Of a DNA stretch of 54,511 bases, positions 1 to 54,511 are shown in pieces; within the stretch, counting starts at the first letter, position 1, and each line of letters begins with the position of its first letter. Location: positions 1-54,511 of the forward strand of contig JAQUKH010000016.1 of the NCBI GenBank assembly GCA_028719205.1, in the 5' to 3' direction. The position numbers were made by a program, and so were the translations under genes. This stretch comes from a bacterium. Its GTDB lineage: Bacteria > JACRDZ01 > JAQUKH01. The notes under the pieces are model-generated. The model did not search any database, was not told the origin of the DNA, and saw only the letters and a list, made by a program, of their open reading frames with translations.

Positions 1-61
1 ATAAACCGGATATAAACGCTATGATATATAATGCCAGGCTGATATTTGAGTCAATAAGCAA
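1..61 (-). CDS. Possible start of a membrane protein, truncated by the window edge
   Basis: Directly after the larE stop codon, in the same frame, an open frame with a possible TTG start at 61 reads about 20 residues to the window edge. The residues are mostly hydrophobic (Leu-Ile-Asp-Ser-Asn, then a run of Ile, Leu, Ala and Phe), like the first membrane helix of an integral membrane protein. I see no convincing ribosome binding site. The downstream position in the sigma-larE operon supports co-transcription. I do not recognise the family, and the fragment could be chance. Confidence 0.3.
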   Translation of the reverse strand, partial: MLIDSNISLALYIIAFISGL

Positions 62-67
62 ACAATA

Positions 68-898
68 TCATATTAATGGTAAGTAAAGTGCTTCATTCAT
101 GCTTCCCGAACGGTAACCGTGCAGGTCCAGTGTAATATAAATAAAACCCAGTGATTTTAACTTATTAATTACTTTCACGCGAATATCTTTTTGAGTGATT
201 TTTTTGATATCTGACTGTTCAACCTCAATTCGCGCAAGGACTCCATGCGACCTTACGCGAAAAGATCTAAACCCCAGAAGAGAAATAAATTCCTCGGCTT
301 CTTCTATTCTTACCAGATTTTCTTTTGTTATTTTTTCCCCATAAGGGATCCGGGACGAAAGACAGGCAAGTGAAGGTTTATCCCATGTAGAAAGCCCCAT
401 ATCGCGGCTTAAAGCCCTGATATCTTCTTTAGTCAGCCCCGCATCAAGAAGCGGGCTGAGCACTTTAAACTCCTTTGCCGCCTGCCTGCCGGGACGAACA
501 TCTTTTAGATCATCTTTATTTGTTCCGTCGCATATCCATTTTATGTTTTCTTCTTTTGCGATATGATCCAGTTTCGAGAATAACTCTTTCTTGCAATAAT
601 AACAGCGGTTAGGGGGATTAGATATAAAATCGTGGTTATTCAACTCTTCAGTTCTTATAACTTTATGCCTTGCGCCGATAATTTTTGCTATTGCTTTCGC
701 CTCCCGCAATTCCGCGTCAGGATATGTCTCCGACCGGGCTGTAACCGCCAATACTTTTTTACCTAAGACATCATATCCGGCTTTTAATAAAAACGCGCTG
801 TCCACTCCGCCGGAATAAGCCAACACGAACGAACCCATATTTTTTATATTTTTTTTGAGCCTGCTGAATTTTTCTTTTAATGGATCTTTCATAATCAC
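68..898 (-). CDS. larE: LarE-family ATP-dependent sacrificial sulfur transferase
   Basis: LarE adenylates and sulfurates the pyridinium dicarboxylate precursor of the nickel-pincer cofactor of lactate racemase-type enzymes. The PP-loop motif SGGVDS is at residues 29-34, and length (276 aa) is normal. Cysteines at 99, 102 and 179 form a CxxC plus a distal Cys in the context ACLSSRIPYG. In the known family, three such cysteines mark members that hold a [4Fe-4S] cluster and can donate sulfur repeatedly; the single-Cys type sacrifices its own Cys. The first start is a GTG overlapping the sigma-factor stop (GTGA); an ATG two codons later at 892 is equally possible. No larA, larB or larC is in view, so the client enzyme is unknown. 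Confidence 0.85.
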   Translation of the reverse strand: MIMKDPLKEKFSRLKKNIKNMGSFVLAYSGGVDSAFLLKAGYDVLGKKVLAVTARSETYPDAELREAKAIAKIIGARHKVIRTEELNNHDFISNPPNRCYYCKKELFSKLDHIAKEENIKWICDGTNKDDLKDVRPGRQAAKEFKVLSPLLDAGLTKEDIRALSRDMGLSTWDKPSLACLSSRIPYGEKITKENLVRIEEAEEFISLLGFRSFRVRSHGVLARIEVEQSDIKKITQKDIRVKVINKLKSLGFIYITLDLHGYRSGSMNEALYLPLI

Positions 899-1722
899 GC
901 GACTAAATCGTCTCTGACCTTAGACAATTTGCCCTTTAACCTTAAAATTGCTTTAGTATGCATCTGGGATACCCGTGATTCAGATACATCCATCAGGTCT
1001 CCTATTTGTTTCAATGTCAACTCTTCAAAATAATACATGGAAACCACCTTTTTTTCCCTTTCAGGTAATCTCTCTATAGCCTGCTGTAAAACTTCTTTTT
1101 TCTCCAGGGTTTCACTCTCTTCTTCCGGATTTGGGATCTTAAAATCCTCCACCATATCAAGGATCTGCACTGCCTGATCATCATCCTTAACTGTCCAGAA
1201 TTTATCCAGGGAAACAATGGCTGTATGATTCACTTTTGTAACCAGATCATGAAAATCATCCATATTTATACCCATCGCGCCGGCCATTTCAGAATCAGTA
1301 GCCTGACGTTTTAACACATTTTCCAACTCACTGCAAGTTGTCTCAAATTGTCTTGCCTTCTGCCTGACTGAACGGGGAACCCAGTCTAATGACCTTAATT
1401 CATCTAAAATCGAACCCCTTACCCGGGAAATTGCGTAAGTTTTAAACTTTATACCTCTATCCGGATCAAATTTCTCGATCGCGTCCATAAGCCCTATAAT
1501 GCCGCAGCTTATCAGATCATCTGATTCACTATTCGGTTTGTAAGTCGGCAGGCACATTTCAATACGGCTGACTACATACCTAACAAGATACATATTTTTC
1601 TTTATAAGTATCTCCTTAACCCTGTAATCTTTTCTTTTTTTATACCGGGCCCATAATTCGCTGTCATCCTCTGATCCGGAATTTTGTTCCTTGGAAAAAA
1701 ACAATTTTGATATACTTTTCAT
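895..1722 (-). CDS. fliA: FliA/WhiG-family RNA polymerase sigma factor (sigma-28 type)
   Basis: This is a group 3 sigma factor of 275 aa. Region 2 is visible around residues 40-120, with an SCGIIGLMDAIEKFDP-like segment and a region 2.4 stretch FKTYAISRVRGSILDELRSLDW. Region 3 follows, and region 4 ends with LTLKQIGDLMDVSESRVSQ, the FliA-type helix-turn-helix. Such factors direct motility and chemotaxis genes from promoters with a GCCGATAA -10 element; exactly that element precedes the chemosensory operon at 18925. The gene follows a small putative DNA-binding protein and overlaps larE by 4 bases. No flagellar structural gene or anti-sigma FlgM is in the window. Confidence 0.9.
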   Translation of the reverse strand: MKSISKLFFSKEQNSGSEDDSELWARYKKRKDYRVKEILIKKNMYLVRYVVSRIEMCLPTYKPNSESDDLISCGIIGLMDAIEKFDPDRGIKFKTYAISRVRGSILDELRSLDWVPRSVRQKARQFETTCSELENVLKRQATDSEMAGAMGINMDDFHDLVTKVNHTAIVSLDKFWTVKDDDQAVQILDMVEDFKIPNPEEESETLEKKEVLQQAIERLPEREKKVVSMYYFEELTLKQIGDLMDVSESRVSQMHTKAILRLKGKLSKVRDDLVA

Positions 1723-1742
1723 CCCGCTCCTCCTTTTAAAAC

Positions 1743-2108
1743 TTATGAGTTAGGAACATATTTTTTTTCAATTTTCTTTTTACATAATTCCAAAAGTTCT
1801 TCTTCATTTCTTACCGACTTAGGATCTATATCAAGCCAGAAAAATAAATCCAGCGCGGTCCGGCACATTTCACTATCGTTGAGCTGTACTCCATCAATAT
1901 TTCCGCTGTGAAAAGCAAATTCCCTTAATTTTCTTATCTGATCAATACGCAGCTGGATATTCTTCTGCCTGATCTTAAAAACCTTTCTGGGGGATTCATC
2001 TTTTATCTTTAATTTAAAACCATTATCCTGTGACAAACTCAGCTTATTGATCATCACTTCTTTTTTCCCGTCCTTTAAATATTTTTTGTTAATTGTATTA
2101 AAGTTCAT
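1743..2108 (-). CDS. Small protein with a possible ribbon-helix-helix region
   Basis: This 121-residue basic protein matches no family I can name. Residues about 52-95 (a beta-like stretch IQLRIDQIRKLREFAF, a turn, then LNDSEMCRTALDLFFWL) resemble a ribbon-helix-helix DNA-binding fold, but this is inference. It is the first gene of a unit running into the sigma factor 20 bases away. A sigma-70-like promoter lies just upstream. The ATG at 2108 lacks a Shine-Dalgarno sequence; the ATG at residue 19 is an alternative start. A role in regulating its own AT-rich promoter or the sigma factor is possible but untested. Confidence 0.6.
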   Translation of the reverse strand: MNFNTINKKYLKDGKKEVMINKLSLSQDNGFKLKIKDESPRKVFKIRQKNIQLRIDQIRKLREFAFHSGNIDGVQLNDSEMCRTALDLFFWLDIDPKSVRNEEELLELCKKKIEKKYVPNS

Positions 2109-2135
2109 AGTGTAATATTATAATATTGTAGTATC

Positions 2136-2163
2136 ATTATAGTATAATATACTTACATGTCAA
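2136..2163 (-). promoter_or_regulatory. Sigma-70-like promoter of the small protein-sigma-larE unit
   Basis: On the minus strand, TTGACA (2163-2158) and TATAAT (2141-2136) are separated by 16 bases. Transcription would start near 2129, about 20 bases before the ATG at 2108. The surrounding sequence is full of short TATAATAT-type inverted repeats, which could serve as operator sites. Confidence 0.65.
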
Positions 2164-2280
2164 GAGAAATATTATTATATTTTATGCATAGTTACAATTT
2201 ACTAAATAATAAATACAATAATATAATCATATTATCGTATTATATAAAATTAACTTTAATATATTGTTGAATAAAATTTA

Positions 2281-2310
2281 TAAAAAGATCAGGGGGGATT
2301 ATTTTCCCTG
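2281..2310 (-). terminator. Weak possible terminator after the DUF2723 gene
   Basis: On the minus strand, the arms CAGGG (2310-2306) and CCCTG (2294-2290) can pair around the stop codon, followed by TCTTTTTA. The stem is only 5 bp with a long loop, so the call is tentative. Confidence 0.25.
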
Positions 2311-4296
2311 GGGATTGAATTGTACCATCCAGCTTCTGATATTTTGCGCTTTGGGAGAGTTCGGGTCCAATTTCAAATATTCATTGAATTCCCTGATAGC
2401 AGAATCAATCATTTTTTCCTCGTAATATAAAAAACCAAGATTATAATATGCCTCAGAATTTGGAAATATTTTATTGGTTAATTGGTATTGATAGATCGCT
2501 AAATATGCTTTTTTTTCTTTTAAATATTTACGCGCCATATTAATGTTAAAGCTGTATAACTGGCGTAATATTTCATTGTCTCTGACAAGGCGGATAGATT
2601 TGTTATTGCCTAAACCTCTATAGCAATAATTAAACCATATTTTCCCGTTAATAAGATCCAAATCTTCATTTGTATCCTGCCAGAGAATACCTCTATATTT
2701 TATCGGTTTATCTTTTGGTAAAAAATCCTTTGTAAAGATCGTATAATAAAATTTATATTCCGGATTATTTAACATAATATCATTTGTAATGATCTGAGAC
2801 CTCGCATCAAGATAATCATCATTATTCCAGTCCGAAAATTCCGGCCTTGTCAAAACTAATTTGGGTTCATCCTGCATCATCTGGGCATAATACCAGGGCA
2901 GGGCAGCCATTTTTTGATGCACTACAGCTAAATCTCCTCTCCTCCCCTCGGCATACCTGTAATACCAGAAAGGAAAGGTATCAATTGATATAGAAGTAAA
3001 TATTACACTTTTTTCCTCAACACTATTTGCCATATTTGCCGCAAAATCATACGCGAAATAATTCCCTTTAAAATCATATGCCTCGTAATGATCTAAAAGT
3101 GATGTAGCTGGCATAAGGAAAAAAGGTATCAAAATAAAAGCCCATGCTGTTGAAGAGACCGGTTTTATTTTTCCCAGATATAAATATATTTTCTCAATAA
3201 CAAACGCTATCCCAAAACTTATCCAGATAGCAAACATAGCATACAACGGCAAATAAAATGTTCTAAGAAGGGCGAAAATTTGAGTAGGGATAGGAGGATC
3301 CACTAAATAAATAAAACCTATACTGCTGCAAAAGGTTATCAATGAAAAAGTAATAAATATTTTTAAATTTTTTCTAAGCAGCCGATATAAACCAAAAAAA
3401 GAAAAAAAGAAGGTCCAAATACTGACCTGTTCAAAAAAACCAAACAGGTTTAACTGTTGAACCCATTTTATAATATCCCTTGGTACTTCCGATCCTCCGA
3501 TGTATTGCTCCCTTCTAACAGCAAATAAAAATCCCCGTAAGCTTTCCGCATTACTCCAATCTAAATAAGGATTTTTAGCAGAGCGTAAAGGTAAATAAAC
3601 ATAAATTAAAAGCCCCAGGCCAAACAACATTATTATGGAAATCAGATGTTTTATTTTAAGTATTTCTCTCCAATCGGTGATTAATAAAAAATATATGAAT
3701 GCCGGGAAAAATAAAACAGCCTCTTCATGGTTCCCTAAACTCAGGCCATAAATTAATGAACCTAAAAAAACATAACGAATATCCCTTTTAATATCCCAAA
3801 CCAGCATAAAATAAGTTAAAAGCATCATAAGAAAAAGATTTAAGGTGTAAACTTCTGTGGTTACGGAATGAAGCCATATCATACTGGAAAAACTTGTAAG
3901 TAAAGCCGCGATTACTGCCGGGACATAACCATTCAGTAAGGGTTCAAAATTTTGAACCCCTGCAACTTTATTTTTTCCAATAAAATCCCTTTCTACTTTT
4001 AACACAATAAAATAAACCATCAGGACACTTAAAGATCCAAAAACCGCGGTGGCTAAATTAGCCCTGAAAGCAATATTGCTTATAGGTAAAAGAGTCATTA
4101 AAACTTTCATTATTATTGTATAAAAAGGATAACCTGACGGATGGGAAATGCCTAAAATATAAGGAGTGGTAATTAGTTCCCCGCTATCTTCGTAAGTTAT
4201 ACTGGGAGCTAAGGTATGAATATAAACACCTAAAGAGATAAGAAAAACCAAAAGGCCTATTAGATGAGTTTTGTCAGCTTCTTTAAAAATTTTCAT
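2299..4296 (-). CDS. DUF2723-family membrane protein (GT117-like) with C-terminal TPR
   Basis: This 665-aa polytopic inner-membrane protein carries the N-terminal DUF2723 signature: a first helix, then APSITYEDSGELITTPYILG and GISHPSGYPFY. That region resembles the active-site loop of lipid-linked-sugar-dependent glycosyltransferases of the PMT/TMEM260 type. About ten hydrophobic segments follow up to residue 400, then a large soluble part. Residues about 605-655 hold a TPR pair (AYYNLGFLYYEEKMIDSAIREF). The likely role is glycosylation of exported proteins using a polyprenyl-phosphate sugar. A polyprenyl diphosphate synthase three genes upstream fits this, but no substrate is shown. It is the last gene of the 7716-2299 operon. 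Confidence 0.8.
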   Translation of the reverse strand: MKIFKEADKTHLIGLLVFLISLGVYIHTLAPSITYEDSGELITTPYILGISHPSGYPFYTIIMKVLMTLLPISNIAFRANLATAVFGSLSVLMVYFIVLKVERDFIGKNKVAGVQNFEPLLNGYVPAVIAALLTSFSSMIWLHSVTTEVYTLNLFLMMLLTYFMLVWDIKRDIRYVFLGSLIYGLSLGNHEEAVLFFPAFIYFLLITDWREILKIKHLISIIMLFGLGLLIYVYLPLRSAKNPYLDWSNAESLRGFLFAVRREQYIGGSEVPRDIIKWVQQLNLFGFFEQVSIWTFFFSFFGLYRLLRKNLKIFITFSLITFCSSIGFIYLVDPPIPTQIFALLRTFYLPLYAMFAIWISFGIAFVIEKIYLYLGKIKPVSSTAWAFILIPFFLMPATSLLDHYEAYDFKGNYFAYDFAANMANSVEEKSVIFTSISIDTFPFWYYRYAEGRRGDLAVVHQKMAALPWYYAQMMQDEPKLVLTRPEFSDWNNDDYLDARSQIITNDIMLNNPEYKFYYTIFTKDFLPKDKPIKYRGILWQDTNEDLDLINGKIWFNYCYRGLGNNKSIRLVRDNEILRQLYSFNINMARKYLKEKKAYLAIYQYQLTNKIFPNSEAYYNLGFLYYEEKMIDSAIREFNEYLKLDPNSPKAQNIRSWMVQFNPQGK

Positions 4297-4302
4297 TTTT
4301 AT

Positions 4303-4974
4303 TTAATATAATAGCGCGTAGGTAATTATATTGATACCCATTTCAAACGCCTTTTCTCTGATCGCAGGAGGATCATTATAAACCTCCGGGCTTACCCAGC
4401 CGTCACTAATATTCGTATTGTAAGTGTAAAAAAGAACTAATCTTCCTTCATGGAATATACCAAAGCCCTGTGGACGCCCGGGATAGTGTTCATGGATTTT
4501 AGGCAGGCCTTGCGGGAAATCGTAGACTAAATGATAAATAGGATGTGAGAACGGCAATTCTATTAATTCATTATCAGGAAAGATCTTTTTAACTTCCTGC
4601 CTGAAATATTTATCCATTCCATAATCATCATCAACATAAAGAAAACCGCCATTCGCCAGATAAACGCGAAGCCTGGCAATTTCCGGATCAGAAAATTTTA
4701 TATTCCCGTGCCCGGTGGCAAACAAGAACGGATAAGAGAAAAGATCTTCATCTTCGATCGAAACAACCTTTTCTTTTGAAGAAATATTAATATTCGTATT
4801 TTTTTGAATGTTTTTCGCGAAATTAGGGATCAGCGACGGGTCATTATACCAATCTCCGCCTCCGCTATATTTCAATCTTGCGATGGTAAATTCTGACCCC
4901 GCGAAATAGAATTTATTTAAGGTGAAAAATAAAATAAATAATAATAAGAGCCTATTTCTTAGTTTCTGCTGCAT
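4303..4974 (-). CDS. DUF4159 domain protein, exported or membrane-anchored
   Basis: This 223-aa protein has an N-terminal hydrophobic segment (LLLLFILFFTLNKFYFAG), then a DUF4159 domain beginning FTIARLKYSGGGDWYNDPS. Family-typical blocks follow: ATGHGNIKFSD, LRVYLANGGFLYVDDD, and HPIYHLVYDFPQGLPKIHEH. The fold resembles a glutamine-amidotransferase-like sandwich in known relatives, with no catalytic assignment. Its function is unknown. The gene overlaps the PDZ-protein gene by 23 bases and is followed 6 bases on by the DUF2723 gene, so the three are probably translationally coupled envelope components. Confidence 0.75.
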   Translation of the reverse strand: MQQKLRNRLLLLFILFFTLNKFYFAGSEFTIARLKYSGGGDWYNDPSLIPNFAKNIQKNTNINISSKEKVVSIEDEDLFSYPFLFATGHGNIKFSDPEIARLRVYLANGGFLYVDDDYGMDKYFRQEVKKIFPDNELIELPFSHPIYHLVYDFPQGLPKIHEHYPGRPQGFGIFHEGRLVLFYTYNTNISDGWVSPEVYNDPPAIREKAFEMGINIITYALLY

Positions 4975-5656
4975 TCATACTCAATTCTTTTGTCAAAACT
5001 GACCCATTATGAATGATTGTTAAAAAAACAGTTTCACTTAATTTTACCTGGCTTGTTACCTCGCCGAATTCTTTTAAATTCCTGAAAGTTTTCCGGTTTA
5101 TTCCCAGAAGCAGATCTCCTTTTTCCAATTTAGCGTTATAAGATAATGAATCTATTTTTATATCGGAAATAACAATATTGACCGGTTTATCTGAAACTTC
5201 TATAACCTTAACTTTAAAACCAAGTTTATCTAAAATATCTCTTACCTGGTTCCACGTATCTTCCAGCGTAACTTCTATTTCTATTTCTCTTGTTTCACGC
5301 ATGAGCTTAATTTTAATTTTATCTCCGACTTTTTTAGCATAAATCGCGTTTTCAAATTCAGTTTGGTTCATAACAGCCTGGCCATCAATAGATTTAATAA
5401 TATCACCTTTATTAATTCCTGATATTTTGGCAGGGCCCTTTTCAATAAAATCATCCACCAATACCCCATCCGCCTCTTTCTTTTTCACCTTTTCTTTTAA
5501 ATAATCTTTGGTAATTAAACCGGTCCATGGAGTTTTATTAATCTTTTCTTCCAAATCAATTCCCTTATTTACATTAGAAGTATCAGATTCTATCGCGAAA
5601 ACAGAACTAAAACTAACAGCAACCAAAAATAAAAACAACATACTATAATTTTTCAT
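4952..5656 (-). CDS. Exported protein with two PDZ domains
   Basis: The ATG at 5656 is preferred because AAAGGGAT lies at proper distance and it overlaps the upstream stop as TGATG. The product of 234 aa starts with a signal peptide (NYSMLFLFLVAVSFSSVFA). PDZ domain 1 spans about 60-130 (GPAKISGINKGDIIKSIDG) and PDZ domain 2 about 155-225 (NAKLEKGDLLLGINRKTF). There is no protease domain, so this is not a DegP/HtrA enzyme. It is probably a periplasmic adaptor that binds protein C-termini, such as those of outer-membrane barrels. The barrel gene at the head of the same operon makes that plausible. Confidence 0.75.
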   Translation of the reverse strand: MKNYSMLFLFLVAVSFSSVFAIESDTSNVNKGIDLEEKINKTPWTGLITKDYLKEKVKKKEADGVLVDDFIEKGPAKISGINKGDIIKSIDGQAVMNQTEFENAIYAKKVGDKIKIKLMRETREIEIEVTLEDTWNQVRDILDKLGFKVKVIEVSDKPVNIVISDIKIDSLSYNAKLEKGDLLLGINRKTFRNLKEFGEVTSQVKLSETVFLTIIHNGSVLTKELSMNAAETKK

Positions 5657-6633
5657 CACCAATCCCTTTCTAAAATATGATCCGCCAGAGTTAAAAGCGC
5701 CTGTTTTATATTTGAAGCTGGAAATATATCCAGTTCTTTTTTTGCCGACAGAATATATTTTTCACCTAAATCAGCCACTTTTTCCAATATTTTATAACCA
5801 TCCATTTTATTGCGTATAGACAGAATATCTTCCTCGCTCAAACTTTCATTATCAAGCATTTTATAAAGCCAATCTTTATCAGCTAAACTTGCTTCCTGAA
5901 GAAAATATATCAAAGGAAGCGTATACCCTCCCTCACGCAGGTCGTTCGTTACCGGTTTACCCAGTTTTTCTTTTTTTGCTTTCCAGTCCAGAGTATCATC
6001 AATTATCTCAAAGGCAATACCCAGATTTAAGCCAAATCTTTCTAACGCGTCGATCTTATCCTGTGATAAACCGCCGCACATTCCGCCGGCTTTTGCGCAG
6101 GCCGCGATCAATCCCGCGGTTTTTGCCCGTACAATATATAAATAATCTTCAAAACTTACATCAGGATCGTTTTTTACCGCTTCCTGAAGAACCTCCCCCT
6201 CAGTCATATCATTAGTAGCCCCAATAACTAATCTTATTGCTGCTATGTCCTTGTCTTTTAAAAGCAAACGGCATCCCTTAGTGTATAAATAATCTCCCAA
6301 AAGCACAGCAAATTTATTATCCCATTTCGCGTTAATAGAGGGCTTTCCCCTGCGTATATCAGCTTCATCCACAACATCATCATGCACCAGTGTAGCGGTA
6401 TGAATCAGCTCAATAGCAACAGCCAATTGAACACTTCTTTTGCGGTCGAATTCACCAAACTTCGCGCAAAGAATTAATATTGCCGGACGTATTCGTTTCC
6501 CTCCGGGCAAAAGAATGTGAGAAATAACAGGTGAAATCTTTTTATTGTCAGCCTCAAGTTCTTTTTTAAGCGCCGTTTCAACTTCATCCAACTCACTCTT
6601 TACTAAATTATACAAAAATATTAGGTTGAACAA
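5656..6633 (-). CDS. ispB: Polyprenyl diphosphate synthase (trans-prenyltransferase)
   Basis: This all-alpha enzyme condenses isopentenyl diphosphate units onto an allylic diphosphate to make the side chain of a respiratory quinone or a similar long prenyl. The first Asp-rich motif is DDVVDEADIRRG, the second is DDTLDW, and LLPGGKRIRPAI precedes the first. Length (325 aa) is typical of IspB/HepT. The start is TTG at 6633 with GGAG six bases upstream, inside the stop region of the barrel gene. Chain length cannot be told from sequence by eye. The symbol is by analogy. Confidence 0.85.
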   Translation of the reverse strand: MFNLIFLYNLVKSELDEVETALKKELEADNKKISPVISHILLPGGKRIRPAILILCAKFGEFDRKRSVQLAVAIELIHTATLVHDDVVDEADIRRGKPSINAKWDNKFAVLLGDYLYTKGCRLLLKDKDIAAIRLVIGATNDMTEGEVLQEAVKNDPDVSFEDYLYIVRAKTAGLIAACAKAGGMCGGLSQDKIDALERFGLNLGIAFEIIDDTLDWKAKKEKLGKPVTNDLREGGYTLPLIYFLQEASLADKDWLYKMLDNESLSEEDILSIRNKMDGYKILEKVADLGEKYILSAKKELDIFPASNIKQALLTLADHILERDW

Positions 6634-6642
6634 AGTTTACTC

Positions 6643-7716
6643 CTAAAAACTTATTTCAAGCTCTGTTCTTAATATATTACTGTCAAATGTCCTCATCCCG
6701 TCAGGCCCGATATATTTTAAATAAATGATCCTGAAATCTGAATTCTCCGCTAAATTAAACTCCAGCTGAGGTGAAATCTCCTTATATTTATCCCACCCGG
6801 AATAATGCAATATTCCCATCACCCTTTCATAAAATCTATAGTTCATATTTATCCAGTATCCATAAGAATATATATCTTTACTTATTGGACTGACTCCCAG
6901 AGGATCAGACCCGATAACAAAATTTTTAAATTTATCTTTTTTAATGTATGCGGTATATTGGGATTTAAAATCAAAATCATGCCCGGTATATATCAAATAA
7001 AAAGCATATTTTGACACATCGCCTTCCGCGTCTTCCGCGATCCTGTCATTGTAGTAAGATCCTCCTACCCTGATCCCGTTTCCGGCCTCAGTTGAAAAAT
7101 CTATACAATAATCCTTGCTTGGCCTGGGCCTGATACTCGTTGTAGTATCATGTCCAAAACCGTCAATTAACGCAAAAGAATAATCTACAACCTCCGCCTT
7201 TCCGTTCAGGAGCAATTGCCAATGCCTTGTGTTAAAACGTTCAGGGCTTGTACCTCCTACCCCTAACTCTTCCGCAAAAAGCGCAGGGTCTATACCAAAC
7301 TTAGGCTTGTTATAAGATACTCTAAAATCACCAACAACATCTATTTTGTGGCTTATATATGTATCTCCTAAAACTATATCGGTCTGTCCTTTTCCCGCGC
7401 CGGAAAAACCAATACGGGAATCAATTTTTTCATTTACTTTAGAATCTATCCATAAATCCAATCCGGTTCCGGCATCAAAAGACCTTTGTTCAGCACCGGT
7501 ATATATATTCTGAAAATCAAGATTTTTTTCATTATCACCGCCGACAATAACTGAAGTGGTAGCCATAGGGTCAGCTATTACCTTTTTAAATTCATCCGCG
7601 TCACCCATATCCTGCCTTACCGTCATTTTCCCATGGACGGAAAAATTAAAGGCCCGCGCACTTGAAGCCATAGCCAAAACAGACAAAACACATATAATGC
7701 CGCTAACTTTTTTCAT
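6643..7716 (-). CDS. Predicted outer-membrane beta-barrel protein
   Basis: The 357-aa product begins with a clear signal peptide (MKKVSGIICVLSVLAMASSARA) and then shows alternating hydrophobic and polar residues typical of beta strands. It ends in TELEISF, a C-terminal Phe strand recognised by the BAM machinery. It has no cysteine-rich, catalytic or TonB-plug motif. A porin-like role is likely, but no named family is evident. It heads an operon with a quinone-chain synthase and PDZ, DUF4159 and DUF2723 genes. TGAGGA lies 5-10 bases before the ATG. Confidence 0.7.
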   Translation of the reverse strand: MKKVSGIICVLSVLAMASSARAFNFSVHGKMTVRQDMGDADEFKKVIADPMATTSVIVGGDNEKNLDFQNIYTGAEQRSFDAGTGLDLWIDSKVNEKIDSRIGFSGAGKGQTDIVLGDTYISHKIDVVGDFRVSYNKPKFGIDPALFAEELGVGGTSPERFNTRHWQLLLNGKAEVVDYSFALIDGFGHDTTTSIRPRPSKDYCIDFSTEAGNGIRVGGSYYNDRIAEDAEGDVSKYAFYLIYTGHDFDFKSQYTAYIKKDKFKNFVIGSDPLGVSPISKDIYSYGYWINMNYRFYERVMGILHYSGWDKYKEISPQLEFNLAENSDFRIIYLKYIGPDGMRTFDSNILRTELEISF

Positions 7717-7746
7717 ATTTTCCTCATTTCAAGAAACTCCCCCTCA

Positions 7747-7770
7747 CCCCCTCTTTAAATAAAGAGGGGG
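7747..7770. repeat. Perfect 10-bp inverted repeat (hairpin) between operons
   Basis: CCCCCTCTTT (7747-7756) and AAAGAGGGGG (7761-7770) are perfect complements around a 4-base AAAT loop. It lies between the end of the chemosensory operon (7825) and the start of the barrel gene (7716). There is no U-tract on either side, so it is not a standard intrinsic terminator. It may be a dispersed repeat or a processing or attenuation hairpin. Confidence 0.6.
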
Positions 7771-7824
7771 GATTGATGGAATTGATAGATTATATCAAAA
7801 ATATTGCATAATTCAAGAAAATAA

Positions 7825-9003
7825 TCACTTTACACCTTCAGGTTCATAAACCCCATCATTAATAACCTCCTCTAATATCTTAACTATATTCAAATCATAT
7901 TTATCTTTTTCCTTTTTGAAAATGTCAAACGCGTCTTTAATATCCATAGCCCTCCTGTATGGCCTGTCGGAAGTTAACGCCTCAAACACATCAGCTACAG
8001 TAATGATCCTGCACATTTCAGATATTTCACTGTTTTTAAGGCCATCGGGATAACCGGTTCCATCCAATTTTTCATGATGCCCCCGTATTAAAGGCAAAGT
8101 TTCTGCCAGAAAATGGATCGGCTCAATTATTTTCTCTCCGATTAAAGGATGTTTCTTAATTATATCGAATTCTTCTTCGCTTAATTTTCCGGGTTTTCTT
8201 AAAATTGCCTTATCTATGCCGATTTTACCGATATCATGCAGGACCGCGGCATATTTTAATGTTACCTTGTCATGTTCCGATAAAAAGATCTTATCCGCAA
8301 GACAGGATACAAGTTTATCTACCCTCTCCGTATGTCCGCTGGTATAGGTATCTTTCGCCTCAATAGCATTCACCAATCCATACAGAGTTTCAATATAACT
8401 CCTCTGTAAATCATTATAAAGCGCGTCTCTTTCCGCGGATACAGCCGAAAGATGTGCCAGATTTTTTTTAAGATTTATATTAACCTCTTCCAGCTCTTTT
8501 TTTGCCTTAAGAAGCAGTGATGTTTTCTCATAAAATCTTTCTTCTAAATGTATATTCAGGGTCTCGAGTTCAACATTTTTATGTGATATTTCCATGTTTT
8601 TCGAATTATATCTCTCCATATAATTATATCTGTTTACAGCCATGCTTATAATATTTTTAAACTCTTCCGGCGATCCCGTACTGGAAAGAATATTATATAC
8701 CTCGCATTCATTAATTACTCTGGCCAGGATATCAAATTCCTTTGCTCCGCTTAACATCAACCTTATAACATCAGGATATTTGGCTTTTATCTTTTTGAAA
8801 AATTCTATTCCATCCAGCCCGGGAACATGATGTTCACAAATAACTAATTTAAGTTTATTATTTTTCAGGATCTGTAACGCGTCATTTGTATTTTGAACAA
8901 TAAATATTTTATATGGCTCTTTTTCAAGTAAATCCAAAAAATAATCATACAACACGACATTATGTAAAACTATAAGGATCGGATTTTCTTCCGTTACATT
9001 CAT
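7825..9003 (-). CDS. Response regulator-HD-GYP cyclic di-GMP phosphodiesterase with degenerate receiver
   Basis: Residues 1-125 form a receiver-like domain, about 130-190 a coiled coil, and about 200-370 an HD-GYP domain. The HD-GYP motifs are intact: LHDIGKIGI, then RGHHEKLDGTGYPDGL, then ITVADVFEALTSDRPYR. Such enzymes hydrolyse cyclic di-GMP. The receiver is unusual. The phospho-acceptor position reads VICEHHVPGLDG, with Glu57 in place of Asp, and both the N-terminal acidic pair and the conserved Lys are missing. It is therefore probably not phosphorylated and may be a fixed-state regulator. It overlaps prfB by 4 bases (ATGA) and ends the chemosensory operon. Confidence 0.85.
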   Translation of the reverse strand: MNVTEENPILIVLHNVVLYDYFLDLLEKEPYKIFIVQNTNDALQILKNNKLKLVICEHHVPGLDGIEFFKKIKAKYPDVIRLMLSGAKEFDILARVINECEVYNILSSTGSPEEFKNIISMAVNRYNYMERYNSKNMEISHKNVELETLNIHLEERFYEKTSLLLKAKKELEEVNINLKKNLAHLSAVSAERDALYNDLQRSYIETLYGLVNAIEAKDTYTSGHTERVDKLVSCLADKIFLSEHDKVTLKYAAVLHDIGKIGIDKAILRKPGKLSEEEFDIIKKHPLIGEKIIEPIHFLAETLPLIRGHHEKLDGTGYPDGLKNSEISEMCRIITVADVFEALTSDRPYRRAMDIKDAFDIFKKEKDKYDLNIVKILEEVINDGVYEPEGVK

Positions 9004-10095
9004 AATTTCTTCTCCTTTTTCAAATACGCCTCAATAAAAGGATATATTTTACCGTCAATTACAGCCTGTACATTCCCGCTTTCTAACCCTGTTCTATGGT
9101 CTTTAACCAGCTGATACGGTTGAAATATATAAGACCGTATCTGGCTGCCCCATCCGATCTCTTTTTTATCACCTGATAATTTAGCTTCTTCGGCTTTTTT
9201 CTCATTTTGCTGCAGGTCATATAACTTTGAACGCAGCATTTTCATAGCCATGGCTTTATTCTTAAATTGCGACCTTTCATTCTGGCATTGGACCACAATA
9301 CCCGTGGGTATATGTGTGATCCTGATCGCGGAATCTGTTTTATTTACATGCTGGCCGCCCGCTCCGCCCGCGCGGAAAGTATCTATCCTGAGATCTTTCT
9401 CATTTATAACTATCTCAACATCATCTTCTACTTCAGGATAAACGAAAACTGAAGCAAAAGAAGTATGCCTGCGTTTATTTGAATCAAAAGGTGAAATACG
9501 CACCAACCTATGCACCCCTGTCTCCGCGTTAAGATACCCGAAAGCGTATTGCCCCTCAACAAAAACCGTGACACTCTTTATTCCTGCTTCTTCTCCGGCC
9601 AGATAATCAACGATTTCCGTCCTGTAATTTTTAATTTCGGCGAAACGCATATACATCCTTAAAAGTATTTGAGCCCAGTCCTGCGACTCCGTCCCGCCAG
9701 CTCCGGGATGAATGACCAAAAAGGCATTATTGATATCCTGCGGGTTATTTAAGACTGCCTTTAATTCTAATTCATCCAGCTCGCCGATAAGTTTATCAAG
9801 CTCAAACATTAATTCTTTACCGCTGTCCTCTTCATCTCCGCTCAAAACAGCTAATTCCGACAGATCTTCCAGTTCTTTAGTCAATTTTTGGAATATTTCA
9901 ACTATATTTTTAGTGTTTTTTAATTCTTCCACTTTCTTCAGGGCCACGTCTTTTTGATCCCAGAAAGAACTTTTCTCCATTTCTTTCTTTAACTCGTCAA
10001 GCCTTTTTTCACTTTTATCCAGGTCAAAGATACCTCCGCAGGCTAACGATCTTCATTTTCCCTTTATTTATTTTATCTTCAAGTTCTCTAATCAT
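9000..10095 (-). CDS. prfB: Peptide chain release factor 2, made by programmed +1 frameshift
   Basis: RF2 reads UGA and UAA stops. A first frame of 23 codons from ATG 10095 stops at TGA 10026-10024; the rest of the gene continues in the +1 frame. The slip site CTTTGAC, preceded by GGAGGTAT (10037-10030), matches the classic prfB autoregulatory signal: low RF2 lets the ribosome slip past its own UGA. After the slip the protein continues DLDKSEKRLDELKKEMEK. The catalytic GGQ motif (RAGGAGGQHVNKTDSA) and an SPF-type tripeptide region (VRISPFDSNKRR) are present. Full product is about 364 aa. It overlaps cheR by one base (TAATG) and the HD-GYP gene by four. Confidence 0.93.
10024..10037 (-). promoter_or_regulatory. 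prfB programmed frameshift signal
   Basis: On the minus strand the order is GGAGG (10037-10033), TAT, CTT, TGA (10026-10024), C. The internal Shine-Dalgarno-like GGAGG sits three bases before the CTT slip codon, and the UGA is the codon RF2 itself decodes. The stop frame and the continuing frame fit a +1 shift exactly. Confidence 0.93.
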
Positions 10096-11555
10096 TATCT
10101 TTCCTCACTTTCCATATCCATTATATTTTTTTTACATATTTTAATAAAAACCTCGAGGTTTATCCCTTTTACGAATTTATCCTTATCAATATCACAACCT
10201 TCTTTATTAAGGTATTCCAGAGCATTATTAAAAGACATAACGGCATTTTGATAATCCCCTGTTTTTTGATATATATTTCCCAAATAGTAATGCACTAAAA
10301 AATATTTAGGATTGATATAAATGACTTTTTTAAACTGGATAATAGCGTCCTCAAGCTTCCCGGCATTATTATAGATCAAACCTAATAAAAAATAAGCGTT
10401 CCATGCAAGAGGATCCAGATTTTCCGCTTCAAGACAGAACTTTACAGCATCCTCGATATTCTCTTTATTTATGGATCTCTCCGCGTTTTTCAGCAGAATT
10501 TCGATTTTTTTTGAAAGATCATCTTTTGCTCTATTAATCGGAACAACGCCGGGAGATGAAGGAACATTTTTTTCTCTGCCGTCCAGGTTTTCCCAGGAAA
10601 ATAAATCCTTTTGGAATATTCTATTATCAATTTTTCGTAAAACATTATTTTTTACATAATTAAGCTCTGATTTTATTTTCTCCCGGCCTGTTTTGCAATA
10701 AAAAAATGCTCCCCTGGCTCCGACTAATTCAAATTCATCAGAAATATTGCTTAAGGTTTCAGAATGTCCTATAAAAAGATATCCTTTCCCGGCAAGGCTT
10801 TGGTAAAAATTATGTATGACCCGTTTTGTAGATTCCGGTTTAAAATAGATCGTAACATTTCTGCAGAATATTATATCCCAATTTTCCATTTCATTCAGAG
10901 GATACGGAGTTTCGACCAGATTAAAATACTTGAATTGCACCATTTCTTTTATACTGTCTTTTACCGCGTAACAATCCTTGTCCCTTTCATCATCCCTTTT
11001 TTCAAAAAAATTTCTAAGGAAAGAATCATCCACTCCCCTTAGCGTCCTTTTTGAATAAACACCTTTTTTCGCAGCCTCTAAAACACGATTAGACACATCC
11101 GTCCCTAATATATGGACCTTCCAGCTTTTCCTGTCCAAAAGGGAGGACCAGACGGTCATAGCGATACTGTAAGGCTCTTCTCCGCTTGAACATCCCGCGG
11201 CCCAGATACGGATAGTCTTATCTTTCGCGCATTTTCTATTTATGATCTCAGGAAGGACTACCTCTCTAAGCGCTGTGAACTGGTCTGGATTTCTAAAAAA
11301 ACTGGTTTCATTTATTGTAATTAAATTCAGTAATTCCCTGAATTCATCTTCACGTAACACGTTAAACTTTAAAAAATCATAATATTCCGCGTAACTGGAA
11401 ATATTTTTTTTAGTTACTCTGGACAAAAGGCTCATCCTTAAAGAATCCAGTTTGCTTTTATCAAGGTAAAGACCGCTTTTTTCATGAATAAAATCACGAA
11501 ACAATTTGAACAACTCTAATGATAATTCTTTTTCATTTATTATTCCGCTATGCAT
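10095..11555 (-). CDS. CheR-type protein-glutamate methyltransferase with C-terminal TPR (WspC-like)
   Basis: CheR methylates glutamates of the MCP signalling domain using SAM. The all-helical N-domain covers about 10-85 and the methyltransferase about 90-290. Motifs are NETSFFRN, then AAGCSSGEEPYS (SAM loop), then FCRNVTIYF. Residues about 350-470 contain three to four TPR units (AWNAYFLLGLIYNNAGKLEDAI and following). CheR fused to TPRs is the WspC/FrzF arrangement and lacks the pentapeptide-binding logic of E. coli CheR; the MCP here also lacks a C-terminal pentapeptide. Length is 486 aa. It overlaps the diguanylate cyclase gene by 16 bases. Confidence 0.9.
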   Translation of the reverse strand: MHSGIINEKELSLELFKLFRDFIHEKSGLYLDKSKLDSLRMSLLSRVTKKNISSYAEYYDFLKFNVLREDEFRELLNLITINETSFFRNPDQFTALREVVLPEIINRKCAKDKTIRIWAAGCSSGEEPYSIAMTVWSSLLDRKSWKVHILGTDVSNRVLEAAKKGVYSKRTLRGVDDSFLRNFFEKRDDERDKDCYAVKDSIKEMVQFKYFNLVETPYPLNEMENWDIIFCRNVTIYFKPESTKRVIHNFYQSLAGKGYLFIGHSETLSNISDEFELVGARGAFFYCKTGREKIKSELNYVKNNVLRKIDNRIFQKDLFSWENLDGREKNVPSSPGVVPINRAKDDLSKKIEILLKNAERSINKENIEDAVKFCLEAENLDPLAWNAYFLLGLIYNNAGKLEDAIIQFKKVIYINPKYFLVHYYLGNIYQKTGDYQNAVMSFNNALEYLNKEGCDIDKDKFVKGINLEVFIKICKKNIMDMESEER

Positions 11556-13003
11556 ACGCGATTCCGCCCGGATTTTTTTGCCTTATAAAGCGCTTCATCA
11601 ACAAACGCGATCAGTTTCTTCCCATTATCATCAACCAGCTCTTTTGTACAAAGCCCTACGCCAAGGCTTATAGTCACATTTAAAGTCCCCTTCTCACCCG
11701 GAAAAGGAAATTTTTCTATTGCCGCTCTTATCCGTTCCGCGACATTTTTCGCTCCTTCCAAATTTATTTCCGGCAGGATAATTATAAACTCCTCGCCTCC
11801 GTAACGGATCGGTATATCCATTTTCCTTATCTCCTGCCTTGCTATCTTTGAAACCTCGCGCAAAATAATATCTCCCTGCAGATGGCCGTAAGTGTCATTA
11901 AATTTTTTAAAGAAATCAATATCAAACATTATTATTGAAAATACGCGGTCATACCGCTTTACCCTTAATAATTCCTGTGGAAGGACCTGTCCCATATACC
12001 TTTTGTTATACATTTTTGTTAACTCATCAGTTATAGACAAAGATTCCACCTTTTGATACAGCCTGGCATTATCCATTACAATGGAAGTCTGATTCACGAT
12101 TAACCGCATTAATTCGTTATCTTTATCCGTATAGCCGTCTTCTATAAAACGTCCGATCATCAAGATCCCCATAATACGGTCCCTTGTTGAAAGTTCAGAC
12201 GCTAAAAAGGATTTCAGCTCCTGGCCTTCATTCCCCTGATCTTTTCCGCATGATTCTTCAATAAATTCAATATTCAATTCATTTTTAGCAATAGACTGTT
12301 CCATCAATTTATTAAAACGGCCTAACACGCGTTCTACTATTAATTCTTTATTTTTTTCAGACAAATTTCCTTTTTGACATATTAATATTTTCTTCTCTTC
12401 TCCCAAAAAAATAAGCCCGACGTCAAAAATAATTATTTTCTGGAGCAGGCTGAGTATGGAAGACATTGTTTTTTCGACATCGTAAATTGTCCTGCCGAGA
12501 TAACTGATCTCATTCAAAACCGTTGATTCTAACAGTTTTTTATCCATCATATCATTTACTCTGGCAAAAACCCCCGAATCATCGATCTCGGTACCGGGAG
12601 ATTCCGTAGTTTCTCTCTTTGATTTTATCTGCAAAAGCACTTTTACTTTTTTTTGCAGTTCATCCGATTTAAATCCCTGGATAAGATCCTTAAGCATATA
12701 TTCATCAGCCCCGGTCTGCATACCCCAGAATTTGTCTATCGGTTTATCCTCGCTTGTTAAAATAATTATAGGGATATGCCTTGTTAAATTGTCATGCTTT
12801 AATAACCGGCAGGCCTGATAACCGTTTAATTTCGGCATGCGCAGGTCCATAATAATAAGATCAGGCATCTGGCTGTAAACTTTTTTTACAGCTTCAATAC
12901 CATCAGAAGCCGTGATAACCATATATCCTTCTTCTTCCAGGATATATTTAACCATCATAACAATGGTTGCCACATCATCAGCAATAAGAATTTTTTTTAA
13001 CAT
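11540..13003 (-). CDS. Response regulator-GAF-GGDEF diguanylate cyclase (WspR-like)
   Basis: The receiver (1-120) has its phospho-acceptor at Asp53 (DLIIMDLRMPKLNG). A GAF-like region covers about 160-310, and a GGDEF domain about 320-485. The active site is intact as GGEEF, and an RxxD inhibitory site (RKMD) lies five residues before it, so product inhibition by c-di-GMP is expected. It makes cyclic di-GMP when phosphorylated, presumably by the CheA-REC kinase two genes upstream. The added GAF domain separates it from classical WspR (REC-GGDEF only). It begins 3 bases after cheB. Confidence 0.9.
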   Translation of the reverse strand: MLKKILIADDVATIVMMVKYILEEEGYMVITASDGIEAVKKVYSQMPDLIIMDLRMPKLNGYQACRLLKHDNLTRHIPIIILTSEDKPIDKFWGMQTGADEYMLKDLIQGFKSDELQKKVKVLLQIKSKRETTESPGTEIDDSGVFARVNDMMDKKLLESTVLNEISYLGRTIYDVEKTMSSILSLLQKIIIFDVGLIFLGEEKKILICQKGNLSEKNKELIVERVLGRFNKLMEQSIAKNELNIEFIEESCGKDQGNEGQELKSFLASELSTRDRIMGILMIGRFIEDGYTDKDNELMRLIVNQTSIVMDNARLYQKVESLSITDELTKMYNKRYMGQVLPQELLRVKRYDRVFSIIMFDIDFFKKFNDTYGHLQGDIILREVSKIARQEIRKMDIPIRYGGEEFIIILPEINLEGAKNVAERIRAAIEKFPFPGEKGTLNVTISLGVGLCTKELVDDNGKKLIAFVDEALYKAKKSGRNRVCIAE

Positions 13004-13006
13004 TTT

Positions 13007-14026
13007 TTACACCAATTTCAATAATTTTATTATCGTCTCCGGTATCATATGGAGCGGGACTACCTTATCAATAATTTTTCTGTCAATAGCCGCTTTGGGC
13101 ATCCCGAAAACAACGCAACTATCCTCATCCTGCGCAATGGTTCCGCCTCCGCTTTTTTTTATCACTTCCATGCCCCTGGCTCCATCATCGCCCATTCCCG
13201 TCATTATTACTCCGACAAGCGAACTGCCGTAATATTTCGCGACTGAAGGAAATAAAATATCCGCTGAAGGCCTTACTCCGCCGACAGGGGGAGAATTTTC
13301 AAATTTAATCCTGCCTTTTTCATCAAGTATAATATGACAAGTATCAGGAGAAAACAAAACCTCTCCCGGAGTAATAATATCATTTTCACGAGCCACGCGT
13401 ATTTTAATCCTGCTCAATTTTTGGAGCCAATCAACCAAGCCGCCGATAAAACCCTGAGAGATATGCTGGACTATAATTATCCCCACGGGAAAATCCTTAG
13501 GCAATAACGGAATAATTTTCCTCAATGCCCCGGGTCCCCCCGTGGAAGAGGCTATAGCTACCGCTTTTTTTCTGTCAATATTGGATTTTGTATATGTTAA
13601 AATCCTTTCTTTTTCAAATTTCGCGTTTAAACTGCTGCTTACCTTGGCCTTAGAAAGAGCTTTAACCTTGTTAATTAAAATAGACGCCTGAATAAAGTCA
13701 TTTTCCAAAATGGATAAAGACGGTTTTTCAATAAAATCCAGCGCTCCGCACTCAAAAACCTGGAACATATTGGTGCTCGTCGAAGAAATTATTAAAATAG
13801 GAACAGGAAAATATCCCATAATGTGGCGGACTGTCTGAAATCCATCCATATCCGGCATCCTAAGGTCCATCAAGACTATATCGGGTTTCAAAACAGGAAT
13901 TATATCAATTGCCTGTTTTCCCCCGTTCGCCATTCCAACGATCCTGATCTCAGGATCCTTCTCTAAAACAATTTTCAACAGTTCCCTGACTGTCGCAACA
14001 TCATCCACGATTACAACTCGGATCAT
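13007..14026 (-). CDS. cheB: CheB-type chemotaxis response regulator protein-glutamate methylesterase
   Basis: CheB removes methyl groups from the MCP when its receiver is phosphorylated. The receiver (1-115) has Asp54 (DIVLMDLRMPDMDG). The methylesterase domain (about 150-335) has the catalytic triad: Ser161 in IASSTGGPGAL, His188 in IIVQHISQGF, and Asp281 in MTGMGDDGARG. Length (339 aa) is normal. The gene lies 9 bases after cheA, with a run of G residues acting as ribosome binding site. In the Wsp comparison it takes the place of WspF, the negative regulator. Confidence 0.93.
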   Translation of the reverse strand: MIRVVIVDDVATVRELLKIVLEKDPEIRIVGMANGGKQAIDIIPVLKPDIVLMDLRMPDMDGFQTVRHIMGYFPVPILIISSTSTNMFQVFECGALDFIEKPSLSILENDFIQASILINKVKALSKAKVSSSLNAKFEKERILTYTKSNIDRKKAVAIASSTGGPGALRKIIPLLPKDFPVGIIIVQHISQGFIGGLVDWLQKLSRIKIRVARENDIITPGEVLFSPDTCHIILDEKGRIKFENSPPVGGVRPSADILFPSVAKYYGSSLVGVIMTGMGDDGARGMEVIKKSGGGTIAQDEDSCVVFGMPKAAIDRKIIDKVVPLHMIPETIIKLLKLV

Positions 14027-14035
14027 TTCAGCCCC

Positions 14036-16261
14036 CTATTTCTGCCTGCCTAACAGGATTTTGACGATTTCTATAAGATTTTGCTGGTTAAAATCGGTTT
14101 TTGTAAGATAAGCGTCCGCCCCCAGCTTAATTCCTCTTTTTTTATCCTCTTCACTCCCCAACCCCGAAACTATGATAACCGGAATATTTTTCATTGAATC
14201 TTTTGATTTTATATTTTCCGTAAGCTCCAAACCGGTCATCCTTGGCATCTCAATATCAGTAACCACCAGATCAATTTGTAATTTTGATATCTTTTCCAGC
14301 GCTTCAATTCCATCTCTTGCCTCTTCAACATGATATCCGGCTGATTCAAGTATGCTTCTCTGCAATTGCCTGATGGTCATTTGATCGTCCGTTACTAAAA
14401 TATTATGGCCCTTGGTAAATATTTTTTTCCCTTCTTCACCTGTCAAACTCTGGGTCTCTTTTTTCCTGGCGGAAATAATTAATTCAAAAGGGTCAAGAAT
14501 AAATACCAATTCTCCGCTTCCCAATATAGTCACTCCGATAATATTAAAAATATCCTGGAATTTTTCTCCGACACTTTTTATCACTACCTCGCATTCATCA
14601 ACCAGCCGGTCAGCGACAAAAACTACTCTCTTATCTTCTCTTCCGACCACAACCGCTGAAAGAGGATCCAGTTTTTTTAGCTTTTTCTTCTTCCTGTTTA
14701 TTCCCAAAACCGTATCCAGCCACGCTAAGGGCAGAATATGGTCTCTTATGGAAATTGCCTCCCTGCCTTCTACCGTGTGGATGTCTTTCATTGTTATTTC
14801 CAAAGTCTCTTCAACGGATAATGAAGGTATCGCGAATAACTGAGATTCAATTTCGAAGATCAAAATATTAGTCGTGGCTAAAGAAAGCGGTATTAACAAA
14901 ATTATCTTTGTCCCCGCGTTTTTTTCAGTCTCAACATGCAAAAAACCGTTTAATCCCTTAATATTTTTTTGCACAACATCCATACCCACTCCCCTGCCGG
15001 ACACCGAGGTTATGATCTCAGATGTGCTGAAACCTGGCCTGAAAATAAGATTAAGCAGGTCTTCCCGTTCCATTAATTCGATCTCTTTTTCCCTGTAAAA
15101 ACCTTTTTTTACCGCGGACTTCTTGATCTCTTCAATATCTATTCCGTGGCCGTCATCCGAAAATTCGATCTTCAGATGGCTGCCCTGATAACTTATTGAT
15201 ATTTTTATCTTACCGACCGCGGGTTTTCCTTTTTCCGCGCGCTGAGCGGGCCCTTCTATTCCATGATCCACGGCGTTACGCAAAAGATGGATCAAAGGGT
15301 CCCTTATGTTCTCAAGTATTTTTTTATCGATCTCTATTTCCCCTCCCTCAATAGAAAAATCGATCTGCTTGCCGAACTGATTTGCCAGGTCATGAACAAG
15401 CCTTGGAAAAGTTGAAAATAAAATGGATAACGGAAGCATACGGACTTCCATGATCTTCTGCTGATAATCAGCGACTATAATATTATGGTGCTGAATAGTC
15501 CTGGAATGGTCATTATAAAAATTAATAATGTGGTCATTTAGAACAGAAATATTCCGGATATTTTTATCCAGATGATCTCCCAGGTCTCTAACCCTTGTAT
15601 CATCAGTTTTTAAAAACAGTTTTTGAAATTTCTTGCTGAAATTCTGCCATTCCTGGTTTTCTTTATAAACCATATCCTGTATATTTTCCATGTCCTTAAG
15701 CTCTTTATTCAGGCAGATCCGGTCAATGATCATCTCGCTCGATAGATTTAAAAGATAGTCCAGCCTGTCCGTGCGGATCCTTACGGAATCCTGAATTCCT
15801 GACGGAATGATCACCGCGGTATCAGAAAGCTTCGCTTGAGGGGCCTTTGTTTTTTCCGCCGTTTCAACTTCCAACGGCTCCCCCTTGGCCATCGCGTCCA
15901 GTTGATCCATAATTTTAGCCGCGTTAAAATCTGTTTCCCGGTTTTCTACAACTGCCTTTAAATACAGGTCAATACCGTCTACCGCCTGTAAAAAGGTGTT
16001 CATCATTGAAGGAGAAAAAGAAATTTTTCTGTCAGAGATCATTTTAACGATATCTTCCATGCGGTGGGATAAAGCCCCGACATTATCAAATCCCATCACC
16101 CTGCTTAACCCTTTCAGATTATGGAGGCTGCGCATAACATCCTCCAAAACCTCTTTTTTTAAGGGGTCTTTTTCTATGCTCAAAAAGCCTGTGTTAAGTT
16201 TTTGTATTAACTCCAGGCTGTCTTCCTTTAAGGCTTTTAAAATAACAGATTTATCTGGCAT
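14036..16261 (-). CDS. Hybrid chemosensory histidine kinase CheA-REC (WspE-like)
   Basis: The HPt domain at 1-110 has phospho-accepting His47 in HNLKG. A dimerisation segment and ATPase follow: N box [12 protein letters not shown]1 [11 protein letters not shown], and G2 [10 protein letters not shown] CheW-like domain covers about 460-600. A C-terminal receiver (about 620-741) has Asp669 ([14 protein letters not shown]). There is no recognisable P2 domain. CheA fused to a receiver is typical of Wsp and Frz systems rather than flagellar chemotaxis. It overlaps the MCP gene by 11 bases. It presumably phosphorylates the CheB and GGDEF receivers encoded next. Confidence 0.92.
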
Positions 16262-17873
16262 TTCTTCTGTTTTCCTCTATTTTAAACTTACCGATCTCTA
16301 TTTTCAGTTCTTCAGCCAGATTATTAAGTTCACTCGCCGAAGATGTGCCGTCTTTCGCTCCGGCGGCAGACTGGCGCGCGACGGTTGAAACCTCTTTCAT
16401 TGACATGGCAACCTGTTCGCTCGCGCTTTTCTGCTGCTGCGTCGCAACATTGATCTGGTTTACGGATTCCGCTGTCTGCTTCGCTATTTCCAGGATCTCT
16501 TTCAATATATCTCCTGCCTTACGGGCAAGCCCTACTCCATTTTCTATCCCTTTCATACCTTGTTCCGTAGACATGACCGACGCGTTTGAAGAAGATTGTA
16601 TCTCTGTAACAAAATTTTTTATTTTAGTCGTGGATTTTACTACATTTTCCGCTAATTGCCTTATTTCCACGGCCACCACAGCAAAACCTTTTCCATATTC
16701 ACCGGCCTTAGCCGCTTCGATCGCCGCGTTCAAGGATAACAATTTCGTCTGATTGGCAATATCATCAATAATATCAATTACTTCACCGATCTTCTGTGAA
16801 TGTTCTCCTAACGCGATTATTTTTTCCGCGGTTTGCTGCGCCTTATTTTTAATATCTTCCATCGCGCTGATCGTATCCGCAACGGCCCTTTGGCCTATCT
16901 CAGCGCCTTTTAACGTTTGTTCAGTGATCTTTACCACACCATTCGCGTTATCCGCGATCTGGCTGGCGGAGGCGGATAATTCCTCAACAGTAGCGCTGAT
17001 CTCACTGACTGAGGCGGCCTGTTCAGCGGCACCGCTGGCCTGCTGTTCCGAGGAAGCCAGAAGCTCATTTGAAACCGTGCCGATCCTAAACCCCGCGGAC
17101 TGAATATGTTCAACTAAATTTCTGAGATGTTCAACCATATCATTAAAATGGCTGGCTAATTGTCCGATCTCATCATTGGATTTAATATTGATCTCTTTCG
17201 TCAGGTCTCCCGAATCTGTTATCAAATTTGAAATTGCTGAAATACTGTTTATTGGATTTACAACAAACCATTTTATATAATAATAAAGAATGATCATAAT
17301 GATCCCGATACCCACCATAAAAATAAGGCCTAGCATAACCTGCCGTCTCTTTATCGCCACATCGCTTTCTTTTAAAGACACTGCAACAGACATAGCGGCT
17401 ATTACTTCATCCTGTTCCCCTTCATGGCACTTCATACAATCTTTTTCAAGTCTTAATGGTATTATTTCTTTGAAAAATCTATTGTTACTTTCTGAAAAAG
17501 TTAACTTAATGACCTCACCATTAATAGCCCTCGCCTCATCATTACCTTTTGGTTTCTGAGCATCCGTTATACCATATTGTTTTCCCAAATGGCTGGACTT
17601 AATAATTTTAAGATCCGATACGACATTTGATTCAGCCAGCTGTTTCATATATTCCCGGACACCTTCATTATCACCTTTAGCCATAAGAATATACGCGCCC
17701 TTAAAAATTACATTATTCACTAGGTCGATCTTTTCTTCTACCTGCTGATTAAACTGTCCTGTTTCAGAAACAAGGGTATAGAGCATCACACTACCCCCGC
17801 CCATAATAAGAATAAGGCCTATGGTCAGCATAAATTTAAAATTTATTCTAGTCCATTTTTTATTCGCGTCCAT
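16251..17873 (-). CDS. Methyl-accepting chemotaxis protein with a periplasmic heme-c sensor
   Basis: TM1 is at about 14-35 and TM2 at about 178-200. Between them lies a periplasmic domain of about 140 residues holding one heme-c motif, CMKCH, at 146-150 in the context [16 protein letters not shown]. This layout resembles DUF3365 and heme-c PAS sensor domains known from Geobacter-type MCPs. HAMP follows (about 200-255), then the signalling hairpin with its conserved tip ([20 protein letters not shown]). There is no CheR-docking pentapeptide at the C-terminus. Its likely signal is redox potential or a heme ligand such as NO, CO or O2. GGAGG lies 9 bases before the ATG. Confidence 0.92.
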
Positions 17874-18344
17874 TTAACTTCCTCCTTTGATATCTTTTAA
17901 TATTTTTTTTTCTTGTTCTGTCAAAATTCTATCCTTATCTAACATAAGAACTATATTTTTTTTAAGGTACGCAACAGCCCAAAAAACACTGACATTCGAT
18001 CTTAATTTGATAGAACCAGGAAATCCAAGCAACTCTTTCATAAAAACATTAAAGATCTCATCCACTGAATCCACTAAAATCCCGACTAAGTTTTTTTCAA
18101 TTATAACAATTATTATACTGTTTCTATCCCGGGACGATAAAACTTCCCATTTTTTGCTAAGAGAAATTACAGGGATATTCTCATCTCTGAACCTGATTTC
18201 TCCTTCCAAAAAAGGAAAATCTTTTTCAATTGGAAGCATTTTTGGAAAATTAATTATTTCTACAACCTCTTCGATGTCTATCCCTATAAAATATTCTCCC
18301 GCTTTAAAAGTTAAAATCTCAATACGCTCCGGGCTCATGATCAT
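17874..18344 (-). CDS. CheW-like coupling protein, second copy
   Basis: This 156-aa single CheW domain begins EILTFKAGEYFIGIDIEEVVEIINFPKM and includes a GEIRFRDENIPVISL segment, the usual beta-barrel core. CheW proteins link the MCP to the CheA kinase. It overlaps the preceding cheW stop by 4 bases (ATGA) and abuts the MCP gene. Two unequal CheW proteins are also found in Wsp systems (WspB and WspD). It is more divergent than the first copy and lacks the usual GVTNIRG block. Confidence 0.85.
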   Translation of the reverse strand: MIMSPERIEILTFKAGEYFIGIDIEEVVEIINFPKMLPIEKDFPFLEGEIRFRDENIPVISLSKKWEVLSSRDRNSIIIVIIEKNLVGILVDSVDEIFNVFMKELLGFPGSIKLRSNVSVFWAVAYLKKNIVLMLDKDRILTEQEKKILKDIKGGS

Positions 18345-18925
18345 TTCCTTACAGTTAGAATATCTTTAATGATATTTTCTAAATGGATTATCGCTAAAAA
18401 ACGGCCGGATGTTTCTTCTTTTTCATCAGAAGACGATGCTTCACTGATCTTTATCTCTCCATATATAAATTCGGACTTCACCCGGTCCAATGTTGATAAA
18501 GGGGAATCGATATGAGACATTTGAATATCGATAACTTCAGAAACACTGTCCACCAGCAAACCGATCTTTACCTTATTATTCTCAACAATTAAAACTCTTG
18601 CTTCACCGCTAAGATCGGAAACCGGTGTACTGAAAAGCTTCCTCAGGTCAATAACCGGTATGATCTCTCCCCTGATATTTGTAACTCCAAGTATATATTC
18701 CAGCACTTGAGGTACAGCAAAAATTCTCGGTACCTTAATGATCTCTTTAACATCTTCTATTTTGGTGCCATACCATTCTTTAGAAAGATTAAATACAACG
18801 AGATACATTCTTTTATCTTCTGATATATCTTTCACGCGGTTTTTTTGGACTGACATATCCTCCTGCCATTGTTCTTTTTTAGACTTAGCCCGGTTAGGAT
18901 TATTATCACTTTTTATTTCAGTCAT
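18341..18925 (-). CDS. CheW-like coupling protein, first gene of the chemosensory operon
   Basis: The CheW domain covers about 40-190, with KEIIKVPRIFAVPQVLEYILGVTNIRGEIIPVIDLRK, cited here as KVPRIFAVP, GVTNIRG and PVIDLRK. A charged 35-residue N-terminal extension precedes it. It couples the receptor array to CheA-REC. The ATG at 18925 has a strong GGAGG eight bases upstream. A perfect sigma-28 -10 element lies 36 bases before the ATG, making this the promoter-proximal gene of the operon that runs to 7825. Confidence 0.9.
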   Translation of the reverse strand: MTEIKSDNNPNRAKSKKEQWQEDMSVQKNRVKDISEDKRMYLVVFNLSKEWYGTKIEDVKEIIKVPRIFAVPQVLEYILGVTNIRGEIIPVIDLRKLFSTPVSDLSGEARVLIVENNKVKIGLLVDSVSEVIDIQMSHIDSPLSTLDRVKSEFIYGEIKISEASSSDEKEETSGRFLAIIHLENIIKDILTVRK

Positions 18926-18960
18926 ATTTTATTCCTCCAAGTAAACAAGTATATAGCGTT

Positions 18961-18988
18961 TTATCGGCAAAAAGCATTTACTTCTAAA
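18961..18988 (-). promoter_or_regulatory. Predicted sigma-28 (FliA) promoter of the chemosensory operon
   Basis: On the minus strand GCCGATAA (18968-18961) matches the FliA/SigD -10 consensus exactly. Sixteen bases upstream is TTTA (18988-18985), a partial match to the TAAA -35. A start near 18954 would give a leader of about 29 bases containing the GGAGG of cheW. A FliA-type sigma gene is encoded at 895-1722. Confidence 0.6.
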
Positions 18989-19023
18989 ACATATTTTTCT
19001 AACTAATCACTGGAATATTATGT

Positions 19024-19029
19024 TATAAT
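19024..19029 (+). promoter_or_regulatory. Extended -10 element of the 945-aa secreted protein gene
   Basis: TGTTATAAT gives an extended -10 (TGn before TATAAT at 19024-19029), with no clear -35. Only 11 bases separate it from the ATG at 19041, so the transcript would have a leader of about 5 bases and no Shine-Dalgarno. Confidence 0.55.
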
Positions 19030-19040
19030 TATATATTACA

Positions 19041-21878
19041 ATGGTCTTTTTAAGATTAATAATATTACTATTAGCGGTTATCATCCCCTTTTCGGTATCT
19101 CTTGCCAATTGGTCAAAAGAAACAATCATAAGCGATAAGAATCTTAGGTCAACTAACCCCAGCATAACATCGGATAACAAAGGTAATATATACGCGGTTT
19201 GGCAAACTAACGGCGAAGAATCACAGGACATTTATTTTTCCAAATATGACGGCCGGTGGAGCCCGATCGACAAGATAACAGAATCCAAAGGCAAACCCCA
19301 AATGCCTGTAATAATATCAGATGTTTTTAACAATCTGCATTTGGTTTGGCAGGACAAGATCTCATCAAATTATAATATTTATTTTGAATCTTTTTACAAA
19401 AATTTTTCTAACGGATGGCTGAAAAACATAAAAGTATCGAGGGAAAACTCCCAGGCTGCTGATCCCGATATCGCGGCTGATAAGACCGGGAACATCCATG
19501 TTGTCTGGAAGGCTTTGGAAAATGATAATTATGAAATATATTACAAAAAATTTGATCCCGCTAAAGGCTGGGAACCTGATATAAAACTCACGAAAGGATC
19601 TGTATCTGCCGCGAGCCCGAAACTCGCGGTGGACAAATACAATAACCTGCACCTTGCCTGGCGGGATAACCGCGACGGCAACTATGAAATTTATTATAAA
19701 TATTTTGACGGAAAGAACTGGAGCGATGATTTCCGCATAACTAACGACCCCGCTTCATCGGAAAACCCTGAAATAGCGGTAGATAACTACCAGAATGTCC
19801 ATATTGTCTGGCGGGATAACAGGGATAAAACTTACGCGATATATTATAAAAAATGGAACGGTAAGATATGGGAACCCGATCAGAGGATCTCAAATATTAC
19901 TAACGCCTCCGCTTCAACAACTAATCCGGCTATCACTATAGATATTTTGGGGGTGATCCATGTTGTCTGGCAGGATAACAGGGATGGGAATTACGAGATC
20001 TATTACAAAAAATTCGACGGGAAATGGAGCGAAGATTCACGCGTTACAAATGATAAATTCAATTCATATAATCCCAAAATAATTTCCGATTCCGTGGCTA
20101 ACCTCCATCTGGTATGGTACAACCAGGAAAATGATTCATCTTATATCTACTACAAAAAATTCGTTTCCCCGAGGCCTTTGATCAAAGCGGTAAAAGATAC
20201 CAAAGTGAACAACGATACCGGCGCGGCAGGCCAGGCAGAAACGAGTTTAGCCATAAATACGTACGGGGAAACTTTTATATGCTGGGCCGATGTCAGGCTG
20301 GGTGAATTTAATTCAGATATTTACGCGCAATTTTACAACAATGATTTTATAAAAGCAGGGGACAACTTTCGCGTGAATAATGATAAAAAATCCGCTATCC
20401 AGGGGCATCCGCGCGTGTCTCTTTTTTCAAATGATTATTTTGGTGTTGTCTGGCAGGACGAAAGAAATGAAAACTCAGATATCTATTGCCAGGTTTATGA
20501 TGTCGGCTGTGAACCAAAAGGCGATAATTACAAAATTAATGATGACAAGGCAGGATCAGACCAGGATCAGCCGGATATTGCCGGGTTAAAAAATAAACCG
20601 GCGTTAGTTGTCTGGCGGGATGAAAGGGACGGACAGCTTGAAATTTACGGGCAAATATTAGATACTACAATCTCTTTTATAGGAAAAAATTTTAAAATCA
20701 CCCAGTCACCAAAAAAAATGTATTGCCGGTGGCCGACGGTTTCCGCTTCCGGCCGCGAATTCTATATAGCTGCCTGGGCGGATAACCGCGGAGGAAATTG
20801 GGACATATACGGGCAGAAAATACAAGCTGACGGTAAATTAACAGGAAAAAATTTTAAAATAAATGAAATATCAACAGAAAATTGCAATCACCCGTCTGTC
20901 GCGTGCGACCTGAACGGTAATTTTCTTGTTACCTGGTGGTCAAGCGGAAAAGGGAACACAGTTGTTGTTTACGCGCAATTTTTTGATGAAAACAGCAAAC
21001 CTGTCGGCAAGAATTTTCTGGTCGGTGATACTAATAACGGAGATATCAAACAAATTGATCCTGTAACTGACATTGATACGAATGGAAATTCCGTTATAGC
21101 ATGGCTGGATTACCGCAATGGAGATCCTGATATTTACGCTCAGAGATATGATCCGAAAGGAACAAACATAAATTACAATTTTCAGGTAAATGATTATACA
21201 ATAGAACAAACTCTAATTAAAACCGGCTCAACACCTATCTATGAAGGAATTATCCAAAATGAACCGGAAGTAAAATTTCAGCAAAAAGGAAATATTGTTT
21301 TTACATGGGTAGACCACCGTTTGGGCAATCCTGATATCTTCGCCTGCCGTTTTGAACCTGTAAATATGCTGCCGATAGCCGATCCCGGTTCAGATCTCAT
21401 GTGGGAGGTAAATATGCCGGTTACTCTGGATGGTTCAGCCAGCCGCGACCCTGACGGAGACACTATCGTAAGTTATTCATGGATCCAAACCGCCGGGCCC
21501 GCGGTTACGCTTGAAAATCCGCAGTCTTCCAGGCCGGGTTTTACACCAAAAGCAGTCGGACAATACACATTTAAACTTATAGTCAATGACGGCCTTATAA
21601 ACAGCGAACCCGCGCTGGTCAATATCACAGCCGTGGATAATACTCCTCCAACTATCACAATTGAAAACATTTATCCGGTGAATAAAGAAAATATCCAGCC
21701 TATAATTAAGATTGATGACAATTCAAATCTGCCTGTCGACATAACAATTACATTGGATGAAGGGTCTTATACGCCGGGAACAATGATCAGCGCAAAAGGC
21801 AACCATATACTGGATGTAATCGCGGTTGACAAATGCGGGAACACTTCCTATAAGCAGATAAAGTTCAGTATTGAATAA
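19041..21878 (+). CDS. Large secreted beta-propeller-like repeat protein with PKD domain
   Basis: A signal peptide (LIILLLAVIIPFSVSLANW) precedes about 700 residues of repeats. The repeats carry a core like VWQDNRDGNYEIYYKKFDG, at first every 45-55 residues and then as a variant reading VVWQDERNENSDIYCQ. This resembles sialidase/BNR or WD40-like propeller blades, and the count suggests two propellers. Residues about 755-840 form a PKD domain (PIADPGSD, VTLDGSASRDPDGDTIVSYSW). An Ig-like domain of about 90 residues ends the protein. No catalytic motif, sorting signal or LPXTG is seen. A surface adhesion or recognition role is likely. It is transcribed divergently from the chemosensory operon. 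Confidence 0.8.
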   Translation: MVFLRLIILLLAVIIPFSVSLANWSKETIISDKNLRSTNPSITSDNKGNIYAVWQTNGEESQDIYFSKYDGRWSPIDKITESKGKPQMPVIISDVFNNLHLVWQDKISSNYNIYFESFYKNFSNGWLKNIKVSRENSQAADPDIAADKTGNIHVVWKALENDNYEIYYKKFDPAKGWEPDIKLTKGSVSAASPKLAVDKYNNLHLAWRDNRDGNYEIYYKYFDGKNWSDDFRITNDPASSENPEIAVDNYQNVHIVWRDNRDKTYAIYYKKWNGKIWEPDQRISNITNASASTTNPAITIDILGVIHVVWQDNRDGNYEIYYKKFDGKWSEDSRVTNDKFNSYNPKIISDSVANLHLVWYNQENDSSYIYYKKFVSPRPLIKAVKDTKVNNDTGAAGQAETSLAINTYGETFICWADVRLGEFNSDIYAQFYNNDFIKAGDNFRVNNDKKSAIQGHPRVSLFSNDYFGVVWQDERNENSDIYCQVYDVGCEPKGDNYKINDDKAGSDQDQPDIAGLKNKPALVVWRDERDGQLEIYGQILDTTISFIGKNFKITQSPKKMYCRWPTVSASGREFYIAAWADNRGGNWDIYGQKIQADGKLTGKNFKINEISTENCNHPSVACDLNGNFLVTWWSSGKGNTVVVYAQFFDENSKPVGKNFLVGDTNNGDIKQIDPVTDIDTNGNSVIAWLDYRNGDPDIYAQRYDPKGTNINYNFQVNDYTIEQTLIKTGSTPIYEGIIQNEPEVKFQQKGNIVFTWVDHRLGNPDIFACRFEPVNMLPIADPGSDLMWEVNMPVTLDGSASRDPDGDTIVSYSWIQTAGPAVTLENPQSSRPGFTPKAVGQYTFKLIVNDGLINSEPALVNITAVDNTPPTITIENIYPVNKENIQPIIKIDDNSNLPVDITITLDEGSYTPGTMISAKGNHILDVIAVDKCGNTSYKQIKFSIE

Positions 21879-21883
21879 TTTTT

Positions 21884-21958
21884 TTAGAACCAGATATTGA
21901 AAGCAATTAAAAGAATAAATACGACCGCGATACCTACTTTTGACATAATCTTATCCAT
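21884..21958 (-). CDS. 24-residue single-span membrane peptide
   Basis: The ATG at 21958 has an excellent AAGGAG six bases upstream. The encoded peptide is M-D-K-I-M-S-K followed by a 14-residue hydrophobic stretch (VGIAVVFILLIAF) and N-I-W-F, then TAA. Length, charge and the strong ribosome binding site fit a real small membrane protein. No family is recognised. It converges on the 945-aa gene with only 5 bases between stop codons. Confidence 0.55.
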   Translation of the reverse strand: MDKIMSKVGIAVVFILLIAFNIWF

Positions 21959-21963
21959 AAGAA

Positions 21964-22281
21964 GCTCCTTTTTAGATTTTTATGTTTTTGCCGGCAAAAA
22001 TAATAAGTTCTCCGATACAAACTAAAAACCTCCTTCCTTTAAAAACCAGGCTGACTCTCTACAGTTTCAAAGGCTAATGCTTTAAGTGATTTCTTACTGG
22101 ATTGTGTCTGACAATGTTAAAATGCCGTCTTTGGATTGGATTTTACGCGTTCATCCTTTTCAGAGATTTTCGAGGCGCATAAGAATACCTCATAATAACA
22201 CAAATAAGCAGCCGCAAGTATTTTATTTTAAAATTGGTGAAAATTATTGTACTCGAAAAAAAACGTCTCGGATACGGAATA
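21964..22281 (-). other. Unassigned 318-base region with palindrome, upstream of a small-peptide gene
   Basis: No convincing gene lies here on either strand. It holds a perfect 16-bp palindrome TTTTTGCCGGCAAAAA (21985-22000). It also holds a purine-rich ribosome-binding-like AAGGAAGGAGG on the minus strand (complement near 22029-22041) without a good ATG after it, and imperfect inverted segments (CCAGGCT near 22047). It could be a long structured leader for the 24-residue peptide or decayed coding sequence. I do not recognise a known riboswitch. Confidence 0.4.
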
Positions 22282-22455
22282 CTACTTCCTCGGGAAATTA
22301 TTAATACCCTTTGTTATTTGTTCCAGATTGACCAACATCCTAAACGCGACGCATTGCCCTTTTTCTGAGAACGTGTCGGTCATAATATACCACGCGCAAT
22401 TATTATCACATGAGAACTCACGGTTTATCGGGCATTTCTTTTCTGCTTTGTTCAT
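22282..22455 (-). CDS. Small cysteine-rich protein, 57 aa
   Basis: The ATG at 22455 follows AAGGAAGG with a 6-base spacer. The product begins MNKAEKKCPINREFSCDNNC and continues AWYIMTD. Cysteines are at 8, 16, 20 and 35, spaced as in a small zinc or metal site (CP-x6-C-x3-CAWY-x12-C). Small proteins with a CP...C...CAW core occur in many bacteria and phages without known function. It is not in an evident operon; the next minus-strand gene upstream is 180 bases away. Confidence 0.65.
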   Translation of the reverse strand: MNKAEKKCPINREFSCDNNCAWYIMTDTFSEKGQCVAFRMLVNLEQITKGINNFPRK

Positions 22456-22550
22456 ATTTTACCTTCCTTTTTTTATTTATTTAAGAGTACCGCAATTAAT
22501 TATATCAAATATTTATATCAAGAATAGATGAATTGATGGTGGGATTTTAT

Positions 22551-22590
22551 TGTAGGGGCAGGTTCTAAACCTGCCCTCTTGATCTGTTTG
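22551..22590 (+). repeat. Dispersed palindromic repeat, copy A
   Basis: TGTAGGGGCAGG begins a palindrome with 9-bp arms: GGGCAGGTT (22556-22564), CTA, AACCTGCCC (22568-22576). It is followed by TCTTGATCTGTTTG. The flanks TTGTAGGGGC and CTTGATCTGTTT are shared with copy B at 23699, while the hairpin sequence differs, as expected of a family of related elements rather than one recent copy. Confidence 0.65.
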
Positions 22591-22620
22591 TTTTTTTGTT
22601 AATAGTTATGAAACACCGGA

Positions 22621-22650
22621 CTCCATGCCCCATGCTCTATGCGCCATGCT
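22621..22650 (-). repeat. Tandem 7-base repeats at the end of a gene
   Basis: On the minus strand four consecutive heptamers read GCATGGC, GCATAGA, GCATGGG, GCATGGA. The stop codon of the adjacent 141-aa gene (TAG) lies inside the second unit, so the repeat supplies its last codons. Confidence 0.6.
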
Positions 22651-23062
22651 TTTTTACATCTGCGCTTTTACAGTCTTTTACCCATTTCATCTCACTAAGA
22701 TATTCATATTTACCGCCGCATTTGCACGACATTTTACAATCATCTAGTTTTACATTTTCGCATTTAGGGCAAATAAGAGACGGCCTGAAGGTGAATAGCG
22801 GGCGTTTCATAATTAATTGCCACGCATATAAGCCTAAAAATAGAAAAAATGTAACGACGAAAATATCAGATAACCAATGTAATAAAAACACATCCAACGG
22901 CATCATATTTTTAATATTATTACCGTATCCGGTTAATGTTAGTACAGACATAAGTAAAAATGCAATAAGAGAGCAGAACAAAGGCCATTTAAGACTCTTA
23001 TATTTTCTTTCTCTTTCTTTTCTATCCTTCTCGATCTCTTCATTACTCATACGGATCCACAT
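22637..23062 (-). CDS. Two-span membrane protein with C-terminal zinc ribbon
   Basis: Up to 141 aa. A charged N-terminus (NEEIEKDRKERERKYK) precedes TM1 (about 27-45) and TM2 (about 62-85). A zinc-ribbon-like tail follows, with CPKC, a further Cys in LDDCKMSC, and CKCGG. The fourth codon onward may be a later start: the Met at residue 5 (MSNEEIEK) is plausible. The C-terminus runs into a tandem heptamer repeat and may be altered. Function unknown. A zinc ribbon on a small membrane protein suggests binding of a partner rather than catalysis. Confidence 0.55.
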   Translation of the reverse strand: MWIRMSNEEIEKDRKERERKYKSLKWPLFCSLIAFLLMSVLTLTGYGNNIKNMMPLDVFLLHWLSDIFVVTFFLFLGLYAWQLIMKRPLFTFRPSLICPKCENVKLDDCKMSCKCGGKYEYLSEMKWVKDCKSADVKKHGA

Positions 23063-23264
23063 ATAACTGATTTATCCTCCATTTTCCAACTTCCGCGCTT
23101 CCAAGCTGTATTATTTCTTAAAGAGCGTTTTTAAATTATATCAAAGATTTGGATTGGTATTAGGGAAATTAAACAATAATATTTTGGTGGGTGCATTTTA
23201 TTAAAATGGTTAAAACGGATTGAACAGTAATTAATTCACACTAGAAAACAACGTGGACATTACG

Positions 23265-23513
23265 CTAAATTATTGTGATTACGGTTGGTATTTTTTTCAG
23301 CTTATTGAATATTTCATTTCTTTTTTCTTCGCTTTCGACGGTCACTGTCAAACTAAACGAAGTATATTTACCGGTCTTGCTTTTATTACTAGTACAAAAC
23401 TTATAACTTTCATTCCCCATGATTGACGGCATGGCCTTTTCTACAACATCTCCTTCAAAACCGATGATCTTGTAAGTCCATTCGCAGGGATAATCTATTT
23501 TTGGTTTTTCCAT
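23265..23513 (-). CDS. DUF493 (YbeD-like) family protein
   Basis: Starting at the ATG at 23513, the 82-aa product reads MEKPKIDYPCEWTYKIIGFE and ends with EKRNEIFNKLKKIPTVITII. The YPC(E)..YKIIG start, the serine-rich SFSLTVTVES strand and the final VxxxI strand match the small ferredoxin-like DUF493 fold. E. coli YbeD is the best known relative. Its proposed role is regulatory ligand or protein binding, unproven. Upstream in-frame codons exist (to 23552) but do not match the family, so the later ATG is chosen. Confidence 0.7.
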   Translation of the reverse strand: MEKPKIDYPCEWTYKIIGFEGDVVEKAMPSIMGNESYKFCTSNKSKTGKYTSFSLTVTVESEEKRNEIFNKLKKIPTVITII

Positions 23514-23651
23514 ATGATAGAACAGTATACCAAATATATTTTTACAACGCAATGTCTCAACAATTTTGTTTTATCGGTTCAAATCAGTTTAAATTGTTCA
23601 GACGGTTTAAATGGTAATTAATTAAATATAGCAATAACATCCCAAATAGTT

Positions 23652-23672
23652 AGTATCACTGGGAACCAACGT
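23652..23672 (+). repeat. Short dispersed repeat next to palindrome copy B
   Basis: A 21-base block starting AGTATCACTGGGAACC recurs on the other strand at 35035-35055 with two mismatches (AGTATCGCTAGGAACC). Both lie within 50 bases of a GTAGGGGC-type palindrome. Confidence 0.5.
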
Positions 23673-23698
23673 TTCTGACACAAATAAAAAGATTTTTC

Positions 23699-23740
23699 TT
23701 GTAGGGGCGACCCTATGTGGTCGCCCGCTTGATCTGTTTA
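23699..23740 (+). repeat. Dispersed palindromic repeat, copy B
   Basis: TTGTAGGGGCGACC opens a hairpin with arms GGGCGACC (23705-23712) and GGTCGCCC (23719-23726) around CTATGT. It is followed by GCTTGATCTGTTTA, the same flank as copy A. It overlaps the 3' end of the 117-aa gene and supplies its final codons and stop. Confidence 0.65.
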
Positions 23741-24066
23741 TTTCTATTTTTTCTCCCAAATAATTTAGGGAAAGGATCCCACATGTCACGATACGCGTAT
23801 ACATATTCCACTGCGACATGTTTATCTATTCCATAATAATATCTACAAAGTTTTCTATACAATTCAACCATGTTTTTATCAAAACAAAAACCCAGCATTC
23901 CATCAAGGGTACATTCAATACGATGTTTATCACTACAATCAGAAACAATAATCGAATTTACTTCCTGCGAATAAAAAGTTTCAGCTTTCACCGCAAGCTT
24001 ATGAATGCCATTCGCTAAATTTCTGATATTATTAACAAATTTGGTATTCAATTTTTTTAATGCCAT
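23713..24066 (-). CDS. Hypothetical protein at the end of the type I R-M operon
   Basis: The ATG at 24066 follows TAGGA with a 7-base spacer, 8 bases after the YgjP-like gene. The 117-aa product has helix-rich sequence (MALKKLNTKFVNNIRNLANG) and a region with three cysteines. One of these is in SDCSDKHRIECTLDGMLGFC. No family is recognised. The last residues (KQIKRATT) are encoded by a dispersed palindromic repeat, so the original C-terminus has probably been replaced. Its position after hsdR and the peptidase suggests a role in the defence locus, but nothing in its sequence proves it. Confidence 0.55.
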   Translation of the reverse strand: MALKKLNTKFVNNIRNLANGIHKLAVKAETFYSQEVNSIIVSDCSDKHRIECTLDGMLGFCFDKNMVELYRKLCRYYYGIDKHVAVEYVYAYRDMWDPFPKLFGRKNRNKQIKRATT

Positions 24067-24073
24067 TATAATC

Positions 24074-24799
24074 CTAAAAACAATATTTAAAACCCTCTTT
24101 ACGAAGCCGTTCACGGCGAATTTCATAATCAGGAATAATTGTACCAAGAATTTTCCAAAAATCTTTTGAATGGTTTACATGTTTCAAGTGGCAAAGTTCA
24201 TGAACTACAATATAATCAATTAACGATATTGGAGCCATAATTATATGCCAATTAAAACGGATACAACCTTTATGATTGCAGCTTCCCCATCGCTTGCTTT
24301 GATTAGCAAGAATTATTTCCGGTACAATCAGTTTTAATTTTTTTGCATATATTTTTACTCTTTTAGCCAAAATTATTTTTGCATGTTTTTTGTACCAATG
24401 TATAAGCTTATTTCTAACCTCGGCTATCGTATTTAAATCACTATTGAGATTAACTAAAAATCTTCCACCTTTCACGGTAATATCTGACTTATTTTTAGAC
24501 TTCAATATTCTCAGCCGTATTTGCCTCCCCAAATATAAAAAAGTTTCACCGGTAATAAATTCTCTTTTTGGCAAATTCTCCATAACTTCATTTATTCGGC
24601 GTTGTTTATCCAAAATCCACGCGGCTTTGGAATGTATCAATTTTGAAAGGAACTTAATAGTTGGTTTTAGGGGTGTCCTCAAAAATACTCCTTCAACCGG
24701 ATCAACAAAAATACTTATGGTTTTTCTTTTTTTACTGCGTTTAACAAAGAAGTTGATTTTTCTTTTGCCAAATAAAACTGTTCCCTTTTCTACTATCAT
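24074..24799 (-). CDS. YgjP-like (DUF45) zinc metallopeptidase
   Basis: This 241-aa protein contains the zinc-binding motif HELCH in YIVVHELCHLKHVNHSKDFW, with a further His six to eight residues on. The family block RWGSCNHKGCIRFNWHIIMAP precedes it. This is the SprT/DUF45 type of cytosolic metallopeptidase, often carried beside type I restriction genes. It overlaps the hsdR stop by 4 bases (ATGA), so it is translated with HsdR. It may assist turnover of the restriction complex, which is inference. Confidence 0.85.
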   Translation of the reverse strand: MIVEKGTVLFGKRKINFFVKRSKKRKTISIFVDPVEGVFLRTPLKPTIKFLSKLIHSKAAWILDKQRRINEVMENLPKREFITGETFLYLGRQIRLRILKSKNKSDITVKGGRFLVNLNSDLNTIAEVRNKLIHWYKKHAKIILAKRVKIYAKKLKLIVPEIILANQSKRWGSCNHKGCIRFNWHIIMAPISLIDYIVVHELCHLKHVNHSKDFWKILGTIIPDYEIRRERLRKEGFKYCF

Positions 24800-27700
24800 T
24801 TTGCAAGCCTCACTCTTGCCAATTCCATAATCTTAGCTGTCAAAATTTCAATTTCTTCAAATTGATAACCTTTTTCCCTTAAAATTCCTTTTATCTGTTT
24901 TCGCATTTCACGCTGTACATCATCTTTATGAATCCAATCTATAACTGCTAATTTTTTCAGCGATTCAAATATAAAATGCGTCAATTCCTTATTATTATCC
25001 TTTTTATAATTATATTCTGAAGCATCTTCTTGAAAATTGTCTTCATTTGAGTCTTCGTCAGATTTTGTTGCAGGAATATTGCTCACAATAGCCCTGTTAT
25101 TTTCTTTAAGAATTTTATATAAAGCATATTCCGCTTCAGAAAAACCGAGAGAGCCTGCAATTTTTCCAACATTCTGAATTTCACTTACCAAGAACTGTAA
25201 ATGTTTTAATTCTTCAATTGCGTTTAACCGTTCCTGTTTTCTTTCATCAATAATCTGCTCAAGGCGTTCTTTAATTGACTGATAAAAAACCGGATTTTCT
25301 TCTGAATGTATATGTATTTCATAACGAATGGCATGTTCTATCTCGCTTGCCTTTGCTTCAGGTGTTGTCAATGCTTCAACTACCTCGTCAAATTTTTTAG
25401 AGAAAATTGACACCGGTTCCAATAGCTTCTGAATTCCATTTGTTTTTATATGATCTTCAATAAGCTCGCGCACTTTTGCACCGCAGCTTGATAAATCTAA
25501 AGTTGAATCTCTAAAACGGTTCTTCGCGGCATTTCTTACTTTGCCGAGCCATTTTAAATCCGCGCTATATCGTAAAGCTGACGGATCAGGCAAAACCATG
25601 TCCATACTTTGTGAAAAACGCCTGAAGGCAACATCAAAATCGTATCTTATGTCTTCCGGCTCTAATATTTTTATACACGCCTCGAGGTCGGATTTATCCA
25701 CCCTGTCAAAGAACCGCATAGCCGATCGATGCCTCGCTTCAAGACGAGGAAGCTCATCAGTCTTAAGATTAAGCGCACCAATTATATCCGCGGGCTGAAA
25801 CACCGCGAGCGCTTCCTGTAATTCCCTGGATATTCCCCAATAATCAACCACAAGGCCATAATCTTTTTTGTCCGCTGTCCTGTTAACACGGGCAATAGCC
25901 TGTAAAAGCGTATGGTCTTTTAACGGCCTATCGATATACATAACTTGTTCAACAGGCGCATCAAATCCGGTTAAAAGCTTATCGCAAACAACAATAATGG
26001 CTAATTTTTCTGCCGAATCTTCTTTAAAACTTCTAATAATTTCTTTTTCCTCTGCCTGTGTCTTATGGTGTTTTTTAAGACGCATCGGATCGTTATTACT
26101 ACCTGATATTAAAATCGCTGATGGCGGCGCGTTTAATTTATCAAGTATTTCTTTATAAATAATTGCCGCCTCCCGGCTCGAAGTAACAATCTGGGCTTTA
26201 AACCCGTTTGGCATAATGAATTTCTCATAATGTTCAATGATATCAAGACATATTGTTTCTATTCTTGTAGAAGCAAGCCCGATAATTTCTTCTGTTATAT
26301 ATTTTTTCTTAATTTCCTCACGTTCATTTTCGCTATAATCTTGAAAATACCTGTCAAAAATAACATCCAGATTCTCGCCCTGCACATGAACATCTGGAAG
26401 CCTGCCTTCATAAAATATTGGAACAGTTGCTTCATCCTGAACAGCCTGTTCAATGGTATAAGTGTGGATATATGGGCCAAACGTCTGGATAGTACTGCGG
26501 TCGTTTTTATCTATTGGTGTTCCGGTAAATCCTAAAAAACACGCGTTCGGCAATACTTGCCTCATATTAGCCGCCAAATTTTTATATTGTGTCCTGTGCG
26601 CCTCATCAACCAGAACAAAAACATTTTCATCCTGAAGGGGTAAATCCCCGTGCCCGCCCTGATCTTCAGTTAATTCCTTGAATTTCTGGATTGTGGTCAT
26701 TATAGCCTGGCCATTGCCTGCCCGAATTAATTCTCTAAGGTGTCTTACACCCTCCGCCTGAACAGGATTAGGAAAACCGCAACGTTGAAAAGTTCCGACG
26801 ATCTGGTTGTCAAGATCAATCCTATCGGTAACTATAATTAACATTGGATTTTCGAGTTCTTTACAGCGTTTTAATTTTACAGCAAGCCATAACATCGACA
26901 GCGACTTGCCTGAACCCTGTGTATGCCAGATAACACCTCCGCGTTCTTTTTTATTTTCAGCCTTAATAATCCGTTCCATAGCATTATTTACCGCTATGAA
27001 TTGTTGATATCTGGATATCTTTTTTTGAGTCCGCCCGTTTTCAACTTCAAAAACGATAAAATTACGGATAATATCTAAAATATTTTTCTTTTCAAATAAT
27101 CCATAAATAAGAATATCCTGTGAAAGAGGAGGTTTACCAAAAATACGGGAGGTATATTCTTTATTTAACACATCTAGGCTGATCGGATAAGGCTCCTTCC
27201 ATTCTGAAAAATGCCTGTAAGGCGCGCATATTGTAGCAAATTTTGCTTTCTGTCCGCAGGCCGCGATAAGAATCTGAACAGTTTCAAATAATCCAGGCAC
27301 GCCCCTGTTTTTGAATTCGTCTTTTAATTCTTGATATCTGGAGAGCTGTTCAATTGCTTTATTTATAGGTTCGTGAATTGTGGGGCTTTTACATTCAATA
27401 ACCGCCAAAGGTATCCCATTAATAAAAACCACTACATCGCAAATAATATTTTCTTTCGGCCCTGAAACTTTAAACTGCCGAGTTACAATAAATTCATTTT
27501 CCTCAGGATGTTCAAAATCTATAAAATAAACATTATGACTTTTTTTACCTTTCCCATCAATGTCCTGTTCAAGCGATAATCCATGCACCAGAGAAATATA
27601 AATCTTCTCGTTTGCTTCGATCAAACTGGACGCGGAAACATTAGTTATAGCCCTGACCGCCTTTTTAAGATTTTCATCAGAAAGCCAAGGATTAAGCTCT

Positions 27701-27858
27701 TCGAGCTTTTTTTCTAAGCGATGAACCAAAACAGTATCTCTCAAACTCTCCCGTTCCGCATCCAATTTCTCTGACACCACAAACGTATATCCGAGCTTTT
27801 CCAAAAATTCAACCGCCGGATTTTCAGATAAATTTATTTCATTCCAGTCTTGTGTCAT
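24796..27858 (-). CDS. hsdR: Type I restriction endonuclease, R subunit
   Basis: HsdR is the ATP-dependent translocase and nuclease of the type I complex. The N-terminal nuclease core ends in GIPLAVIECKSP (the ExK part of the D-ExK site). The motor has Walker A HTQGSGKSLSM, DEAH box VLVDEAHRTQY, motif III FLGFTGTP, and a VVCDKLLTGFDAPVEQVMYID / ARVNR helicase II region. A helical C-terminal domain for binding HsdM follows. Length 1020 aa is complete, with no frameshift seen. AAGGAT precedes the ATG. Confidence 0.95.
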   Translation of the reverse strand: MTQDWNEINLSENPAVEFLEKLGYTFVVSEKLDAERESLRDTVLVHRLEKKLEELNPWLSDENLKKAVRAITNVSASSLIEANEKIYISLVHGLSLEQDIDGKGKKSHNVYFIDFEHPEENEFIVTRQFKVSGPKENIICDVVVFINGIPLAVIECKSPTIHEPINKAIEQLSRYQELKDEFKNRGVPGLFETVQILIAACGQKAKFATICAPYRHFSEWKEPYPISLDVLNKEYTSRIFGKPPLSQDILIYGLFEKKNILDIIRNFIVFEVENGRTQKKISRYQQFIAVNNAMERIIKAENKKERGGVIWHTQGSGKSLSMLWLAVKLKRCKELENPMLIIVTDRIDLDNQIVGTFQRCGFPNPVQAEGVRHLRELIRAGNGQAIMTTIQKFKELTEDQGGHGDLPLQDENVFVLVDEAHRTQYKNLAANMRQVLPNACFLGFTGTPIDKNDRSTIQTFGPYIHTYTIEQAVQDEATVPIFYEGRLPDVHVQGENLDVIFDRYFQDYSENEREEIKKKYITEEIIGLASTRIETICLDIIEHYEKFIMPNGFKAQIVTSSREAAIIYKEILDKLNAPPSAILISGSNNDPMRLKKHHKTQAEEKEIIRSFKEDSAEKLAIIVVCDKLLTGFDAPVEQVMYIDRPLKDHTLLQAIARVNRTADKKDYGLVVDYWGISRELQEALAVFQPADIIGALNLKTDELPRLEARHRSAMRFFDRVDKSDLEACIKILEPEDIRYDFDVAFRRFSQSMDMVLPDPSALRYSADLKWLGKVRNAAKNRFRDSTLDLSSCGAKVRELIEDHIKTNGIQKLLEPVSIFSKKFDEVVEALTTPEAKASEIEHAIRYEIHIHSEENPVFYQSIKERLEQIIDERKQERLNAIEELKHLQFLVSEIQNVGKIAGSLGFSEAEYALYKILKENNRAIVSNIPATKSDEDSNEDNFQEDASEYNYKKDNNKELTHFIFESLKKLAVIDWIHKDDVQREMRKQIKGILREKGYQFEEIEILTAKIMELARVRLAK

Positions 27859-27868
27859 TTTAATCCTT

Positions 27869-27958
27869 TTATTGTTTTTTCATCATCTCAAATAATTTCT
27901 TGCATATGCTGTATAAGTTTTTCAAATCACCTTTACTTAATTCTTTTGCAAAAATCAT
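27869..27958 (-). CDS. Possible 29-residue ORF between the NDT-like gene and hsdR
   Basis: An ATG at 27958 opens a 29-codon frame (MIFAKELSKGDLKNLYSICK, then KLFEMMKKQ) that overlaps the end of the preceding gene in another frame. The sequence is an amphipathic, charged helix like the C-terminal helix of small winged-helix regulators. No ribosome binding site is visible. It may be a remnant of a longer gene or chance. Confidence 0.25.
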   Translation of the reverse strand: MIFAKELSKGDLKNLYSICKKLFEMMKKQ

Positions 27959-28790
27959 ATTTTAATTCAGGCCATTTATTTTTTATAAAGAGCCAACCTA
28001 ATTTTGTTACATGTGTTGCCCAAAAATATGATCCATCTTTTTCAGTAAAATGAGTCCAAGTCATTCTTTTTTCCAACAATTCTTTTAGTGCTAGTTGGAA
28101 CAAATTCGCAGAGGCTTCCCCATATTCCTTCTTAAAAAATTCTGGCATTCTATATGGATAAAACAGGCCTGGAGCGCCTCCAGCTCCTTCTTCTGTTTGA
28201 TACCATGACGCATACTCATATAAAGTTCTTATGGCATCTGTAGTTAGACTTTCAGACAATTGTGTAACGTAAGCACTACGTTCTCGTTCAAAATTTTCAC
28301 CAGCTGACAAAAATGCTTTTACAATCCCATCAACATTTCCATTGGGACAATTATATTCAATAACATTATTAGTTTTAATATCAAAATGTAGTTGGTCTAA
28401 CGGATCTTGAGTCACAAGAATTATTTGATCGTTTGACTTGAAAGCCATTGCTATCCCAGTTTCTAACATCACTCCTGCATTTCCACCTGTTAAATCAGCA
28501 AAGAAAAAATGAGAGGCTAGAATTTTTTTGACTATTTCATCAGTAATTACATTTGCTGTTCCAGAAAAATGTAAAGCAGTTTCTGGTTTTAAAAATTCTT
28601 TAAGCCGTGCCCCTTTCTCTATATTTGCCTGGTCAACAGCCTTAAAAATTACCTCGTTAAATATTTTTTCTACAGAATAATTAAATCTTTCCCTAAATGG
28701 CATAGCTACAAAGGTCGTATAACTATCTGAAGAAAACATTTCGGCTAATGAACTATCGCGGAAATTTTTATAAATAATTTCAGGATTCAT
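27933..28790 (-). CDS. Nucleoside 2-deoxyribosyltransferase-like domain protein in the R-M operon
   Basis: Residues about 22-150 carry the hallmarks of the nucleoside deoxyribosyltransferase/TIR-like superfamily: TTFVAMPFRERFNYSVEKIF, then a strand ending FFFADLTGGN, then VMLETGIAMAF. Asp99 and Glu110 sit where the family's base-binding Asp and nucleophilic Glu are found. The C-terminal 110 residues look like a winged-helix or helical module (THVTKLGWLFIKNKWPEL). It could cleave a nucleoside or NAD-type N-glycosidic bond as a defence effector, or be a sensor of modified nucleotides; this is inference. It lies between the DUF2188 gene and hsdR. Confidence 0.65.
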   Translation of the reverse strand: MNPEIIYKNFRDSSLAEMFSSDSYTTFVAMPFRERFNYSVEKIFNEVIFKAVDQANIEKGARLKEFLKPETALHFSGTANVITDEIVKKILASHFFFADLTGGNAGVMLETGIAMAFKSNDQIILVTQDPLDQLHFDIKTNNVIEYNCPNGNVDGIVKAFLSAGENFERERSAYVTQLSESLTTDAIRTLYEYASWYQTEEGAGGAPGLFYPYRMPEFFKKEYGEASANLFQLALKELLEKRMTWTHFTEKDGSYFWATHVTKLGWLFIKNKWPELKYDFCKRIK

Positions 28791-28831
28791 TATTTTCTTC
28801 TTTTCCTTTCATATTTGCACCCTCTTGCATA

Positions 28832-29059
28832 TTATCCTTTTGGCGGATGAGGATCGTTCCCATGGCTATCCGATTGTGAAATTTTTCCATCGCTATTATG
28901 AATTACAAATTCTGTTTTCTGATTTTGGCTAACTTCCCTGCCTTGTTTTACTGCTTCTGCTTTGGTATCGAAATGTCCCGAGGCTCTATCTGCCCCTCCT
29001 TTTTTAACATCCCAACCACCATTTGGATTATGAACTACATGATGACTTTTTCTTGACAT
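28832..29059 (-). CDS. DUF2188 family small protein
   Basis: This 75-aa protein matches the DUF2188 pattern: HHVVHNPNGGWDVKKGGADR, then ASGHFDTKAEAV, then EFVIHNSDGKISQSDSHGND and a PHPPKG ending. The ATG at 29059 has a near-perfect AAGGAGGTGA. The biochemical role of the family is unknown. It sits in a three-gene insert between hsdS and hsdR with a trypsin-like protease and a nucleotide-hydrolase-like protein. Confidence 0.85.
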   Translation of the reverse strand: MSRKSHHVVHNPNGGWDVKKGGADRASGHFDTKAEAVKQGREVSQNQKTEFVIHNSDGKISQSDSHGNDPHPPKG

Positions 29060-29133
29060 TTGATTTCACCTCCTTGTTCCTAAGTATTTTTTATAGAATT
29101 AAATCCACTATTATTTTGCATTATATTTTTTAA

Positions 29134-29805
29134 TTATGATTTTGCTAATTCCGCTATCGCTTTTATATGTTCCCATGATATTGCCATAAAAATATTTGCA
29201 TCCCCTGCATCCTTAGAAGGACTATCAGACAATACACCAATAACTTTCGTGGGATCATTTTTTAAAACTATTGGTGAACCACTAAACCCTCCGGTTACCG
29301 CTCCTGTAATTTGAATCTTTTTTACAAACCCTGTTTGGCGAAGCTGTGCACCAACAACACCTTCAGAAAAAGTAGGCATATGTGCTGAATCAAGCAGTTG
29401 TAATCCCAAAGGGAATCCAGCATATTGAACTGATTCCCCTACTTCTGGATATCGTCCAGCTAATTCTAAACCATTTAAATATTCTTTTTCTAACATTTCT
29501 TTCGGAGTATCAGAAGACAAACGTAATATAGCTAAATCATGAGAAAAATCTAAAGATTCTACATGTGCCCGCTTGTAATTACCCTTATTACCAACAACTA
29601 GCAAACCAGCTATTTCTAAAGGTGCGCCAACAAGATCCTTAACTACATGAGCACAAGTAATTAATATATTGTATCCTTTCAACCAAAACGCCGTACCAAT
29701 AACATTTAAGGAATCGGCAAACACCTTACCTGAATTAGGTTGGAACTTTGGACGAAATATACCAAGCGCTCTTACCCCACTATACACAATAGGTTCATTA
29801 CTCAT
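29134..29805 (-). CDS. Cytosolic trypsin-like serine protease in the R-M operon
   Basis: This 223-aa chymotrypsin-fold protease has an intact triad: His53 in ILITCAHVV, Asp90 in FSHDLAILRL, and Ser175 in GGFSGSPIV (GxSGxP). There is no signal peptide or PDZ domain, so it should act in the cytoplasm. Proteases of this kind occur as effectors in several prokaryotic defence systems. AGGAGGT precedes the ATG, and the gene begins 12 bases after hsdS. Whether it cuts a restriction subunit or another protein cannot be told here. Confidence 0.8.
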   Translation of the reverse strand: MSNEPIVYSGVRALGIFRPKFQPNSGKVFADSLNVIGTAFWLKGYNILITCAHVVKDLVGAPLEIAGLLVVGNKGNYKRAHVESLDFSHDLAILRLSSDTPKEMLEKEYLNGLELAGRYPEVGESVQYAGFPLGLQLLDSAHMPTFSEGVVGAQLRQTGFVKKIQITGAVTGGFSGSPIVLKNDPTKVIGVLSDSPSKDAGDANIFMAISWEHIKAIAELAKS

Positions 29806-29816
29806 AAATATACCTC

Positions 29817-31055
29817 CTATTTTTTCGTCCTTACCTTTCCCGTCAAAAGCACCTGCATAAGGGCGTATTTAAGGTTGTTTAAATTTTTTATTTCTTTCAA
29901 CATTTTGTTAATATAATTATCTAAACCTTCTAAAGATTTTATTATTTTTACTTGTTCTTCAATTGTAGGTATAGGCATTTTTGAAATAGTGAAAAAATCA
30001 GATTGTACTCTTTGCTGTCCAGCCGTACCAGTAAAATAGTTTTTTGCAATATTTCTAAATGATTTTTGAGCAATATAATAAAATAAAAATTCTGGAATTA
30101 AAACATTATTTTTTACCCTTAAAACGTGAAATTCTGTTGAGCCAAATCCAATACCATTTTTCAATCCACAAGCAACCACAGATTTGCCATTTTCCATACA
30201 AGGTGTAATCTTTGCGAATAGAACATCTCCATTTTTAAAATATGTATAACCTGTTTCAACATCTAAAATATTTCTTTCATATTGACAAATAATACCCTTC
30301 CCTTCCTCTTGCACTGATTTCATAGGTATAAAAGAAACTTTTATATCTTTGTTAAAATGAGAAATTTCTTTTTTTGAAGGATTAACTACACAAACTTCAG
30401 ATATTTTTTTAAGCTCCCATCCATTCGGGGTCACCCCAATTTCCGTTTTTTTAAATTTCCTATACCTTCCTGGAATGCCGCGCGTAAACAGCTCCTGCAC
30501 CAACCCGTTTTTAAAAATTTGGGTTTGCTCAATTATGGCTTGAGTTTTATCGATAACTGCGTCGATAGAAGATAAAATACCATAGATTTTATGTTGTTCA
30601 GATACTGGAGGAAGCAAAAAAGGAAATCCTGCGAGTGAAGAATAATTTAGAGAATCTCGGACTGTTCCCTGCGTACCGGCTTTAACAAGATTTCTAAAAC
30701 AAGGACTGGATATCCAATAATCTAAATATTTTGCATCGAGCCCTTCTTTTGCTTCAAAAACCACATACATTGGGCTTAAAAGCCCTTTATCGTATTCCTT
30801 AAGACAAGCAATTGAGCCAACATTGACCCTTGAAGGATTATAGGCAAATTGGCCTTTCCGAATAACTTTATAATTACTCAGGTCTTTACTGAATACTTTT
30901 TTACTAAAATAATCTTCTGATATAACAAATCCTGTTTTATTCGTAACACTTAAAACCGGTGTGTTATTATTATTTTTATTTCTCTCACTAACCTCTGTTA
31001 ATAACTTCCCAAGTTTAATTGGATTCCATCCATCCGGCACTTTTTTATTTTTCAT
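29817..31055 (-). CDS. hsdS: Type I restriction specificity subunit, two target-recognition domains
   Basis: HsdS sets the bipartite DNA target of the HsdM/HsdR complex. The 412 residues form two repeats, each with a target-recognition domain followed by a conserved helix. The first half ends LPPVSEQHKIYGILSSIDAV and the second IPTIEEQVKIIKSLEGLD. Both halves are intact and of normal length. The start at 31055 overlaps the small zinc-ribbon gene by 11 bases. Confidence 0.93.
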   Translation of the reverse strand: MKNKKVPDGWNPIKLGKLLTEVSERNKNNNNTPVLSVTNKTGFVISEDYFSKKVFSKDLSNYKVIRKGQFAYNPSRVNVGSIACLKEYDKGLLSPMYVVFEAKEGLDAKYLDYWISSPCFRNLVKAGTQGTVRDSLNYSSLAGFPFLLPPVSEQHKIYGILSSIDAVIDKTQAIIEQTQIFKNGLVQELFTRGIPGRYRKFKKTEIGVTPNGWELKKISEVCVVNPSKKEISHFNKDIKVSFIPMKSVQEEGKGIICQYERNILDVETGYTYFKNGDVLFAKITPCMENGKSVVACGLKNGIGFGSTEFHVLRVKNNVLIPEFLFYYIAQKSFRNIAKNYFTGTAGQQRVQSDFFTISKMPIPTIEEQVKIIKSLEGLDNYINKMLKEIKNLNNLKYALMQVLLTGKVRTKK

Positions 31056-31236
31056 TCACGAGTCCTTTATCAGAGGGCATAGCACGCTGTACCCCTGCAT
31101 TCGCATCAATCTTTTCTTCTGTTTTTACAAATTTTCCGCATCCGGCACAATGATAAATTAGTAATATCTTTTTTATCGCCTGCATTTTTCTCATGTGCGA
31201 TTCAGTGTATTTTTTACAATACGGGCACCAATCCAT
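31045..31236 (-). CDS. Small zinc-ribbon protein between dinD and hsdS
   Basis: This 63-aa protein has two CxxC pairs, WCPYCKKYTES near the start and HCAGCGKFVKT about 25 residues later, forming a classical zinc ribbon. The basic middle (HMRKMQAIKKILLIY) could bind DNA or RNA. The start lies 3 bases after dinD, and the stop overlaps hsdS, so it is part of the operon. No named family is recognised. Confidence 0.65.
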   Translation of the reverse strand: MDWCPYCKKYTESHMRKMQAIKKILLIYHCAGCGKFVKTEEKIDANAGVQRAMPSDKGLVNEK

Positions 31237-31239
31237 TTT

Positions 31240-32073
31240 TTATTTCCTTACATTTTTTATTAATTTTTTATCTTCTGATTTTATCTGCCGTTCCAGTTTT
31301 TTAATATCGTCTTCGGGTGGTAATTCTTCTGGTTTTATGCCACTTTTCCCTAGTAATTCCCGCACATCTCTATTATTTTTTACATGTTCAGAAGTTATTA
31401 TATGCTCCCCTCGCAAATCGTTCTTTTTAGTATTAAATCCTGTTATTTCCGCGGCCAAATCTTTCGCCTTTATGGTTATGGTTGGTAAAAAATCTGCAAG
31501 AGGCCTTTTCCCTGGCAATTCAAGTTTCCGTTTCATTTCCATAGTTGTATAACCACCAAATAATGCTTGGTCTCCCTTGCTTCGCAAACGGGCAAATCCC
31601 TCCCCATCAATTCCGCGTTCATAAACTACCCCGGAAAGTTGAGCCTCTGTATCTGCAAGTTTTTCACGCGCGCTAATTCGTTCTACTAAAGCAATTCGTT
31701 TTTCTATCAATTCCTGTTTACGAGTCTGTATCGCAAAATAACTTTGCGCAAAAGCAATTTGTTCCTTGCGAGGGTCACCATTCTGAGCGATTAGATAACA
31801 GGCATAACGAGTAAGCATAATATCGTCGACTTCCCTTTTGGCACCCTTACCTAAATCTATCATTTTGTTGACGTCAACAAAATGATCCGCAATATTTTGC
31901 CCAGAATTTGAACAAGCAATTTTTGCTTTGTCTATAACAAGCAAGAAATTGCGCCACTCCATATAATCAAGTAATTTTTGCAAATCACGTGCCATCCAGT
32001 ATTCAATTCCATCCTGGATAAAAACTGAATCTTCAAATGTTTTATTAAGTTTTACAATCAATTCTTTTTGCAT
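31240..32073 (-). CDS. dinD: DinD-like DNA-damage-inducible protein
   Basis: The 277-aa product has the DinD pattern: an N-terminal antirepressor-like region ([20 protein letters not shown]), the block [20 protein letters not shown], then [15 protein letters not shown], and the C-terminal [19 protein letters not shown]. In E. coli DinD is SOS-induced and inhibits RecA filament activity. DinD genes are often lodged in type I R-M loci, where they may respond to damage by the restriction enzyme. The coding sequence contains a 28-bp palindrome (31859-31886) shared with its own upstream region. AGGAGG lies before the ATG. Confidence 0.9.
31859..31886. repeat. 28-bp perfect palindrome inside dinD
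   Basis: The core TTGTTGACGTCAACAA is flanked by ATCATT and AATGAT, giving a perfect 28-bp palindrome. In dinD it encodes part of the conserved block [10 protein letters not shown]. The same core plus outer bases recurs at 32103-32144, upstream of dinD. Confidence 0.8.
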
Positions 32074-32102
32074 AGATCCTCCTGTTCATCTTCATTATAC
32101 AA

Positions 32103-32144
32103 AATAACTATCATATTGTTGACGTCAACAAAATGATAGTTATT
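32103..32144. promoter_or_regulatory. 42-bp near-perfect palindrome at the hsdM-dinD junction
   Basis: AATAACTATCAT and ATGATAGTTATT arms surround the core TTGTTGACGTCAACAA, with a single mismatched pair over 42 bp. It overlaps the hsdM stop (32142-32140) and precedes a TATAAT (complement 32094-32099) and the dinD ribosome binding site. It is a strong candidate operator for dinD, or an AT-rich hairpin that attenuates read-through from hsdM. Confidence 0.7.
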
Positions 32145-33657
32145 CATAACCCAATTCTTTCAAACACTCATTCATTTTTTTCTCTGCCTTATCCCGCTCT
32201 TTCTCAAGCTCCCTTAGCTTTTTAAGCGCATCTTTTACATCAATTTTTTCTTCAGGTTCAGATATATCAACATAACGGCTGATATTAAGGTTATGGTCAT
32301 TTTCCCTGATTTCATCAAGGGAAACGACACGGGAAAATTTATCAACATCTTTATATTCGTTGAAGACTTTCACTATTTTTTCTATATCTTCATCACGCAG
32401 CCTGTTTTGTTTTTTGCCTGCTTCGTAATATTCTGAGGCATTGATAAATAAAACTTTATTTTTACGCTCTTTTGGTTTATTGCGGTTTAATATTAAAATT
32501 GCCGCTGGAATACCTGTACCATAAAAAAGATTTGGCACCAGCCCAATAATTGCCTCAAAAAAATCTTCTTCTAACAAAGCCTTTCTTATCCGACCTTCCG
32601 ACGCGCCCCTGAAAAGCACACCATGAGGCATTACAACTCCAACCATACCGTTATTATTTACTGTCGCAATCATGTGCTGAACAAACGCGTAATCACCTTT
32701 TGTTTTAGGTGGGATACCATAGCGGAACCTGCCAAAACCATCATTCTCGGCTGCTTCAGTACCCCATCCATCAAGACTAAAAGGCGGATTGGCTATAACT
32801 CTGTCAAAAAGCACTAATTCCCCGTCTTTTACAAATTTCGGATCACGGATTACGTCACCTTTTTGAATATCCGCATCAGGGAAATTATGCAAAAGCATAT
32901 TCATTTTGCATATGGACCACGTTCCAAGATTTTTTTCCTGGCCACATAAAGAAATATTTTTCGCGTTTCCTTTTTTTCTTTCAACATAATGCGCGCATTC
33001 AATCAACATACCACCAGAGCCGCAGGTTGGATCACATATACGCATACCCTCTTTTGGCTTTAGTATTTCAACAATAAGTTGAACAACTTTACGTGGAGAA
33101 AAAAACTCCCCACCTTTTTTGCCTGCATCATCTGCGAATTTTTCAATCAGGTATTCATAAGCCTGTCCAAGGATATCAGGATCTTCAAGATTTGAATTTT
33201 TTAGATCAATTTTAGAAAAATGGTTAATAAGACGGGATAAAACAGAATCACGATTTTTAGAATCTCCAAGTTTATTTGAGTTGAAATCTATATCCGCTAA
33301 AACTCCTTCCAATGTAGGATTTTGATCTTCCAATACTCCGCAGGCTTTATTAATCCCTTCCCCAATATTTTGAGAAATTTTTCTTATTTCAGTCCATCGG
33401 CTGCGTTTAGGAACAAAAAATTGATGTTCATCAGGGTCATCCTGTGCTATTTTTTGAGCTTCAGATTTTGACACACCCCTTTTCAATTCTCTTTTTTCAA
33501 TCTTTTCCGCCTCTTCATCAAAAACATCCGACAACCGTTTTAGAAAAAGAAAACCAAAAATATAATTTTTGTAATCCGATGAATCAATTGAACCGCGCAA
33601 AATATCTGCGGCCCCCCATAAATAATTATTCAACTCAGAGCTAGTCAGTTTCGCCAC
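32140..33657 (-). CDS. hsdM: Type I restriction-modification N6-adenine methyltransferase, M subunit
   Basis: HsdM methylates adenine in the HsdS-defined target. The N-terminal helical domain begins TSSELNNYLWGAADILRGSI. The SAM motif is DPTCGSGGMLIECAH, and the catalytic motif IV is NPPF (VIANPPFSLDGW). The C-terminus has a charged coil for contacts with HsdS. Length is 505 aa. It overlaps the half-HsdS gene by 17 bases and ends in the large palindrome. Confidence 0.95.
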   Translation of the reverse strand: MAKLTSSELNNYLWGAADILRGSIDSSDYKNYIFGFLFLKRLSDVFDEEAEKIEKRELKRGVSKSEAQKIAQDDPDEHQFFVPKRSRWTEIRKISQNIGEGINKACGVLEDQNPTLEGVLADIDFNSNKLGDSKNRDSVLSRLINHFSKIDLKNSNLEDPDILGQAYEYLIEKFADDAGKKGGEFFSPRKVVQLIVEILKPKEGMRICDPTCGSGGMLIECAHYVERKKGNAKNISLCGQEKNLGTWSICKMNMLLHNFPDADIQKGDVIRDPKFVKDGELVLFDRVIANPPFSLDGWGTEAAENDGFGRFRYGIPPKTKGDYAFVQHMIATVNNNGMVGVVMPHGVLFRGASEGRIRKALLEEDFFEAIIGLVPNLFYGTGIPAAILILNRNKPKERKNKVLFINASEYYEAGKKQNRLRDEDIEKIVKVFNEYKDVDKFSRVVSLDEIRENDHNLNISRYVDISEPEEKIDVKDALKKLRELEKERDKAEKKMNECLKELGYE

Positions 33658-34252
33658 GGTAATCCTCCTTATTCATTAACATATCTGTTACTATTTGATT
33701 TGTAATTTCTTTTCTTAAATTTGCTGATTCAATACTTAAACGATATTGTACCTCTGAAATATTAGCAAGATTAGCTATTCTTTTCTGTAAATCGACAGCT
33801 GGGACCGGAACATTAATCTCACTAATATTAGATACATTTAATACAAGCTGCATTGTTGAAGATGCTATATTGGATAAAAGAACTCTTTGGCCTTCTTTGG
33901 TTTTTAAATATGCTGCTAAAAATATTGGAAGTAATTCACAGGTAAGACGAATAGCTATAAGATTTGATGTTATTATTGCTTTTGGTAAATTATCAGGAAC
34001 AACCGCTATTTTTAGTTGAGTACCACGGCAGGTTATTATTATATCGTCAGGATAAACAATATAATGTTCAGCATTTTTGAAATTATTTAATGAAAATTTT
34101 TTAAGATTGTCAATCTTGATTCCATCATCAGTTATATCTTTAATATTTATAACCGGTATTCCTTTCTCACCTTCTATTAGCTTTACAATACTATATAATG
34201 GAGCACCACAAAATATTTTTTCTGCAACTGATTTTAAACTTTTAGATACCAT
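33641..34252 (-). CDS. Half-size HsdS-like protein with one target-recognition domain
   Basis: The 203-aa product resembles a single HsdS repeat: a target-recognition domain (GIPVINIKDITDDGIKIDN, then YIVYPDDIIITCRGTQLKIA) and a following helix with VPAVDLQKRIANLANISEV. It is about half a normal HsdS. It opens the operon with its own promoter and GGAG ribosome binding site. It could dimerise to form a palindromic-target subunit or pair with the full HsdS to change specificity. A truncated remnant is less likely because translation signals and frame are intact. Confidence 0.75.
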   Translation of the reverse strand: MVSKSLKSVAEKIFCGAPLYSIVKLIEGEKGIPVINIKDITDDGIKIDNLKKFSLNNFKNAEHYIVYPDDIIITCRGTQLKIAVVPDNLPKAIITSNLIAIRLTCELLPIFLAAYLKTKEGQRVLLSNIASSTMQLVLNVSNISEINVPVPAVDLQKRIANLANISEVQYRLSIESANLRKEITNQIVTDMLMNKEDYRGETD

Positions 34253-34281
34253 TTATTCTCCAAAAAATGTTATTGTCTAAA

Positions 34282-34310
34282 AGTTTATCGTATAAATTCT
34301 ATTTTGTCAA
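34282..34310 (-). promoter_or_regulatory. Promoter of the restriction-modification operon
   Basis: On the minus strand TTGACA (34310-34305) and TAAACT (34287-34282) are separated by 17 bases. The half-HsdS ATG at 34252 has GGAG five bases upstream. The 34253-34498 interval is otherwise very AT-rich, with no gene seen. Confidence 0.6.
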
Positions 34311-34498
34311 GAAAATATTATTATATTAATATTTATATTTAATATTACAAATATTAATTTATTTTATCATATAAGTAACCGTGTTTAATAGCGAATATTA
34401 TAATTACTGGCAAAAAATCAACATAATTGCCGATAATTTGATTAATCACAATTCCGTTTTTGCTGAACAAAATTATATCTTTTGGGTATTTTATTCTA

Positions 34499-35011
34499 TT
34501 ATATTTTCTTAATTTTTTTCAGATACATCCCAATCTCATGCTCGAAGTTATCGCTGAAAATAGATTTAGAGAGGTTTTCTTTGATTTCTTTTATGCTCCA
34601 TGCCCTGACTTCATCTATTTCCTGTTTATTAAAAGATATTTTACCGCGATAAACGCAGGAATAAGTATATACAAGCTCCGTTTCATAGGAATTTGAATGG
34701 ATATATGAGTATAGAAATTCAGGACGGCAGTTTTTGATGCCAAGTTCTTTTTCAGTTTCGCGTCTCAACGCTTCGGCCAGGCTTTCTCCATGAGTTACAT
34801 GGCCGCCGACCGATGTATCCCACTTGCCCGGCGCTACATCTTTGTTCATGGAACGTTTTTGCAAAAATAGATCGCCTTCTCCATTAAATACAAGACAATG
34901 CACGACCTTGTGAATTAAGACAGGGTTTCCATGTATTTCATCCCTGGGAAGCAATCTTACAGTTTCTCCCTTTTCGTTAACGATTTCCAGAATTTCTTTA
35001 TTTTCCCGCAT
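34499..35011 (-). CDS. Nudix hydrolase, YfcD/IDI-like
   Basis: This 170-aa protein carries the Nudix box GHVTHGESLAEALRRETEK followed by ELGI. In the box consensus REuxEExGu the first E of the EE pair is Lys (RETEKELGI), which could weaken metal binding. The N-terminus (EILEIVNEKGETVRLLPRDEIHG) and the KRSMNKDVAPGKWDTSVGGH block are typical of YfcD-like proteins related to isopentenyl diphosphate isomerase. The substrate is not predictable. No clear Shine-Dalgarno is seen before the ATG. Confidence 0.85.
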   Translation of the reverse strand: MRENKEILEIVNEKGETVRLLPRDEIHGNPVLIHKVVHCLVFNGEGDLFLQKRSMNKDVAPGKWDTSVGGHVTHGESLAEALRRETEKELGIKNCRPEFLYSYIHSNSYETELVYTYSCVYRGKISFNKQEIDEVRAWSIKEIKENLSKSIFSDNFEHEIGMYLKKIKKI

Positions 35012-35034
35012 ATTAATATTAAGCTTTTTGAGGG

Positions 35035-35055
35035 ACGTTGGTTCCTAGCGATACT
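35035..35055 (-). repeat. Second copy of the AGTATC repeat
   Basis: On the minus strand the block starting AGTATCGCTAGGAACC matches 23652-23672 with two differences. It lies next to another GTAGGGG-type element (minus strand 35097-35066). Confidence 0.5.
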
Positions 35056-35106
35056 TATTTATTTAAGAGCAGGTACAGAGATCTGCCCCCTACAAATATA
35101 AATAAT

Positions 35107-35137
35107 AAAAAAAAGGCGATTTGCAAACCGCCCTTAC
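35107..35137 (-). terminator. Palindromic repeat acting as a possible terminator
   Basis: On the minus strand TTGTAAGGGCGG opens a hairpin (GGCGG, TTTGCAAA, TCGCC; 35132-35115) followed by eight T (35114-35107). It resembles the dispersed GTAGGGGC palindromes at 22551 and 23699 and could stop transcription coming from the toxin-antitoxin genes. Confidence 0.5.
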
Positions 35138-35184
35138 AATATTTTCTTATTAAAATCATGGGAGAATGGAGGTGCTAGAAAAAT

Positions 35185-35224
35185 ACCATTAATCTAAATA
35201 TATTTTCATATTTAAATTAATGGT
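35185..35224 (-). terminator. AT-rich hairpin after the toxin gene
   Basis: Arms ACCATTAAT and ATTAATGGT (9 bp) plus inner arms AAATAT and ATATTT form a long hairpin just after the toxin stop. On the minus strand it is followed by ATTTTTC, so it could terminate the toxin-antitoxin transcript. Confidence 0.55.
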
Positions 35225-35230
35225 GTTTTC

Positions 35231-35509
35231 TTAATAACATACATCATGGTCTCCGACTTCAATAAAATACACCCCTTCGTCTTCTAAAATTTTAAAAACC
35301 ATTCTGTCTGAATAATTGATCCAAAATGCGTAGTAATCTTTTAATTCACCTTTTAATTTGTGTGTTTTCAACCTTTTATCAAAAATATCTTCGACAAATA
35401 TTTCAAGTCTTTTTTTAAGTTTTTGCCTATCATTATCCGTCAATTTACTTTTATATTTTTCAAACTTTTTACCAAACGCTAAATCATACTTAATATATTT
35501 TGGTTTCAT
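35231..35509 (-). CDS. RelE/ParE-superfamily toxin
   Basis: This 92-aa protein has the compact RelE/YafQ-type fold pattern: a helical N-half (KKFEKYKSKLTDNDRQKL), HKLKGELKDYYAFWINYSDR in the middle, then MVFKILEDEGVYFIEVGDHD at the end. Such toxins are ribosome-dependent mRNA interferases or gyrase inhibitors; which applies cannot be decided. It starts 5 bases after the antitoxin stop, as in most type II pairs. Confidence 0.85.
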   Translation of the reverse strand: MKPKYIKYDLAFGKKFEKYKSKLTDNDRQKLKKRLEIFVEDIFDKRLKTHKLKGELKDYYAFWINYSDRMVFKILEDEGVYFIEVGDHDVCY

Positions 35510-35514
35510 AAATA

Positions 35515-35700
35515 TTATAAGCTTTCAATAAATTCGTTTACCGACATCTTCTTTGTCTTTCCCGCTTTTAAATTTTGTTCCGCCTCATGTATCCTGAATA
35601 AAAATTGCTGGCGTTTTACAGTCTTATACAATTCTTTTAAAAAAATGTATTCTGACCTGGGAACTTTCACCACATCGTTTAATGCTTCAACCTTACTCAT
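35515..35700 (-). CDS. Antitoxin partner of the RelE-type toxin
   Basis: This 61-aa protein (KVEALNDVVKVPRSEYIFLK at the start, KTKKMSVNEFIESL at the end) precedes the toxin in one operon. The N-terminal half would form a dimeric DNA-binding part and the C-terminal helix would wrap the toxin. AAGGAG lies seven bases before the ATG. An inverted repeat over its promoter is a candidate autoregulatory operator. Confidence 0.75.
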   Translation of the reverse strand: MSKVEALNDVVKVPRSEYIFLKELYKTVKRQQFLFRIHEAEQNLKAGKTKKMSVNEFIESL

Positions 35701-35719
35701 TATCTTGCTCCTTACAATT

Positions 35720-35745
35720 TAATATTTTGATAAAATATTATACCA
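35720..35745 (-). promoter_or_regulatory. Extended -10 promoter and operator of the toxin-antitoxin operon
   Basis: On the minus strand TGG-TATAAT (35745-35737) forms an extended -10. Overlapping its downstream edge, TAATATTTT and AAAATATTA (35720-35728 and 35732-35740) form a perfect 9-bp inverted repeat around GAT, suited to binding the antitoxin-toxin complex. Confidence 0.6.
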
Positions 35746-35766
35746 TAATTTCTTTAATAAGAAAAT

Positions 35767-37239
35767 CTAATCCCTGGATTTTTTGCCAAAAAGAATAAAA
35801 GTCATCACGATACTGCAAAATATGACCACCCGCACAAACATATCCCCGTATTTTGTATAAAATGTTTTCGCGTCATTTTTCAAATGGATCTTCCCTACAA
35901 AAAAACCTTCCTTTTTCATAGGCATTGTATCAATTATTCTTCCGGCGGGGTCAAGGATAAACGATAAACCGGAATTCGCCGCCCTGACATAATAGATCTG
36001 ATTTTCAACGGCCCTGAAGACCGACATATAGGCATGCTGTTTCATTCCTGACGGGTATTTTTTCATCCAGTCGTCTTCAGTAATATTGACCAGAAAATTC
36101 GCGCCTTTATTAACAAATTTCCCGGCGTAATCCCCGAAAATGCCCTCGAAACAGATCATTGTTCCGAATTTGCCTTTGCCCGTATCAAGCACTTGGGCTT
36201 CTGAATCGGGATCATATTCTCCTGATTGGACAAGTTGGGCGAATTTTCCCATAAAACCAAATCTTTTATTGCCGGGCACCAATTCTCCAAAAGGAACCAG
36301 ATGATTTTTATTGTAATAAGAGATCCCGCCGTCAGGTGAAATTAAAACCGCGCTGTTAAAATGCTTTCTTTCATTTCCAACTGTTCTAAAACTCGGCGTC
36401 CCCAGAAGAAGATAACAATTCATATCCTTAACAAGCTGGATCAAACGTTGTTTCAGGATTTCATCTTTCTGAAGATTCTCAAGTAAAACTGTTTCCGTCC
36501 AGACAACAAGATCGATTTTGTTTTGCTTAACTGCCTGCATGCTTAGCGGGCTCAAACGAGAAAGAACAGCATCCGCGGGGAAATAAGTGTAAACGTCAAA
36601 ATTCCCCTGTACTACCGCCACATTTAATTCATCCCCTGAAAAATTTTGCGAATATTTTTTAATGACAGAATGGCCCCATAAATAAATGCAGCCGATGATA
36701 ACAGTCGTCAAAACTAATATTTTATCTAATCTTTTTTTAAGAAGCGCCTGAGAAAAACCCGCGTTGAAAAAAACAATCAAAAACGTTACACCCCAGACAC
36801 CCGTATACCGGCTTATCTGAATTAACTCAAGGAATTTATGCTGGGTATAACCTAAACTGAACCATGGGAAGCCTAAAAAGCCCAGAGTTTTTATATATTC
36901 GATACCGGTCCACGCGGACGCTAAAAAAATCGACTGAAGGAAGGGAGAAGAAAATCCGTTCTTAAAACATATAACAAATCCAAAAAGCCCGAAAAACAGG
37001 CTCAAATAAATGATTCCCAGCGGCAAAGCCAAAGGATGGAAAACACTGACCCAAAAGGCGCTGACCGAAAAAAATACCAATCCGCAAAAAAAAGAAAGCG
37101 TGAAGCCTTCTTTTGATTTTTGCCTGTCAATAGCGATAAAAAGTGGGACTAATGCTATACATGCCATGAAGCCAAGATCAAAAGGCGGGAAACACAGCAT
37201 CAGCAAAAAACCGCTCAGGGCCGAAAGGAAATAGGACAT
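35767..37239 (-). CDS. lnt: Apolipoprotein N-acyltransferase
   Basis: Lnt adds the third acyl chain to lipoproteins in the inner membrane. About seven hydrophobic N-terminal segments (to residue 200) precede a periplasmic nitrilase-like domain. Its catalytic Glu is in VVWTETVL, Lys in YNKNHLVPFGE, and Cys in FGTMICFEG. Length 490 aa is typical. Its presence supports a diderm cell with lipoproteins. It lies between secA and the toxin-antitoxin pair. Confidence 0.93.
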   Translation of the reverse strand: MSYFLSALSGFLLMLCFPPFDLGFMACIALVPLFIAIDRQKSKEGFTLSFFCGLVFFSVSAFWVSVFHPLALPLGIIYLSLFFGLFGFVICFKNGFSSPFLQSIFLASAWTGIEYIKTLGFLGFPWFSLGYTQHKFLELIQISRYTGVWGVTFLIVFFNAGFSQALLKKRLDKILVLTTVIIGCIYLWGHSVIKKYSQNFSGDELNVAVVQGNFDVYTYFPADAVLSRLSPLSMQAVKQNKIDLVVWTETVLLENLQKDEILKQRLIQLVKDMNCYLLLGTPSFRTVGNERKHFNSAVLISPDGGISYYNKNHLVPFGELVPGNKRFGFMGKFAQLVQSGEYDPDSEAQVLDTGKGKFGTMICFEGIFGDYAGKFVNKGANFLVNITEDDWMKKYPSGMKQHAYMSVFRAVENQIYYVRAANSGLSFILDPAGRIIDTMPMKKEGFFVGKIHLKNDAKTFYTKYGDMFVRVVIFCSIVMTFILFGKKSRD

Positions 37240-37294
37240 AATATAAATTTTGTAATTTCGTTATTTTTATAATTTGTTAACTGTAATATTCCTG

Positions 37295-39943
37295 CTATGC
37301 CTTCATCGCTCCACAGCACTTCTTATATTTTTTCCCGCTGCCACAGGGACAGGGATCGTTCCGGCCTGTTTCCTCGGCATGCCTTGGTTCGGCTTTTTTA
37401 ACAGTTCCGGGTTCCGCGTGAGAAAAATACATGGGCTGATGCTTTCTCTGGACAGGAACAGCATCCTTCTTTAATTGTATCCTGTAAATATAATCAATAA
37501 CTTCTTCTTTGATCTTTTCATTCATATCATTGAACATGATAAAACCTTCGTGCTGATATTCAACCAGCGGGTCCTTCTGCGCGTAAGCCCTGAGATTTAT
37601 CCCCTCTCTCAAATGGTCCATAGTAAGCAAATGGTCTTTCCAGCGGTTATCAACTACCTGAAGGATGATCATCCTCTCCAGTTTCCTCATTATTTCAGAT
37701 GTAATTTCTTTTTCTTTATCTTCATAAATAGTTGTTAATTTGCTGTAAATATTTTCCTCTATCTCTTCCCTTTTTACCTTTGAAAAATCAATATCCGGCC
37801 CAATCGGGCTGAGTGTATGGAACCACTCTATAAAACTCTTGCTGTTCCACTCCTCAGTATGAACATTTTCAGGAAAAAAAATGTCCATTTTATCCTGCAA
37901 AACATCCTGTAACATTTCCTGTATATGTTCCTTCAACTCTTCGCCTTTCAGCACAGCCTGTCTCTCTTCATATATCACCACTCTCTGTTTATTCATAACA
38001 TCATCATATTCCAGAAGATGTTTCCTGATATCAAAATTGTGAGACTCAACCCGTTTCTGAGCCGTTTCGATCGCCTTGGTAACCCACGGATGCTGTATAT
38101 CTTCACCTTCCTGCATTCCTAATTTCGACATCATCCCGGAGATCTTATCCGAACCAAAAAGGCGCATCAGGTCATCTTCCAGTGAAATATAAAACCGCGA
38201 AACTCCGGGATCTCCCTGCCTGCCGCACCGGCCGCGGAGCTGGTTATCTATCCGCCTGCTTTCATGCCGTTCTGTTCCTAAAACATATAACCCGCCAAGC
38301 TCCACAACTTTTTTATGTTCTTCCCCGACACTCATCTTAACCTTTTCCAAAGCGGTTTTATATTGTTTTTCAAATTCCTCAGGAGACTCTATATCGTCTC
38401 CGATTAATTCCTTTGCCAGAACTTCCGAGTTCCCGCCTAAAAGGATATCCGTACCGCGGCCCGCCATATTAGTGGCGATCGTTACCGCGCCAAGCCTTCC
38501 GGCCTGAGAAATTATCTGGGCTTCCTTTTCATGATATTTTGCGTTCAGTACGTTATGTTTTATTCCTTTTCGTTTAAGCATCATGCTTAGTAACTCTGAT
38601 TTTTCAATGGAAATAGTTCCGACAAGAAGAGGCCTTCCTTTTCCATGCCAAAGGCCGATTTCATCCACTACCGCGTTAAATTTTTCTTTTTCAGTGCGGT
38701 AGATCACATCAGAAAAATTCGCGCGGCTTAACGGCCTGTTTGTGGGAATAACCACAACATCCAGGTTATAGATCTTATGAAATTCAACTTCTTCCGTCAC
38801 CGCGGTTCCTGTCATACCTGAAAGTTTTTCATACATACGGAAATAGTTCTGGATCGTTATTGTGGCCAGGGTCTGGTTCTCATTCTCAATTTTAACATGC
38901 TCTTTCGCTTCAATTGCCTGGTGTAATCCGTCAGACCAGCGGCGGCCTGTCATCAATCTTCCGGTAAATTCATCAATAATAAGTATCTGTCCGTCCTTTA
39001 TTATATAATCAACATCCTTCTTGAATAATGTATGCGCCCTCAAAGCCTGATTAATATGATGCACCCACTCGATATTATTGCCGGTATAAAGATTTTCCAC
39101 CTGCAGTAATTTTTCGGCCCTTAAAACACCTTCTTCCGTCAAGAGTACCCGTTTTTCTTTTTCCTCAACTATATAATCCTTATCTTTGCTTAAGAGAGGG
39201 ATAATACTATCTATCCTGTAATATTTATCCGTTGATTCTTCGGCAGGGCCTGAAATAATAAGCGGAGTCCTTGCCTCATCAATAAGAATACTGTCAACCT
39301 CATCAACGATAACAAAATAATGCCCCCTCTGTACCTGTTCCTCTTTGCTTAACGCCATATTATCCCGGAGATAATCAAATCCAAATTCATTATTAGTTCC
39401 GTAAGTAATATCACACATATAAGCATTACGGCGATCCTCATGATTTATACCCGATTGAATAACTCCGACAGTTAAACCCAGATATTCAAAAAGCGGCCCC
39501 ATCCATAAACGGTCCCTTTTCGCCAGGTAATCATTTACAGTAATTACATGAACTCCCTTTCCCGTAAGGGCATTTAAATACGCGGGCAATGTCGCCACAA
39601 GTGTTTTTCCTTCACCTGTAGCCATTTCAGCAATCCTTCCCTGGTGCAAAACTATACCGCCTATTAACTGGACATCAAAATGGACCATATTCCAGGTCGG
39701 GTCCCATTCACGCCGCCTGCGGCTGGCTTCACGGACAACCGCGAATGCCTCAGGCAAAAGATCATCCAGAGTTTCCCCGTTATTCAAACGGCCGCGGAAT
39801 TCATTAGTTTTCGCTTTTAATTCCGGTTCGCTTAGTTTGATCAATTCCTGTCCAAAACTGTTGATCTTTTCGACTTGAGGCAGGATTTTTTTCAATTCTC
39901 TCTCAGACTGGCTTCCAAACATTTTTGTTAAAAAATTAAACAT
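37295..39943 (-). CDS. secA: Protein translocase ATPase SecA
   Basis: SecA drives post-translational export through SecYEG. DEAD-type motor motifs are present: Walker [18 protein letters not shown], Walker [21 protein letters not shown], and [13 protein letters not shown] in NBD2. The preprotein-binding and helical scaffold domains follow in the usual order. The C-terminal zinc finger [19 protein letters not shown], which binds SecB and lipids, is complete. Length is 882 aa. Confidence 0.98.
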
Positions 39944-39946
39944 TTT

Positions 39947-40681
39947 TTATTTCCCCTTCGCTAATCTTTCGGCTAAAAAACCGGGCAACCCGGCATCCAG
40001 GATCTTTTTTTGTGTTAACTCGTAATTATATTCTAATCTGGTCAGCTTTATTTTTTTACTTTCTGAATCAAATACAAAATAGCATGTCTTATTATTCCCA
40101 TCGCGCGGCTGGCCAACACTGCCGGCGCTTATTACATAACGCATTTCTTTTTTTAAAACAACCTCTCCGCTTAAAAAAATATTACTATTATATAAATTAT
40201 TCGGATTCAATTCAAAAATAAACGGGCGATGCGAATGGCCCACAAAACAGATCCAATTTTTAAAATTCAGAAAACACCTGATAATATCTTCCACGGTTAT
40301 TACATAAAACCATTTTTCAGGAAAATAGGGGCTCGCGTGGACCAGTGTAAAATCATTATGATCCTGCATTAATTTTAATCCATTCAGAAAACTTACGTTA
40401 TCCGGTTTGATAATTTTTTGAGTCCAGAGCACAGCTTCACTGCCCCATTTATTAAAACCGCTCGTGTCAATCCGGTTTACCACCGCGCAATCATGGTTAC
40501 CGGCAACTATTACCGGCTTTAACGCCCTGATCAATTCCACACATTCATTGGGATTCGCCCCATACCCGACCAGATCACCCAAACAAATAAAATTATCAAT
40601 ATTTTCTTTTTTTGAATCTTCGAGGACCCTGTTCAAAGCCTCCAGATTACTGTGCACATCTGAAAAAATTCCATAACGCAT
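39947..40681 (-). CDS. Metallophosphoesterase, YfcE/calcineurin-like
   Basis: The 244-aa protein has the dinuclear metal motifs of the family: DVHSNLEAL, CLGDLVGYG, AGNHD, and FVGHSHRPF. The substrate is unknown; relatives act on small phosphodiesters. It ends 3 bases before secA and follows the multiheme cytochrome by 22 bases, in the same direction. Confidence 0.88.
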   Translation of the reverse strand: MRYGIFSDVHSNLEALNRVLEDSKKENIDNFICLGDLVGYGANPNECVELIRALKPVIVAGNHDCAVVNRIDTSGFNKWGSEAVLWTQKIIKPDNVSFLNGLKLMQDHNDFTLVHASPYFPEKWFYVITVEDIIRCFLNFKNWICFVGHSHRPFIFELNPNNLYNSNIFLSGEVVLKKEMRYVISAGSVGQPRDGNNKTCYFVFDSESKKIKLTRLEYNYELTQKKILDAGLPGFLAERLAKGK

Positions 40682-40703
40682 TGATCGTTTAGCTCCAATT
40701 TAT

Positions 40704-42515
40704 CTATTTCATATAACTCGGCATATCAGGCCCATAATATTTCCTGCCGTGACATCCGGGAAGACAGCTTTTACCCATTTCATTTTGACTAAATCCAACC
40801 GGGTATTTATAACGGAAATTATCCACTCCAAAGGGAACATTGTCATAAAGCATCCGGTAATTATCCGTGGCATGCGGACTGTGGCAAACAGTACATTTCC
40901 TGCCCCTTTTTTTCTGCTGATTTACATGTAAAAAATGCAGATTTAACTCCCCCCTGCGGAAATCACTCTCTTTACCCTGTATAAACTTATATGTGGTTAT
41001 TTTAGCGTCATGGCACATAAAACAAAGCCCGAATTTTTCAGGGGCATAATCAACCTGATGTTCTTCAGGATACTCCCCGCGCAAATTCCTGTAATATGGT
41101 GATCCATGATGCATATGACATTTAAGGCATCCATTTTCCTCTTTGATCGGTTTATGCACGACTTTTTTATCAAACTCCTCTTTTTTAGACTGGTGGCACA
41201 TATAACAAAAATCATTGCCTTTAGCCTTTAATTGAAATTTTACATCCGAACTATGAGGGTCATGACAACCTTTACAATTTCCTTCAGCTACCGGCGTATG
41301 AACATATTTTGTCTTTTCCTTATTCTCATGGCACATATAACATAACCTTTTATCATTTTCGTTCCTGAGCTGATAAATATACGGTGAACTATGGGAATCA
41401 TGGCATTTGTGGCATTCCCCTTTATCTACAGGCAAATGTTTAAACTCTTTCGATGTCTTATTCTCATGACAGTCGTAACAAAGTTCCTTCTCTGTCTTTT
41501 TCAGCAAAAATTTATTTTTTGATGTATGAGGATCATGGCATACCATACAATCTCCGCCTTCATCAGCCGGAACATGTTTAAATTTCCCTTTAGTTTTATC
41601 TTCATGGCAGTTATTGCATAATTTCCCGCCGACTTTAGTCTCAATAAGTAATTTATCATTAGCGGAACTATGCGGATTATGGCACACAGTACAATCCTCC
41701 TCCGCCACAGGTGAATGGTCCACGCCCTGCCCCGTCATTTTGTCATGGCATGAATAACATAGCGTATTTACTTTTTCCTTTAAATGATTTGCATTATCCG
41801 AACTATGGACCGCGTGGCATGCCATACAGTCACCGTCTTTAACAGGAGAATGATTTATCTCTCCTTTTGTTTTATTTTCGTGGCATAAAGCGCAAAGTTT
41901 GGAATTATATTCAGCTCTTAACATAAATTTATTTTTTGAAGTATGCGGATCATGGCACAAGATACACTTTCCTTCTTTCACAGGTGTATGCACATTAGAT
42001 TTTTCCTGTATCTTATGGCATTTAATACAGAGAGAGCTTCCCTCCGCGACGAATTTCACAGGCTGCCAGAAAACCGGCTTTTCATGGCACTCCAGGCATT
42101 TTTTTTCCGCGAACGGTTTATGCTGATTAGAATATATAAGTTTAGGCTCATCGCTTGAATGAGGGTCATGACATTCTATACACTGGCTTTTATCCCTGCC
42201 AACCGGAAGATTAAAATGGCTTAATTTAATTACCGCGAGCTTGCTTTGTTTTTTAAACTCAACTTCATAACTATCATGGCACAAATAGCAGAGGTCATTG
42301 CCCTCTGCTTTTAACATTAATTTATTCTCATTCCCATGATCTTTGTGGCATCCGGTACAACCATTTTTCGCCAGCGGTTTGTGTATATATTTTTTCTGGA
42401 ATTTTTCCTTCAGATCTTTATGACAGTCATAACAATCTTTTTTTTCTTCCGCGAAGGTATTAAAAGTAATAAAAAATATTATTAATAATAAAATTTTTAT
42501 CGTCAATGTTTTCAT
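40704..42515 (-). CDS. Exported multiheme cytochrome c with 21 CxxCH and one CxxxCH site
   Basis: A signal peptide (IKILLLIIFFITFNTFAEE) precedes about 575 residues made of doubled-CxxCH units. Each unit of about 45-50 residues pairs a CxxCHDPHxS site with an LCxxCHENK-like site. I count 21 CxxCH motifs and one final CLPGCH (CxxxCH) near residue 588. The protein probably forms a heme wire in the periplasm or on the outer membrane for electron transfer to an external or periplasmic acceptor. No lipobox is seen. The start overlaps the nusB stop by one base, which suggests co-transcription with the riboflavin operon. Confidence 0.93.
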   Translation of the reverse strand: MKTLTIKILLLIIFFITFNTFAEEKKDCYDCHKDLKEKFQKKYIHKPLAKNGCTGCHKDHGNENKLMLKAEGNDLCYLCHDSYEVEFKKQSKLAVIKLSHFNLPVGRDKSQCIECHDPHSSDEPKLIYSNQHKPFAEKKCLECHEKPVFWQPVKFVAEGSSLCIKCHKIQEKSNVHTPVKEGKCILCHDPHTSKNKFMLRAEYNSKLCALCHENKTKGEINHSPVKDGDCMACHAVHSSDNANHLKEKVNTLCYSCHDKMTGQGVDHSPVAEEDCTVCHNPHSSANDKLLIETKVGGKLCNNCHEDKTKGKFKHVPADEGGDCMVCHDPHTSKNKFLLKKTEKELCYDCHENKTSKEFKHLPVDKGECHKCHDSHSSPYIYQLRNENDKRLCYMCHENKEKTKYVHTPVAEGNCKGCHDPHSSDVKFQLKAKGNDFCYMCHQSKKEEFDKKVVHKPIKEENGCLKCHMHHGSPYYRNLRGEYPEEHQVDYAPEKFGLCFMCHDAKITTYKFIQGKESDFRRGELNLHFLHVNQQKKRGRKCTVCHSPHATDNYRMLYDNVPFGVDNFRYKYPVGFSQNEMGKSCLPGCHGRKYYGPDMPSYMK

Positions 42516-42949
42516 TAATTAATCTCTTTATTATCATTTCCAATACTGCTTTTCACGATCTTATCCAGAATTCCATTTACAAACGAGCCTGACTCCTCTG
42601 TTGAATATTCTTTAGCCACCTCAATGGCCTCATTTATTATTATTTTAATTGATGACTCTTTCTCTTTAAGATATAAAAACTCAAAAACCGCTATACGTAA
42701 AATATTTCTGTCAATAACCGGCATTCTGCTTATTTCCCAATTTTCCGCGGTCTTAGAAATAATTTTATCCAGGTTTTCTTTATATTTTATTACTCCGTCC
42801 TTTAATTTCACGGCAAACTCTTTTACGCTGGGTAATATTTTCTGAGATTGCAAATAATTTTCTACGGCATCATCCGCGTTCTCTTCAACAATATCTATCA
42901 TAAAAAGAAGTTCTAAAGCTAATTCACGAGACTCTCGTCTTTTGCCCAT
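42515..42949 (-). CDS. nusB: Transcription antitermination factor NusB
   Basis: This 144-aa all-helical protein has the NusB pattern: MGKRRESRELALELLFMID at the start, MPVIDRNILRIAVFEFLYL in the middle, and INEAIEVAKEYSTEESGSFV near the end. NusB with NusE binds boxA RNA in rRNA leaders. The arrangement ribH-nusB is common in bacteria and supports the assignment. Confidence 0.93.
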   Translation of the reverse strand: MGKRRESRELALELLFMIDIVEENADDAVENYLQSQKILPSVKEFAVKLKDGVIKYKENLDKIISKTAENWEISRMPVIDRNILRIAVFEFLYLKEKESSIKIIINEAIEVAKEYSTEESGSFVNGILDKIVKSSIGNDNKEIN

Positions 42950-42968
42950 TAATATCCTTTAATTACAT

Positions 42969-43442
42969 TTATTTTTTGTTTATCTGTAAATACAAATTCG
43001 CCATCTCGATCGCGGTTAACGCGGCATCCCTTCCCTTGTTACCAGCCTTAGTCCCGGCGCGTTCAATTGCCTGCTCCAGGTTATCAGAGGTTATAACCCC
43101 ATAAATCACGGGTGTATCACCGTGTAAAGACAAATGGGCTATGCTCTTTGCTGCCTCGCCCGCGATATAATCAAAATGCGGTGTATCTCCCCTGATTATC
43201 GTCCCAAGGCAAATTACAGCATCAAACTTATTTGCCTTCATCAACTGCCCTGCCGCGTATGAGATCTCAAACGCACCAGGGACCCAGACTATCTTAATAT
43301 CCTTGTCATCCGCCCCATGACGCGTTAAAGTGTCCAATGCTCCCTCTAAAAGACTTTTGCTGATGAATTCATTAAAACGGCTTACAACTATACCAAATTT
43401 TTTCTTTGTAGCGATCAAATTCCCGGAAATTACTTCTGCCAT
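42969..43442 (-). CDS. ribH: 6,7-dimethyl-8-ribityllumazine synthase
   Basis: RibH condenses the pyrimidinedione with dihydroxybutanone phosphate to lumazine. Diagnostic segments are [33 protein letters not shown], and [15 protein letters not shown] with the catalytic His. Length 157 aa is typical. It sits in the ribD-ribE-ribBA-ribH order common in bacteria, with nusB next. Confidence 0.96.
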
Positions 43443-43454
43443 GATTTTTTCCTC

Positions 43455-44666
43455 CTATTTCATTTTTAATATATGTCCCATTTTTTCTTTTTTTACCCGC
43501 AGATATTCAATATTCTGTTCCGTAGGTTCTATTTCTATCGGGATCCTTTTTGTTATTTTCAAACCGTAACCTTCCAATCCGATAATTTTTTTAGGATTAT
43601 TGGTTAGAAGTTTTATTTTGTTCAGCCCGAGATCGACAAGGATCTGCGCGCCAATTCCATATTCCCGAAGATCCGGCTCAAATCCCAGGATCTTATTTGC
43701 TTCAACTGTATCAGCCCCTTTATCCTGCAAGGCATAGGCCTTCAGCTTATTAACCAAACCGATCCCGCGGCCCTCCTGGCGCATATATAAAAGCACCCCG
43801 CGGCCCTCTTTATTTATCATCTCCAGCGATTTTTCCAGCTGCCCTCCGCAATCACATCTAAGAGAATGGAACAAGTCTCCCGTCAGGCATTCCGAATGGA
43901 CACGAACCATCATTTCTTTTTTCGGATCGATCCTCCCTTTAACCAGAGCCAGATGATTTTTATTGTCAATAGTTGTTCCATACAGAATTAATTTAAATTC
44001 CCCAAACCTTGTCGGGAATTTTGTTTCTGTTATACGCCTGACCATTTTTTCTGTTCTCTTGCGATAATGTATTAAATCCGCGATCGTAATAAATTTTAGT
44101 TTATGCTTTCTCGCGAATTTAAAAAGCGCCCTGCCACGGCACATCGTCCCATCTTCATTTATTATCTCGCATATCACTCCCGCGGGATACAACCCCGCTA
44201 AAACCGCAAGGTCAACAGATGCTTCAGTGTGCCCGGCGCGAATCAATACCCCGCCCTCTTTTGCCCTTAAAGGGAAAATATGCCCTGGCCGGACTAAGTC
44301 AGCAGGTTCAGAGTCGGGATCAATCGCGGTTTTTATTGTTATCGCCCTGTCATGAGCGGAAATTCCGGTAGTTGTACCTTTTTTGGCGTCAATAGATACT
44401 GTAAACGCTGTCTCCAAATGATCCGTATTATCCGGTACCATTGCAGGAAGTTTCAGGAGGTCCAACCTTTCCCCCTTTAACGGCATACAGACAAGCCCGC
44501 GCCCGTATTTAATCATAAAATTGATAGCTTCCGGTGTAACCTTCTCAGCGGCCATAATAAGGTCACCCTCATTTTCCCTGTTATTATCATCAACAACAAT
44601 AACCAGTTTACCTTTTTTTATATCTTCAACCGCTTCATGAATGGTGTTAAAACTTTTTTCTTTCAT
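43455..44666 (-). CDS. ribBA: Bifunctional DHBP synthase / GTP cyclohydrolase II
   Basis: Residues about 1-200 are the DHBP synthase ([18 protein letters not shown], then [17 protein letters not shown]). Residues about 205-400 are GTP cyclohydrolase II. Zinc cysteines are in [20 protein letters not shown], and the catalytic region is [18 protein letters not shown]. Both active sites look intact. It makes both precursors of riboflavin. Confidence 0.96.
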
Positions 44667-44674
44667 AGTTTATC

Positions 44675-45295
44675 CTAGTATCCGCAACTCTTTACAAAAT
44701 CCGTTTTAATTGATTTATCTTCCTTTTTCGATAAGATCTTCTGCACATATTTAGCCAGAATATCAGCCTCAAGGTTTAAAACATCCCCTTTTTCCCTCAT
44801 GCCTAAATTCGTCATCTCGATTGTATGAGGAATAAGCGATATATCAAAATATTCATTCGTAAGTTTCGCGATAGTCAGACTCACGCCATCAACCGCTACA
44901 GGCCCCTGCGGAACAAAATAACACGACAATTCCTTCGGGAACGCGACACTCAAAAGCAAAGCGTTTGAATCCCTGCTTTTTTTGATGATCTTGCCTGTTC
45001 CATCAACATGCCCCAGGACAAAATGGCCTCCCATAAATCCGGAAGGAGATACCGCCCTTTCCAGATTCACCTTACCTTTAACTTTTAAACATCCCAAACT
45101 CGTTTTTTGTAAAGTAACAGGCATTACACTCGACATAAAAAAATCTTTGCCTAACTCCTGGACCGTCAGGCACACACCATTTACAGAAACACTGTCCCCA
45201 AGCTTCAGGCCGGAGATCTTACTAAATTTTATTATTAATCTATCTTTTTCTATTTTTTTTACTTCGCCCACTTCTTCGATTATACCGGTAAACAT
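44675..45295 (-). CDS. ribE: Riboflavin synthase alpha chain
   Basis: The 206-aa protein has the internal repeat of two lumazine-binding halves. The N-terminus is MFTGIIEEVGEV, followed by GDSVSVNGVCLTV in the first half and GPVAVDGVSLTIAKL in the second. The GFMGGHFVLGHVDGTG bridge lies between them. It dismutates lumazine to riboflavin. The genes either side are ribD and ribBA. Confidence 0.96.
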   Translation of the reverse strand: MFTGIIEEVGEVKKIEKDRLIIKFSKISGLKLGDSVSVNGVCLTVQELGKDFFMSSVMPVTLQKTSLGCLKVKGKVNLERAVSPSGFMGGHFVLGHVDGTGKIIKKSRDSNALLLSVAFPKELSCYFVPQGPVAVDGVSLTIAKLTNEYFDISLIPHTIEMTNLGMREKGDVLNLEADILAKYVQKILSKKEDKSIKTDFVKSCGY

Positions 45296-45309
45296 ATTAC
45301 ATCCTTAAT

Positions 45310-46401
45310 TTATTTATAAATCGGGTATCCTTCAAACAAATAATCCTGGCCGATCTTTCTAACGCTGACATTTTTCAGCTTGACCGCATTTTTTAACGCG
45401 TTTATGCCTTCGCCGCCTATTGAACTGTATGCTTCTTTCCCGCCAATGATCATGGGGCTTATAAAAAACAATACCTTATCAACTAACTTAGAATCAATAA
45501 AAGAACCGTTTACTTCGCTCCCGCCTTCAACTAATAAACTTGCTATGTTTTTCTCTCCCAACTTTTTTAAAAGCTCATTCAAATCAATTCTATTTTTTAT
45601 TTTATTAATAAATAAAACCTCAGCGCCCGTTTTTTCTATTTTTTTTATTTTAACCTTGGATGCTGACTTTGTTGTGACAACAATTAGATCCTTAGGCTCT
45701 TTAAAAACATTAGAATCAAGAGGGATCCTTCCGCGAGTATCTAAAATAATTTTTTTTGGATTTTTTTTTATTCCCTTCCCATGAGACGTCAAATATGGAT
45801 TATCCGCGAGTACTGTTTTTATTCCGACTAACACCGCGTCTGTTTTACTCCGTAAAGAATAAACGCAGTCCCGCGATCTTTCGCCGGTTATCCACTTAGA
45901 ATCCCCACCCTTAGCCGCTATCTTCCCATCAAGGCTTATACCCGCTTTTAAAATAACAAACGGCCTTTTTTGTGAAATAAACTTAAGAAATATTTCATTT
46001 AAAAGCTTCGACTTCTCTTCCAGTACTCCCACCTTTACTTTTATTCCTGCCTTAAGCAATTTCGCTGCTCCCTTTCCGTTAACTACCGGATTCGGGTCTA
46101 AATGTGAAATTACAACCTCTTTTATTCCTGATTTAATTATACTGTCTACGCATGGAGGAGTCTTTCCAAAATGGACGCACGGTTCTAAATTAACAAAAAG
46201 GGCCGAACCCCTGACTGAATCACCGGCGGATATTATCGCGTTAACTTCCGCGTGATTTCCGCCAAAATATTCATGATACCCCTTTCCGATAATTTTTCCA
46301 TTCTTGACTAAAACAGCTCCCACCAGCGGATTTGGGCTTACATAACCGCTTCCCTTTTTCGCCAGAAACAGTACCTTCCGCATGTAGAAATTTTCATCCA
46401 T
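45310..46401 (-). CDS. ribD: Bifunctional diaminohydroxyphosphoribosylaminopyrimidine deaminase/reductase
   Basis: The N-terminal deaminase has its zinc site in HAEVNAI and EPCVHFGKTPPC. The C-terminal reductase (from about residue 150) begins PFVILKAGISLDGKIAAKGG and includes LLVEGGSEVNGSFI. Length 363 aa is normal. It begins 4 bases after purF, so the flavin and purine genes share transcription. No FMN riboswitch is seen before it. Confidence 0.96.
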   Translation of the reverse strand: MDENFYMRKVLFLAKKGSGYVSPNPLVGAVLVKNGKIIGKGYHEYFGGNHAEVNAIISAGDSVRGSALFVNLEPCVHFGKTPPCVDSIIKSGIKEVVISHLDPNPVVNGKGAAKLLKAGIKVKVGVLEEKSKLLNEIFLKFISQKRPFVILKAGISLDGKIAAKGGDSKWITGERSRDCVYSLRSKTDAVLVGIKTVLADNPYLTSHGKGIKKNPKKIILDTRGRIPLDSNVFKEPKDLIVVTTKSASKVKIKKIEKTGAEVLFINKIKNRIDLNELLKKLGEKNIASLLVEGGSEVNGSFIDSKLVDKVLFFISPMIIGGKEAYSSIGGEGINALKNAVKLKNVSVRKIGQDYLFEGYPIYK

Positions 46402-46405
46402 AATA

Positions 46406-47833
46406 TTACAATTCCAGTTGTTCGATACGTGCTTCCATCGTTTCTTCCAGACAATATTTTTTCATATCACACGGAACATCAACAGGATATTTTCCGTCAA
46501 AACACGCGAAACAAAAAGTATCCTTTACTAAAGATAATGCCTCTTTTAAGCCATTCAAACTCAGGTAAGCCAATGAATCAACCTTAAGATATTTGCGTAT
46601 ATCCTCAAGCTCAATATTAGCCGCGATAAGTTCTTTTTGCTGCGGGGTGTCTATCCCGTAAAAACAAGGATTTTTTGAAGGGGGCGAACTGATCCTCAAG
46701 TGGATCTCTTTCGCGCCGGCGTTATACAGCATGCCTATTATCTTTTTACAACTTGTTCCCCGAACTATGGAATCATCAACCACAATGATCTTTTTTCCTT
46801 CCAGGACTTCTCTTACCGGATTAAGTTTTACCCGGACACCTACCTCTCTCATAAATTGATGCGGCTGAATAAATGTTCGTCCTATATAATGATTCCGTAT
46901 GATCCCGGTCTCAAACGGGATCCCTGACTCCTGAGAAAAACCAAGAGCCGCGCTTATCCCTGAATCCGGCACGGGAATTATAAAATCAACATCAGCAGGC
47001 GCTTCTTTAGCTAATATCCTGCCCAATCTTTTCCTGATCGTGTAAACATTCTGACCGAAAATATTGCTGTCAGGCCTGGAAAAATAGATGAATTCAAATG
47101 CGCAAAACGCGTGCTTTTTTTTGGGAAAAGGTTTAAATGAGTTAAGGCCGTCTTTATCGATAATTACCATCTCGCCCGGTTCGACATCGCGAATGTATGT
47201 TGCCCCTATTAAATCCAACGCGCAGGTTTCAGATGTAATGATCCATGTGTTAAGCCCCAATTTCCCTATGCAAAGAGGCCTGAAACCATAAGGGTCACGG
47301 ATACCTATAAGCCTTTTGGCATCCATCAAAACCATAGAATACGCCCCTTCTATTTTTTTGAACGCGTCAATTATAGTTTCCTCAAATTTCGTTTTTTTAG
47401 AATTGGCTATAAGGTGAACTACAACCTCCGTATCCATCGAAGACTGAAAAATCGAACCCTTCTTTTCTAATTGAGTTCGTAACTCCAGAGCGTTCGTAAA
47501 ATTGCCGTTATGCGCGACAGCTATCGATCCGCTGTGATAATTAACCAACAGAGGCTGGGCATTCTTTAAAAAACTCGAGCCGGTAGTAGAATATCTTACA
47601 TGCCCCACGGCTATATGTCCCTGAAGCTTCTTTAAAATATCTTCATTAAAAACATCTGCTACTAATCCCATCTCCTTGAATGAAATTACATTTTTTTCAT
47701 CAGATACAACTATCCCGGCGCTCTCCTGCCCTCTGTGCTGAAGAGAATATAACCCTAAATAAGTCAACCTTGCCGCGTCAGGATGCCCAAATATTCCAAA
47801 CACACCGCATTTATCTTGATTTTTATCTAACAT
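46406..47833 (-). CDS. purF: Amidophosphoribosyltransferase, iron-sulfur type
   Basis: The first step of purine synthesis. The N-terminus MLDKNQDKCGVFGIFG places the nucleophilic Cys9 after an eight-residue propeptide. The PRPP loop is VVDDSIVRGTS. The cysteines in CAFEFIYFSR, PCFYGID, and CFACFDGKYPVD correspond to the [4Fe-4S] ligands of the B. subtilis-type enzyme, which is oxygen-labile. It overlaps purC by 7 bases. GTP feeds the adjacent riboflavin genes. Confidence 0.96.
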   Translation of the reverse strand: MLDKNQDKCGVFGIFGHPDAARLTYLGLYSLQHRGQESAGIVVSDEKNVISFKEMGLVADVFNEDILKKLQGHIAVGHVRYSTTGSSFLKNAQPLLVNYHSGSIAVAHNGNFTNALELRTQLEKKGSIFQSSMDTEVVVHLIANSKKTKFEETIIDAFKKIEGAYSMVLMDAKRLIGIRDPYGFRPLCIGKLGLNTWIITSETCALDLIGATYIRDVEPGEMVIIDKDGLNSFKPFPKKKHAFCAFEFIYFSRPDSNIFGQNVYTIRKRLGRILAKEAPADVDFIIPVPDSGISAALGFSQESGIPFETGIIRNHYIGRTFIQPHQFMREVGVRVKLNPVREVLEGKKIIVVDDSIVRGTSCKKIIGMLYNAGAKEIHLRISSPPSKNPCFYGIDTPQQKELIAANIELEDIRKYLKVDSLAYLSLNGLKEALSLVKDTFCFACFDGKYPVDVPCDMKKYCLEETMEARIEQLEL

Positions 47834-48540
47834 TTTGCCCCTACCACTCTTTTCATAACCTCTTGATAAGCATCCACGATCCCGCCCAGATCCCGGCGGA
47901 AACGGTCTTTATCCATTTTTTCTCTTGTATTCAGATCCCAAAAACGGCATGTATCCGGAGAAATTTCATCTCCCAGAATTACCTTACCTTTATAAAGCCC
48001 GAACTCAAGCTTAAAATCCACCAGCTCTATTTTTTTCTTAAGAAAAAATTTTTGCAAAATATTATTAATTTTCAGCGCTGACCCTTTTAAACTCTCTAAT
48101 TGTTTTTTAGTAGCCCATCCCATCGCGTCAATATGAAATTCATTGACCATAGGGTCTCCCAACGCATCGTCCTTATAATAATATTCTAAAACCGGTTTTT
48201 TTAATACCAGCCCCTCATCCACGCCTAACCGTTTCGCGAGGCTTCCCGCGGCAACATTTCTTGCGACAACCTCAATCGGCAAAATTTGTATTTTTTTAAC
48301 AAGCATCTCTCTGGGGCTTAATAATTTAATAAAATGGGTCGGTATCCCTTTTTCTTCAAGTAAAAGAAAAAGTTTTGACGAAATTGCCGCGTTATATATT
48401 CCTTTTCCCTCAATAGTATCCTTCTTTTTTCCATTAAAAGCTGTTGCGTCATCTTTAAAATATTGGATCACAGTATCTTTATCCCGCGTCGCGTAAATGA
48501 TCTTGGCTTTTCCTTCATAAAGCTTTTTCATCTTTTCCAT
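47827..48540 (-). CDS. purC: SAICAR synthetase
   Basis: The 237-aa product has the canonical start KLYEGKAKIIYATRDKDTVI, then YFKDDATAFNGKKKDTI, and the core block LPIEVVARNVAAGSLAKRLG. It also has ELVDFKLEFGLYKGKVILGDE near the C-terminus, the last cited as KLEFGLYKG. It ligates aspartate to CAIR. It is the first gene of the purC-purF-rib unit, with a strong promoter and a leader that may fold in two ways. Confidence 0.96.
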   Translation of the reverse strand: MEKMKKLYEGKAKIIYATRDKDTVIQYFKDDATAFNGKKKDTIEGKGIYNAAISSKLFLLLEEKGIPTHFIKLLSPREMLVKKIQILPIEVVARNVAAGSLAKRLGVDEGLVLKKPVLEYYYKDDALGDPMVNEFHIDAMGWATKKQLESLKGSALKINNILQKFFLKKKIELVDFKLEFGLYKGKVILGDEISPDTCRFWDLNTREKMDKDRFRRDLGGIVDAYQEVMKRVVGAKC

Positions 48541-48547
48541 AAGACAG

Positions 48548-48577
48548 CCCCTTTTTTTAACGAGGGGTTATGCCCCT
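48548..48577 (-). promoter_or_regulatory. purC leader with alternative AGGGG/CCCCT pairings
   Basis: In the leader three segments occur in order: AGGGG (48577-48573), CCCCT (48567-48563), and AGGGG (48552-48548). The last one is the purC ribosome binding site. The central CCCCT can pair either with the first AGGGG (exposing the ribosome binding site) or with the second (hiding it). This is a possible translational switch. I do not match it to a known riboswitch class. Confidence 0.45.
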
Positions 48578-48590
48578 TGTTTAGAAGTAG

Positions 48591-48619
48591 ATTATAATAA
48601 ATTTTTAATGGATTGTCAA
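48591..48619 (-). promoter_or_regulatory. Consensus sigma-70 promoter of purC-purF-rib
   Basis: On the minus strand TTGACA (48619-48614) and TATAAT (48596-48591) are both perfect and separated by 17 bases. The start near 48584 leaves a leader of about 44 bases. Confidence 0.85.
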
Positions 48620-48642
48620 TTCTACCACCATTTTTAAAATAG

Positions 48643-48672
48643 TTGTCAAAAAATATCAAATTATGTTATAAT
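48643..48672 (+). promoter_or_regulatory. Promoter placing the 222-aa gene nearly leaderless
   Basis: TTGTCA (48643-48648) and TATAAT (48667-48672, extended by TG) are 18 bases apart. The ATG at 48681 is only 8 bases after the -10, so the transcript would start at or beside the start codon. Confidence 0.7.
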
Positions 48673-48680
48673 GCCTGCAT

Positions 48681-49349
48681 ATGTCAGATAAAAAACTTAG
48701 AATTGATGACAGCATAAATATTGAAACGCATAGTCAGATAAGATATAATGCCGCCGGAGAGCAACGCGTAGAAGACGAAAAATTTTACACTAAAGATAAA
48801 AATCTTCTTGAAACCGGTGTTGTATACGCTTTAATTGTCATTGGCGTATTAGCCGGCATTATTATCTATTTGCGGGTCCAGTCATATCACAGCAAAAGAG
48901 AAAAAGAAATGATAGATGCTGTTGAAAAGCAGAAAGATAATGAAAAACAAAAAAATAAATATCTCACCGAAGTAAACGCTTTAAAAAATTCCATATCTGA
49001 AATAAAAAATACTGATGTAATGAAATATTCTTCGACAGAAATAAGCGAATCCGAGGCTGCTGCCCGGGAAGCTGACGCTGAATTAAAAAAGTCTAATTTT
49101 GCTAAAGTAACAGAACTTACTAAAAATGGACAAGATAAACTTGAGGAAGCATCCAATAAAGCTAAACGTATTATGGATGCAAATAAAGAAAAAGAGCTAG
49201 CTAAACAAAAAGAATTAGAGGATAAAAAGCGCGCGGAAGAAGAAAAACAAAAACGGGATGAAAAGAAAAGAAAAGAAATTGAAGCTCAAAAACAAAGAGA
49301 AGATGCTCTTAAACAGCTTAAAGAAATTGAAAATATGATAAAAAAATAA
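48681..49349 (+). CDS. Membrane-anchored coiled-coil protein
   Basis: A 50-residue hydrophilic N-terminus precedes one membrane span (about 45-65, TGVVYALIVIGVLAGIIIYL). Then come about 155 residues of Lys/Glu-rich coiled coil, ending in runs like KKRAEEEKQKRDEKKRKEI. There is no signal peptide, so the orientation could place the coil outside, in the periplasm. It resembles TolA-like or cell-envelope spacer proteins only in composition. Function unknown. It is a single gene on the plus strand with a near-leaderless promoter. Confidence 0.7.
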   Translation: MSDKKLRIDDSINIETHSQIRYNAAGEQRVEDEKFYTKDKNLLETGVVYALIVIGVLAGIIIYLRVQSYHSKREKEMIDAVEKQKDNEKQKNKYLTEVNALKNSISEIKNTDVMKYSSTEISESEAAAREADAELKKSNFAKVTELTKNGQDKLEEASNKAKRIMDANKEKELAKQKELEDKKRAEEEKQKRDEKKRKEIEAQKQREDALKQLKEIENMIKK

Positions 49350-49371
49350 ATTATAAGTGAATAGTAAAATA

Positions 49372-50121
49372 TTACATAATTTGTTTTAAGTTATCCTTTA
49401 CCAGCTCATAGTTCGGATTACAATCAAGCGCCTTAGAAAGATATTCCTTTGCTTTTTTAGTCTCTCCGCGTTCACTATAAACAACACCAAGATTACAATA
49501 TACCTGAGCAAGCGGAATTTTATCAACAGCCACTTTTTCCCAAAAAGAAACAGCTTCTTCTATCTTTCCGTTCTTATAGGCCAAAATACCTAAATTTAAA
49601 AAAACCTTTGGATTCTTTGGATCATAGTCTAATGCCTTTTTCCAAAAATCTTGAGCTCTTTTCATATCACCTGTATAATAGTAAATTACCCCAAGGTTAT
49701 AATAAGCCTGATGATGTTCCGGTGATATTTCTATTGCCTTTCTAAAAGCTTCAATTGCTTTTTCATAATTTTTAGTATTAAAAGATTCCACTCCATTGCA
49801 AAAATAAACTTCCGCATTTTCACATTTCTTCCGGTCTTCAAGGATCTCAGGTGTACCTTTACCCTCATCTACCAATAAATCCAGCATATATTTAGCCTTC
49901 GAATGCATTGGATCAATTCTTAATACCTTTTCATATGATAAAACCGCTTTATCAGTATTCCCCATTAAATTGTAAACATTCCCCATTAAATAATGCGCTT
50001 CAACAAAATTAGGATCAATATGCAAAACTTTATTCAACTCTTCAATCGCTTTATCATACTGCTCATCGTCTTGAAAAGCAAAAGCCTTTTCAAAAAGCGA
50101 CCTTCTGGCCTTTAAATCCAT
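49372..50121 (-). CDS. TPR repeat protein
   Basis: Starting at the ATG at 50121 (with GAGGTGA seven bases upstream), the 249-aa product has about six TPR units from residue 10 to the end. Examples are AFAFQDDEQYDKAIEELNKV, then VEAHYLMGNVYNLMGNTDKA, then HQAYYNLGVIYYYTGDMKRA. No signal peptide is visible, so a cytosolic scaffold role is likely. Upstream in-frame codons to 50202 lack translation signals. It is convergent with the coiled-coil gene. Confidence 0.8.
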   Translation of the reverse strand: MDLKARRSLFEKAFAFQDDEQYDKAIEELNKVLHIDPNFVEAHYLMGNVYNLMGNTDKAVLSYEKVLRIDPMHSKAKYMLDLLVDEGKGTPEILEDRKKCENAEVYFCNGVESFNTKNYEKAIEAFRKAIEISPEHHQAYYNLGVIYYYTGDMKRAQDFWKKALDYDPKNPKVFLNLGILAYKNGKIEEAVSFWEKVAVDKIPLAQVYCNLGVVYSERGETKKAKEYLSKALDCNPNYELVKDNLKQIM

Positions 50122-50274
50122 GATATTCACCTCTTTAATTGTTATACTTGAGTAAATAGAAAGGTTCTGGCTGAAAGCCAGGTTCTTTCTGCTTTTACTC
50201 ATTGTTATCCTCGTAGGGGATAAATTGTTATTATTATCTATTATTTATTTTTTTATGTCAAGAAAAAAGGAATC

Positions 50275-50303
50275 TTGACAAAAACCCTATATCACGATAA
50301 AAT
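50275..50303 (+). promoter_or_regulatory. Promoter placing the PQQ-propeller gene nearly leaderless
   Basis: TTGACA (50275-50280) and TAAAAT (50298-50303) are separated by 17 bases. The ATG at 50313 lies 9 bases after the -10, leaving a leader of about 2-3 bases and no Shine-Dalgarno. Confidence 0.7.
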
Positions 50304-50312
50304 AAAAAAATT

Positions 50313-51575
50313 ATGAAATCGCATCCCTTAAATTTAAAAGCAATAGCAGCTGTCTTCTTTTTTAATTTAATAATTATTTTATCAAACCACTGCGCGTGTG
50401 AGGAAAATTGGCCGATGTTTAAATTTGACCCGCAGCATAAAGGAAGCGTAAGTTCCGGCCCGGTCCCGCCTCTGGAAATTAAAAAAATGTTTAAAACGGG
50501 GGCAATTATTGATTCTTCTCCGGCTGTAGTGAATAAAAAAGTTTATTTTGGCTGTGATGACAATTTTTTTTATTGCTTTGATCTTGAAAGCGGGAAACTT
50601 ATCTGGAAATTCGAGACTGAAGGCTCTATTATCTCATCACCCTGCGTTAATAAAAATAATGTATATTTTGGTTCCGTAGACGGATTTGTTTATTGCCTGA
50701 ACGCGGAAACCGGCAAATTAACATGGAAACTGAATTTGGAAGCAAGAATAGATGTATCTCCGGCCGCGGCTGACGATTCAATATTTATCGGATCTCATAA
50801 TAATAATTTCTATTGTATAGACGCGAATAATGGAAATATTAAATGGAAATATGCTGACGATTGGTTTATTACTTCCGCTCCGGTCATTTTTGAAGATATT
50901 GTTTACTTTGGTTCGCATAACGGCAATATCTTTGGATTAAATATTAAAACTGGGGAAAAACTTATTACTTTTTCCACCGAAGCAAAACTTGAAGAAAAAA
51001 AAGATGAAACAATAGTCCCTAAACAAACTACCTCATCTTTATATGAGGGAATATTATTAAGCCAACCATCAACAGCACAGAAAAACAAAAAAGAAGCTAA
51101 GGAAAAACCGGTTATAAATATCAGAAAGGGAATATACTCATCCCCTGCCGTAAACAAAAACCTGTTAATAGTATCATCCCTTGATTATTATATCTATGCT
51201 TTTAACCGACAAAACGGGAATTTGGAATGGAAATACAGAACTTTTGATTGCTTATTATCTTCTCCGGTAATATCAGGAGATTATGTCTATATTGGTTCAC
51301 TGGATAATAATTTCTATTGTATTAATATATATACCGGAAAAGTAAAATGGAAATTTCAAACAGCAGGAGATATTTATTCAACACCCGCCATTGTTTCAAA
51401 CCTGATCTATTTAGGGTCATGGGATGGCTACTTGTATGTATTGGACGAAGCCACGGGCAATCTTGTATGGAAGTATAATATCGGGAGCTGGATCAGGTCT
51501 TCGCCTGCCATTTATAACGGTTTGCTATTCTTTGGAGCCCAGGATGGAAACCTTTATGTTCTTGGAAAACGCTGA
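50313..51575 (+). CDS. Exported PQQ-like beta-propeller protein (BamB-like)
   Basis: A signal peptide (AAVFFFNLIIILSNHCACEE) precedes about eight blades with the repeat pattern SSPAVVNKKVYFGCDDNFFY, then CFDLESGKLIWKFET. The Trp-docking (WK) motifs are typical of PQQ/BamB-type propellers. A low-complexity insert of about 50 residues (about 230-280) interrupts the middle. There is a Cys near the cleavage site in the context NHCACEE, which could be a lipobox variant but does not match it well. BamB helps assemble outer-membrane barrels; here that role is only an analogy. Confidence 0.8.
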   Translation: MKSHPLNLKAIAAVFFFNLIIILSNHCACEENWPMFKFDPQHKGSVSSGPVPPLEIKKMFKTGAIIDSSPAVVNKKVYFGCDDNFFYCFDLESGKLIWKFETEGSIISSPCVNKNNVYFGSVDGFVYCLNAETGKLTWKLNLEARIDVSPAAADDSIFIGSHNNNFYCIDANNGNIKWKYADDWFITSAPVIFEDIVYFGSHNGNIFGLNIKTGEKLITFSTEAKLEEKKDETIVPKQTTSSLYEGILLSQPSTAQKNKKEAKEKPVINIRKGIYSSPAVNKNLLIVSSLDYYIYAFNRQNGNLEWKYRTFDCLLSSPVISGDYVYIGSLDNNFYCINIYTGKVKWKFQTAGDIYSTPAIVSNLIYLGSWDGYLYVLDEATGNLVWKYNIGSWIRSSPAIYNGLLFFGAQDGNLYVLGKR

Positions 51576-54320
51576 TTACTTTCCGCCTTTTAATTTCACG
51601 GCGATCATATTAATCTGTGCTATAGTTTGGTCTATTAATTCACTCCTTGGATATTTTTCGATCAATTTTCTATAAGCGCCCAAAGCATTCCCCCAACTTT
51701 CTTTTTTTTCATAAGCCTGGCCGATCATAAATAAAGCGTCATCCGCGAGTTCATTTGTCTCATAAAAAGTAACCAGTTTATCCCAATGATAAATCGCTTT
51801 ATCAAATAGCTGGACATTATAATAGTATTGTGCCAGATTAAACATAACTGTGGGAGTTTTATCGCCTGTAGGAAATTTTTCAACAATAAATTCCATATTT
51901 TTTATATAATTTTCGATGTTCCCGGCATCTTCATACAATTTTGCCAGTTCATATATTTTTTCAAAATATAGTTCCTGATCCGGATTTTGCAGTTTTACCT
52001 CAAATGCTTTTTCAGCTTTTTTATATCTGGATATAGCCTCTTCTTTATATTCACTTTGAGAAAATTTATCAATGATCGATTTAAAAGCTTCCATGGCCTC
52101 TTTAAACTTGCCTTGATTGTAATAGTTTGTCCCAAGATTAAAATTTGCGGCTGCGATAAATTTAGTATCGGGAAAATCACTAATTATCGTTTCGTAATGT
52201 TTATTAGCTTCTTCATATTTATTAATTTTAGAATACGTTAACGCGACCTCATAATGAGCTTCAGCCAAAAATTCACTTTTTGGATAATCGTGAAAAACTT
52301 TTTCATAAACTTCAATTGCCTTTTCATATTCTTTCATCTTTTCGTAAGCCCTTGCGATCCCGAATTGCGCTTCATCTAAATATTTACTTTCCGGATACTT
52401 GGAAATCAAACCCTGGAACCATAGGATTGCCTTCTCATAATTTTTGTTTTGATAATACCACAACCCGAGCCAACGCTGAGCAACATCGGCAAATTTGCTT
52501 GCAGGATAATTACGGGCTATTTTTTCAAAAACCGCGGCAGTTTTTTCCATATCTTTTAACTCAATATCCAAAAGAGCAATTTGATACAATGACTCAACTG
52601 CTAAATTATCATCAGGATATTTATCAACTATCTGCTGAAAATAAATAATAGCGGTAGCAAGATCTTTGTTCCCCAGGCAGGAATACGCAAGTTCATAAAT
52701 AGCTTTTAATGTGAATTCACTTTCCGGATATTTTTCTAATACAATTTTATACGCCGCGATCGCTTCATTATATTTTTTCTGGTCATAAAATATTTTAGCG
52801 ATCAGGTATTGGATACGGGAAGCAGTTTTAGTATCAGATTTTAAACTAGTCGCTTTTGTAAATTCTTCAACCGCTGAATCATATTTTTTAGCGGCTAAAA
52901 AATTCTCACCCAGTTTTATCTGTGCCTCCGCGGCTTGGTCACTTTCCGGATATTCGCTGATAAGGCGGCGGTAAATCTTTTCTAATTCATCAATTTTTTT
53001 ATCCGCTTCATAAATTTTAGCTAAACCTAATAAAGCTATAGGAGCATATTCCGTTTTAGGATATTCTGTTAAAATCCTATTGTAATATATTGCCGCTTTA
53101 TCATAACGGCCTATTTTAAAATTACATTCAGCTATACTGCTTATAGTTGAAGCCACAAATTCCTTATCCGGATAAGTTTTTATTATATCTATAAATTCTT
53201 TAACAGCGGGTTCAAACCAATCTATCCAATTAGCCACCTCTTCCGGTTTTTCAGCTTGGGAGATCTTTTCCACAATAATAGTAAAAACCGATAAAGCCTG
53301 ATTATTCTGGCCTAATTTCATATAAAGCTTGCCAACTTCATATAATGAACGGGCAACTAAACTGCTTTCAGGAAAAAGTTCGGTTAATTTTTGATACGCC
53401 TGTATCGCTCCCGAGTAATCATTTTTTATCTTATAAACCTCAGCTAAATTAAACTGCGCGGCATCCAGGAATTCCCCTTTTGTATATTTACTCAAAAGCT
53501 CATTATAAGCAATAATTGCTTCATCAAACTTTGCTTTTTGCTGATAACTATTCCCGATATAATACATCGCGTTAGAAACAAATTCGCTTTCAGGAAAACG
53601 TTTAATTAATTCTTTAAGGGTAGTAATAACATTATCATAATCTTCTTTTTTATAATACGCTAAACCCAGCGCGTAAGAAACATCATCCAATAAATCTCCC
53701 TCCGTGTAATCTTTCAGAATTTGGGAAAAGTCCGCTATGGCCTTGTCATAATCTTTAGACTGGAAATAAGATAAAGCGATCCAGTACTGGGCTTGGGGAG
53801 TAAATTCGCTGCTGGGATACTTCAAAATAACCATTTGATACGCTTCGATCGCCAGAGAATATTCACCCTTATTATAATACGCGTCGCCAATCCGAAACTG
53901 TGCTTCAATACCGGTAAGCGTGCCCGGGTATTTTAGTGTTACCTTCTGGAATTCAGCGATAGCATCATCATATTTTTCTTCTTCAAAATATATCCACGCG
54001 ATATTAAAAGCGGATTTCGCGGAACTTTCACTGCTGGGGTATTTCTGAACTATTTTTTGATATTGCTCAATTGCTTCTTTATTTTGTTTTAACTGGAAAT
54101 AACTTTCTCCGATACGGTATTCCGCGTCAGAGACAAGGTTGTCATTAGGAAAAAGCTGGATAAATTCTTTAAATTGCTTTATAGCATTAACATAGTCCTT
54201 ATCTTTAAATAATCTTATTCCTAATTGATAACTTTCAACTGCTTCCTCACTTGCAAAAGCAATGTTCGCGCAACTGACAATTAAAACAAACAAAATAATA
54301 ATTCTTTTAAATAATAGCAT
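51576..54320 (-). CDS. Large exported TPR protein, about 22 repeats
   Basis: A signal peptide (IIILFVLIVSCANIAFASEE) precedes about 880 residues of TPR-like units of 34-37 residues. The units have the period signature YDKAIADFSQILKDYTEGDL, and the phrase KYPESEF recurs. This is the outer-membrane BamD/YbgF (CpoB) type of repeat, here much longer than those proteins. The gene starts 2 bases after the TonB-like gene stop, so the two are coupled. It converges on the PQQ-propeller gene with no gap between stop codons. A periplasmic scaffold in an energised envelope system is likely. Confidence 0.85.
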   Translation of the reverse strand: MLLFKRIIILFVLIVSCANIAFASEEAVESYQLGIRLFKDKDYVNAIKQFKEFIQLFPNDNLVSDAEYRIGESYFQLKQNKEAIEQYQKIVQKYPSSESSAKSAFNIAWIYFEEEKYDDAIAEFQKVTLKYPGTLTGIEAQFRIGDAYYNKGEYSLAIEAYQMVILKYPSSEFTPQAQYWIALSYFQSKDYDKAIADFSQILKDYTEGDLLDDVSYALGLAYYKKEDYDNVITTLKELIKRFPESEFVSNAMYYIGNSYQQKAKFDEAIIAYNELLSKYTKGEFLDAAQFNLAEVYKIKNDYSGAIQAYQKLTELFPESSLVARSLYEVGKLYMKLGQNNQALSVFTIIVEKISQAEKPEEVANWIDWFEPAVKEFIDIIKTYPDKEFVASTISSIAECNFKIGRYDKAAIYYNRILTEYPKTEYAPIALLGLAKIYEADKKIDELEKIYRRLISEYPESDQAAEAQIKLGENFLAAKKYDSAVEEFTKATSLKSDTKTASRIQYLIAKIFYDQKKYNEAIAAYKIVLEKYPESEFTLKAIYELAYSCLGNKDLATAIIYFQQIVDKYPDDNLAVESLYQIALLDIELKDMEKTAAVFEKIARNYPASKFADVAQRWLGLWYYQNKNYEKAILWFQGLISKYPESKYLDEAQFGIARAYEKMKEYEKAIEVYEKVFHDYPKSEFLAEAHYEVALTYSKINKYEEANKHYETIISDFPDTKFIAAANFNLGTNYYNQGKFKEAMEAFKSIIDKFSQSEYKEEAISRYKKAEKAFEVKLQNPDQELYFEKIYELAKLYEDAGNIENYIKNMEFIVEKFPTGDKTPTVMFNLAQYYYNVQLFDKAIYHWDKLVTFYETNELADDALFMIGQAYEKKESWGNALGAYRKLIEKYPRSELIDQTIAQINMIAVKLKGGK

Positions 54321-54322
54321 CG

Positions 54323-54511
54323 CTACCTTATATTTGTAAAATCAATTTCTATAATAGCTATACGTTCCGCGCCGTCTGAACTTGCTTTAAAAATCCTCTT
54401 TTTTATACTATCCAGCGCCAGTTGATCCAGCTCCATAAATCCGCTTGATCTTGCTATTTCGGCCTTGGTTACTTTACCTTCAGGATTGATCCAAACACGC
54501 ACTGTAGTAAT
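54323..54511 (-). CDS. TonB C-terminal domain, 5' part outside the window
   Basis: The last 62 residues read ITTVRVWINPEGKVTKAEIA, then SSGFMELDQLALDSIKKRIF and an ending EIDFTNIR. This is the TonB C-terminal fold, which contacts outer-membrane partners. The start is beyond the edge. The stop lies 2 bases before the large TPR protein's ATG. Confidence 0.85.
   Translation of the reverse strand: MTTVRVWINPEGKVTKAEIARSSGFMELDQLALDSIKKRIFKASSDGAERIAIIEIDFTNIR

Follow-up and report, generated by a model that had tools for sequence, protein, structure and literature searches.

Wsp systems have been reported only in beta- and gammaproteobacteria, in which they keep a fixed wspA-F synteny (PMC8552884), and chemosensory clusters with a CheR-TPR methyltransferase belong predominantly to the alternative cellular function (ACF) class, with response regulators that carry GGDEF, GAF, or other outputs (PMC3447774). 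With regard to receptors, the sCache_heme family comprises Cache domains with a covalent heme, one signalling-type member of which was found to bind nitric oxide (NO) tightly and to form no stable oxygen complex (PMC12889525, a 2026 preprint). For GSU0935 and GSU0582, the published description is of periplasmic sensing domains that are redox-active (PMC2577667). Here we compare with these systems a chemosensory locus found in a stretch of 54,511 nucleotides (hereafter the window), which corresponds to contig C16 in a genome of 2.59 Mb with 92.7% completeness. We infer that the host is a groundwater bacterium of the candidate phylum Desantisbacteria or its GTDB equivalent; among open-access papers naming Desantisbacteria, no title or abstract mentions a chemosensory system.

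The first-pass annotation had proposed a Wsp-type system encoded by eight genes in a single minus-strand operon, with a phosphodiesterase and a GAF domain added to the usual parts. All eight genes were recovered in place with strong Pfam matches, and one further gene was found between them. The features are as follows, with orthologue identities given for two related genomes, G001 (same genus) and G003:

18341-18925, minus strand: CheW 1, coupling protein and first gene of the operon (Pfam CheW, 1.8e-30; orthologues at 63% in G001 and 49% in G003)
17874-18344, minus strand: CheW 2 (Pfam CheW, 8.7e-18; orthologues at 45%), overlapping CheW 1 by 4 bases
16251-17873, minus strand: chemoreceptor (MCP) with a transmembrane segment, a predicted periplasmic c-heme Cache domain, a second transmembrane segment, HAMP, and a signalling hairpin (PF21563; MCPsignal, 6.3e-42, and HAMP)
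14036-16261, minus strand: CheA-REC hybrid kinase with Hpt His47 and REC Asp669 (Pfam Hpt, HATPase, CheW, and REC, the last at 1.2e-27)
13007-14026, minus strand: CheB methylesterase with receiver (Pfam CheB, 3.4e-58; REC, 9.8e-21)
11540-13003, minus strand: REC-GAF-GGDEF diguanylate cyclase (Pfam GGDEF, 1.5e-44; REC, 5.2e-23; relatives aligned)
10095-11555, minus strand: CheR-TPR methyltransferase, last gene of the conserved core (Pfam CheR, 2.4e-60, and TPR)
9000-10095, minus strand: prfB (release factor 2) with a programmed +1 frameshift (TIGR00020, 490.7 bits; sequence)
7825-9003, minus strand: HD-GYP phosphodiesterase with a pseudo-receiver (HD_5, 2.4e-38; receiver alignment)
7739-7767, minus strand: G-rich hairpin 3' of the operon (consensus scan)

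From 18925 to 7825 on the minus strand, neighbouring genes overlap or are separated by gaps of no more than 9 bases once prfB is counted. The first-pass annotation had overlooked prfB, which lies between CheR-TPR and HD-GYP. Its open frame (9000-9980) has no N-terminus. Translation from position 10095, where the ATG and the cheR stop codon share the letters TAATG, yields 23 codons that lead into AGG-TAT-CTT-TGA-C at 10035-10023, the canonical prfB +1 frameshift site, at which simple gene callers truncate RF2. The prfB stop codon is in turn overlapped over 4 bases (ATGA) by the start of the HD-GYP gene, and prfB also lies directly after cheR-TPR in G001. It is a co-transcribed passenger that plays no part in signalling. 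Between the HD-GYP gene and a porin-like gene, the hairpin site (7739-7780, minus strand) contains a perfect palindrome, CCCCCTCTTTATTTAAAGAGGGGG, followed by TGAGGGGGAG, and may represent a terminator with a weak tail or a dispersed repeat. On the other side, a divergent gene for a secreted repeat protein with propeller-like repeats and PKD (19041-21878, plus strand) adjoins the che operon; it is 79% conserved at the same place in G001 and is a possible surface target. Elsewhere in the window, a type I restriction-modification locus (24796-34252, minus strand) encodes HsdR, HsdS, and HsdM; two more genes, for a trypsin-like peptidase and a BRO-N protein, are interspersed among those for the subunits.

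The order CheW, CheW, MCP, CheA-REC, CheB, REC-GAF-GGDEF, CheR-TPR is identical in G001 (identities of 45-71%) and G003 (46-60%), both of which come from one small phylum, and CheA through CheR-TPR are retained in a third relative, G002. This seven-gene synteny in two other genomes, along with the overlaps and short gaps between neighbours, indicates that the operon did not arise by chance. The same gene order is present in a distant genome (G089), and several others have a REC-GAF-GGDEF gene beside CheA. By searching 386 genomes with the cyclase (E < 1e-70), 14 genomes were obtained, and 12 of these 14 have the closest cyclases within a che neighbourhood, two of them on contigs whose ends are close to the locus. 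Linkage is partial in G385, where Hpt and a CheR fragment accompany the cyclase and a CheA piece is on a different contig, and in G255, where CheB alone is linked. Scanning named genomes with a single CheA sequence gave no match. We also observed two other CheA-REC clusters (L165 and L160) with a REC-GAF-HD-GYP protein nearby; in other lineages, the breakdown of c-di-GMP may be tied to chemosensory clusters.

The receptor scores 32.5 bits against PF21563 (cut-off 27), and its periplasmic Cache domain contains C146-M-K-C149-H150, a covalent-heme motif absent from the first-pass annotation. CxxCH is kept in all three MCP orthologues (CMKCH, CLKCH, and CLKCH), and among the che neighbourhoods examined it was seen elsewhere in two MCPs only. 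When the periplasmic part was compared with all PDB chains, 3B42 and 3B47, c-heme MCP sensors from Geobacter, ranked first, with CxxCH aligned. Heme attachment would be possible because cytochrome c assembly proteins are encoded in the genome (five matches), and the sensor is predicted to carry one covalent c-type heme. The signalling hairpin, as estimated from match lengths against enteric receptors and CtpM, is probably of the 40H class, to which WspA belongs (PMC2577667).

In the cyclase, Asp53 is present, and both the active site (GGEEF, residues 402-406) and the I-site (RxxD, residues 393-396) are intact; the G003 orthologue has GDEEF in place of GGEEF. The linker of 196 residues is read from sequence as a GAF-like domain. 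Its match to GAF_2 in the window protein is weak (0.0021, below the cut-off), but the GAF assignment made earlier is backed by relatives, four of seven of which match GAF_2 (best, 3.5e-6). An AlphaFold model built from a two-row alignment had a mean pLDDT of 40.6 and was not usable. In a tree of REC and GGDEF sequences, WspR of Cupriavidus and Novosphingobium forms its own group (100/100), apart from the operon cyclase. The idea that a GAF domain had been added to WspR was rejected, since REC-GAF-GGDEF cyclases fall outside the WspR group.

Both phosphorylation residues of CheA, His47 and Asp669, are invariant in three orthologues. Phylogenetic analysis of CheA was based on the kinase core of 42 sequences; this tree replaced an earlier, larger one in which the receiver was kept and deep forks were weak. 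Wsp CheAs from Cupriavidus, Novosphingobium, Burkholderia, and two more cluster together at 100/100, and the window CheA falls outside this group. The Wsp references of Cupriavidus and Novosphingobium came from a plasmid search, in which most records had no annotation, and the Burkholderia match has no GGDEF regulator alongside, which would fit the published H-system. REC-less and CheC/CheD-linked CheAs, including the second CheA of the host, on contig 33, lie on the other side of a fork supported at 91/87. In approximately unbiased (AU) tests, forcing the Desantisbacteria CheA trio into this latter group was marginally rejected (p = 0.042) and forcing it beside Wsp was not rejected (p = 0.31). 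The window CheA lies outside the flagellar-type group (REC-less, CheC/CheD-linked) with moderate support, and may thus not be of a flagellar class, within a tree whose deep branching order stays weakly supported and whose groups were set by CheC/CheD linkage and REC loss.

A CheA-REC hybrid, a CheR-TPR protein, and two CheW proteins are present as in Wsp; nevertheless, the genes do not follow the wspA-B-C-D-E-F(-R) order, the CheA is outside the beta/gamma-type Wsp clade, and the output regulator, which does combine REC and GGDEF, has the 196-residue linker and lies outside the WspR clade. The cluster does pair CheR-TPR with a multidomain response regulator, the ACF feature (PMC3447774). The Wsp-type label stands as regards an ACF-type array built on Wsp principles (CheA-REC, CheR-TPR, two CheW proteins, and REC-GGDEF). 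It was dropped for Wsp as defined in the literature, in view of the different gene order and of the distinct groups, each at 100/100, into which Wsp CheA and WspR sequences fall. The operon fits the ACF class, is Wsp-like in its parts, and would be a separate relative of Wsp.

The catalytic part of the HD-GYP protein looks complete in its sequence, and its receiver is degenerate. In an alignment to a receiver profile built from neighbourhood sequences, which took the place of a MAFFT alignment whose second half was faulty for the four receivers, Leu13/His14 occupy the acidic pair and Glu57 the position of the phospho-Asp, and the aligned part stops before the Lys; the other three operon receivers are aligned across the full functional motif. 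CheA is not expected to switch HD-GYP by phosphorylation because this receiver has neither the acidic pair nor the Asp nor the Lys. Replacement of Asp by Glu sometimes mimics phosphorylation, and therefore the protein may perhaps be always on. The HD-GYP gene is not in the operon of G001 or G003, no operon orthologue was found in the three relatives, and no full-length orthologue was found in other genomes of the phylum. It is lineage-specific, lies outside the operon core, and is probably a recent neighbour. A phosphodiesterase added under the same system, as the first-pass annotation had suggested, is thus not supported, given the receiver and the conservation pattern of the gene, and a CheA-controlled HD-GYP was rejected as a candidate.

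FliG_N, the sole flagellar marker searched, had no match in the host genome (93% complete), and PilT is present. The genome also has matches for 18 GGDEF, 14 HD-GYP, 2 EAL, and 6 PilZ domains, implying that c-di-GMP signalling is rich in this organism and that the operon is one input among many. A paralogue of the operon cyclase without receiver (G000:C2:37552-38640) is 56% identical over the GAF-GGDEF part; there is a stop inside the match, and its surroundings include two single receivers and a gene for an HD-GYP protein. A second che cluster (contig C33:1-16000) encodes two CheR proteins, CheW, CheY, CheD, CheB, CheA, and two CheC-like proteins, and its target, in a genome without a FliG match, may perhaps be type IV pili.

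We propose, with a probability of roughly 0.6, that the operon encodes an ACF array in which a heme signal (NO or redox) is relayed by CheA to c-di-GMP and not to a flagellum, with HD-GYP as an uncontrolled neighbour. The periplasmic Cache heme, once attached, would respond to redox state or to a ligand of the heme, with NO as the most likely signal, and the receptor would control CheA through the two CheW proteins. CheA might then phosphorylate its own receiver, CheB, and Asp53 of REC-GAF-GGDEF, and phosphorylation of Asp53 would presumably turn on c-di-GMP synthesis, which could be limited by product inhibition at RxxD and tuned by a GAF ligand. CheR-TPR and CheB would provide receptor adaptation. 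The output may reach targets of c-di-GMP, for example PilZ proteins or type IV pili, with no flagellum involved, and HD-GYP, if active, would act as a constant or otherwise regulated sink of c-di-GMP. The further claim, that an array maintained as a seven-gene unit in an uncultured phylum without a detected flagellum turns a signal at a periplasmic c-heme (NO or redox) directly into c-di-GMP, has in our estimate an even chance of being correct.

Several alternatives were weighed against this proposal. It is possible, and we hold this view only tentatively, that the heme domain senses redox state in the periplasm and not NO, all else being as in the proposed relay, considering that the nearest solved relatives, GSU0935 and GSU0582, are described as redox-active; against this, tight NO binding was measured for a signalling-type sCache_heme protein, a result for one member in a preprint. 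It is unlikely that the system acts chiefly on type IV pilus motility by way of a separate CheY and that the cyclase plays a secondary role. PilT and the lack of a flagellar marker would suit such an output; however, there is no stand-alone CheY in the operon, and in the two closest genomes no output regulator other than the cyclase is linked.

Similarly improbable is a true Wsp system that relays surface or envelope-stress sensing to c-di-GMP through a WspR with an inserted GAF domain. The same set of parts, the CheA sister position left standing by the AU test, and the probable 40-heptad class of the receptor speak for it, but the different gene order, the separate CheA and WspR groups, the heme sensor of the receptor, and the survey restriction of Wsp to beta- and gammaproteobacteria argue against it. 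We give still less credence to a bifunctional switch, in which CheA would drive both synthesis by REC-GAF-GGDEF and breakdown by REC-HD-GYP. Although both enzymes look catalytically complete and share one operon, with the ATGA overlap joining prfB and HD-GYP, the receiver residues are lost, the relatives have no counterpart in the operon, and prfB intervenes. The earlier suggestion that c-di-GMP is both made and removed under one kinase is therefore unlikely, and HD-GYP may act as a constant sink within the ACF relay that we favour.

Bacteria move between an attached and a free-living state in response to NO and redox state, with c-di-GMP as the messenger and, in most cases, a cytoplasmic heme protein as the sensor. 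Few targets are known for the periplasmic c-heme receptor family, and here one such receptor is encoded in one operon with a kinase and a diguanylate cyclase, which opens the complete pathway to reconstitution and testing. If the proposal is true, heme-Cache chemoreceptors would gain an operon-defined output, and Wsp-like logic, from chemosensory array to c-di-GMP, would exist outside proteobacteria with another cyclase and gene order.

Compared with described systems, the operon shares with Wsp of Pseudomonas and Burkholderia (WspA-F with WspR or WspH) two CheW proteins, an MCP, CheA-REC, CheB, CheR-TPR, and REC-GGDEF in one cluster, but differs in gene order, in its predicted heme-binding receptor, in the GAF-like linker of about 196 residues in the cyclase, in its separate CheA and cyclase clades, and in phylum. 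With ACF CheR-TPR clusters it shares CheR-TPR beside a multidomain regulator, and combinations of REC, GAF, and GGDEF were already listed there (PMC3447774); we found no description of such a cluster that has a Cache receptor of the c-heme type and comes from a candidate phylum in which no flagellum is detected. In PleD-like or REC-GAF-GGDEF cyclases, a GGDEF domain with GGEEF and an I-site is likewise under the control of a phospho-receiver, but their partner is an ordinary histidine kinase, whereas the operon cyclase is linked to CheA. Finally, sCache_heme chemoreceptors (DUF3365/Tll0287; PF11845/PF21563; GSU0935 and GSU0582) have the same periplasmic CxxCH c-heme domain fused to HAMP and an MCP signalling domain, whereas here the receptor gene lies inside an operon with a diguanylate cyclase output, and therefore the target pathway can be read from the genes.
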